Positions 1 through 37,520 of a stretch of 37,520 nt of DNA are shown one piece after another. The notes under the pieces were generated by a model. That model did no database searches. It worked only from the letters and a program-made list of their open reading frames with translations, and had not been told where the DNA came from. Where the stretch lies: contig VYDB01000121.1 in NCBI GenBank assembly GCA_009843635.1, forward strand, positions 1 to 37,520, given 5' to 3'. Positions within the stretch are counted from its first letter, which is position 1, and each line of letters starts with the position of its first letter. A program made the position numbers and the translations under genes. Source of the stretch: Gammaproteobacteria bacterium. GTDB taxonomy: Bacteria > Pseudomonadota > Gammaproteobacteria > Pseudomonadales > Azotimanducaceae.

Positions 1-711
1 TCAAATCACGGCGAAAATCGCTTGAGTCCGGTCGAGTTGCGGAAGTCGGGTTAGCGCGCCGGTCACTTCCGGGGGATGCTGGCGGCCCAACAGCAGCAGG
101 TGGCGCGGCGCTTGGGGATTGACATGCAACGCCCGAATCGGACGGCCTTCGACGCTGCGGCCAATTTCCATCAATCGGGTATTGGGGAGGTCTTGGGCCA
201 GCGTATTGAGCCAAGTCTCGTAGTGGTCGTTGCCGATGTTCTCTTGGGCGGAGACGTAAAGCCCGCCTTGGCCGGGCTGCACCAGGATGACGGCGCCACC
301 CCCGTCCAATACGGTCAGATCCTGGGCAGGCAGTGCCCGCCAGGCTTTCCCATCGACGCTGGCCTTCGGCACGTAGCGATGTTCGTAGGAGCCGTAGTTC
401 AAGCTGATGCTGAGCATCCCGGCATCCGGCTCGATGGCGCGAGCGTGAAACCCGTACCAAGGGCTGGGATTGATCGGCTCATCCTCCGGCTCAATGCGGA
501 CTTCCACCTCCCGCGGCCCGATCATGCGGCAGGGGCCAAGACGGGCGCCCGGATAGTCGGCCCGCAGCGCGAACAAGCCAGTGGCGCAGTCGCTTGGCCC
601 CGCCCCCCAAGCGGACGCCGACGCCAAGGCGGCAAGCGCAGTGACAAAGAGCTGGATGCCCGCTTTCGCGCTCAACGCAAGCTGCCCCGCCGATCTACCA
701 AGTGTCCACAT
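1..711 (-). CDS. M14-family zinc carboxypeptidase-like protein, catalytic domain truncated
   Basis: The 236-residue product opens with a hydrophobic signal-like segment (about residues 17-37, ending near AWGAG), so it is probably exported. Residues 65-180 look like the beta-rich N-terminal domain that precedes some M14 catalytic domains. They are followed by GRSVEGRPI and GRQHPPEVTG, where H212 and E215 match the first two zinc ligands (HxxE) of M14 carboxypeptidases. The frame then meets a TGA exactly at the window edge, only 21 residues after E215. The third zinc-binding His and the catalytic Glu are absent, and the last 18 residues do not look like the family. This is either a truncated or frameshifted gene or one whose catalytic domain lies beyond the edge in another frame. 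The start overlaps the end of the carboxylase gene by 17 nt and has no clear Shine-Dalgarno, so it is probably the last, translationally coupled gene of that operon. Family assignment is fairly sure; functional status is not. Confidence 0.6.
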   Translation of the reverse strand: MWTLGRSAGQLALSAKAGIQLFVTALAALASASAWGAGPSDCATGLFALRADYPGARLGPCRMIGPREVEVRIEPEDEPINPSPWYGFHARAIEPDAGMLSISLNYGSYEHRYVPKASVDGKAWRALPAQDLTVLDGGGAVILVQPGQGGLYVSAQENIGNDHYETWLNTLAQDLPNTRLMEIGRSVEGRPIRALHVNPQAPRHLLLLGRQHPPEVTGALTRLPQLDRTQAIFAVI

Positions 712-3700
712 TCGGTCGCTTTTTGTGCGTCCTCGGCGGTCGTGGCGGTATGGAGCGCAGGCCGGCGCTGATCCACTTGCGGGAATCGGCGGGGTCGATG
801 ACGTCGTCGAGTTCGAAGTGGGAGGCGGTGTTGACCGCCTTGCCCCGCTCGTACATGTCGGCCACCATCTCTTCGTAGGCGGTCTTGCGTTCGGCGGGGT
901 CGTCGATGGCCTGCAGCTCCTTGCGGTAGCCGAGCTTCACCGCCCCTTCGAGGCCCATGCCGCCGAACTCGCCGGTCGGCCAGGTGACGGTGAAGAGCGG
1001 CGCCTTGAAGCTGCCGCCAGCCATGGCTTGGGCGCCTAAGCCGTAGGCCTTGCGGGTGACGATGGTCATCAGCGGCACGTCGATGTTGGCGCCGACCACG
1101 AACATGCGCCCGGCGTGGCGCACTAGGGCAGTCTTCTCCGACTCGGGGCCAACCATGATGCCTGGGCAGTCGCACAGGCTGAGGATGGGAATGTCGAAGG
1201 CATCGCAGAGCTGCAGGAAGCGGGCGCCCTTGTCGGCGCCGTCGGAGTCTATGGCGCCGGACAGGTGGCCGGGGTTGTTGGCGATGACCCCCAAGGGATG
1301 GCCCTCCACGCGGATGAAGGCGGTGTAGATTCCGGGGCCCCAGTCCTTGCGGATCTCGAGCATGGAGCCCACGTCGGCGATGCCCTCGATCACCTCGCGC
1401 ATGTCGTAGTAGCGCAGGCGGTTCTCCGGCACGATGAAGCGCAGCTTGCGCTCGTCGGGGGCCTCCCACTCGGTCACTGGCCCTTGGAAGTAGGAGAGAT
1501 ACTGCTTGGTGACGGCCACCGCTTCCGCCTCGTCGGCGACCGCGATGTCCACTACGCCGTTGGGGCGCTGCACCGACATGGGTCCCACTTCCTCGGGCTT
1601 GAATATGCCCAAGCCCCCGCCCTCGATCATGGCGGGGCCGCCGATGCCGATGTTGGCGTCCTCGGTGGCGATGATGACGTCGCAGCAGGCCAGCAGCACG
1701 GCGTTGCCCGCGAAGCAGCGGCCAGTGGTGATGCCGACGATGGGCACTAGCCCCGACAGGCGGGCGAAGTAGGTGAAGGCCCAGCAGTCGAGGCCCGCCA
1801 CGCCGGTGCCGTCGGTGTCGCCGGGCCGTCCGCCGCCGCCCTCGGCGAATAGCACGGTGGGCAGACGGAACTGCTCGGCCACCTCGAATAGGCGGTCCTT
1901 CTTGGCGTGGTTCTTCATGCCTTGGGTGCCCGCCAGCACCATGTAGTCGTAGGACATGAGCATGGCTCGGGCGCGCTCTGGCCCGAACAGGTGGCCGTTG
2001 ACCTGGCCGAGACCGCAGACCATGCCGTCGCCGGTGGTGTTCTTGATGAGGTCCGCCATGCTGCGCCGCCGCCGCTGCCCGGCAACCACCACCGAGCCAT
2101 ACTCGATGAAGGTGCCCTCATCGCAGAGGTCGGCAATGTTCTCCCGAGCGGTGCGATGGCCGGTCTTGCGCCGCTTGGCCACGGCTTCAGGGCGGTTCTT
2201 GTCGTGGCCCGCGGCCCGGCGCTCAAGGACTTCGGCGAGATCGGGGCGCACGTGATCCAAGTCCAGGGTTCCGCCGCCGCCTTCGGTGGGCGCCTCGATC
2301 TCGGCTTCGGCAAGGTAAATCAGCGGGTGGCCTTCGAACACGGTGTCACCGGCGTTGACCCCGAGGCGCTGCACCGTGCCGCTGACTTCGGCATGCACCA
2401 CGTGCTCCATCTTCATGGCTTCCATGACCAGCACCTGCCGACCGCTCCAAACCTCGTCGCCACGGCCGACGTCGAAGGCGACGATGGTGCCCTGCATGGG
2501 CGCGACCACGGCGACGACGCCGGGCGGCAGCTCTTCCTCGACCAAGGCCAGCGCCTCGGGCGCAGCGGTGGCGCTCGCCGCGTCGGACTTGCCATGGTCG
2601 AGAACGGCGAGCGGGTCGATCGCATCGACCTTGGCGCCGGCCAGCGCTTGGCTGGCGGATGCCGCTCCCTCCCCGCTGCGACGGCGGCTTTGGCGTTGGG
2701 CTAGGGTGCCGTGTTCGGCGCCTTGGGCCAGACGGCCCAGGTTGTCATCGACGAATCCGGTATGGAACGCTCCGTCGATGAATTGCGGGTCGGCGAATAG
2801 GTTGCGCAGGAAGTCCAGGTTGGTGGCCACGCCCTCGATGCGCGTCTCGCACAGCGCCCGGTAGCCCTTGCGCACCGCGGCGGCGTAGCCGCCTTGGCGG
2901 GCGTGAACCACCAGCTTGGCGAGCAAGGAATCGAAAGCGGGACTGGTGGCGTAACCCGCGTAACCGAAGCTGTCGGTGCGCACTCCGGGGCCGGTGGGCA
3001 GTTCGAACAGGCGCAGCGTGCCGCCCGCCGGCTTGACGCTGCCGTCCTCGCCGAGGGTTTCCATGTTGATTCGCGCCTGGATGGCGAAGCCCTCGGGGGC
3101 CGGGATGCTGGCTTGCTGCAGGCCGAGCTCGGCGAGGGTGCGGCCGTCGGCGATCTGCAACTGGGCGCGCACCAGGTCGATGCCGGTCACTTCCTCGGTG
3201 ATGGTGTGCTCCACCTGCAAGCGGGCGTTGGCTTCGATGAAGGCCAGGCGCCCGGCCGAATGGCCGTCGGACACCAGAAACTCCACGGTGCCGGCGCTGC
3301 GGTAATTGACCGCTTGGGCCAAGCGCAGGGCTGCGTCGGTGAGGTCACTGCGCAGCCCATCATCAAGTTGCGGGCAAGGGGCGATTTCCACCATCTTCTG
3401 GCGGCGGCGCTGAATGCTGCACTCCCGCTCCCAGAGATGGCTGACCGTGCCACTGCCGTCGCCAAGAATCTGCACTTCGATGTGGCGGGCGCTGGACAGG
3501 TACTCCTCCACGTAGAGCGCTGGACTGCCGAAGGCCAGTTCCGCTTCGGAGGCGCAGCGGGAGAATGCTGCCTCGAGGTCATTGCCATCCGTGACCACCC
3601 GCATGCCACGTCCGCCGCCACCGGAGACGGCCTTGACGATGAGCGGCGCGCCTTCAAGCGCCTCAAGGAAGGCGCGGGCTTCGGCGAGCGTGACCGGCCC

Positions 3701-4099
3701 TTCGCTGCCCCGCGGCAAGGGGATTTCACACTGCGCCGCCAACGCGCGGGCCTCGGACTTGTCGCCGAGCGTGGCAAGGGTTGCCGAGTCCGGGCCGACG
3801 AAGGTGATGCCCGCAGCTTCCAACTGCTCCGCGAATTGGGCGTTCTCGCTCAGGAACCCATAGCCTGGATGCACCGCGTCGCAGCCGTGGGCGGTGGCCA
3901 ATGCAACGAATTGTTCGATGTCCAGGTAGGCGGCTGCGCCGCGTCCCTCCAACGCCGCCGCTTCGTCGGCTTGAAATCGATGCAGGGAGGCGGCGTCTTC
4001 GGGGGCGTAAGCCGCTAGGCTCGAAACGCCGAGATCGGCGGCGGCCCGGGCGATGCGAATGGCGATCTCGCCCCGGTTGGCGATTAGCAGTCTTTGCAT
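695..4099 (-). CDS. Single-chain biotin-dependent acyl-CoA carboxylase (BC-BCCP-CT fusion)
   Basis: This 1134-residue protein carries all three parts of an acyl-CoA carboxylase, which carboxylates an acyl-CoA using ATP, bicarbonate and biotin. Residues 1 to about 450 are biotin carboxylase: start LLIANRGEIAIRI, Gly-rich ATP loop GGGGRGM at 160-166, RHIEVQILGD, and EANARLQVEH at 289-298. A linker leads to a biotinyl domain at 525-597 with EAMKMEH, the biotinylated lysine being K563. Residues from about 617 to the end are an AccD/PccB-like carboxyltransferase with both crotonase-like halves. Most bacterial enzymes split these parts over two or more proteins. Single-chain enzymes of this size are known, including the long-chain acyl-CoA carboxylase of mycobacteria, so acetyl-, propionyl- or longer acyl-CoA are all possible substrates. 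The start overlaps the P450 stop by 16 nt and lacks its own ribosome site, which implies coupling. Residues after about 1110 are Pro/Arg-rich and not conserved-looking. Enzyme class is near certain; acyl specificity is unknown. Confidence 0.93.
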   Translation of the reverse strand: MQRLLIANRGEIAIRIARAAADLGVSSLAAYAPEDAASLHRFQADEAAALEGRGAAAYLDIEQFVALATAHGCDAVHPGYGFLSENAQFAEQLEAAGITFVGPDSATLATLGDKSEARALAAQCEIPLPRGSEGPVTLAEARAFLEALEGAPLIVKAVSGGGGRGMRVVTDGNDLEAAFSRCASEAELAFGSPALYVEEYLSSARHIEVQILGDGSGTVSHLWERECSIQRRRQKMVEIAPCPQLDDGLRSDLTDAALRLAQAVNYRSAGTVEFLVSDGHSAGRLAFIEANARLQVEHTITEEVTGIDLVRAQLQIADGRTLAELGLQQASIPAPEGFAIQARINMETLGEDGSVKPAGGTLRLFELPTGPGVRTDSFGYAGYATSPAFDSLLAKLVVHARQGGYAAAVRKGYRALCETRIEGVATNLDFLRNLFADPQFIDGAFHTGFVDDNLGRLAQGAEHGTLAQRQSRRRSGEGAASASQALAGAKVDAIDPLAVLDHGKSDAASATAAPEALALVEEELPPGVVAVVAPMQGTIVAFDVGRGDEVWSGRQVLVMEAMKMEHVVHAEVSGTVQRLGVNAGDTVFEGHPLIYLAEAEIEAPTEGGGGTLDLDHVRPDLAEVLERRAAGHDKNRPEAVAKRRKTGHRTARENIADLCDEGTFIEYGSVVVAGQRRRRSMADLIKNTTGDGMVCGLGQVNGHLFGPERARAMLMSYDYMVLAGTQGMKNHAKKDRLFEVAEQFRLPTVLFAEGGGGRPGDTDGTGVAGLDCWAFTYFARLSGLVPIVGITTGRCFAGNAVLLACCDVIIATEDANIGIGGPAMIEGGGLGIFKPEEVGPMSVQRPNGVVDIAVADEAEAVAVTKQYLSYFQGPVTEWEAPDERKLRFIVPENRLRYYDMREVIEGIADVGSMLEIRKDWGPGIYTAFIRVEGHPLGVIANNPGHLSGAIDSDGADKGARFLQLCDAFDIPILSLCDCPGIMVGPESEKTALVRHAGRMFVVGANIDVPLMTIVTRKAYGLGAQAMAGGSFKAPLFTVTWPTGEFGGMGLEGAVKLGYRKELQAIDDPAERKTAYEEMVADMYERGKAVNTASHFELDDVIDPADSRKWISAGLRSIPPRPPRTHKKRPNVDTW

Positions 4100-5238
4100 A
4101 GTTGGAGCCAGAGGTGGTGGTAACCCCGCAACATGGATGAATGAGTTCGTTCATTGACCCCGCCCGACGCATGATCGACCGTTGTGAATCTCCTCAACAT
4201 GCCGATCAGGGCATGATTGGCTTCCATGCGGGCCAGCGGTGCACCGATGCAGAAATGTATGCCATGACCAAAGGTGTGGTGGTCGCTGCGGCGCCTGTCC
4301 AGCCGAAACAAGTCTGGGTCAGCATAGTGATCCGGGTCGCGATTGGCAGAGGCAAGCACGGTATAGACGGTTTCTCCCCGGGCAACCTTCTGCCCGTGGA
4401 ACTCAGCGTCGTGCAGCGCAATGCGACTGATCCAATGCACCGGCGGATCAAAGCGCAAACACTCTTCGATGGCATTGTCGACCTTTGAAGGATCCTGGCG
4501 AAGCGTTTGCCAGACCTCCGGGTGGTCAGCGATGTAGTGCAGCAGGTTGCTCAAGAGGTTGGTGGTCGTCTCGTTGCCCGCTATAAGCAGAAGCTGGCAA
4601 TAGCCGACGATGACTGCCTCGGGAAGCGCCTCCCCGGCAACAGTGGCGGCGACGATTTTGCTGATGAGATCCTCATCGGGATCTTGTCTTCGCTTCGGGA
4701 TTTCGTCACGAAAGAAGTTCATCATCTCGATGATGTCGGGCATCCTTTCTTCCATCGTTTTCGCCGTGCCCGTTGCCGTTAGGCTATCCGACCAACGCTT
4801 GAAGTCGTCCTTGCGCTCGAACGGAATGCCCATAAAGCGCGAGATCAAGGCGACCGGCAGAGGTATGGTTAGGGCTTGTGCGATATCGACCGGCTGCCGT
4901 ACGTCGATATCGTCGAGCAGTTGATCCACAACCGCTTCGATATCCGCCTCCATCTCCCTCATCACCCGCGACGTAAAGGAACGATTCACGATCGCTCGCA
5001 GGTCTGTGTGCCGAGGCGGGTCGTCATGCAGCAACGGAAGGCGCATGGTTGACTCGGACCGGGCTGTGGCCAACTCGGATGAGTAGTTCGCCGGATCCTT
5101 CAGAACTGATCGAACGTCGTCATACCGGGACAGGATCCAGCCCTGTACGTCGTCAGCCCACCAAATCGGCTGACTAGCGCGCCACTGCGCGTAGAGTGGA
5201 TACGGATCGGCAACGGACTCGAGCTGTTGAAAGTTCAT
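4084..5238 (-). CDS. Cytochrome P450
   Basis: A soluble bacterial P450 of 384 residues, a heme monooxygenase that needs separate redox partners (none seen in the window). The I-helix oxygen-activation motif AGNETT is at 220-225, the K-helix ExxR at 259-262 (ECLR), and the heme loop FGHGIHFCIG at 323-332 with thiolate ligand C330. HDDPPRHTDLR near 71-81 matches the C-helix region of CYP families that hydroxylate terpenoids, fatty acids or steroids. I chose the ATG at 5236-5238 rather than an upstream in-frame start at 5358. It is preceded by AAGG at a normal distance, avoids overlap with the esterase gene, and gives an N-terminus of normal P450 length. It begins 13 nt after the esterase stop and overlaps the carboxylase start, so it lies mid-operon. 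By eye the gene is clearly less GC-rich than its neighbours (one 60-nt line near 4700 is about 47% GC), a hint of separate origin. Substrate cannot be read from sequence. Confidence 0.95.
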   Translation of the reverse strand: MNFQQLESVADPYPLYAQWRASQPIWWADDVQGWILSRYDDVRSVLKDPANYSSELATARSESTMRLPLLHDDPPRHTDLRAIVNRSFTSRVMREMEADIEAVVDQLLDDIDVRQPVDIAQALTIPLPVALISRFMGIPFERKDDFKRWSDSLTATGTAKTMEERMPDIIEMMNFFRDEIPKRRQDPDEDLISKIVAATVAGEALPEAVIVGYCQLLLIAGNETTTNLLSNLLHYIADHPEVWQTLRQDPSKVDNAIEECLRFDPPVHWISRIALHDAEFHGQKVARGETVYTVLASANRDPDHYADPDLFRLDRRRSDHHTFGHGIHFCIGAPLARMEANHALIGMLRRFTTVDHASGGVNERTHSSMLRGYHHLWLQLCKDC

Positions 5239-5251
5239 TGAGAGGCCCTTG

Positions 5252-7078
5252 TCAGAATGAGGCGAAGCTGTCCGCTGGGTAGGCGGCGCAGCCCAAGCTT
5301 CGGTATTCGCCGTCGTCAAACAAGCCCTGCCACCGAAAGAGGCGCACATAAAGCTCACATCGCTCCCGGCCTGGGGGCAGGGAGGCGTCGGCCATCAATT
5401 CCGCTTTGACGCTGGCGCTGGTGACCACGTCGTCATCCATGCGGATGCCGCCGTCAGTGGGCGTGTCCAACAGGATGGAGGTCTGGCCGTTCTGGCCCCA
5501 AGCCAGCCAGGGCACTTCGGCGCCATCCCGCCCCCGTCCCGGCGCGCCGGCGTAGGCGAATTCCGTCCAGTAGGACATCATGCTCCGAGAGAGAGCCGAC
5601 TGGTTTTCGTCGTTTGGATAGATGTATCCCAGGGCGGCGATTCCCCCTTCGAAGTCATTGAAGACGAAGGCGATTTCCAACGCGTGGGCTGCGCCGAGGG
5701 CGACGCTGAGGTCGTAGCCCAGGGCGCTCGGCTCCTCGTCCCAATCCCAACGATAGGCATAGACGTTGGGATGGCCGGAGGCGGCCATGAACTGCGCCAG
5801 TTCATCCACGCCCCGGGCCTTCCAGGCGCGGGCGCTGTAGCGGACCTCGCGGCGGTAGGCGTCCTCGTCCTTGAGCGAGTAGAAGATGCCGAAGAGATTG
5901 TCCACGTAGCGGGGATCCCGGGACATGAACAGGGTGGGCTCATCCCGATTGGTGCCCAATATCACGGGCACGGCGTTGTAGTTTCCGGTGTCGGAAAACA
6001 GGTCCTCGGCGTCCAGGGTGGGCAGCACGTGACCGTCCTTGAAGTTGTTCGGCACGTTGACCATGCCGAATCCGCCGCCGTCGAGCAGGCCGTAGATGTC
6101 CGCCGGCGTCTTGGCGTAGAGGTAGTTCCGCGTCTCGGCAGGGGTCCAGCCATCCTGGATGGCGCGGGCAGCGTCGGCGTCGGCCGCCTTGCCGTCGGCG
6201 ACCAGCAGCGCGTTGAGGACCTCCGGGGCACTGTACTGATGCCCGCCGTGGTCTTGGTAGTTTTGACCGCTGGCGAGGCTGGACACGCCGTAGCCGCCGC
6301 TCTGGACAGCGGCTCGATGGAAAAGGCCTTCGGCCAACGGCGAGGCCATCATCGCCAAGGTGTTGAAGGCGCCGGCGGACTCGCCGAACACGGTTACGTT
6401 GCCCGGGTCGCCGCCGAACGCGGCGATGTTGTCCCGCGTCCACTCCAAGGCACGAATCATGTCCAGGGTGCCGTAGTTGCCCGAGTCGTTGGCCGGGTCG
6501 CCGGCGTGCAGCCCTGGATGGTTGAACCAGCCGAACAGGCCCAAGCGGTAGTTGATGGAGACGACCACCACGTTCCCGCCGACAGCCAAGTTGCCGCCGT
6601 TGACGTTGCCGCCGTGGCCGATGCTGTTGCCGCCGCCATGAATCCACAGCATGACCGGCAGGCCGCTGGCGTTGGGCGGCGACCAGATGTTAAGCATGAG
6701 GCAATCTTCGCTGCCCGCAACAGCGGCCGCCTCCTCGGCGCTCTGGGGCGATTGACTGGCGTCGCTCAAGAGCGATGGCAACTGCGGGCACATCGCCCCG
6801 AAGGCCAGCGCTTCGATGGTGCCTTCGGCGGGCACCGGTGGCTGTGGCGCTTGCCAGCGCAGCGCACCCACCGGCGGGCGGGCGAAGGGGATGCCGAGCC
6901 ATGCCCGGGCGCCACTCGCATCGATGAACCCCACGACGTCGCCGGACTCGGTGCTCCTGAGCGTGGCACCGTCGGCCTCGTTTGGCGTTGGCGGGGCGGG
7001 CAGTCTGCTGATGGTCCAGTTGGCGCCCACGATGACGGCGATGGCAACGACGATCAGGACGATGGCAAGCTTGCGCAT
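5252..7078 (-). CDS. Type-B carboxylesterase (para-nitrobenzyl-esterase-like), membrane-anchored or exported
   Basis: A 608-residue alpha/beta hydrolase of the carboxylesterase/lipase family, which hydrolyses carboxylic esters. Residues 4-20 are one hydrophobic segment without an obvious cleavage site, so the enzyme is either anchored in the inner membrane or secreted. Family marks are SEDCLMLNIW at 123-132, the oxyanion-hole HGGG at 147-150, and the nucleophile elbow FGESAG at 231-236 with S234. The acid is probably E380 (NRDEP) and the base H465 (GAAHALEIAFVF). It is the first gene of a minus-strand operon followed closely by the P450 and carboxylase genes. An ester-cleaving, hydroxylating and carboxylating trio suggests breakdown of an ester-linked lipid or terpenoid-type compound, which is inference. 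The start ATG has AAAGG upstream. The 200-nt gap to lpxB must hold its promoter, but I could not place a convincing one. Confidence 0.93.
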   Translation of the reverse strand: MRKLAIVLIVVAIAVIVGANWTISRLPAPPTPNEADGATLRSTESGDVVGFIDASGARAWLGIPFARPPVGALRWQAPQPPVPAEGTIEALAFGAMCPQLPSLLSDASQSPQSAEEAAAVAGSEDCLMLNIWSPPNASGLPVMLWIHGGGNSIGHGGNVNGGNLAVGGNVVVVSINYRLGLFGWFNHPGLHAGDPANDSGNYGTLDMIRALEWTRDNIAAFGGDPGNVTVFGESAGAFNTLAMMASPLAEGLFHRAAVQSGGYGVSSLASGQNYQDHGGHQYSAPEVLNALLVADGKAADADAARAIQDGWTPAETRNYLYAKTPADIYGLLDGGGFGMVNVPNNFKDGHVLPTLDAEDLFSDTGNYNAVPVILGTNRDEPTLFMSRDPRYVDNLFGIFYSLKDEDAYRREVRYSARAWKARGVDELAQFMAASGHPNVYAYRWDWDEEPSALGYDLSVALGAAHALEIAFVFNDFEGGIAALGYIYPNDENQSALSRSMMSYWTEFAYAGAPGRGRDGAEVPWLAWGQNGQTSILLDTPTDGGIRMDDDVVTSASVKAELMADASLPPGRERCELYVRLFRWQGLFDDGEYRSLGCAAYPADSFASF

Positions 7079-7134
7079 GAGACTTAAGCCTTTGGTGGAA
7101 TGGGGCGGTAGTTTAGCCCGCAGCCGGTAAAGAA

Positions 7135-7156
7135 GGAAAAAAGCGAAAAACTCGCT
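7135..7156 (-). terminator. Possible short hairpin with T-tract upstream of the esterase gene
   Basis: On the minus strand a 5-bp stem (AGCGA/TCGCT, 5-nt loop) is followed directly by a run of T, the shape of a weak intrinsic terminator. It lies between divergent lpxB and the esterase gene, so it could stop antisense transcription arriving from the housekeeping cluster or attenuate the esterase operon. The stem is short, so this is tentative. Confidence 0.25.
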
Positions 7157-7225
7157 GGTGGTGATAGCATTTCCGAGTTGGGGACCTGTGCCGCAGGCTC
7201 CAGCCCCGAATTGAGGTCCGGCGCG

Positions 7226-7285
7226 ATGTCGAATGCACTCAGGCCCACTCCCGCTGCTTGGTTGACCGGGCCTGTGGCGGCATGA
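7226..7285 (+). CDS. Short leader ORF overlapping the lpxB start
   Basis: A 19-codon ORF starts with ATG at 7226 and is preceded by GAGGT ending at 7217, an 8-nt spacing that makes it the best ribosome site near this junction. Its TGA (7283-7285) overlaps the lpxB ATG (7282-7284) as ATGA, the arrangement expected for translational coupling. The lpxB start itself has no clear Shine-Dalgarno. The peptide (MSNALRPTPAAW...) matches nothing I know and may serve only to load ribosomes. A frameshift that would join it to lpxB is unlikely, because known LpxB proteins start close to the ATG chosen here. Confidence 0.4.
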   Translation: MSNALRPTPAAWLTGPVAA

Positions 7286-8460
7286 ACGCTCCGGGCGTGA
7301 CCCTCACCATCGGCATTGTCGCTGGCGAGGCCTCCGGGGATCGGCTCGGTGCGGGCTTGATGCGCGCGTTGTCCCGGCGCATCGATGGCGTTCGTTTCGT
7401 CGGCGTGGGCGGCGAGGCCATGCGGTCGGCGGGGCTTGAGTCGCTGGCCGACATGGGCGCGCTGGCAGTCAACGGCTTCACGGAACCCCTAATCAAGCTG
7501 CCCGGCTTGGCGCGCCTGCTGTTCGACCTGCGCCGACGCTTGTTGGCCGAGCGCCCGGCGGCCTTCATCGGGGTGGACTTCAACGTATTCAATCTGCTGT
7601 TGGAAGGGCAGTTGAAGCGCTCCGGGGTGCCGACCGCTCACTACGTGAGCCCGTCCGTTTACGCATGGCGGCGGGGCCGGGTCCGGCGCATCGGCCGGTC
7701 CGCGGATCTGCTGCTGGCGCTGTTTCCCTTTGAACCCGCTTACTACCAAGACACGGGCCTTAACGTGGCTTTCGTCGGCCATCCCCTAGCGGATGCGATT
7801 GGCTTGGATGAGGGCGCAGAGGCTTCTCGCAACGCCGCCCGTTCCGCCTTGGGAATTGGGGAGGAGAAGCGGGTCATTGCGCTGTTGCCGGGCAGCCGCT
7901 TGGGTGAAATCAATCAGCATCTCGATCTCTTTCTCGACGCCGCCACGCTGCTGGCCAACCGCTTGGGTAGTACGGCGTTCCTGATTCCCTGCGTGCGGCC
8001 TGACTTCGAGCCGCGCCTCGAGCGGGCGGCTGCAGCGCGGTCGGGGCTTGAGGTCAGGATTTGTCAAGGTGATGCGCACCAAGCGCTGACCGCGTGCGAT
8101 GGCGCCATCGTCAAGTCGGGGACGGGCACCTTGGAGGCGATGCTGCTGCGCCGGCCCATGGTCGTGGCCTATCGGCTCGGGCCTTTAAGCCATGCCTTGG
8201 CCCGCCTGCTCGTGCGCACCGAGTTTGTGGCCCTGCCGAACCTGCTGGCCGGCCGCGAACTGGTGCCGGAACGGCTGCAAGGCGAGGCGACCCCGGAAAA
8301 ACTGGCCGATGCGCTGTGGATTCAACTCGACAAACCGGCTTTGCAGGCGGAAACTCTACAGGCGTTTTCCATGCTGCATCTCGAACTGCGCCGGGATGCC
8401 AACGAACGGGCCGCGGATGCGGTGATGGCGCTTTTGGGGGATCCACCAAGCCAAACATGA
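7282..8460 (+). CDS. lpxB: Lipid-A-disaccharide synthase
   Basis: The 392-residue product is LpxB, a GT-B-fold glycosyltransferase of family GT19. It condenses UDP-2,3-diacylglucosamine with lipid X to form lipid A disaccharide 1-phosphate at the inner membrane. Family marks are [15 protein letters not shown] near the N-terminus, [23 protein letters not shown]-type and GHPLAD segments, [30 protein letters not shown] and [13 protein letters not shown] near the C-terminus. Length is normal. I chose ATG 7282; an in-frame TTG at 7258 would add eight residues not typical of the family. Unlike E. coli, no lpxA, fabZ or lpxD lies upstream, so the cluster begins here. Its stop overlaps the rnhB start (ATGA at 8457-8460). 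Confidence 0.97.
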
Positions 8461-9146
8461 AAACTCCCGACCGCTCTCCAAGAGCCCAATCGAGGGCGGG
8501 ACGCCCTCGCTCCGGGGGACTGCGCTGGGCTTGGGACCTGCGGTCGGCGGGGGTTGACGAGGCGGGACGCGGGCCGTTGGCCGGTGCGGTCGTCGCCGGG
8601 GCGGTGATGCTTGATCCTCAGCGCCCCATCGACGGGCTCAAGGACTCCAAGCGGCTGTCCGCCAAGCGCCGGGATGAACTCGCGGCTTTGATTCGCGAGC
8701 GCGCCATCACCTATGCCTTAGGTCGTGCGGAGGTCGCTGAGATTGATCGGCTCAACATTCTGCAAGCCACCCTGCTCGCCATGCGCAGGGCGGTTGCCGG
8801 TTTGGCCGTGCAGCCTGAACGAGTGTTCGTTGACGGCAATCGCTGCCCGGAATTGGACGTGCCCACGGTGGCGGTGGTCGGCGGCGATGCTTGGCTTGCG
8901 CCGATCAGCGCCGGAGCCATCTTGGCCAAGACCGCCCGCGATGCGGAGATGGCCCGATTGGCCGCCGACTTTCCGGGCTACGGCTTCGAACGGCACAAAG
9001 GGTACGGCACCAAGGCACACCTCGCTGCCCTTGAGGCGCTAGGACCTTGCCCGATTCATCGCGCAAGCTTTGCGCCGGTGCGGGCTGCTGCTAAATTGAA
9101 CCACCGAGGTAATCAGGAAGGGTCGCGGTCCGATGAGCGCTGTTGA
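8457..9146 (+). CDS. rnhB: Ribonuclease HII
   Basis: RNase HII cleaves the RNA strand of RNA-DNA hybrids and removes single ribonucleotides from DNA. The 229-residue protein shows [16 protein letters not shown] (catalytic D34, E35), D126 in VDGN and D162 in TARDAEM, giving the full acidic set, plus LKDSKRLS and the C-terminal [10 protein letters not shown]. About 25 residues precede the catalytic domain. Part of that extension is encoded by a perfect palindrome (8491-8509), suggesting an inserted repeat. The ATG at 8457 overlaps the lpxB stop by 4 nt and the stop overlaps the dnaE start by 14 nt, so all three are coupled. A much longer upstream reading of this frame is out-of-frame lpxB and was discarded. 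Confidence 0.96.
8491..8509 (+). repeat. Perfect palindrome inside rnhB (possible dispersed repeat)
   Basis: CGAGGGCG and CGCCCTCG form an 8-bp perfect inverted repeat around a 3-nt GGA loop, followed by CTCCGGGGGA. It encodes part of [10 protein letters not shown] in the N-terminal extension of RNase HII, which other RNase HII proteins generally lack. The shape resembles small GC-rich palindromic elements scattered in many bacterial genomes, here read in frame. Confidence 0.55.
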
Positions 9147-12100
9147 GTTTGTCCATCTGCGCACCCACAGCGAGTACTCCATCGTTGATGGCCTCGCTGG
9201 CGTCGACGACCTGGCGCGCCGCGCCGCCGAGCTCGGCATGGGCGCCATTGGCCTCACCGACCACGGCAACCTGTTCGGGTTGATCAAGTTCTATCGCGCC
9301 TGCCTCAAGGCAGGGATCAAGCCGATCGTTGGGGTGGACTTGCCGCACCAAGCCGCTGATGCGGGAGAGCCGTTGCGCTTGACGGTGATCGCCTGCGGTT
9401 CGGTGGGCTACCGCAACTTGATTCAACTCGCCTCGCTGGCCTACGTGGGAGGCGAACATCACGGTGCCGTGACCACCGCGGAAGTTCTCGACCGCAGCGA
9501 TGGCCTCATCGCGCTCTCCGGAGCGCGGGATACCGAGGTTGGCAGAGCGCTCCTGCGCGATGACGACAAAGGCGCTGTGCACGCCGCCGGCATCTTGGCG
9601 GAGCGTTTTGGGGATCGCTTCTACCTGGAGGCGCAGCGCACGGGCCGCGAGGACGAGGAAACGTGCCTGCGGGGGGCGGTTGCGCTTGCGGAGCGGCTCG
9701 AACTGCCGATGGTGGCCACCAACGAAGCCTGCTTTCTTGCCCCGGAGGACTTTGAGGCCCACGAAACCCGGGTCTGCATCCACGAAGGCAAAGTGGTCAA
9801 CGACCCCCGCCGGCCGCGGCGCTACTCTGCGGAACAGCACTTGAAAGGCCCTGAAGACATGGCGCAGTTGTTCGCCGACCTGCCGGAGGCATTGGCCAAC
9901 AGCGTGGAGATCGCCAAGCGCTGCACCTTGGAGCTTGAACTCGACAAGCCGCAACTGCCTGACTATCCGGTACCCAAGGGCGAGTCCTTGGAGAGCTTCC
10001 TGGCCAAGGCCGCCGAGAAGGGGCTTGCCGAGCGCCTTGAAGAGCTGCGTGCCTTGAATGCCTATGCCCTTGACGAGTCGGCCTATCGGGATCGCTTGGC
10101 CGATGAGCTCCGCATCATCAACGAGACAGGCTTTCCGGGCTATTTTCTCGTGGTCATGGAGTTCATCGCTTGGGCCAAGGAACAGGGCATTCCGGTCGGA
10201 CCGGGCCGGGGCTCCGGTGCGGGGTCGCTAGTGGCCTACGCGCTGCGCATCACGGACTTGGATCCCGTCCATTACGACCTGTTGTTTGAGCGCTTCCTCA
10301 ACCCGGAGCGGGTTTCGATGCCGGATTTTGACGTGGACTTCTGCGTGGAGGGCCGCGACCGGGTCATTCACCACGTCAGCGAGCTATACGGCAATGATGC
10401 GGTCAGCCAGATTGCCACCTTCGGCACCATGGCCGCCAAGGCGGTGGTCCGCGACGTGGCCCGTGCCCAGGGCAAGCCCTACGCCTTGGGGGACAAGCTC
10501 TCCAAGCTCATTCCCAACGAACTCAACATCAAGCTGCGCGACGCCGTGGCCAAGAGCCCGGAACTCCGCGACTTCATCAGCGGCGACGAGGAAGCCGCCG
10601 AGATCATGGACATGGGCTACAAGCTCGAAGGCATCGTGCGCAACGTCGGGCGACACGCCGGCGGAGTGGTGATCGCGCCGTCCCGGCTGACCGATTTCGT
10701 GCCGCTTTACGTCGATGAGCGCAGCGACAGCCTGATTTCGCAATACGACAAGGACGATGTGGAGAAGGCGGGCTTGGTGAAGTTCGACTTCCTGGGATTG
10801 ACCACGCTGACCATCATCGATTGGGCTGTGCAAACCATCAACCGCGCCATCGAAGCTCGGGGCGGCGGGACGCCGGTGGACATCAACCGAGTGCCCCTGG
10901 ACGATGCAGCCACCTTCGATCTGCTCAAGCGTGCCGAGACCACCGCCGTGTTCCAACTGGAATCCCGGGGGATGAAGGACTTGGTGCGCCGCCTGCTGCC
11001 GGACCGCTTCGACGACATCCTGGCATTGGTGGCGTTGTTCAGGCCCGGCCCGTTGGACAACGGCACCCACGACGACTACATCAACCGCAAGCACGGCAAG
11101 GAGGGCGTGTCCTATCCCCATGATGACTTGGAGCCGGTGCTGAGCAGCACCTTCGGCACCATCATCTACCAGGAGCAGGTGATGCAGATCGCCCGCCTGC
11201 TGGCTGGGTTCAGCCTCGGCCAGGCGGACATCCTGCGCAAGGCCATGGGCAAGAAGGACCCGCAGGAGATGGCCAAGGTGCGCAGCGACTTCCTCGCCGG
11301 AGCCGATGCCAACGGCGTGTCGGACAAGCTCGCCCAGGGCCTGTTCAAAGAAATGGAAACCTTTGCGGGATATGCCTTCAACAAGTCCCACTCCGCCACC
11401 TACGGCCTGATCGCCTACCAGACGGCTTGGTTGAAGGCCCACTACCCGGCGGAGTTCATGGCCGCCAACCTGTCCGCCGCCATGGACCACACCGACAAGG
11501 TGGTCACGCTGATCAACGAGGTGCGTCGCATGGGCCTTAAGCTGCGGCCGCCCAGCGTCAACCTAAGCGAGTTCCGCTTCTCGGTCATCGACGGCGACAT
11601 CATCTACGGATTGGGCGCGGTGCGCGGCGTCGGGTGGATGCCGGTGGAGAGCATTATTCAAGCCCGCAAAGCGGGGGTCCAAGCCCCCAAAGCGGGAGTC
11701 GAAGGGCGCCAGGACGGGCGCTTTGAGAGTTTGGCCGCGTTTTGCCTGCGGGTTGACGTCAAGCGGGCCAACAAGCGCGTGATCGAGGCCTTGATCCATG
11801 CGGGGGCCATGGATGAGTTGGGCGCTGCGGGCGAGGACTTGGGTTTGGTCCGCGCCAAGCTGCTCGGTGAACTCGACCAGGCCCTGCAGGCGGCGGACCA
11901 GCAGTCTCGAGACGCGGCGCTCGGCATCGGCGACCTGTTCGGCGGCGTCGGCGAGGATCGCCAGCCGGCCCTGCGGGCCGCCATCAAGCCGCAACCCTTC
12001 CAGGAGCGGATCGAATTGGAGCGGGGCGCGCTCGGTCTGTACCTCACCGGTCATCCCGTGGAGCCCCTCTTCGCCGAATTCAGCGCCCGTTGCCAGCGCC

Positions 12101-12648
12101 TTGATGAACTGCGGCCAAAGGAGGCCGAGCGGGTTTTCGGCCTCTTGATCGACTTACGAAGAATGCGCGGCAGAAAGGGCCGCAACGCGGGCCAGGAGTG
12201 GGCGGTGGCCGTGATTGACGACAGCACCGCGCGCGTTGAAGCAATGGTTTACGCCAAGACCTACGAGAGAATCGGGCACAAGCTGGAACAGGGGCAAGTC
12301 CTCGTCCTGGAGGGTGAGGTGCAGCCGGACGAATACAACGGCGCCCACAAGATCATCGTGGAGACCGCCCTCACCATCGACGAATGGCGTGAGGAGAACC
12401 GGCCGATCCTGCGCATCGACATGAGCCACAAGGACGCACCCGCAGACTTTTCCAGCCGTCTGGCAGCCAGCTTGCAGCCCTATCGAGTGGCGGAGGGCGG
12501 CTCGCCGGTCTTCATTGACTACCAAGCGCCGAAGACCGCTGGCAGCATTCGCTTGGGCTGGCGGGTCAAGGCCAGCGAAGCCTTGGTGACGCACCTGAAG
12601 ACCGAATATGGCGACGACCGCGTCAGGGTGCGCATGGACGGTCGGTGA
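9133..12648 (+). CDS. dnaE: DNA polymerase III alpha subunit
   Basis: The 1171-residue replicative polymerase. An N-terminal PHP domain ([33 protein letters not shown]) is followed by the C-family polymerase domain with PDFDVDFC at 397-404 (catalytic D400, D402) and D552 in VKFDFLGL. These agree with E. coli D401, D403 and D555. [15 protein letters not shown] lies in the fingers, GIGDLF near 931-936 is a likely beta-clamp motif, and an OB fold occupies about 1000-1085. An in-frame duplication at residues 843-856 sits in the (HhH)2 region and is absent from E. coli DnaE. Start ATG 9133 overlaps rnhB, and the TGA overlaps the tilS GTG (GTGA at 12645-12648). In most Gammaproteobacteria accA follows dnaE; here it does not. 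Confidence 0.98.
11659..11700 (+). repeat. In-frame 21-nt tandem duplication within dnaE
   Basis: Two adjacent 21-nt copies (11659-11679 and 11680-11700) differ at only two positions and encode QARKAGV and QAPKAGV (residues 843-849 and 850-856). The first copy contains the inverted repeat CCCGC-AAA-GCGGG, and the junction also pairs (GGGGG with CCCCC). E. coli DnaE has only a short EARNKGG-type turn here, so this is an insertion of about 13 residues. Confidence 0.8.
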
Positions 12649-13880
12649 AGGATCTCATCCGCCACCTGCGCGTCGAATTGGCTGGCGTAGACCACCAACG
12701 CTTGGCCGTGGCCTTCTCCGGTGGCCTCGACTCGACCGTTCTCCTGCATGCCGCCGCCGCCCTGCCGGCCCCGGTGCTCGCCGTACACGTCAATCACGGC
12801 CTGCATCCAAGCGCCGACCAGTGGCAGGCGCATTGCGCAGCGGTCTGCAGGTCACTGGGCATCGAACTGCTATGCCAGCGCGTTGAGGTGGCGGCGGGCA
12901 ACGTCGAGGCGCAAGCACGGCGCGCCCGCTACCAAGCCTTTGACGCCCTATTGGACGCTGGCGATCTCTTGCTGCTGGCCCACCACCAAGACGACCAGGC
13001 GGAAACGGTGCTGATGCGGCTCGCCCAGGGGCGGGGCGCTGCGGCCATGCCCCGCACCCGGCGACTGCCTGGCGGCGCGGCGCTGCTGCGTCCGTTCCTC
13101 GGCATCCCGAAGCGCACGCTGCAGGCCGCCGCCGAAGAGCTTGGCCTTGACTGGTTGGAGGATCCCAGCAACGCCGACGCCACCTACGACCGCAACTTCC
13201 TGCGCCATGAGGGTCTGCCCCACCTGGCCGAACGCTGGCCCGGCCTGAATGCCGCCTTGGCGCGCGCCGGGAAGGCCCAAGCCGACACCGAAGCGTTGTT
13301 GCGCCATCTGCTGAATCGCGAGGCGCTGCCCTTGAACGACTTGCCGCTTGACCTTCGGCCACTGGCGCTGCGCGCTTGGCTGGCCCGTTTCGATGAACAG
13401 GGCGCCAGCGAACGGGCGTTGGCTGAATTCGCGGCCCAGTTCGAGGCCCCAACCGACGCCCAACCGGAACTGCGCTTGCGCCGCGGGTGCCTGCGCCGTT
13501 GGCGCGGCGCGGCGCACTACGTTGCGCCACCTCCGGCCTTGGCGCCCTGCTATGAACTGCAGCCGCCCGGCGCGTTGCGGCTGCCCCACGGCGAATTGGT
13601 GGTTGAACGAGCCGGCAGCGGCGGGTTTTGCGCGGCGGGCGTCTTGACTGTTCGATTCCGCCGCGGCGGGGAACGGCTTCGGTCAGCCCAGGGGTCGCGG
13701 TCGCTCAAGCAGGCGATGCAGGATGCCGGCCTGCCGCCTTGGCTAAGATCCAGCTACCCGTTGCTGTACAGTGGCGATGCGTTGGTCGCGGTTCCGGGCA
13801 TTGCGGCTGCTGCCTGCGATGAGCGGAAGGCGGAACCGCGCTGGCGAGCGATTTGGAACAAGGGGGGAAAACTTGGCTGA
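12645..13880 (+). CDS. tilS: tRNA(Ile)-lysidine synthetase
   Basis: TilS attaches lysine to C34 of the tRNA-Ile CAU anticodon, changing its charging and decoding from Met to Ile; it is essential in most bacteria. The 411-residue protein has the PP-loop SGGLDST at 25-31, VHVNHGLHP, the LLLAHHQDDQAETVLMRL segment and WLEDPSNAD-YDRNFLRH, all typical of TilS. A C-terminal substrate-binding region with RFRRGGERL and LKQAMQDAGLPPWLR follows. The GTG start overlaps the dnaE stop (GTGA). The 3' end overlaps the TTG start of the LacI-type gene by 8 nt. Confidence 0.96.
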   Translation: MKDLIRHLRVELAGVDHQRLAVAFSGGLDSTVLLHAAAALPAPVLAVHVNHGLHPSADQWQAHCAAVCRSLGIELLCQRVEVAAGNVEAQARRARYQAFDALLDAGDLLLLAHHQDDQAETVLMRLAQGRGAAAMPRTRRLPGGAALLRPFLGIPKRTLQAAAEELGLDWLEDPSNADATYDRNFLRHEGLPHLAERWPGLNAALARAGKAQADTEALLRHLLNREALPLNDLPLDLRPLALRAWLARFDEQGASERALAEFAAQFEAPTDAQPELRLRRGCLRRWRGAAHYVAPPPALAPCYELQPPGALRLPHGELVVERAGSGGFCAAGVLTVRFRRGGERLRSAQGSRSLKQAMQDAGLPPWLRSSYPLLYSGDALVAVPGIAAAACDERKAEPRWRAIWNKGGKLG

Positions 13881-14913
13881 AGCCGGCCCCAAGAAGGTCA
13901 CCATTTTCGATGTTGCCGAGCGTGCGGGCGTTTCCATCAAGACCGTCTCGCGGGTGGTGAACAACGAATCCAACGTGCGCGATGCGACCCGCGAGAAGGT
14001 GCTGGGCGCCATCCGTGAACTGCACTACAAGCCCAACGCAGCCGCCCGGGAGTTATCCGGCAAGCGTTCGCGCCTGGTGGGGCTGGTTTACGAGAACGCC
14101 CAGGAATTCAGCTACCTCAAGGACGTGCTCAACGGCACGCTCGATGCTTGCGAGGCGCGGGGCTACTCGCTTCTGCTTTGCCCCCTCGCTTTGCCGAACC
14201 CCGACATCGCGGCGCGGGTCAGGGAGTTCGCCACCCAGGCCCGCGTCGAAGGCATTGTTCTGCCTGCCCCATTGGGGGACGTTCCGGCCGTCACCGCGCT
14301 GCTGCAGCAATTGCGCATTCCCGTTGCTGCGATAGCCCCCAAGGATCCGCAGCCCGAGGAGATCAACGTGAGCTGCAATGACGGGGAGGCGACCCATTCT
14401 CTCGCGGAGGTCCTGATTGAACAGGGACATCGAGCCATCGGGTTCATCAAGGGGCATCCGGACCATGGCGCGAGCGCCGTGCGGTTTGCCGGATACCGGC
14501 GTGCCTTGGAACGGCATGGCATCGCATTCTCGGCCGCCTTGGTTCGGCAGGGCTACTTCGATTTCGATTCCGGCAAGACCGCGGCGAGCGAACTGCTCGA
14601 TCTGGCGGAACCGCCGAGCGCCATCGTCGCGAGCAACGACGACATGGCTGCGGGTGTTTTGTTCGAGGCCCGGGAGCGGGGCTTGTCCGTGCCCGGTGAC
14701 CTGTCCGTTGTCGGCTTTGACGACACCCAGATCGCCTCTCGCCTGTGGCCGCCGCTTACCACGGTGCGCCAACCCATCATGCAGATGGCCGAAACCGCCG
14801 CCGGGCTCCTGATCGACAAGTTGAACGGCGAGGCGGTGCAATCGCCGGACGAGCCGTTCGAATGCGAAGTGGTCATCCGCAACTCCACCGCACCAGTGGC
14901 GTCAACCACCTGA
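13873..14913 (+). CDS. LacI/GalR-family transcriptional regulator of the carbohydrate locus
   Basis: A 346-residue repressor-type regulator. The helix-turn-helix is at about 11-30 (IFDVAERAGVSIKTVSRVVN), the hinge helix YKPNAAARELSGKRS precedes LVGLVYEN, and a periplasmic-binding-like sugar sensor domain follows to ASNDDMAAGVLFEARERG and VVGFDDTQIASRLWPPLTTVRQP. I chose the TTG at 13873 because AGGGGGG (13861-13867) lies 5 nt upstream and the protein then starts just before the HTH as in the family. A longer frame to 13771 would only add tilS-overlapping residues. The gene overlaps tilS by 8 nt, so it may be transcribed with the housekeeping cluster. Palindromes of the kind LacI proteins bind occur 20 nt after its stop and before the receptor gene, so it very probably represses those genes until a sugar ligand releases it. 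The ligand is unknown; a beta-glucoside or similar oligosaccharide fits the neighbours. Confidence 0.93.
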   Translation: MAEAGPKKVTIFDVAERAGVSIKTVSRVVNNESNVRDATREKVLGAIRELHYKPNAAARELSGKRSRLVGLVYENAQEFSYLKDVLNGTLDACEARGYSLLLCPLALPNPDIAARVREFATQARVEGIVLPAPLGDVPAVTALLQQLRIPVAAIAPKDPQPEEINVSCNDGEATHSLAEVLIEQGHRAIGFIKGHPDHGASAVRFAGYRRALERHGIAFSAALVRQGYFDFDSGKTAASELLDLAEPPSAIVASNDDMAAGVLFEARERGLSVPGDLSVVGFDDTQIASRLWPPLTTVRQPIMQMAETAAGLLIDKLNGEAVQSPDEPFECEVVIRNSTAPVASTT

Positions 14914-14931
14914 TACTTCACCTCTACTTCA

Positions 14932-14961
14932 TTGACAGCGCTGTCAGCTACTTGGTAAAAC
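14932..14961 (+). promoter_or_regulatory. Candidate sigma70 promoter of the glycosidase operon
   Basis: TTGACA (14932-14937) is a consensus -35 box. TAAAAC (14956-14961) at 18-nt spacing is a 4/6 match to the -10 box. The -35 box overlaps the LacI operator, so binding would block RNA polymerase. The first gene starts 41 nt further down with AAGGGGAGG before it. Confidence 0.6.
14933..14946. promoter_or_regulatory. LacI-type operator O1
   Basis: TGACAGCGCTGTCA is a perfect 14-bp palindrome with the central CG typical of LacI-family operators. It lies 20 nt after the LacI-type gene, over the -35 box of the promoter of the next gene. Two close variants (18110-18123, 18144-18157) occur only before the receptor gene, which supports a shared regulator. 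Confidence 0.75.
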
Positions 14962-15001
14962 ACCGCGCCTTGTAACTGCCAAGGTTGAAAAAGGGGAGGC
15001 A

Positions 15002-16300
15002 ATGGGCGTACGAGCGCCAGCCCGTCGGGCGTTGCTGTGCCTGGCCGGCGTGTCGATGATCAGCGCCGCCATTGCGCAATCCGCTCCGGTGCCCGTGGAA
15101 ATCAAGGGCGAGGCCGGCCACTTCAGGCTGTTCCGTGGCGGCGAACCCTATGAGGTCCGGGGTGCCGGCACCCAGTCCGTGGACGATCTCGACTCGCTCG
15201 CCCGTCACGGGGCCAACTCGGTGCGGAACTGGGCGGTTGGCGACGGCAGCGTTCTCGACCGGGCGCAGGAACTCGGTCTCACGGTGGCCTTGTGCCTCGA
15301 CATCGAACGGGAACGGCATGGCTTCGACTACAGCGATGCAGCGGCGGTCAACGAACAGTTCAATCGCGTACGGGCTGAAGTTCTGGCGCATCGGCACCAT
15401 CCGGCGCTGCTGGTCTGGATCATCGGCAACGAGTTGAACCACGACTACCGCAACCCTGCCGTTTACGATGCCGTGAACGACATCTCGAAGATGATTCACG
15501 AACTCGACCCCCACCATCCGACCACCACGACCACGGCAGGCATTGACCCGTCATTGGCGCGGGTGATCGAGGCGCGGGCGCCGGACTTGGACTTCCTGAG
15601 TGTCCAAGTTTATGGCGGGCTGGTCGATCTGCCGGAAGCCTGGGTGAATGTTCGCTTGGAGATGCCGCTGATGGTGACGGAGTGGGGCACCATCGGCCAT
15701 TGGGAAGTGCCGCGGACGACTTGGGGAGCGCCCATCGAGCCTACGAGCACGGAAAAGGCGCACCGCTTCCTGGAGGGATACGAGCGGGTGCTGGCGCCGA
15801 TGTCCGGCAGGCTGATCGGCAACTATGCGTTCTTGTGGGGTCAGAAGCAGGAACGCACCCCCACTTGGTACGGGGTTTTTACGGCAGACGGCCGACGCAC
15901 GGAGGCGGCCGATGCGTTGCAACGCGTTTGGACCGGGCGCTGGCCAGCGAATCGCGCGCCCCGATTGCACGACCTGCTGTTGGACGGCAAACGCGCCACG
16001 GACGACGTGCGCTTGGCGCCAGGCGGCTCCTATGTCGCGTCCGTGCGGGCCGCAGACCCAGACCGGGATGCGCTGACCTATGACTGGCGCGTGATGCGGG
16101 AAAGCGACGCCACGCAGTCCGGCGGCGACCCGGAGGACATCCCTGAGGAATACCGCCTACCCAACTCGGACGTTCGGTCCGCCGAGATCTCCTGGCGTGC
16201 GCCGCAGGAACCGGGCGCGTACCGCCTTTATGTTTACGTGGACGATGACCAAGGCGGCGCCGCGCACGCCAACGTCCCTTTTTTGGTCGTCGGAACCTGA
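15002..16300 (+). CDS. Exported clan GH-A glycoside hydrolase (GH2/GH5-like barrel) with Ig-like C-terminal domain
   Basis: A 432-residue enzyme with a signal peptide (about residues 1-25, AIAQS cleavage region), so probably periplasmic. The middle is a TIM barrel of clan GH-A. WIIGNELNH carries the likely acid/base E144 after the conserved Asn, and LMVTEWGT carries the likely nucleophile E227. Residues 320-432 (RLAPGGSYVASVRAADPDRD... to VDDDQGGAAHANVPFLVV) look like a PKD/Ig-like beta-sandwich. It lacks the two beta-sandwich domains that precede the barrel in ordinary GH2 enzymes, so the exact family (GH2-C-like, GH5, or a GH17/GH72-like glucanase) cannot be settled by reading. As first gene after a LacI operator and just before a GH3 gene (GGAGGT between them), it probably trims an imported oligosaccharide, perhaps a beta-glucan. 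Confidence 0.82.
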   Translation: MGVRAPARRALLCLAGVSMISAAIAQSAPVPVEIKGEAGHFRLFRGGEPYEVRGAGTQSVDDLDSLARHGANSVRNWAVGDGSVLDRAQELGLTVALCLDIERERHGFDYSDAAAVNEQFNRVRAEVLAHRHHPALLVWIIGNELNHDYRNPAVYDAVNDISKMIHELDPHHPTTTTTAGIDPSLARVIEARAPDLDFLSVQVYGGLVDLPEAWVNVRLEMPLMVTEWGTIGHWEVPRTTWGAPIEPTSTEKAHRFLEGYERVLAPMSGRLIGNYAFLWGQKQERTPTWYGVFTADGRRTEAADALQRVWTGRWPANRAPRLHDLLLDGKRATDDVRLAPGGSYVASVRAADPDRDALTYDWRVMRESDATQSGGDPEDIPEEYRLPNSDVRSAEISWRAPQEPGAYRLYVYVDDDQGGAAHANVPFLVVGT

Positions 16301-16319
16301 TTGAACTGGAGGTCGTTCG

Positions 16320-18146
16320 ATGTTGAACGCGGAGCACGAAGCCGTCGCCAGGAATTTGCTGGAGAAGATGAGCCTCCGGCAGAAGATCGGCCAGATGGCC
16401 ATGGCGGAGCGCCTCGCGGTGGAGCCGGTGGACGTCAAGCGACATGGTCTCGGCGCGGTGCTGTCCGGAGGCGGCTCCCATCCGGGCGGCAATGCGCCCG
16501 GCGACTGGGTGCGGATGAACGATGCGTTCTGGCAGGCCGCGATGGCCGATGACGATGCGCCGGGCATCCCGATTCTGTATGGCTGCGACGCGGTGCACGG
16601 ACACAACAACGTTCAGGGCGCCACGATTTTTCCCCACAACATCGGGCTTGGCGCCGCGGGAGATGCCCGATTGGTCGCCGAAGCCGGTCGCGTCACGGCT
16701 CGGGAAATGCTCGACAGCGGCTTGGACTGGAACTTCGCCCCGACCCTTGCGGTGGTGCAGAACTGCCGGTGGGGGCGCACCTACGAGAGTTTCGGGAACG
16801 ACCCCGAGCGGGTCGCCGCCTGTGGGCGGCACTACGTCGAGGCCCTGCAGGCCGAAGGCATCATCGGTTGCGTCAAGCATTGGGTGGGGGACGGAGGCAC
16901 CCGGCACGGGATGGACCAAGGCGAGACCACGCTGCCTTGGCAAGAGCTGGAAAGCACGCACGTTGCGCCCTATTACCCGGCGCTTCAAGCGGGCGTCATG
17001 ACGCTGATGGTGTCCTTCAATAGCTGGAACGGCGAGAAGTGCCACGGACACCGCTTCCTGGTCACCGATCTGCTCAAGGAGCGGCTTGGCTTCGACGGCC
17101 TGGTGCTGTCCGATTGGGACGGCGTCAACTATCTCGACGAAGACTACGGCACCGCCATTCGCCTGTCGGTGAATGCTGGGCTCGACATGTTCATGGTTCC
17201 GGAGCGGTGGCGGGAGTTCATCGATGCCTTGGAGGCGCAAGTTCGGCTTGGGCATGTGAGCACGGCTCGCATCGACGATGCGGTGCGGCGCATCCTGCGC
17301 ACCAAGTTGCGCTATGGGCTGTTCGACATGCCGAGGCCCGCCCAGCGGCGGGGCGCGGGCACGGGCTGCACGGGCAGCGCGGAACACCGGGATGTGGCGC
17401 GGCGCGCGGTTCGGGAATCGCTGGTGCTGCTGAAGAACGAGGGCGGCCTGCTGCCGTTGGGGCGGCACCAAAGGATGCTGGTGGCCGGCAAGAACGCCCA
17501 CAACCTCGGCCACCAGTGCGGCGGCTGGACCCGGAGCTGGCAGGGCGAGACCGGCAACGACACCATAGAGGGAACCTCCATCTGGGAGGGCATTCGCGAA
17601 CTTGCGCCCCATGCGCAGCTCAGCGTGGACGGGACGGGCGAGGACGCCGACTCGAGGGAGCACGAGGTCGCACTGGTCGTCATCGGCGAGACGCCCTACG
17701 CGGAAGGCTTCGGCGACATCCGCTCCGGCGATGCCTTGGTCGTGGAAGCCGGTTCCACGGTCAATGGCCTCATGAATCCGCTCGAGCCCTACGCACGCTC
17801 GCTGGAACTGGCTGAATCCCACCCGGAGGATCTGGCCTGCATCCGCCGCATCGCTGCAAAGGGCATCCCCGTGGTCGTCGTCCTGGTTTCCGGCAGGCCG
17901 TTGGCAGTCGGCCGGGAACTCGCCGCTTCCACCGCATTCGTGGCGGCCTGGCTGCCGGGGACTGAAGGCCGAGGCGTTGCCGAAGTCCTGTTGGGTGACA
18001 GTGACTTCAAAGGCCGGCTGCCGCTGCCCTGGCCGGGCACTGGCGACCCGGCGGATGGCGACTGGCAGTTCCCTTCGGGGTTCGGATTGAGCTATGCGTC
18101 CAAGGGGTTTGACAACGCTGTCGGCATGCACTATAAGGCGGGATGA
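16320..18146 (+). CDS. Glycoside hydrolase family 3 beta-glucosidase-like enzyme, no signal peptide
   Basis: A 608-residue GH3 enzyme of the two-domain, plant exo-glucanase-like kind. It removes terminal sugars, usually beta-glucose, from oligosaccharides. The barrel shows SLRQKIGQM, PILYGCDAVHGHNN (83-96), FAPTLAVVQNCRWGRTYESFGNDP, VKHWVGDGGT and the nucleophile D265 in LVLSDWDGV. The second domain has ESLVLLKNEGGLLPL and GETPYAEGFGD (456-466), where E457 aligns with the acid/base of barley exo-glucanase I as I recall it. Closely related bacterial enzymes are usually exported. This one begins MLNAEHEAVA with no signal sequence and a clear GGAGGT 6 nt upstream, so it should act in the cytoplasm, in keeping with the GPH transporter at the end of the locus. 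Its 3' end contains the promoter and an operator of the receptor gene. Confidence 0.95.
   Translation: MLNAEHEAVARNLLEKMSLRQKIGQMAMAERLAVEPVDVKRHGLGAVLSGGGSHPGGNAPGDWVRMNDAFWQAAMADDDAPGIPILYGCDAVHGHNNVQGATIFPHNIGLGAAGDARLVAEAGRVTAREMLDSGLDWNFAPTLAVVQNCRWGRTYESFGNDPERVAACGRHYVEALQAEGIIGCVKHWVGDGGTRHGMDQGETTLPWQELESTHVAPYYPALQAGVMTLMVSFNSWNGEKCHGHRFLVTDLLKERLGFDGLVLSDWDGVNYLDEDYGTAIRLSVNAGLDMFMVPERWREFIDALEAQVRLGHVSTARIDDAVRRILRTKLRYGLFDMPRPAQRRGAGTGCTGSAEHRDVARRAVRESLVLLKNEGGLLPLGRHQRMLVAGKNAHNLGHQCGGWTRSWQGETGNDTIEGTSIWEGIRELAPHAQLSVDGTGEDADSREHEVALVVIGETPYAEGFGDIRSGDALVVEAGSTVNGLMNPLEPYARSLELAESHPEDLACIRRIAAKGIPVVVVLVSGRPLAVGRELAASTAFVAAWLPGTEGRGVAEVLLGDSDFKGRLPLPWPGTGDPADGDWQFPSGFGLSYASKGFDNAVGMHYKAG
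18109..18137 (+). promoter_or_regulatory. Strong sigma70-like promoter for the TonB receptor gene, inside the GH3 coding end
   Basis: TTGACA (18109-18114), a 17-nt spacer and TATAAG (18132-18137) make an almost ideal sigma70 promoter. The expected start point is near 18144, giving a leader of about 97 nt before the receptor ATG at 18240. Two operator palindromes flank it. The promoter lies within the last codons of the GH3 gene, so the receptor operon can be expressed separately from the glycosidases. Confidence 0.75.
18110..18123. promoter_or_regulatory. LacI-type operator O2 (over the -35 box)
   Basis: TGACAACGCTGTCG differs from the perfect operator at 14933 by two bases and keeps the central CG. 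It covers the -35 box of the receptor promoter. Its centre is 34 bp from that of O3, about three helical turns, so two repressor dimers could sit on the same DNA face. Confidence 0.65.
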
Positions 18147-18157
18147 CAGCGTTATCA
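18144..18157. promoter_or_regulatory. LacI-type operator O3 (at the expected start point)
   Basis: TGACAGCGTTATCA is an imperfect palindrome with one half site identical to O1 and a second variant half. It begins in the stop codon of the GH3 gene and lies at about +1 of the receptor promoter, a classical repressor position. Confidence 0.65.
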
Positions 18158-18239
18158 TTTTTTCACGCAGCAGCAGGTTCGAGAACGCTGCGCATTGGAA
18201 GTTGGGAATCGCCACCAAGTGGCCGGGGAGAGACGTAGC

Positions 18240-21218
18240 ATGCCTACCGATGTATTCAAGAAGACGCCGATTGCGGCGGCCGTGTCGCTGGCCATAGCGG
18301 GCGGCCTCGCCCATGGGCAAGAGGATGCGGGAGCCGCCGCGCAGGGGGAGGTGATCGAGGAGGTCGTCGTCGTCGGCATCCGCCAGAGCCTCAAGCGGTC
18401 CATGGACCTCAAGAGGAACCGGGATGGCGTTGTCGATGCGATCACCGCGGAAGACATCGGTGATTTCCCCGACAGCAATTTGGCCGAGTCCCTGCAGCGC
18501 ATCACCGGCGTTTCCATCGACCGCGAACGCGGCGAAGGCGCGCGGGTCACGGTTCGCGGCTTCGGTCCTGACTTCAACCTCGTGCTGCTCAATGGCCGGC
18601 AGATGCCGACGGCAGGCGGCGGCAATGAACCGTCCGGCCGCTCCTTCGACTTTGGCAACCTCGCCTCGGAGGGCATCAGCTCGGTGGAGGTGTACAAGAG
18701 CGGCCAGGCGAACGTGCCCACCGGCGGCATCGGCTCCACCATCAACATCCGCACCACCCGCCCGCTGGACAATCCCGGCATGACTTTCACGGCCGCGGCG
18801 AGCGCCCTGATGGATAGTTCCACCGAGGAGGGCAAGGACGCAACGCCGGAGATTTCGGCCCTGTTTTCCAACACCTTCGCCGACGACACGGTCGGCATCG
18901 CCTTAAGCGCCGTGCGCCAAGAGCGCAACAACGGCGCCAACACCGCCAATGTCGGCGGCTGGCGGACGTTCCAGGGCGACGTGAACAACTGCTGGTGCGG
19001 CATCGGTCGGTCGGAGTGGGGCGGCATCCCGCCCGCCGGTGACCCCAATCAGCAAAATCGCCCCGGCGACGACGACCTGTACTCGGTGCCACAGGCCATT
19101 GGCTACGAACTGGCGGAATACGACCGGGTGCGCACCAACGGCCAGCTCACCCTGCAGTGGCAGCCGAGTGAGCGGCTCGTGGCGACGCTGGACTACACCT
19201 ATTCCGAAGTGGAGCTGGAGCGCACCTACAACAATCTCTCGGCCTGGTTCAATTTCGGGGGGCAGGAAACGCTCTGGACCGACGGTCCCCAAGCCACGCC
19301 CCTGACCTACACCGAAAACTCGTCCAACAGCGACTACTCCATGGGGGCTGGACAGGACGCTTGGCAGACCAAGAACGGCTCCACCGGGCTGAACCTGATC
19401 TGGGACGTCACCGACCGGCTGTCCCTGGAGTTCGACTATCACGACTCCACCGCCAAGCGCCGTCCGGACAGCCCCTTCGGCGACTCCGCCCTGCTGTCCA
19501 CAGCCGCTTTCAGCCGCGACAAGACCACTGGCTACTTCGGCAAGGACCTGCCGGTTCTAGAGCTGACCTTGGGCAACCCGCTGTCGCCGGACGACATGAT
19601 CGTCACCGGCAGCGTGTTCACGAACAACTACGCGAAGATGGGCATTGAGCAGGCCAAAGTGGCGGGCAGCTTCGAGTTCGACTTCGACTTCATCGAGAGC
19701 GTTGACTTCGGCATCCAGCTCACGGAGGTCAACAACCGCTCGGCCGGCTCCGTGGTGCAGCGCGACGCCTGGGGAGGCGTCACCCAACCGGGCGCCATTG
19801 CCGACCTGATGTCTCCGGCCTCGTCGGAAGACGCCTTTGATGAGGTGCCGGGCGGCGGCGATTCGCGGCGGCAAACGGACTTCTACACGTGGGAGATGGA
19901 CGCGGTGATCGACCGCACCGAAGCGCTGATGGCTTCCGGCGACGCGACTATCTTCATGCTCACGGACATGGGCGACTGCGGCACGGGCCTTTGCACCTCA
20001 AGCCGCTTCACCTCCGACCGGCGCACCCAGGAGGAGACCGAGGCGGCGTACATCCAAGTGAACATGGGCACCGATCTCGGACCGACCTACGTGGACATTC
20101 GGGTGGGGCTGCGCTACGAGCAGACCGACATCGACTCCCAAGCGCTCTCGCCCGCCTACACGGCCATCAACTGGGTGGCCGGCAACGAGTTGACCGCCGT
20201 GCAGGGCGACCCGGATTTCACGGAGCTGAAGGGAGACTATGACGTCTTCCTGCCAAACTTCGACTTCAAGATCGACCTGACCGACAGCTTGGTGGGGCGC
20301 TTCTCGTACAGCGAGACCATGACCCGGCCCAACTACGGCGACATCCAAGGTGGCCAGACCATCAATTCGCTGTTGCGGGTTGACGGGGGCACCGGCAATC
20401 GGGGCAACCCGAACCTGTTGCCGTTCGAGTCCCAGAACATCGACGTTTCCTTCGAGTACTACTATGGCGAAGACAGCTACGTTGCCGTCGGCTACTTCCA
20501 CAAGGACGTGGACAACTTCATCGGCACCGCCTCCGTGGTGGAGGATACTTTTGGTCTGCCCCATCCCGCCCTAGGCCCACTCGGCGACGAGGCGCGAGCA
20601 GCCACCGGCAGTTCGGATGGCGGCACCCTGTATTCGTGGATTCTCGAAAACCGCGCCGATGCGCCCGGTGTGGATGCCGCCAACGGCATCATTTCGGGCG
20701 TGGCTGGCCGGGATCCGGCCTCGCCCTTCAACCTGACCGTGCCGGTGAACATCGAGCAGGCCACCATGAAGGGCTGGGAGTTCGTCATCCAGCACACCTT
20801 CGGAGACAGCGGCTTTGGCTTCATTGCCAATGCCACCTTGGTGGAGGCGGATGTCGGCTACGACAACTTCAGCCTTGAGCAGCAATTCGTGCTCACGGGC
20901 CTAAGCGACTCCGCCAACCTGATCGCCTTCTACGACAAGAACGATCTCAGCGTGCGGGTCGCGTGGAATTGGCGGGACGACTTCCTGGCCGGCACTGGCC
21001 AAGCCAACGTCGGCGCCGGGCCACCGACGCACACCGCCGACTACCAGCAGCTTGACCTCAGTGTGAGCTACTGGTTTACCGACCAGATACAGGCGTACTT
21101 CGATGTGCTCAACCTCACCGATGAAACCACGCATGTATATGGCCGGGACAAGCTGCAGACGCTGTTCGCGGGCCAGAACGGGCCGCGCTACAACCTAGGC
21201 ATCAGATACAAGTTCTAA
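18240..21218 (+). CDS. TonB-dependent outer-membrane receptor (Xanthomonas/Caulobacter type)
   Basis: A 992-residue outer-membrane receptor that imports a ligand using TonB energy. A signal peptide (MPTDVFKKTPIAAAVSLAIA to about residue 27) is followed by a TonB-box-like EEVVVVGIR. The plug reads RDGVVDAITAEDIGDFPDSN, AESLQRITGVSIDRE, GARVTVRGFG, LNGRQMP and GGIGSTINIRTTRPLD, which is the pattern of the TIGR01782 receptors linked to carbohydrate uptake. A long beta-barrel ends in RYNLGIRYKF with the terminal Phe of outer-membrane barrels. I chose ATG 18240 (GGGGAG 9 nt upstream) over a longer frame from 18195, because the signal peptide starts there. It is preceded by a LacI-controlled promoter and followed by a hairpin terminator, so it is probably made in larger amounts than the genes behind it. 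The ligand is inferred to be the oligosaccharide handled by the locus. Confidence 0.95.
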   Translation: MPTDVFKKTPIAAAVSLAIAGGLAHGQEDAGAAAQGEVIEEVVVVGIRQSLKRSMDLKRNRDGVVDAITAEDIGDFPDSNLAESLQRITGVSIDRERGEGARVTVRGFGPDFNLVLLNGRQMPTAGGGNEPSGRSFDFGNLASEGISSVEVYKSGQANVPTGGIGSTINIRTTRPLDNPGMTFTAAASALMDSSTEEGKDATPEISALFSNTFADDTVGIALSAVRQERNNGANTANVGGWRTFQGDVNNCWCGIGRSEWGGIPPAGDPNQQNRPGDDDLYSVPQAIGYELAEYDRVRTNGQLTLQWQPSERLVATLDYTYSEVELERTYNNLSAWFNFGGQETLWTDGPQATPLTYTENSSNSDYSMGAGQDAWQTKNGSTGLNLIWDVTDRLSLEFDYHDSTAKRRPDSPFGDSALLSTAAFSRDKTTGYFGKDLPVLELTLGNPLSPDDMIVTGSVFTNNYAKMGIEQAKVAGSFEFDFDFIESVDFGIQLTEVNNRSAGSVVQRDAWGGVTQPGAIADLMSPASSEDAFDEVPGGGDSRRQTDFYTWEMDAVIDRTEALMASGDATIFMLTDMGDCGTGLCTSSRFTSDRRTQEETEAAYIQVNMGTDLGPTYVDIRVGLRYEQTDIDSQALSPAYTAINWVAGNELTAVQGDPDFTELKGDYDVFLPNFDFKIDLTDSLVGRFSYSETMTRPNYGDIQGGQTINSLLRVDGGTGNRGNPNLLPFESQNIDVSFEYYYGEDSYVAVGYFHKDVDNFIGTASVVEDTFGLPHPALGPLGDEARAATGSSDGGTLYSWILENRADAPGVDAANGIISGVAGRDPASPFNLTVPVNIEQATMKGWEFVIQHTFGDSGFGFIANATLVEADVGYDNFSLEQQFVLTGLSDSANLIAFYDKNDLSVRVAWNWRDDFLAGTGQANVGAGPPTHTADYQQLDLSVSYWFTDQIQAYFDVLNLTDETTHVYGRDKLQTLFAGQNGPRYNLGIRYKF

Positions 21219-21228
21219 AAGCAAACGG

Positions 21229-21259
21229 AAAACGGGCCGCGCAAGCCGCGGTCCGTTTT
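21229..21259 (+). terminator. Hairpin terminator or attenuator between receptor and halogenase genes
   Basis: A 13-bp stem (AAAACGG-G-CCGCG paired with CGCGG-T-CCGTTTT, one G-T wobble, 5-nt loop) begins 10 nt after the receptor stop and ends in TTTT. No new promoter is evident in the 40 nt before the halogenase ATG, so partial read-through probably sets a lower level for the following genes. Confidence 0.75.
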
Positions 21260-21299
21260 GGTAGGGTTCGCAGGGCACTGGGCTTAAGGGCTTCGGGCG

Positions 21300-22868
21300 A
21301 TGAATCGGCCAACCCGGACGGTTGTGGTGGTGGGGGGCGGCACCGCCGGATGGATTACCGCCAACCGAATTGCGGCCGAGCATCCCGGCGGCGGGCACGA
21401 TTCGTTGCGGGTGGTGCTCGTGGAGTCTCCCGACATACCGACCATCGGCGTCGGCGAGGGGACTTGGCCGTCGATGCGCTCGACCCTGCAAAGCCTCGGC
21501 CTCTCCGAAGACGAGATGATCCGCGCCACCGATGCCAGCTTCAAGCAGGGCACCCGGTTCTTCGGATGGGCAGGCAACGGCGATGCGACGGACACCTACT
21601 GTCATCCCTTCAGCCTGCCGTTGGAATACGCAAACCTGAATCCCGCCCGATATTGGCTGGAACAGGGCCGAGGGACGCCCTTTGCCGATTTCGTCACGCC
21701 CCAGGCCCGAGTGATCGCCGAGGGCCTTGCCCCCAAGCAATTGGCGACTCCCGAATACGCCTTTACCCTGAACTATGGCTATCACCTCGATGCGGGCAAA
21801 TTCGCCGCGCTGCTGCACGGGCATGCGGCAGGGCAGCTCGGCGTACGCTACGTCGCGGGCAATGTGCGGCAGGTCGAGTCGCACCCGGACGGGGACATCG
21901 CGGCGTTGGCGCTTGACACCGGCGAACGCATCGAGGGCGATCTGTTCGTGGATTGCACTGGCCAGCGGGCCTTGTTGATTGGCGAGCACTACGGCGAGCC
22001 CTTCCACTCCGTGCGAGGCCTGCTGTTCAACGATCGGGCCATCGCCGTCCAGGTGCCTCATGCGGCATCGGGGGACGCCATCGCATCGGTGACTCGCGCC
22101 ACTGCGCAGCCTGCCGGATGGATCTGGGACATCGGGCTCGGCTCCCGCCGGGGCTTAGGCCATGTTTACTCCAGCGCCCACACCGACGAAGAAGCAGCGC
22201 AACGGGCGCTCCGGCGCTATGTCGAACGGACCTCCCCGGGCATCGACCCGGACTCGCTCAACACTCGGACCATTGCGTTCGAACCGGGCTATCGCCAGGC
22301 GCCCTGGATCAGCAACAGCGTCGCCGTGGGCTTGTCAGCCGGTTTCGTTGAACCGCTGGAAGCCTCGGCACTCGCCCTGATCGAGCAGTCGGCGTCGATC
22401 ATAGCCGGGCAACTGCCGAGGGACCGGCAGCTCATGGACGTGGTTGCGCGGCGCTTCAATGCGAAGATGGGCTACCACTGGGAGCGGATCATCGAGTTTC
22501 TCAAGCTGCACTATGCGACCAGCCGCCGCGACGACAGCGAGTACTGGCTGGACAACCGGGCAACGGACTCATGTCCGGAAGGGTTGCGCGAGAAATTGAC
22601 CCTGTGGCGGCAACAGCCGCCCTGGCACGACGATGCGCCGCGCTTGGACGAACTGTTCCCTTCGGCCAGCTATCAATACGTTCTGTACGGCATGGGCTTC
22701 AAGCCCTGCCATACCGGCGCCGACACGGCGCCCTACGCCCGCCTGCGCGAGCGGGCGGATGAGGTGTTCCACGGCGTGCTCGAGCAGGGCGCGCGGATGG
22801 CGCGGGCGTTGCCGTCGAACCGAGAGCTGCTTTGCGCCATCGCGCAACGCGGACCTGGGCAGGCTTGA
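21300..22868 (+). CDS. Flavin-dependent tryptophan-halogenase-family protein 1 (variant WxWxIG motif)
   Basis: A 522-residue FAD-binding protein of the tryptophan 7-halogenase family, whose members use FADH2, oxygen and halide to halogenate aromatic rings. The FAD motif GGGTAGW is at 12-18, GVGEGTWPSM at 50-59, the catalytic lysine position at K82 (ASFKQG), and AGFVEPLEASA at 347-357. The second signature WxWxIP reads WIWDIG (274-279), with Pro replaced by Gly. GEATIP has also become GEGTWP, so substrate or activity may differ from classical enzymes. Homologues sit beside TonB receptors in many Proteobacteria with unknown natural substrate, and BrvH, one such enzyme, brominates indole in vitro. 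It starts 81 nt after the receptor stop, behind a hairpin, and is followed at 2 nt by the SapC-like gene. Confidence 0.9.
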   Translation: MNRPTRTVVVVGGGTAGWITANRIAAEHPGGGHDSLRVVLVESPDIPTIGVGEGTWPSMRSTLQSLGLSEDEMIRATDASFKQGTRFFGWAGNGDATDTYCHPFSLPLEYANLNPARYWLEQGRGTPFADFVTPQARVIAEGLAPKQLATPEYAFTLNYGYHLDAGKFAALLHGHAAGQLGVRYVAGNVRQVESHPDGDIAALALDTGERIEGDLFVDCTGQRALLIGEHYGEPFHSVRGLLFNDRAIAVQVPHAASGDAIASVTRATAQPAGWIWDIGLGSRRGLGHVYSSAHTDEEAAQRALRRYVERTSPGIDPDSLNTRTIAFEPGYRQAPWISNSVAVGLSAGFVEPLEASALALIEQSASIIAGQLPRDRQLMDVVARRFNAKMGYHWERIIEFLKLHYATSRRDDSEYWLDNRATDSCPEGLREKLTLWRQQPPWHDDAPRLDELFPSASYQYVLYGMGFKPCHTGADTAPYARLRERADEVFHGVLEQGARMARALPSNRELLCAIAQRGPGQA

Positions 22869-22870
22869 CT

Positions 22871-23620
22871 GTGGCTGACTTCGCGCTGCTGAACAACGTC
22901 GATCACCAGGACGTGCGCATCATCACCGAGCGGTCCGCCCGTTACGGCGACGCCGTGATGCAGGTTCCCACCTTTCCATTCGAGTTCCGCAACGTCCAGG
23001 CGTTCTACCCCATCCTGTTTCAGCAGGATGCGAACGGCGGCTTCTATCCCGTGGCGCTGTTCGGCTTTCAGGAAGGGGAGAACCTCTTTCTCGACGACGA
23101 CGGCTGGCACGCCGGGTACGTGCCGGCGATGGTGCGGCGCGAGCCTTTCCTGATCGGCTTTCAGGACTCCAAGGATCCGAGCAATCCGGGGCGAACCCGC
23201 GTGCTGTCGCTGGACATGGCGCATCCGCGGGTGAGCGCCGATGCCGGGGAGGCGTTGTTCCAGCCATTGGGGGGGCGTACGCCCTTCTTGGAGGATGCGG
23301 CCGATCTGCTGGAGACCATCTACGCGGGCATCGAGCACAACAAGGCCTTCACTCGGGCCCTGGCCGAACATGACCTGATCGAGACCGTCACCTTGGAAAT
23401 CGAGTTGAACGACGGCACCCGGAACCAGTTGATCGGCTATCACTGCCTCAACGAGGAGAAGGTGCAGGCATTGTCGGGAGGAACGCTGGGCGAATTCAAC
23501 CGCGAGGGCTTTCTGGCGCCGCTGTTCATGGCCTTGGCCTCCATGGCCAACATTCAGCGCTTGGTGGAATTGAAAAACGAATCACTGGAAGGCGGGCAGG
23601 CCAGTGACCTGGATCTCTGA
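22871..23620 (+). CDS. SapC-like protein
   Basis: A 249-residue protein matching the SapC family, named for a Campylobacter gene of the S-layer locus and of unknown biochemical role. Typical features are the N-terminal ALLNNVDHQDVRI, FPFEFRNVQAFYPILF, the GFQEGENLFLD segment and DLLETIYAGIEHNKAFTRAL. No signal peptide or membrane segment is seen, so it is probably cytoplasmic. I chose the GTG at 22871, 2 nt after the halogenase stop, because family members start just before the LNxVDH motif. A longer frame from 22832 would only overlap the halogenase. It overlaps the next gene by 17 nt. Conserved placement between halogenase and cupin genes suggests a shared complex or pathway, which is inference. 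Confidence 0.88.
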   Translation: MADFALLNNVDHQDVRIITERSARYGDAVMQVPTFPFEFRNVQAFYPILFQQDANGGFYPVALFGFQEGENLFLDDDGWHAGYVPAMVRREPFLIGFQDSKDPSNPGRTRVLSLDMAHPRVSADAGEALFQPLGGRTPFLEDAADLLETIYAGIEHNKAFTRALAEHDLIETVTLEIELNDGTRNQLIGYHCLNEEKVQALSGGTLGEFNREGFLAPLFMALASMANIQRLVELKNESLEGGQASDLDL

Positions 23621-24620
23621 TCTCAAACCGATGCCGGCCTTGGACTGCGCGGACGGCGTTGTCCCGGAATCGGTGTTCGACGCCGGTGTGCCCGTGCGCC
23701 TGAACGGGCTGGTGAGCGGCTGGCCTGCGGTGCGCGAGTGCGGTGCTTCGGCCGAGTCGGCCGCCCGCTACCTCGCCCGGTTCTGGTCACAAGCGCCGGT
23801 GACGGCCTACGTCGGGGATGCGTCGATCGACGGCCGGTTCTTCTACGACCCTGAGTTCACCGGGTTCAACTTTCGCGCCGGCAAGGCAACCCTGCCCCAG
23901 ATATTCGAGAAGCTCGCCGAACCGGAGCGCGACGAGCGCATGGCGACCATCTACGTGGGTTCAACGCCGGTCGATGAGTGGCTGCCGGGATTCCGCTCGC
24001 AAAACGACGTGCGGCTGCCGGCGGACGATGCGCTGGTGAGTTTCTGGCTCGGCAACCGGACCCGGATTTCCGCTCACTACGACTTTCCCGACAATCTGGC
24101 CTGCGTGGTTTCCGGGCAGCGGCGGTTCACGCTGTTTCCGCCTGACCAGGTCGGCAACCTGTACGTCGGCCCCTTGGATCGGACGCCTTCGGGCCAGGCC
24201 ATCAGCTTGGTCGATTTCGCGGCGCCCGACCTCGAGCGATTCCCCAAGTTCGCCGATGCCATTGAGCACGGGCAGACCGCGGTGCTCGAGCCGGGAGACG
24301 CCGTGTTCATTCCCAGCATGTGGTGGCACCATATTGAATCGATGGCGCCGTTCAACCTGTTGGTCAACTACTGGTGGTGCATGACGCCGGCCGCGATGGG
24401 GTCACCTTCGGAGGCCTTGCTGCACGCCATATTGGCCTTGCGGGAGCTTCCCCCGCGGCAACGGGAAGCCTGCCGCAGCCTGTTCGATCACTACGTGTTC
24501 GATGCTGACGACTCAACTTGCGAGCACATTCCCGAGGCCGGCAGGGGATGGCTCGGCCCGCTCGACGAGACGGCGGCGAAGCGCTTGCGCGCGGAGCTGC
24601 TCAACAAGCTGAATCGCTGA
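23604..24620 (+). CDS. FIH-like cupin/JmjC Fe(II)- and 2-oxoglutarate-dependent hydroxylase
   Basis: A 338-residue cupin_8/JmjC protein. The metal triad is H158-x-D160 (ISAHYDFPDN) with distal H242 (PSMWWHH). LFPPDQ, a YVGPLD segment, ERFPKF, LEPGDAVFIP and WWHHIES follow in the same order and nearly the same words as in human FIH, the asparaginyl hydroxylase of HIF, as I recall its sequence. R173 stands where FIH uses Lys to hold 2-oxoglutarate. Hydroxylation of a protein side chain or a small molecule is therefore likely. The GTG start overlaps SapC by 17 nt. The second halogenase follows after 31 nt with its own GGAGG. No signal peptide is visible. Substrate is unknown; proteins of this class recur beside halogenases and TonB receptors. 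Confidence 0.88.
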   Translation: MTWISDLKPMPALDCADGVVPESVFDAGVPVRLNGLVSGWPAVRECGASAESAARYLARFWSQAPVTAYVGDASIDGRFFYDPEFTGFNFRAGKATLPQIFEKLAEPERDERMATIYVGSTPVDEWLPGFRSQNDVRLPADDALVSFWLGNRTRISAHYDFPDNLACVVSGQRRFTLFPPDQVGNLYVGPLDRTPSGQAISLVDFAAPDLERFPKFADAIEHGQTAVLEPGDAVFIPSMWWHHIESMAPFNLLVNYWWCMTPAAMGSPSEALLHAILALRELPPRQREACRSLFDHYVFDADDSTCEHIPEAGRGWLGPLDETAAKRLRAELLNKLNR

Positions 24621-24651
24621 CCCTCAATTTAGGAGTTTCAGGAGGCACGCC

Positions 24652-26142
24652 TTGCAGCACGGAAAGATTCACAAGGTCGTGGTCGCCGGCGGCGGAACCG
24701 CCGGCTGGATGGCCGCCGCATCGCTGGCGAAGCTCTTGGGCAAAACGCTCGACATCACCTTGGTGGAGTCCGATGAGATCGGCACCGTGGGCGTTGGCGA
24801 GGCCACCATTCCCACGTTGATCACCCTGCACGACCTGCTCAAGATCAAGGAACAGGACTTCCTCCGGGCGGTGCAGGGCACCTTCAAGCTGGGCATCTCG
24901 TTCGAGAATTGGCGCGACGTGGGGGAGGACTACATCCACTCCTTTGGCTGGACCGGCCAGGACAGTTGGGCCGCCGGATTCCAGCATTTCTGGCTCAAGG
25001 GCCGGAAAATGGGCATCAGCCGGGAGTTCGGCGAGTACTGCAAGGAATGGTTGGCCGCCAAGCGCAACCGCTTTGCGGTCATGGCCAAGCAGGGCCTCAA
25101 CTACGCCTACCACATCGACGCTTCGCTGTATGCGCGCTTCCTGCGCGGCATGGCGGAGGCGCACGGCGCCGTGCGGCAGGAGGGCCGCATCGACCGGGTG
25201 GAGCAGGATCCAGAAAGCGGCTTCATCACCGGCCTGCGGCTGCAGTCCGGGCAGCTTGTCGAAGGGGACCTGTTCATCGACTGCACCGGCTTCCGGGGCC
25301 TCCTGATCGAGCAGACCCTGCAGGCGGGCTACGACGACTGGCGGCACTGGCTGCCCTGCGACAGCGCCGTCGCGGTGCAGACCGAGTCCGTGCGGCCGCC
25401 CATTCCGTACACCCGGGCCATTGCCCGGGAGGCCGGTTGGCAGTGGCGCATTCCGCTGCAGCACCGGGTCGGCAACGGCGTGGTGTTCAGCGCGGAGCAC
25501 TGGTCCGATGACGAAGCCGTCGAGCGGCTGCTCGGCAAGGTGCAGGGCCGGGTGCTTACGGAACCTCGGGTGATCAAGTTCAAGACCGGCTCGCGGCGAC
25601 GGCACTGGCACAAGAACTGCGTGGCCATGGGGCTGTCCTCCGGGTTCATCGAGCCCTTGGAGTCAACCAGCATCCATCTCATTCAACGCGCCATCATTCG
25701 GCTTATGCAGATGTTCCCCTATGACGGCATCCGGCAACCGGATGTCGATGAGTTCAACAACCAGATGCGCTTCGAAATCGACAACGTCCGGGACTTCATC
25801 GTCCTGCACTACCATGTGACCGAGCGGACGGACACGCCGTTCTGGCGTCACTGCAGGGGCATGGACATACCGGATTCCCTCCGGCACCGCATCGAGCTGT
25901 TCAAGCAGGCGGGCCGGGTGTTCAAGGTGCCCACGGAGCTTTTTGGCGAGAACTCGTGGATCCAGGTGATGCTCGGCCAAGGGCTCACGCCTGAGCAGTA
26001 CCACCCGATCGTCAACATGATGAGCGAGGATGAATTGCGGCAATTCCTCACCGGCATTCACGGTGCCACGGACAGCTTCGTCAGCCAGCTCCCGGAGCAC
26101 CAGCGCTTCATCGATCACTACTGCAAGGCGGCGCCGGGCTGA
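24652..26142 (+). CDS. Flavin-dependent tryptophan-halogenase-family protein 2 (canonical motifs)
   Basis: A 496-residue flavin halogenase with all classical marks: GGGTAGW at 13-19, GVGEATIP at 47-54, catalytic K79 in GTFKLGI (the same number as in PrnA), WQWRIP at 263-268 matching WxWxIP, and SGFIEPLEST at 330-339. It therefore looks catalytically complete. The TTG start is supported by GGAGG at 24641-24645, 6 nt upstream, and by the FAD fold starting at once. It is only distantly similar to halogenase 1 of this locus, so the pair is not a recent tandem duplication. The halide and substrate are unknown: an indole or phenol group on a small molecule, or an aromatic residue of a protein, are options. 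Confidence 0.92.
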   Translation: MQHGKIHKVVVAGGGTAGWMAAASLAKLLGKTLDITLVESDEIGTVGVGEATIPTLITLHDLLKIKEQDFLRAVQGTFKLGISFENWRDVGEDYIHSFGWTGQDSWAAGFQHFWLKGRKMGISREFGEYCKEWLAAKRNRFAVMAKQGLNYAYHIDASLYARFLRGMAEAHGAVRQEGRIDRVEQDPESGFITGLRLQSGQLVEGDLFIDCTGFRGLLIEQTLQAGYDDWRHWLPCDSAVAVQTESVRPPIPYTRAIAREAGWQWRIPLQHRVGNGVVFSAEHWSDDEAVERLLGKVQGRVLTEPRVIKFKTGSRRRHWHKNCVAMGLSSGFIEPLESTSIHLIQRAIIRLMQMFPYDGIRQPDVDEFNNQMRFEIDNVRDFIVLHYHVTERTDTPFWRHCRGMDIPDSLRHRIELFKQAGRVFKVPTELFGENSWIQVMLGQGLTPEQYHPIVNMMSEDELRQFLTGIHGATDSFVSQLPEHQRFIDHYCKAAPG

Positions 26143-26184
26143 CCACTCGGCCTGCACTTCAAAACCACAAACAGGAACCAGCCT

Positions 26185-27594
26185 ATGAGCGCCATTGACT
26201 CGCGGCCTGCCCAGCCCGTCGAAAAACTGAAGTTCTCGGAAAAGCTGGGCTATGGCATGGGCGATGCCGCGTCCAACTTCTTCTTTCAGGCGTTCAACGT
26301 CTTCCTGCTGATCTACTACACCGATGTGTTCGGCTTGGCGCCGGCTGCGGTGGGCACCATGTTCCTGGTCACCAAGCTGGTCGATGCCTTCAGCGACCCG
26401 GCGATGGGCTTGGTGGCGGACCGCACCAACACGCGTTGGGGCAAGTTCCGGCCCTACCTGCTGACCATGGCGGTGCCCTACGGCCTGCTGGGCTACGCCA
26501 TGTTCCTTGGCCCGGATCTCTCGCCGACCTGGAAGCTGGTCTATGCCTACGTCACCTATTCGCTGATGATGCTGGCCTATACGGCGATCAACATTCCCTA
26601 TTCGGCGTTGATGGGCGTGATCTCACCCTCGTCCGACGAGCGGGTGAAGGTTTCCGCCTATCGATTCGTCTGCGCCTTCGGCGCCGGTTGGCTTGTCGTC
26701 ACCTTCGTGGGGCCGTTGCAGCGGCTGCTCGGCGGCGGTGACGAGGCCGAAGGCTATCGTCTCACCATGATGCTGTTCGCGGTGTTTTCCGCGGCCCTCT
26801 TTTGGTGGACGTTCGCGGCCACCAAGGAACGGGTTCAGGCGGTGCCGGTCGAGCCGAACGTGAAGGCGGAACTCGGCGCGTTGGTGCGCAACCTGCCTTG
26901 GATCGCCCTGTTCGTGTCCGGCATCTTCGCCCTGATGCAGACGGCGGTGCGCAACGGCGGCCTGCTCTACTACTTCAAGTACTACGTCGGCGACAACGGG
27001 GCCGCGCTGTTCTCGATGTTCGGCATGACATTCGACAAGGCCTCGGTCTTCATGTCGCTGGGCACCATTGCCATGGTAATCGGGGTGACCCTGACGCGCC
27101 CGCTCACGCAGCGCTTTGAAAAACAGCACTTGATGATCGCCCTGACCGCAGCAAGTGCGGTGATCAACGGCCTGTTCTTCTTCATTCCGACGGACCAGTA
27201 CTGGCTGATGGTTGCCGTCAACTGTTTCGCCACGCTGATCTCCGGCCCCTTGCCGCCGCTGGTGTTCGCCATGAACGCCGATTGCGCCGACTACGGCGAG
27301 TGGAAAAGCGGACGCCGAACGACGGCGCTGATCTACTCCGGAGGTGGATTCGCGGCCAAGCTGGGCCTCGCCGTCGGCGCCGGGCTGGCAGGGTACATCC
27401 TGGCCCTGTTCGGCTTCATCGCCAACCAGCCGCAAACGGAGACCGCACTGCTCGGCATCCGCCTGATGTTCACGGCGTTCCCCGCCGTGCTTTCCCTGAT
27501 CGCCGCCGCCGCCATTCTGTTCTACCGGCTCGACAATGCGCTGGTCAGCCGGATAGAGAGCGAGTTAGCGCAACGGCGACTGTCCGCTGACTAG
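26185..27594 (+). CDS. GPH-family sugar:cation symporter (MFS)
   Basis: A 469-residue inner-membrane transporter with about 12 hydrophobic segments, of the glycoside-pentoside-hexuronide:cation symporter family (MelB/XynB-like). The N-terminus KLGYGMGDAASNFFFQAFNVFLLIYYTDVFG, DAFSDPAMGLVADRTNTRWGKFRPYL with the family-typical Asp pair, and NIPYSALMGVISPSSDER are characteristic, as is DCADYGEWKSGRRTTALIYS near the C-terminus. It would carry mono- or oligosaccharide from periplasm to cytoplasm with Na+ or H+. It starts 42 nt after halogenase 2 and ends the LacI-controlled locus. Its stop is 4 nt from the stop of the convergent CaiD-like gene, leaving no room for a separate terminator. Confidence 0.93.
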   Translation: MSAIDSRPAQPVEKLKFSEKLGYGMGDAASNFFFQAFNVFLLIYYTDVFGLAPAAVGTMFLVTKLVDAFSDPAMGLVADRTNTRWGKFRPYLLTMAVPYGLLGYAMFLGPDLSPTWKLVYAYVTYSLMMLAYTAINIPYSALMGVISPSSDERVKVSAYRFVCAFGAGWLVVTFVGPLQRLLGGGDEAEGYRLTMMLFAVFSAALFWWTFAATKERVQAVPVEPNVKAELGALVRNLPWIALFVSGIFALMQTAVRNGGLLYYFKYYVGDNGAALFSMFGMTFDKASVFMSLGTIAMVIGVTLTRPLTQRFEKQHLMIALTAASAVINGLFFFIPTDQYWLMVAVNCFATLISGPLPPLVFAMNADCADYGEWKSGRRTTALIYSGGGFAAKLGLAVGAGLAGYILALFGFIANQPQTETALLGIRLMFTAFPAVLSLIAAAAILFYRLDNALVSRIESELAQRRLSAD

Positions 27595-27598
27595 CCGT

Positions 27599-28378
27599 TC
27601 AACGGCCCTTCCATACGGGATCGCGCTTCTCGGCGAAGGCTTTGGCGCCTTCGAGCTGGTCTTCGCTGTCGTAGAGCCGGTCCACGCTGGGGATTTGCCG
27701 CTTGCCCACCCGGCTCAGGGCGTCCTGGGCGCTTAAGGTCTCCGCTTCGCGCACCACTTCCTTGATGGCGGCGAACACCAGCGGCGGGCCGCTGGCGAGC
27801 TTCAGGGCCAGTTCCCAAGCGCGGTCCAGGAGATTCTCGGGTTCGAGCACTTCGTTGACCACGCCCCAGCGCCCGGCCTCCTCGGGGTCCATCCACCGGC
27901 CGGTCAGCAGCAGGTCCATGGCGACGTGGTAGGGCATGCGCTTGGGCAGCTTGATGGTGGCGGCGTCGGCCAAGGTGCCGGCGTTGATCTCCGGCAGGGC
28001 GAAGGCGGCGTTGGTGGAAGCCAGGATCAGGTCGCAGGAAAGCGCCAGTTCGAAGCCGCCGCCCACCGCCATGCCGTTGACGGCGGCGATCAGTGGCTTG
28101 TTGAGCCCCGGCAACTCTTGGATGCCGCCGAAGCCGCCAACTCCGTAGTCGCCGTCCACCGGGTCGCCGTCGGCGGCGGCCTTCAAGTCCCAGCCGGCGC
28201 AGAAGAACTTGCCGCTGCCGGTGACGATGGCCACCCGCAGTTCCGGGTCGTCGCGGAAGGCCTTGAAGGTCTCGCCGAGGCGACGGCTGGTGGCAAGGTC
28301 AATGGCGTTGGCCTTCGGGCCGTCTAGGGTGACTTGTAGCACCTGGTCGCGCCGCTCGGTCTTGATTGAGTCTTTCAA
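27599..28378 (-). CDS. caiD: CaiD-like enoyl-CoA hydratase (carnitinyl-CoA dehydratase family)
   Basis: A 259-residue crotonase-fold enzyme. Its text follows E. coli CaiD closely: LDGPKANAID, FRDDPELRVAIVTGSGKFF, AGWDLKAAADG, AAVNGMAVGGGFELALSCD with the oxyanion-hole Gly pair, FALPEINAG, and the end AFAEKRDPVWKGR. CaiD interconverts crotonobetainyl-CoA and carnitinyl-CoA. Where CaiD has a Glu-bearing LGIVPDSGG-type segment, this protein reads AGTLADAATI, so the substrate may differ. The TTG start (28376-28378) overlaps the stop of the acyl-CoA synthetase gene as TTGA, so the genes are coupled. It is the last gene of a three-gene minus-strand operon. Family membership is sure; the carnitine role is a reasonable guess only. 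Confidence 0.85.
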   Translation of the reverse strand: MKDSIKTERRDQVLQVTLDGPKANAIDLATSRRLGETFKAFRDDPELRVAIVTGSGKFFCAGWDLKAAADGDPVDGDYGVGGFGGIQELPGLNKPLIAAVNGMAVGGGFELALSCDLILASTNAAFALPEINAGTLADAATIKLPKRMPYHVAMDLLLTGRWMDPEEAGRWGVVNEVLEPENLLDRAWELALKLASGPPLVFAAIKEVVREAETLSAQDALSRVGKRQIPSVDRLYDSEDQLEGAKAFAEKRDPVWKGR

Positions 28379-30444
28379 GATGGCTCCTCAGTCAGTCGCA
28401 CCAAGGCGTCGAGCGCTACAGCGCCGCGCCCCGGCTCAAGCACCGCCAAGGGATTGACGTCGAGTTCCTGGAGCTGGGCTCGGTGCGCGGTCGCGAAGTC
28501 GGCGATGCGGATGATGGCGGCCACTGCGGCATCGATGTCGGCTGGCGGCCGGCCGCGATGCCCGGCCAGCAGCGGGGCGCACCGAAGCGCCGCCAAGGCG
28601 CTGCGCACCTCCGCCTCGTTCACCGGCAGCAGCAGGGTGACGCTGTCGCCAAGCAACTCGACCAGGACGCCGCCCGACCCCAAGGTCAGCATCAGGCCCA
28701 ACTCGGGGTCGCGGTGCAGGCCGACGATCAGTTCGGCCACGATGCCGCAGGTGAATCGCTCGACCAGCAGGCGCTCGCTCAAGGCCAGCAACTGTTCGGC
28801 GGCGGTGCGGATCTCTTCCGCTTGTGAAAGACGCAACCGCAGGGCGCGTTGCTCGGTCTTGTGGGCGAGGCCCAAGGCCTTCAGGGCAACGGCTCCGCCC
28901 AGCAACCGGGCGGCGCTCAACGCCTCGTCGGGCGTGCCAACCACTTGGCCGGACGGCACCTCGACGCCGAAGGCCGCCAGCCGGGACTTGGCGTCGGCCT
29001 CGTTCAAGATCGTTGACCCGCCGGTTACTGGTTCGGCGCTGATGAGGGGCGCGCTGATCGGTGCCCGCCAAGCCCCACCGATGGTGGCGGCGCATTCGAT
29101 GGCGGCCAGCGCCTCGCGGATGCCGCACAGGGGAGCGACGCCGCGCTCAACCAGCCAAGCGGCTTTCCCTTCCGGCATGTTCTCACCCAAGGTGGCGACG
29201 ATCATTCCCCTCGATCCCGTTTCAGCCATCGCCTTGTGGAAGGCATCCAAGGTGATTTGCCAATCGTCGGCATCGCAGCGGTCCGGGCGCGGGAAATCAA
29301 GCACCAGCAGGGTGGCGTCAAAGGTTGCCGGGTCGGCAAAGGCAGCGAAGATGGCGCCGAGGGCTGCCTCATCGCCCCAACTGAAGGTGTGGTAGTCGAG
29401 CGGGTTGGCCACATCGACCAAGGGATGCACTTGGGCTCGGACCGCGGCGGCTTGTTCGCAAGCCAGTTCCGGTAGCGCCAAGGCGCCGTCGTCCACTGCA
29501 TCGGCGACGACGCTGGCTTCACCGCCGGAGCAGCACAGAACGCCGACCCGCGGCCCGTCGATGGGGCCGTGAACGTGCAGCACCTTGAGGGCTTCCAGGA
29601 ATTCTGGAATGCCCGTGGCGCGGGCAAAGCCCAGCCGCTTGAGAAAGGCGCTGGCGCCGGCATCGGAGCCGGCGATGGAGGCGGTGTGGCTGAGCGTCGC
29701 CGCTTGGCCGCGGGCCGAGCGCCCGGCCTTCATCACCACGACTGGAACCCGGCGCTCTCGGGTGACGCGGGCCAGCGCCTCGAAGCCGCCGATGCTGTCG
29801 AACCCTTCGACGTGCAGGCCCAGGGCGCTGACGCGTTCATCGTCCAGCAGGGCGGTGGCCAAGGCCGAGACGCCGAGTTGCGCTTGGTTGCCCGCCGTCG
29901 CTACATAGGCGATGGGCAGTCCTCGCTGCTGCATGGTCAGGCTGATGGCGATGTTGGAGGACTGGGTGATGATGGCGACCCCCCGGCCATTCGCCGGAAG
30001 GCGCTCTCCGCCGTGCTGGTCGGGCCACAGCGGCACGCCGTCGGCCAGGTTGAGCAGGCCGTAGCAGTTGGGGCCGACCAACGGCATGGTGCCCGCGACC
30101 TGCAGCAGTTCCCGTTGCAGCGCGGCGCCGTCACTGGCTTCCTGAAAGCCCGACGCGTAGCAGATGGCGCCCCCTGCGCCCCGCTCGGAAAGCGCCGCCA
30201 CGGCCTCGATTGCGGCGTGGCGGTTGACGCCCACGAAGGCCGCGTCCGGCGCTTGGGGCAAGTCTTCAATGGTGCGGAAGGCGCGCCGTCCGGCCACTTC
30301 TTTGCGCTGCGGGTGAACCGGCCAGACTTCGCCGCTGAAGGCCATGCGATCGCACTGCTCCACGACCCGGGCAGCGGCGAGGCCGCCGATGACGGCAATG
30401 CTGTTGGGGCGCAGCAGGCGTTTCAGGTCTGCTGACGCGGCCAT
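28375..30444 (-). CDS. ADP-forming acyl-CoA synthetase (fused alpha-beta, ATP-grasp)
   Basis: A 689-residue protein of the NDP-forming acetyl-/acyl-CoA synthetase family, which makes an acyl-CoA from acid, CoA and ATP with release of ADP and phosphate. Order of parts: CoA-binding Rossmann domain (RPNSIAVIGG), a flavodoxin-like succinyl-CoA-ligase domain with the phospho-His H253 in LSHTASIAGS, a second ligase domain, and a C-terminal ATP-grasp region from about 465 (LNEADAKSRLAAFGVEVPSG, VALKALGLAHKTEQ, ELDVNPLAVL). It starts 3 nt after the acyl-CoA dehydrogenase stop and overlaps the CaiD-like gene. In classical carnitine operons the ligase CaiC is AMP-forming, so the chemistry here is a substitution. 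Which acid it activates is not visible. Confidence 0.9.
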   Translation of the reverse strand: MAASADLKRLLRPNSIAVIGGLAAARVVEQCDRMAFSGEVWPVHPQRKEVAGRRAFRTIEDLPQAPDAAFVGVNRHAAIEAVAALSERGAGGAICYASGFQEASDGAALQRELLQVAGTMPLVGPNCYGLLNLADGVPLWPDQHGGERLPANGRGVAIITQSSNIAISLTMQQRGLPIAYVATAGNQAQLGVSALATALLDDERVSALGLHVEGFDSIGGFEALARVTRERRVPVVVMKAGRSARGQAATLSHTASIAGSDAGASAFLKRLGFARATGIPEFLEALKVLHVHGPIDGPRVGVLCCSGGEASVVADAVDDGALALPELACEQAAAVRAQVHPLVDVANPLDYHTFSWGDEAALGAIFAAFADPATFDATLLVLDFPRPDRCDADDWQITLDAFHKAMAETGSRGMIVATLGENMPEGKAAWLVERGVAPLCGIREALAAIECAATIGGAWRAPISAPLISAEPVTGGSTILNEADAKSRLAAFGVEVPSGQVVGTPDEALSAARLLGGAVALKALGLAHKTEQRALRLRLSQAEEIRTAAEQLLALSERLLVERFTCGIVAELIVGLHRDPELGLMLTLGSGGVLVELLGDSVTLLLPVNEAEVRSALAALRCAPLLAGHRGRPPADIDAAVAAIIRIADFATAHRAQLQELDVNPLAVLEPGRGAVALDALVRLTEEPS

Positions 30445-30447
30445 AGT

Positions 30448-31608
30448 TCAGGAACCGAGGGGCCGCAGCAGGTCGCGGCCGATGATGTGGCGTTGAATCT
30501 CCGAGGTGCCGTCCCAGATGCGCTCGACCCGGGCGTCGCGCCAAAAGCGCTCCAAGGGCAGGTCGCTCATCAGCCCCATGCCGCCGTGGATCTGCAATGC
30601 CTCATCCGCCACCCGGGCCAGCATTTCCGAAGCGTAGAGCTTGGCCGAGGCGATTTCGCGGTTGGTCGGCAGGCCGGCGTCGAGACGCCAGGCGGCGGCC
30701 AGGGTCAGCCAGTCGGCGGCGTCGATTTCGGTGATCATGTCAGCCAGCTTGAAGGAAACCCCTTGAAAGCGGCCGATGGGCTGGCCGAATTGGCGGCGTT
30801 CGGCGGCGTGGCCGAGCGCCATGTCGAAGATGCGCCGGGCTCTGCCCGTGCACATGGCGGCCACCGTCAGGCGGCTGGCGTAGAGCCACTCGTCGGCCAG
30901 CTCGAAGCCGCGATGGGGTTCACCCAGCACCTGCGCCGACGGCAGCCGGCAGTCGTCGAAGGCGAGGATGCAGTTGTGGTAGCCCCGGTGCGAGACCGAG
31001 GCGTAGCCCCGGCGAATCTCGAACCCCGGTGTCCCTCGGTCCACCAGGAAGCAGGTGATGCGCTTCTTCAGTCCGCTGGCCGTCTGCTCCTCGCCGGTGG
31101 CGACGAACACGACCACGAAGTCGGCGATGTCGGCGTGGGAGATGAAGTGCTTGGTGCCATTGACGATCCAGTCATCCCCGTCGGCGCGGGCGAAGCACTG
31201 CATGCCGCGCACGTCGGAGCCGGCGCCCGGCTCGGTCATCGCCAGCGCATCGAAGCGTTCGCCCCGTGCGGCGGGCAGCAGGTAGCGCTGCCGCTGCTCG
31301 GCATTGCAACCCATGAGGATGCCGGAGGGCCGGCCCCAGAACACCGAGAGCGCCATGGAGGCCCGGCCGAGTTCGCGCTCCAGCAAGGTGAGGCTCAGAT
31401 GGTCCAAGCCCCCGCCACCCACCTCCTCGGGCAGGTTGGGGGCGAAGAAGCCGAGCTCGATCACCTTGCGCTTGATGGTGTCGCCGAGTTCGGCCGGCAC
31501 CTCGCCGGTACGCTCCACAGCCTGCTCGTGCGGATAAAGCTCCCGCTCCACGAAGGCGCGCACCGTGTCCACCACCAGTTGCTGCTCGGTTGTCAGTGCG
31601 AAGTCCAA
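30448..31608 (-). CDS. Acyl-CoA dehydrogenase, Asp at the usual catalytic Glu site
   Basis: A 386-residue flavoenzyme that introduces an alpha-beta double bond into an acyl-CoA. Typical segments are the start MDFALTTEQQ, LAMTEPGAGSDVRG (122-135), WIVNGTKHFISHAD, RRQFGQPIGRFQGV, ALQIHGGMG and ARVERIWDGTSEIQR. In medium- and short-chain enzymes the base is the Glu of YEGT; here that position is D366 in WDGT, and the alternative site used by isovaleryl-CoA dehydrogenase does not offer a Glu either. Either Asp serves as base or activity is altered. The start codon is TTG at 31606-31608 with GAGGGGG 8-9 nt upstream. It is the first gene of the operon and lies divergent from the thiolase gene across a 138-nt gap. 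Confidence 0.92.
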   Translation of the reverse strand: MDFALTTEQQLVVDTVRAFVERELYPHEQAVERTGEVPAELGDTIKRKVIELGFFAPNLPEEVGGGGLDHLSLTLLERELGRASMALSVFWGRPSGILMGCNAEQRQRYLLPAARGERFDALAMTEPGAGSDVRGMQCFARADGDDWIVNGTKHFISHADIADFVVVFVATGEEQTASGLKKRITCFLVDRGTPGFEIRRGYASVSHRGYHNCILAFDDCRLPSAQVLGEPHRGFELADEWLYASRLTVAAMCTGRARRIFDMALGHAAERRQFGQPIGRFQGVSFKLADMITEIDAADWLTLAAAWRLDAGLPTNREIASAKLYASEMLARVADEALQIHGGMGLMSDLPLERFWRDARVERIWDGTSEIQRHIIGRDLLRPLGS

Positions 31609-31704
31609 ACGCCAACCCCCTCACCTGTACCTGGCTAGAGTACCGCTATCCCACTGGGCGGGCCAAGGGTGCTTATCGTCGATGCGCCGTCAACTCAGTG
31701 CGGT

Positions 31705-31710
31705 TAGAAT
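31705..31710 (+). promoter_or_regulatory. Possible -10 box for the thiolase gene
   Basis: TAGAAT lies 36 nt before the thiolase ATG in the 138-nt divergent gap. No convincing -35 box is found at 16-18 nt spacing, so the site is tentative. Nothing else in the gap is recognisable apart from the two ribosome sites. Confidence 0.3.
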
Positions 31711-31746
31711 CCCGCCCTCACCAATTTCAACGCATAGGGAAACGCC

Positions 31747-32928
31747 ATGAACGAAGTGGTCATCGTCGATGCGGCCCGCTCCGCCGTGGGCAGGAAGGAA
31801 GGCTCGCTGGGCTGGGTGCATCCGTCGGATACCTTGGGCCCGGTGATGATGGGCCTGCTGGAGCGCAACGAGCTGCAATCCAGCCAAGTCGATCAGGTGG
31901 TCGGCGGCTGCATCAACAAGCTCGGCGCCCAGGGCATGAACGTCATCCGCACCGCCTGGCTCGCCCACGGCGGCGTTACCGAGACGCCGTGCATCACCAT
32001 TGACGCCCAGTGCGGCTCCTCCCAGGAAGCCGCCATGCTGGCCCACAGCCTCATCAGGTCCGGCATGGCCGATGCGGTGATGGCCTGCGGCGTGGAGAAC
32101 ATGACGCGGCTCCGGATCGGCTCGGACTCCATTGGCCTGCCCAAGTCCTACGGCAAGCCGGTGGCGCGCAGCTACTTTGAACACTTCGAGTTCACCAGCC
32201 AATTCGAGGGCGCGGAGCGGATGGCGGAGAAGTACCAAGTGACCCGCGGCGATGCGGACCGTTTCGGGCTGGAATCCCAACTGCGGGCGGCCACGGCCCA
32301 GGACGAGGGCCGCTTCAAGGCGCAGATCATCCCCTTGGAGGTGCCGGTGTTCGACCGCGAGGGCCAAAAGACCGGGGCGACCCAGGTCTTCGACACCGAC
32401 GAGATTCCCCGCGACACCAGCTTGGAAGCGCTGGCCGGCTTGAAGCCGGTGGCCCGCGAAGACGGCATCCACACCGCCGGCACCTCCTCGCAGATCGCCG
32501 ACGGGGCCGCAGCGGTGCTCATGATGAGCGCAGCCCACGCCGAGTCTTTGGGACTAAAGCCCATGGCGCGGATCGTGGAGACGGCCCTAGTGGGCTGCGA
32601 CCCCGTCCTGATGCTGGAAGGCCCGATCCCAGCCACGGAAAAGCTGCTGGCCGCCAGCGGCCTCGGCATAGACGACATCGACGTCTTCGAGGTCAACGAA
32701 GCCTTCGCCTCGGTGGTGCTGTCCTGGGCCAAGACCGTTGGCGCCGATCTCGCCAAGGTGAACCCCAACGGCGGCGCCATCTCCCTGGGCCATCCGCTGG
32801 GCGCCACCGGCTGCTTCCTCATCACCAAGGCGGTGCATGAACTGCAGCGTTCCGGTGGCGACTACGGGCTGGTCAGCATGTGCTGTGGGGGTGGATTGGG
32901 CACGGGGACGTTGGTGCAGCGGGTTTAG
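31747..32928 (+). CDS. Thiolase (acetyl-CoA acetyltransferase / 3-ketoacyl-CoA thiolase)
   Basis: A 393-residue thiolase that cleaves a 3-ketoacyl-CoA with CoA, or condenses two acyl-CoAs in reverse. The nucleophile is C89 in IDAQCGSSQEA. DVFEVNEAFASV, the GHPLGATG His motif and the C-terminal CCGGGLGTGTLV with the second active Cys complete the set. The wording is closer to the degradative thiolases found with acyl-CoA dehydrogenases in steroid and fatty-acid clusters than to biosynthetic PhaA, but substrate cannot be read. ATG is preceded by AGGGAAA. It is divergent from the acyl-CoA dehydrogenase operon, and with it forms a near-complete beta-oxidation set lacking only a hydroxyacyl-CoA dehydrogenase. 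Confidence 0.95.
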   Translation: MNEVVIVDAARSAVGRKEGSLGWVHPSDTLGPVMMGLLERNELQSSQVDQVVGGCINKLGAQGMNVIRTAWLAHGGVTETPCITIDAQCGSSQEAAMLAHSLIRSGMADAVMACGVENMTRLRIGSDSIGLPKSYGKPVARSYFEHFEFTSQFEGAERMAEKYQVTRGDADRFGLESQLRAATAQDEGRFKAQIIPLEVPVFDREGQKTGATQVFDTDEIPRDTSLEALAGLKPVAREDGIHTAGTSSQIADGAAAVLMMSAAHAESLGLKPMARIVETALVGCDPVLMLEGPIPATEKLLAASGLGIDDIDVFEVNEAFASVVLSWAKTVGADLAKVNPNGGAISLGHPLGATGCFLITKAVHELQRSGGDYGLVSMCCGGGLGTGTLVQRV

Positions 32929-32940
32929 GGAACGTCCCCG
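32903..32940 (+). terminator. 10-bp inverted repeat across the thiolase stop codon
   Basis: CGGGGACGTT (32903-32912) and AACGTCCCCG (32931-32940) are perfect inverted repeats around an 18-nt loop that contains the thiolase TAG. No T-tract follows, so it may act as a Rho-dependent end, a 3' stabilising hairpin or a protein site rather than a classical intrinsic terminator. Confidence 0.4.
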
Positions 32941-33000
32941 CCAAGGGCGAGATCTCGGGGAACGCGCTACCTACAGGAAATCGGCGGTGAGGACAGTGAG

Positions 33001-33378
33001 TTGAACCGGCAACGGATGGACGAGAGAACCGTGAAGGCCATCGACGCCTCCGTGTCGGCCCTTCCTCCGACCTGTCTTCCCCCGGCTGCCCGTGTCCTGC
33101 TCTACGGCAGCCGAGCTCGGGGCGACTTTCAGCCTGACAGTGATGCTGACTTGGCCGTGGTGTTGCCCGGTGAACCGCCCAAGAAGATGCGAATGAAGTT
33201 TGATTTTGAAATGCGGGGCCAAACCTACCGTGCGCGGGCAGCGTTCGATTTTTTAGTGTCCCCCATGGTCATTTGGGAGAAATCTCTGGCGCACCCTGAA
33301 AGTACCAACAACCCTGCCTTCTACGAAAACGTGCTTCGCGATGGAATCGAGTGGGAGGGACAGGATGCCGTCGCCTGA
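33001..33378 (+). CDS. MntA-type minimal nucleotidyltransferase (antitoxin-like), no HEPN partner seen
   Basis: A 125-residue protein of the polymerase-beta-like minimal nucleotidyltransferase family. LLYGSRARGDFQPDSDADLAVV contains GS-x10-DxD (G36, S37, D48, D50), the motif of MntA antitoxins, which inactivate HEPN RNase toxins (HepT) by adding AMP to them. The rest fits a short MNT domain. The TTG at 33001 has GAGG 10 nt upstream; an ATG at 33016 is also possible but lacks a ribosome site. The expected HEPN gene would follow immediately, but only a 22-codon ORF is found before a convergent gene starts at 33437. It may be an orphan or the survivor of a damaged toxin-antitoxin pair. Confidence 0.82.
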   Translation: MNRQRMDERTVKAIDASVSALPPTCLPPAARVLLYGSRARGDFQPDSDADLAVVLPGEPPKKMRMKFDFEMRGQTYRARAAFDFLVSPMVIWEKSLAHPESTNNPAFYENVLRDGIEWEGQDAVA

Positions 33379-33433
33379 ATGGCATCTGGCCAATGGCTCG
33401 GGAGCAAAGAGAACCGCCGTGAGGTGGCTGTAG
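33365..33433 (+). CDS. 22-codon ORF, possible remnant of a HEPN toxin start
   Basis: ATG at 33365 overlaps the end of the nucleotidyltransferase gene by 14 nt and has GGGAGGGACAGG directly before it, exactly where a HEPN partner gene would begin. The peptide opens MPSPEWHLANG, loosely like the MxxPEEWL starts of some HEPN proteins, then stops after 22 codons. It is too short to prove; it could be chance. Confidence 0.25.
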   Translation: MPSPEWHLANGSGAKRTAVRWL

Positions 33434-33436
33434 GCG

Positions 33437-36115
33437 CTAGTCTTCTATCTGACAGTCGGCTAGCCGGATCATCTTGGCACCTAGCGTTTCGTAACGGGCT
33501 TCGTGGCACGTCAGGATCAAGATTTGGAGTGAGCTGGCTGCTTTCCTAAGCGCAAGCATCATGCGCCGGAAACGCTTGTCATCGCTGTTGACCAGCGGGT
33601 CGTCGAGAATCAGGGTGACCGGCTTGTCCTTTTCGCGCAGTAGGTCGGCCAGAGCTAAACGCGTCAGCACGGCGACTTGCTCGCGAGCGCCGATGCTTAA
33701 GGCGTTGAACCGTTCCTCGACTTCGCCCCGCCGGAGCGAGACTATCTCAAGGTCGTCCTCACCTAGGCGCAGCTCTGTCTCTGGGAACAGCATTTGCAGA
33801 TAGGGCTGCAAACGGTCACGCACTGGTCCAAGAAAGGCTTCCTTCGCCTCCCGCTCCGCTTCACGCAACGTCTCCAGCAAGAGCTTCCAAGCCTTCGCAT
33901 CTGCCTCGGTCCGCGCCAGATCGCTCTGGGCAACGTTTAGTTCCCCTCTTTTTTCCTCCAGTTGCTCTGCCAGACCTTGTTGGCCTAGGGTGCGCAGTTC
34001 CACTCTGAGGTCGCGCTCGTCACGCTCAGTCTTGCTTTTCTGCTCTCGCAGTCGGTTGTGAGCCTCATCAGCACGTTCCAGTTCGATGCGTAGTGCCTCA
34101 GGGTTCATTGCGTCGAGCTTCGCCAGAATCGCTGCATGGTCCGTGCGTCGGTGCTCCAATTTCTTCTCTGCCTGATTCGTACGCTTCGCTAGCTCTTGGT
34201 CGGTGGTGTTGCGGCGTGCATCCTCCAGTTTGGCCTTGCTATTCGCCGCTACCTCATCGCTTTGGGTGAGCGCCGCCTCCGTCGTGACGCGTTGGTCCCG
34301 AAGCTTCGTGTACAACTTCTGGGCCTTGCCCTGATCCTGCCGTGCCAGTTCGACAGCGCTCTCCGCTTCCCTTCGGTCCAGCAGGGCTTTCTGCTCAATA
34401 GAGCGGGCCGTTTCGGCATCCAGTGCGCTATCGGCATCCTGCCCCACTAGTGCCGACAAGCGTGCTTGTCGCTCCCCGACGGTATTCCGAAGGGCATCGA
34501 GACCTTCCGGCACAAGGCCCCTAAGCTCGCCCTCTTGGATGTTTACCCGTTCATGAAGGGTCTGTTTCGTGTTCAAGGCTGACTCGGCACTGGCCAAGTC
34601 CCTTTGGCCCAAGCGCCGCAGCTTCTCCTGCAACGCCTCATCCAGCTCGACCATTTCCGTGCGTAGTTGGGAGATATCTCGCTCGCCCGGCGTGATGTCA
34701 AGCTTGCCGAAGTCTTCAAGTTGGAATGTGCTGGGGTGGGTTACGCGTACCGGTCTGGTGGTATCAACCGGCTGCTTGTCCAGCAACACGCCCTGACCCC
34801 TTTCCGGCAAAAATGTGACTGCTACCGCAGCAGCGTTCAAGGCAGCGTTCACCGCTATTTGCTTCGAGTGCAATTTGTTCAGCTCGGCAACGGCATCCTC
34901 GCCTATCGGATCGGCGTCCAGTGCGTGTCGACCTTGACTGATTTGTTTCTCTAGCGATTCGGCGCGCTTCAATCTTTCGCCTAGCGCCTGCAACTCAGAG
35001 TCAAGCACTGCTCTTTCGTGCATCCGGTGGGCCACTTCCCAAGCCTCGTTTGCCGTTTTGTGCGTCTCTAGGCAGCGGTTGAACTGATCTTCCGCCTCCG
35101 AGAGCGCCTTTCTGGCGTCAAGATAGTTGGGCTCAAGCTTTTCCAAAGCAAATTTCGCCTTGCTAGCTTGTTCGGACGCCACGTCGGCTTCTTTGATCAA
35201 CGTAGTCCGTCTGCTTTTGGCATCGTTGGCCGTTTCCATATCCGTCGCCGCCTGTTCCATTCGCTCCTTCGCGGTTTCGGCTTCTCTCTCAACCTCTTGC
35301 AGCTCTAAAAGCGCCTCTTTGGCGCGATCGGCGTCCTCTTTCGCTATGGCGATCGATCCCTCGCGATCGTAGCGCTCTAGCGTCCCGTTCAATCTCTCGA
35401 GTTTACTGACCTTCTCGTCATAGTCTCCTAGCTGGGCAGCCAACTTTTCACAGTCCTCGTTTAGTACCTCCGTCCGATTTCGCAGCTTAGCTAACTTCGC
35501 CCCCTTCCCCGCTTTCTCCTGCCCTGTCTTAGTGAAATAGTCGTTGGTGCGCTTCTCCACAAGGTCGAGCAGCCGGCGTCCGTGCTCCCCACCGAGTACC
35601 TGTCCGACCTCGCCTTCAATCGCCTTCCGCAGGCCTGCCTGAGTGTCCTGGCTCATGTCCAGAGGCTCGAACGCGTGACCCTGCTCGACCCAAAGCAGGC
35701 CCGTAAGACCCCGGTGCTTCTTGTCGGCTGCACCGCGCCCCGGTCGGGAGAAGCCCAGCAAAGCTTGGAGCTTTTCTTCCGCAGCCTCTCCCTGCAACCG
35801 TTCGCCGCGTCCTCGCAGAGAGACTGCTGAATCTCGCCCGAACGTCTTTTCCAGCCGGTAGTTTGTCCCTGCGAGTTCAAAATCGACTTCGACTGATGGG
35901 CGTACGCCTCGCGCACCGAATGGCATCATTTCCTCTACGGCTTGGCCGAGCAGATTGTGGCGGTCGAAGAACGCGCTCTGCAGCGCCTTGAGAAGCGTGG
36001 ACTTTCCCTCCTCATTGTCACCGACGATGACCGTGATTCCAGGTTCAAGGCCTTCGATTGCAACGCCCTCGGCAAGCTTGCGGAAGTCGCGGACGGCGAA
36101 CCGGTCAATCCGCAT
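33437..36115 (-). CDS. SbcC/Rad50-like (YhaN-type) ATPase without zinc hook
   Basis: An 892-residue SMC-like ATPase. Walker A is GDNEEGKST (32-40), a WVEQG Q-loop-like segment lies near 142-146, the ABC signature LSIGAREQV is near 806-814, and Walker B LILDDP is near 835-840 with TCHEARY as switch. Between the heads, about 190-780 is mostly charged coiled coil. The middle of the coil has no CxxC hook; only four cysteines exist, none paired. Instead, residues 428-480 (VAVTFLPERG to LDITPGERD) form a Pro/Gly-containing beta-rich insert that would sit at the apex. This resembles YhaN-like proteins rather than true SbcC. It follows the phosphoesterase gene after 4 nt, so the two probably form a DNA-processing complex. 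Base composition is lower in GC than the housekeeping genes (a 60-nt line near 35200 is about 53%), suggesting acquisition. Confidence 0.88.
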   Translation of the reverse strand: MRIDRFAVRDFRKLAEGVAIEGLEPGITVIVGDNEEGKSTLLKALQSAFFDRHNLLGQAVEEMMPFGARGVRPSVEVDFELAGTNYRLEKTFGRDSAVSLRGRGERLQGEAAEEKLQALLGFSRPGRGAADKKHRGLTGLLWVEQGHAFEPLDMSQDTQAGLRKAIEGEVGQVLGGEHGRRLLDLVEKRTNDYFTKTGQEKAGKGAKLAKLRNRTEVLNEDCEKLAAQLGDYDEKVSKLERLNGTLERYDREGSIAIAKEDADRAKEALLELQEVEREAETAKERMEQAATDMETANDAKSRRTTLIKEADVASEQASKAKFALEKLEPNYLDARKALSEAEDQFNRCLETHKTANEAWEVAHRMHERAVLDSELQALGERLKRAESLEKQISQGRHALDADPIGEDAVAELNKLHSKQIAVNAALNAAAVAVTFLPERGQGVLLDKQPVDTTRPVRVTHPSTFQLEDFGKLDITPGERDISQLRTEMVELDEALQEKLRRLGQRDLASAESALNTKQTLHERVNIQEGELRGLVPEGLDALRNTVGERQARLSALVGQDADSALDAETARSIEQKALLDRREAESAVELARQDQGKAQKLYTKLRDQRVTTEAALTQSDEVAANSKAKLEDARRNTTDQELAKRTNQAEKKLEHRRTDHAAILAKLDAMNPEALRIELERADEAHNRLREQKSKTERDERDLRVELRTLGQQGLAEQLEEKRGELNVAQSDLARTEADAKAWKLLLETLREAEREAKEAFLGPVRDRLQPYLQMLFPETELRLGEDDLEIVSLRRGEVEERFNALSIGAREQVAVLTRLALADLLREKDKPVTLILDDPLVNSDDKRFRRMMLALRKAASSLQILILTCHEARYETLGAKMIRLADCQIED

Positions 36116-36119
36116 GGCC

Positions 36120-37250
36120 CTAGGCCGACGATCCCATATGGGTTTCGTAGAGCCGAACTAGCGCCATTTCGGCAACGGCTTTGTCGGGATCAGAATCGTC
36201 AAGTGCTCGGTGTCGAAGGCGTTCGATAGCCGTGCGGACGAAGCCGCCACGGTCGATGCGGTCTAGGTCGTCGTCGCTGGGCGCGTTCACCAAGGCGTCT
36301 TCCCTTACATCTAGATGGTGGAGGAGTGCGTCCCAGTAACTGAGACGCTCGTTTAGCTTTGTGCGGATAGCCAAGTCGATCGTGCCGGTCAGCGTCAGCC
36401 GCAGGAGGCATCGTTGGGGGTCCGGTGCTAGTCTGCCGATCTGTCTGTCGAGCGCTTCTACGTCTTCGGCACTTCGAACCTCTGCCGCATCGGACCGCCA
36501 AGCGAAATGCCCTATCGAGACCTTCTCCACTTCAGGCAACGCACCCGACTCGGGAATCGTTACGAACAGCGCATTGCCGGGGTCGCTGGAAGAGAAGCTG
36601 TCAGTCTCCGGCGTACCCGAATACCAAGTGCGGTCGTTTACCTTGAGTGTCCCGTGCCAGTCCCCAAGCGCTAGGTAGTCCAATTGCGCGGCGTTGACGC
36701 GGTCGGCTGCTATCGGATTGCGCACCTTGGATTGATCCGGAAGAAAATCTGGAACCGAACCATGTGCTAAGCCGATTCGAATGACACCCTTCTGCGTCTC
36801 CATGCGCTCAAACGACGCTGTGAGGTCGTCGATTTCGTGACGGCGTTGGAGCACAGCCGGTAGCACGGCAGCCCGTGAGTCGGCGAGCACTATAGGCTCT
36901 TCTGGTTCGAGGGCGAGATGCACGTTGGTTGGTGGCTCCCTGTTCAAAAGGCGGGTCCAGACCGAATCGGCGAGCGCGGCATCATGATTGCCTGGGATGA
37001 ACACCCAGTCGCCTGGAAATATCTTTAGTGCTTCCAGCATCTGGATCAGCGTTCGGTCAGCCACGGCGTTGGCGTCAAAGACATCTCCAGCTACCAGAAC
37101 AGCATGTGCATTTTTTTCGACCGCCAACTGGCCGATTGCTCGCACCGTCTCGATGCGCCGTTCACGCAAAGCCGCACCGGCATCGCCAGGAACGTGTGCG
37201 AATCCCTTGCCGAGTTGCCAATCGGCTGTATGTACGAATCGGAAAGCCAT
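36120..37250 (-). CDS. SbcD/Mre11-like metallophosphoesterase (DNA exonuclease family)
   Basis: A 376-residue calcineurin-like phosphoesterase of the SbcD/YhaO kind. Motifs in order: HTADWQLG (D10, with Q12 where most SbcD and Mre11 proteins have His), AGDVFD (D56, D59), PGNHD (N88, H89, D90), GLAHGS (H163) and GDWHG (H199). The first-motif Gln removes one usual metal ligand; related actinobacterial and proteobacterial proteins seem to share it, so it may mark a subfamily rather than a dead enzyme. A C-terminal region of about 150 residues would bind the ATPase partner. It lies 4 nt upstream of the SbcC-like gene and 29 nt downstream of the HicB gene on the same strand, suggesting one transcript. 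Confidence 0.9.
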   Translation of the reverse strand: MAFRFVHTADWQLGKGFAHVPGDAGAALRERRIETVRAIGQLAVEKNAHAVLVAGDVFDANAVADRTLIQMLEALKIFPGDWVFIPGNHDAALADSVWTRLLNREPPTNVHLALEPEEPIVLADSRAAVLPAVLQRRHEIDDLTASFERMETQKGVIRIGLAHGSVPDFLPDQSKVRNPIAADRVNAAQLDYLALGDWHGTLKVNDRTWYSGTPETDSFSSSDPGNALFVTIPESGALPEVEKVSIGHFAWRSDAAEVRSAEDVEALDRQIGRLAPDPQRCLLRLTLTGTIDLAIRTKLNERLSYWDALLHHLDVREDALVNAPSDDDLDRIDRGGFVRTAIERLRHRALDDSDPDKAVAEMALVRLYETHMGSSA

Positions 37251-37279
37251 TTCGACGGCGAACTTTAGCTGAAAGACCC

Positions 37280-37520
37280 CTATGCTGCCTGTGTCGAGAC
37301 CGTCAGCCGCTGTCCTAATACGTGGAGCGCTTTTTCGATTTGCCCGATGTGCGAACGGTGATCAAGGTCGATCAGTCGCCTTACCGCGCCTTCGGAAAGG
37401 CCGAGCCGGGTGGCCAATGCTGAGTTGCCGACACGTTCAGCGCGCATCGTGACATACAGCGCAACCTTCGCGGCGGCAAGCGCTGGCAGTGCGATCATGG
37501 GCCGTCGGTGTGCTGGGGCG
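37280..37520 (-). CDS. hicB: HicB-family antitoxin, C-terminal part (continues beyond the window)
   Basis: The frame reads RRPMIALPALAAAKVALYVTM, then NSALATRLGLSEGAVRRLI and DLDHRSHIGQIEKALHVLGQRLTVS. This is the C-terminal linker and helix-turn-helix of HicB antitoxins, where the LPxLxAAKxALY start and the DxxHxSxIxxxxxALxxLG end are characteristic. The reading frame is open to the window edge, so the internal ATG at 37498 is not the true start. The HicB N-terminal fold and the hicA toxin gene are expected just outside. HicB normally represses its own promoter through the HTH. The SbcD-like gene follows after 29 nt, so the nuclease pair may share its transcript. Confidence 0.82.
   Translation of the reverse strand, partial: APAHRRPMIALPALAAAKVALYVTMRAERVGNSALATRLGLSEGAVRRLIDLDHRSHIGQIEKALHVLGQRLTVSTQAA

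Follow-up and report, generated by a model that had tools for sequence, protein, structure and literature searches.

A SapC, FIH-like oxygenase and flavin-dependent halogenase cassette accompanies a TonB-dependent receptor in proteobacterial carbohydrate-uptake loci

The window analyzed here, a stretch of 37,520 nucleotides from a gammaproteobacterium, contains a sugar-use locus that runs from 13771 to 27594 with every gene on the + strand. It opens with a LacI-family regulator (13771–14913; PF00356/PF13377), for which the true start of the listed open reading frame (ORF) is probably further in. Next come a glycosidase-like protein (15002–16300), whose GH2-C/apiosidase-like matches both lie below cut-off (PF13204, 25.2 bits against 26.5; PF02836, 20.5 against 21), and a GH3 beta-glycosidase (16320–18146; PF00933, 246 bits; PF01915, 112 bits). 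By eye, the N-terminus of the glycosidase-like protein resembles a signal sequence. A TonB-dependent receptor of the TIGR01782 subfamily tied to the cassette described below follows at 18240–21218 (651 bits, cut-off 310); we placed its start at ATG 18240, in an ORF that already opens at TTG 18195. Downstream lie a divergent flavin-dependent halogenase, HAL1 (21300–22868; PF04820, 397.5 bits), with K82, E354, and the motif WIWDIG; a SapC family protein (22871–23620; PF07277, 220 bits against a cut-off of 28.9, matched over its full length); a Cupin_8 protein, an FIH-like Fe(II) oxygenase (23604–24620; PF13621, 229.7 bits), with H158, D160, and H242; and a canonical flavin-dependent halogenase, HAL2 (24652–26142; PF04820, 641.6 bits), with K79, E337, and WQWRIP. 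A GPH-type sugar:cation symporter closes the locus (26185–27594; TIGR00792, 380 bits, cut-off 231). The listed SapC frame begins at 22832, and the alignment of cassette homologues begins at GTG 22871.

Pfam and TIGRFAM profile scores bore out every gene identity and position that the original prediction had placed between 18240 and 27594, and its division of the halogenases into a variant and a canonical one was right: HAL2 fits the WxWxIP motif, and HAL1 has glycine for the proline. The close spacing that it had described can be read directly in the DNA: 2 nt separate the HAL1 stop (22868) from the SapC GTG (22871), and SapC and cupin share 17 nt (23604–23620); balanced production of the proteins is a plausible consequence of such overlaps. 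A promoter and terminator scan gave matches no commoner than in shuffled sequence. The window genome encodes a single SapC and two clear halogenases, both in this locus; weaker PF04820 matches occur on contigs C140 and C41. As the locus combines a TonB-dependent receptor, a sugar transporter, a degradative enzyme, and a regulator, it is, judged on gene content, a carbohydrate-uptake locus of the CUT type, in which a fixed accessory cassette, (HAL1)-SapC-FIH-like oxygenase-HAL2, is attached to the receptor gene.

The two halogenases belong to separate groups, and we took the labels HAL1 and HAL2 from a FastTree tree rather than from iterated profiles. HAL1 forms a 50-member clade with support of 100 (42 members upstream of SapC, 2 downstream, and 6 without SapC), into which all 42 halogenases upstream of SapC fall. 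The second clade holds the other 73 halogenases downstream of SapC and also 32 from loci without SapC. The glycines of the FAD motif and the catalytic Lys and Glu are invariant across 50 HAL1 and 73 HAL2 sequences (51 and 74 alignment rows, the window sequence being present twice in each). The nearest solved chain to HAL1 is 2pyx (526 bits), and that to HAL2 is 6y1w, Xcc4156 (674 bits, aligned over residues 6–493). QhpG is a flavoenzyme that oxidizes a peptidyl Trp; HAL1 scored 49.7 bits against its profile, far under the cut-off of 240, and any resemblance is a hint at most. A relative of Xcc4156 with 90% identity is itself the HAL2 of a cassette ordered TonB-dependent receptor-SapC-cupin-HAL2 (L294, genome G710), and a second halogenase of that genome has the same arrangement (L295). 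The third (L296) shows no cassette partners in the 10-kb stretch that contains it, of which only about 1 kb lies downstream.

The cupin carries the HxD...H metal triad of its family, conserved without exception in the 83 cupins compared, some of them from outside cassettes, and its profile matches FIH at 1.5e-30 as well as JmjC protein hydroxylases. The lysine by which FIH-type enzymes hold 2-oxoglutarate (2OG) is replaced: an arginine, R173, again invariant (83/83), aligns with the FIH lysine that we take to be the 2OG-binding K214. A Cupin_8 protein with R173 may still bind 2OG.

To examine conservation of gene order, we used 100 loci, the window included, which were picked for high-scoring receptor, SapC, cupin, and HAL2 genes and include some near-duplicates (e.g., L148 and L149). 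Receptor, SapC, cupin, and HAL2 occurred in that order, on one strand and within less than 10 kb, in 97 of the 100 (the exceptions being L128, L139, and L260); since the loci were selected for all four genes, this figure is evidence on order, not on presence. HAL1 was present in 53. By class, 27 loci were gamma-, 17 alpha-, and 11 betaproteobacterial, with 44 lacking a resolved class and the window uncounted. Isolates of Sphingopyxis, Shewanella, and Pseudoxanthomonas are among the cassette bearers, and Caulobacter vibrioides likewise gives matches to PF07277 and PF04820.

Presence was addressed by three surveys, seeded with SapC, HAL2, and the receptor; scans that scored at most 5, 2, or 7 candidates per genome (2 in the receptor survey, 7 in the tally of SapC genes per genome) give lower bounds. 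The SapC-seeded set, part of which lies on short contigs, is the least biased toward cassettes. It yielded SapC in 36 of 276 genomes of the class, at 47 places, with a halogenase at 11 of the 46 places beyond the window (12 of 47 counting it); at the other 35, some on short contigs, no neighbor fell in the cassette-type cupin or receptor clusters. Across 13 further genomes, 23 of 32 SapC genes lay within 3 kb of a halogenase, as read from coordinates. The other two seeds lean toward cassettes, since cassette halogenases were the source of the HAL2 profile and cassette receptors the main source of the receptor one. Among 80 HAL2-seeded loci, several on short contigs, 58 had receptor, halogenase, SapC, and cupin, 6 had receptor and halogenase only, 7 had a halogenase only, and 9 had other mixtures. 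The receptor profile matched at E ≤ 1e-100 in at least 44 of 397 genomes of the phylum, with at least 58 places above 900 bits. SapC was present in 38 of 54 receptor-seeded loci (53 covering 54 new places above 900 bits, and one a 656-bit place); 13 had no cassette gene at all, 2 had HAL1-HAL2 only, and 1 had the cupin only. By chance, about 1 or fewer of the 54 would be expected to have SapC, taking at least 1–5 SapC genes per genome, genomes of about 4 Mb, and 16-kb windows.

This neighborhood comparison, which the original prediction had called for, shows that halogenase, SapC, cupin, and TIGR01782 receptor genes co-occur far above chance, and its proposal of a conserved set tied to this receptor stands, as does co-conservation, whose failure would have counted against it. 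We conclude on comparative genomic grounds that this is a genuine and widespread cassette, coupled to the receptor. That the genes are neighbors by history only, with no functional coupling, is barely credible: some cassettes do lack HAL1, or SapC together with the cupin, but the order is kept in 97 of 100 loci over three proteobacterial classes, the genes overlap, and the catalytic residues are invariant. An early generalization from 8 genomes, that nearly every true halogenase adjoins a TIGR01782 receptor, was dropped. The SapC-less halogenase loci examined numbered 15 (L196, L206, L210, L213, L214, L216, L223, and L228–L235); 7 had such a receptor and 8 had none (two of these, L230 and L235, on short contigs), so not every SapC-less halogenase is linked to the receptor.

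Correlation of protein distances over the 100 loci gave rho values with the receptor of 0.70 for HAL2, 0.62 for SapC, and 0.39 for the cupin, and of 0.23 for HAL1 (53 loci). Other neighbors gave 0.35 (LacI, 46 loci), 0.34 (symporter, 17), and 0.06 (GH3, 41). By these values, which ignore species kinship, the HAL2 and SapC pairings with the receptor stand out, the cupin is barely above LacI, and HAL1 is below it; HAL1 follows SapC (0.59) and the cupin (0.60) more than the receptor. Within the 41 GH3-bearing loci alone, the receptor pairings rose to 0.82 for HAL2 and 0.69 for SapC, with the caveat that the GH3 genes beside different cassettes may not be orthologous to one another. The distances thus indicate that SapC and HAL2 are co-inherited with the receptor rather than with the neighboring GH3.

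Co-variation of this kind would also be expected if the ligand of the receptor were the substrate of the enzymes. An aromatic or aryl-glycosidic compound could enter via receptor and symporter, with halogenation or hydroxylation detoxifying it or opening it to catabolism. The cassette does belong to uptake loci that also encode glycosidases and a sugar symporter, and Xcc4156 acts on indole and its derivatives, with bromide, according to the available text of PMC7336383. However, the glycosidases near cassettes are diverse (GH3, GH16, GH1, GH43, GH95, GH97, and GH67), the cassette and GH3 show no co-variation, and a dedicated SapC is left unexplained. We consider this account unlikely, if still worth keeping in view. 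The original prediction had named an aryl group on an imported glycoside among the candidate substrates; the varied glycosidases argue against one specific aryl glycoside. One fixed glycan as the target of the cassette was rejected on the same differences among the neighbors scanned.

Alternatively, in the presence of sugar the cassette might make a small halogenated metabolite, such as a signal, antimicrobial, or scavenger, with the receptor re-importing the product. The cassette halogenases have homologues among the flavin halogenases of natural-product pathways. Our Pfam scan covered 180 of 377 chosen neighbor proteins, taking 100 from the first batch of 102 and 80 from the fourth batch of 91; these neighbors were as far as 8 kb away from the cassette and may lie outside its operon. 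No NRPS condensation or PKS ketosynthase family appeared among the 25 commonest of 120 and the 25 commonest of 95 Pfam families (100 and 80 proteins, respectively), which makes the metabolite account improbable, as does the lack of a conserved small ORF. One AMP-binding protein was present among the neighbors scanned. A search of the 2.5 kb around each of 100 cassettes for recurring ORFs of 25–120 aa gave 6 loci for the most widespread cluster; as no small ORF was commoner than this, we rejected a co-encoded RiPP-like precursor peptide.

SapC takes its name from Campylobacter S-layer work. Its predicted structure is confident (AF2 pLDDT 96.7), and the model had no fold match in PDB or BFVD at E ≤ 0.001, nor the sequence a solved relative at E ≤ 1. 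Two residues, N84 and W92 (window ORF numbering), are near-invariant. SapC sits between the enzymes and is, with the receptor, the constant non-enzyme partner, so it could itself be the substrate or carrier, modified at N84 and W92 by the halogenases and cupin before acting on surface proteins. These residues are, however, equally conserved in 32 SapC proteins without halogenase neighbors (0.97 and 1.0), and we regard SapC as a very unlikely substrate. Around the 35 halogenase-less SapC loci, 7 share a neighbor cluster whose one scanned member is TpsB, of two-partner secretion; other clusters contain a FecR-domain protein (5 loci) or an HlyD/M50 protein (4), and ordinary enzymes such as aconitase (5 loci) are found too. 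Of 32 halogenase-less loci, 17 have an ORF of ≥2,000 aa on the same strand within about 8 kb, a raw count given without a background rate. Outside cassettes, SapC genes thus appear often to adjoin genes for surface-protein export.

The receptor subfamily is set apart by a gap in profile score (at least 878 versus at most 663), and its model has an AF2 pLDDT of 88.5. Tryptophans 256, 351, 526, 660, and 926 (1007-aa numbering) are conserved and, judging from strand lengths in the model, probably lie at extracellular ends or in loops. The original prediction had included Trp, Tyr, or Asn of a receptor or surface protein among the targets; a surface protein remains within the favored reading set out below, and a sequence test for a cassette-dependent residue on the receptor found none. 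Among the Trp, Tyr, His, Asn, and Asp columns scanned, none follows the enzymes. HAL1 presence switches 11 times on the receptor tree, and comparing it with receptor columns gave nothing significant and no matching Trp or Tyr column: W275, the one Trp column among those differing by more than 0.55, scored 2.4 agreements and 1.0 disagreements over 10 independent pairs, and N394 led the columns of all kinds (median p 0.06). W351, W526, W660, N664, and N925 had seemed cassette-specific against distant TIGR01782 receptors, and fell on the addition of 13 cassette-less near relatives. These 13, with no adjoining cassette gene, keep the conserved, putatively extracellular tryptophans, in keeping with a simple role in sugar binding; the loss of N664 and N925 is largely confined to a single set of similar receptors (L279–L288, grouped without a tree). 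All 13 genomes carry 2–9 halogenases and 1–4 SapC genes elsewhere, so action in trans is possible and the residue test is weakened as an argument against the receptor as target.

Taken together, co-inheritance with the receptor, the families involved, the lack of a co-encoded peptide, and the contexts of SapC favor modification directed at a protein. The best single reading, to which we give a probability of roughly 40%, is that the enzymes modify the receptor chain or a partner surface protein in the cytosol, with SapC as adaptor. The enzymes are probably cytosolic, as no signal sequence was apparent by eye, and presumably act on a protein; we infer this last step, from conserved cassette to protein modification. 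The target would most likely be the receptor chain before export, or else a surface partner working with it, and SapC would present this exported protein to the enzymes. HAL1 and HAL2 could then halogenate, perhaps brominate, tryptophan, the cupin could hydroxylate a side chain, and the outcome might be a chemically tuned extracellular surface for sugar scavenging. Besides the outcome of the residue test, points counted against cytosolic modification are the lack of SapC in 16 of 54 receptor-seeded loci, receptor correlations for the cupin and HAL1 that barely exceed or fall short of the LacI value, the SapC-less halogenase loci that show no TIGR01782 receptor, and the need for the enzymes to meet the receptor before its export. 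A fuller version is doubtful, namely a dedicated pre-export maturation of outer-membrane sugar receptors in which SapC delivers receptor or partner to the halogenases and FIH-like oxygenase, giving halogenated Trp and a hydroxylated side chain. Were it true, many Proteobacteria would halogenate proteins as a matter of routine, and a large set of orphan halogenases would have this as their native function.

In Xanthomonas and Caulobacter, such genes are annotated close to TonB receptors. Recurrence of one gene order across many different bacteria points to a role for these long-unexplained enzymes in the uptake system. Our literature search, which covered few subscription papers, found no published description of the cassette, and this is weak evidence of novelty. 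A transposon insertion in a Sphingomonas "tryptophan halogenase" is among colony-morphology hits in PMC11340318, and a possible effect of halogenases on virus-host receptor interactions is raised as speculation in PMC11337851; the cassette is not described in the available text of either. The term "TonB" is absent from the halogenase papers PMC7336383, PMC8269204, and PMC5945002. As reported in the available text of PMC7336383 and PMC5945002, Xcc4156 and BrvH have open active sites and do not act on free Trp, and their native substrates are unknown, a peptide being possible; a second halogenase gene lies upstream of brvH (PMC5945002). These two enzymes have structures and assays but no native substrate; linking the relatives of Xcc4156 to a single receptor subfamily, SapC, and an FIH-like oxygenase narrows the search to a few testable candidates, and SapC, a family for which we found no solved fold, is placed in a context. 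The chemistry, should a protein prove to be the target, would be an unusual post-translational modification of outer-membrane receptors.

Compared with known systems, HAL2 shares the catalytic Lys and Glu and the WxWxIP motif with the flavin-dependent indole halogenases Xcc4156 (6y1w) and BrvH (6frl). The cassette cupin has its profile match and HxD...H triad in common with FIH and the JmjC protein hydroxylases, and differs from FIH in its Arg for Lys. SapC is a full-length member of PF07277, found here as part of a receptor cassette. CUT loci, as set out in the main text of PMC1790865, unite a TonB receptor, glycosidases, an inner-membrane sugar transporter, and a regulator; the locus in the window has this same uptake gene set, and as "halogenase," "SapC," and "cupin" are absent from that main text, the cassette stands as a module added to it.

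At the receptor position corresponding to N925 (1007-aa numbering), asparagine was found in all 106 of 106 SapC-linked TIGR01782 TonB receptors. Alanine or serine replaces it in the receptor relatives L279–L288, which are near relatives lacking the cassette genes.

Receptor and halogenases also occur together in other arrangements. At six loci (L113, L130, L134, L150, L257, and L258), a receptor and two halogenases were present, and SapC and the cupin were not found; hosts of such loci include Colwellia, Alteromonas, Aliiglaciecola, and Aestuariibacter. Among the 15 fetched SapC-less halogenase loci, 7 had the halogenase adjoining another TIGR01782 receptor (L196, L206, L210, L213, L214, L216, and L223). 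Several cassettes (L052, L053, L056, L090, and L099) carry an additional Cupin_8 gene of the same family, located past the canonical halogenase HAL2 on the opposite strand.

Elsewhere in the window, a 1134-aa frame on the minus strand (695–4099) was judged by eye to be a putative single-chain biotin-dependent acyl-CoA carboxylase, with biotin carboxylase, biotin site, and carboxyltransferase apparently in one chain.

SapC is also found away from halogenases. Across 35 halogenase-less loci within L036–L081, lone SapC is often adjoined by exporter-type genes (TpsB, HlyD/M50), with FecR proteins as further frequent neighbors, and a same-strand ORF of at least 2,000 aa lies nearby in 17 of 32 halogenase-less loci. 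Collectively, these neighborhoods suggest a general role for SapC around surface-protein export.
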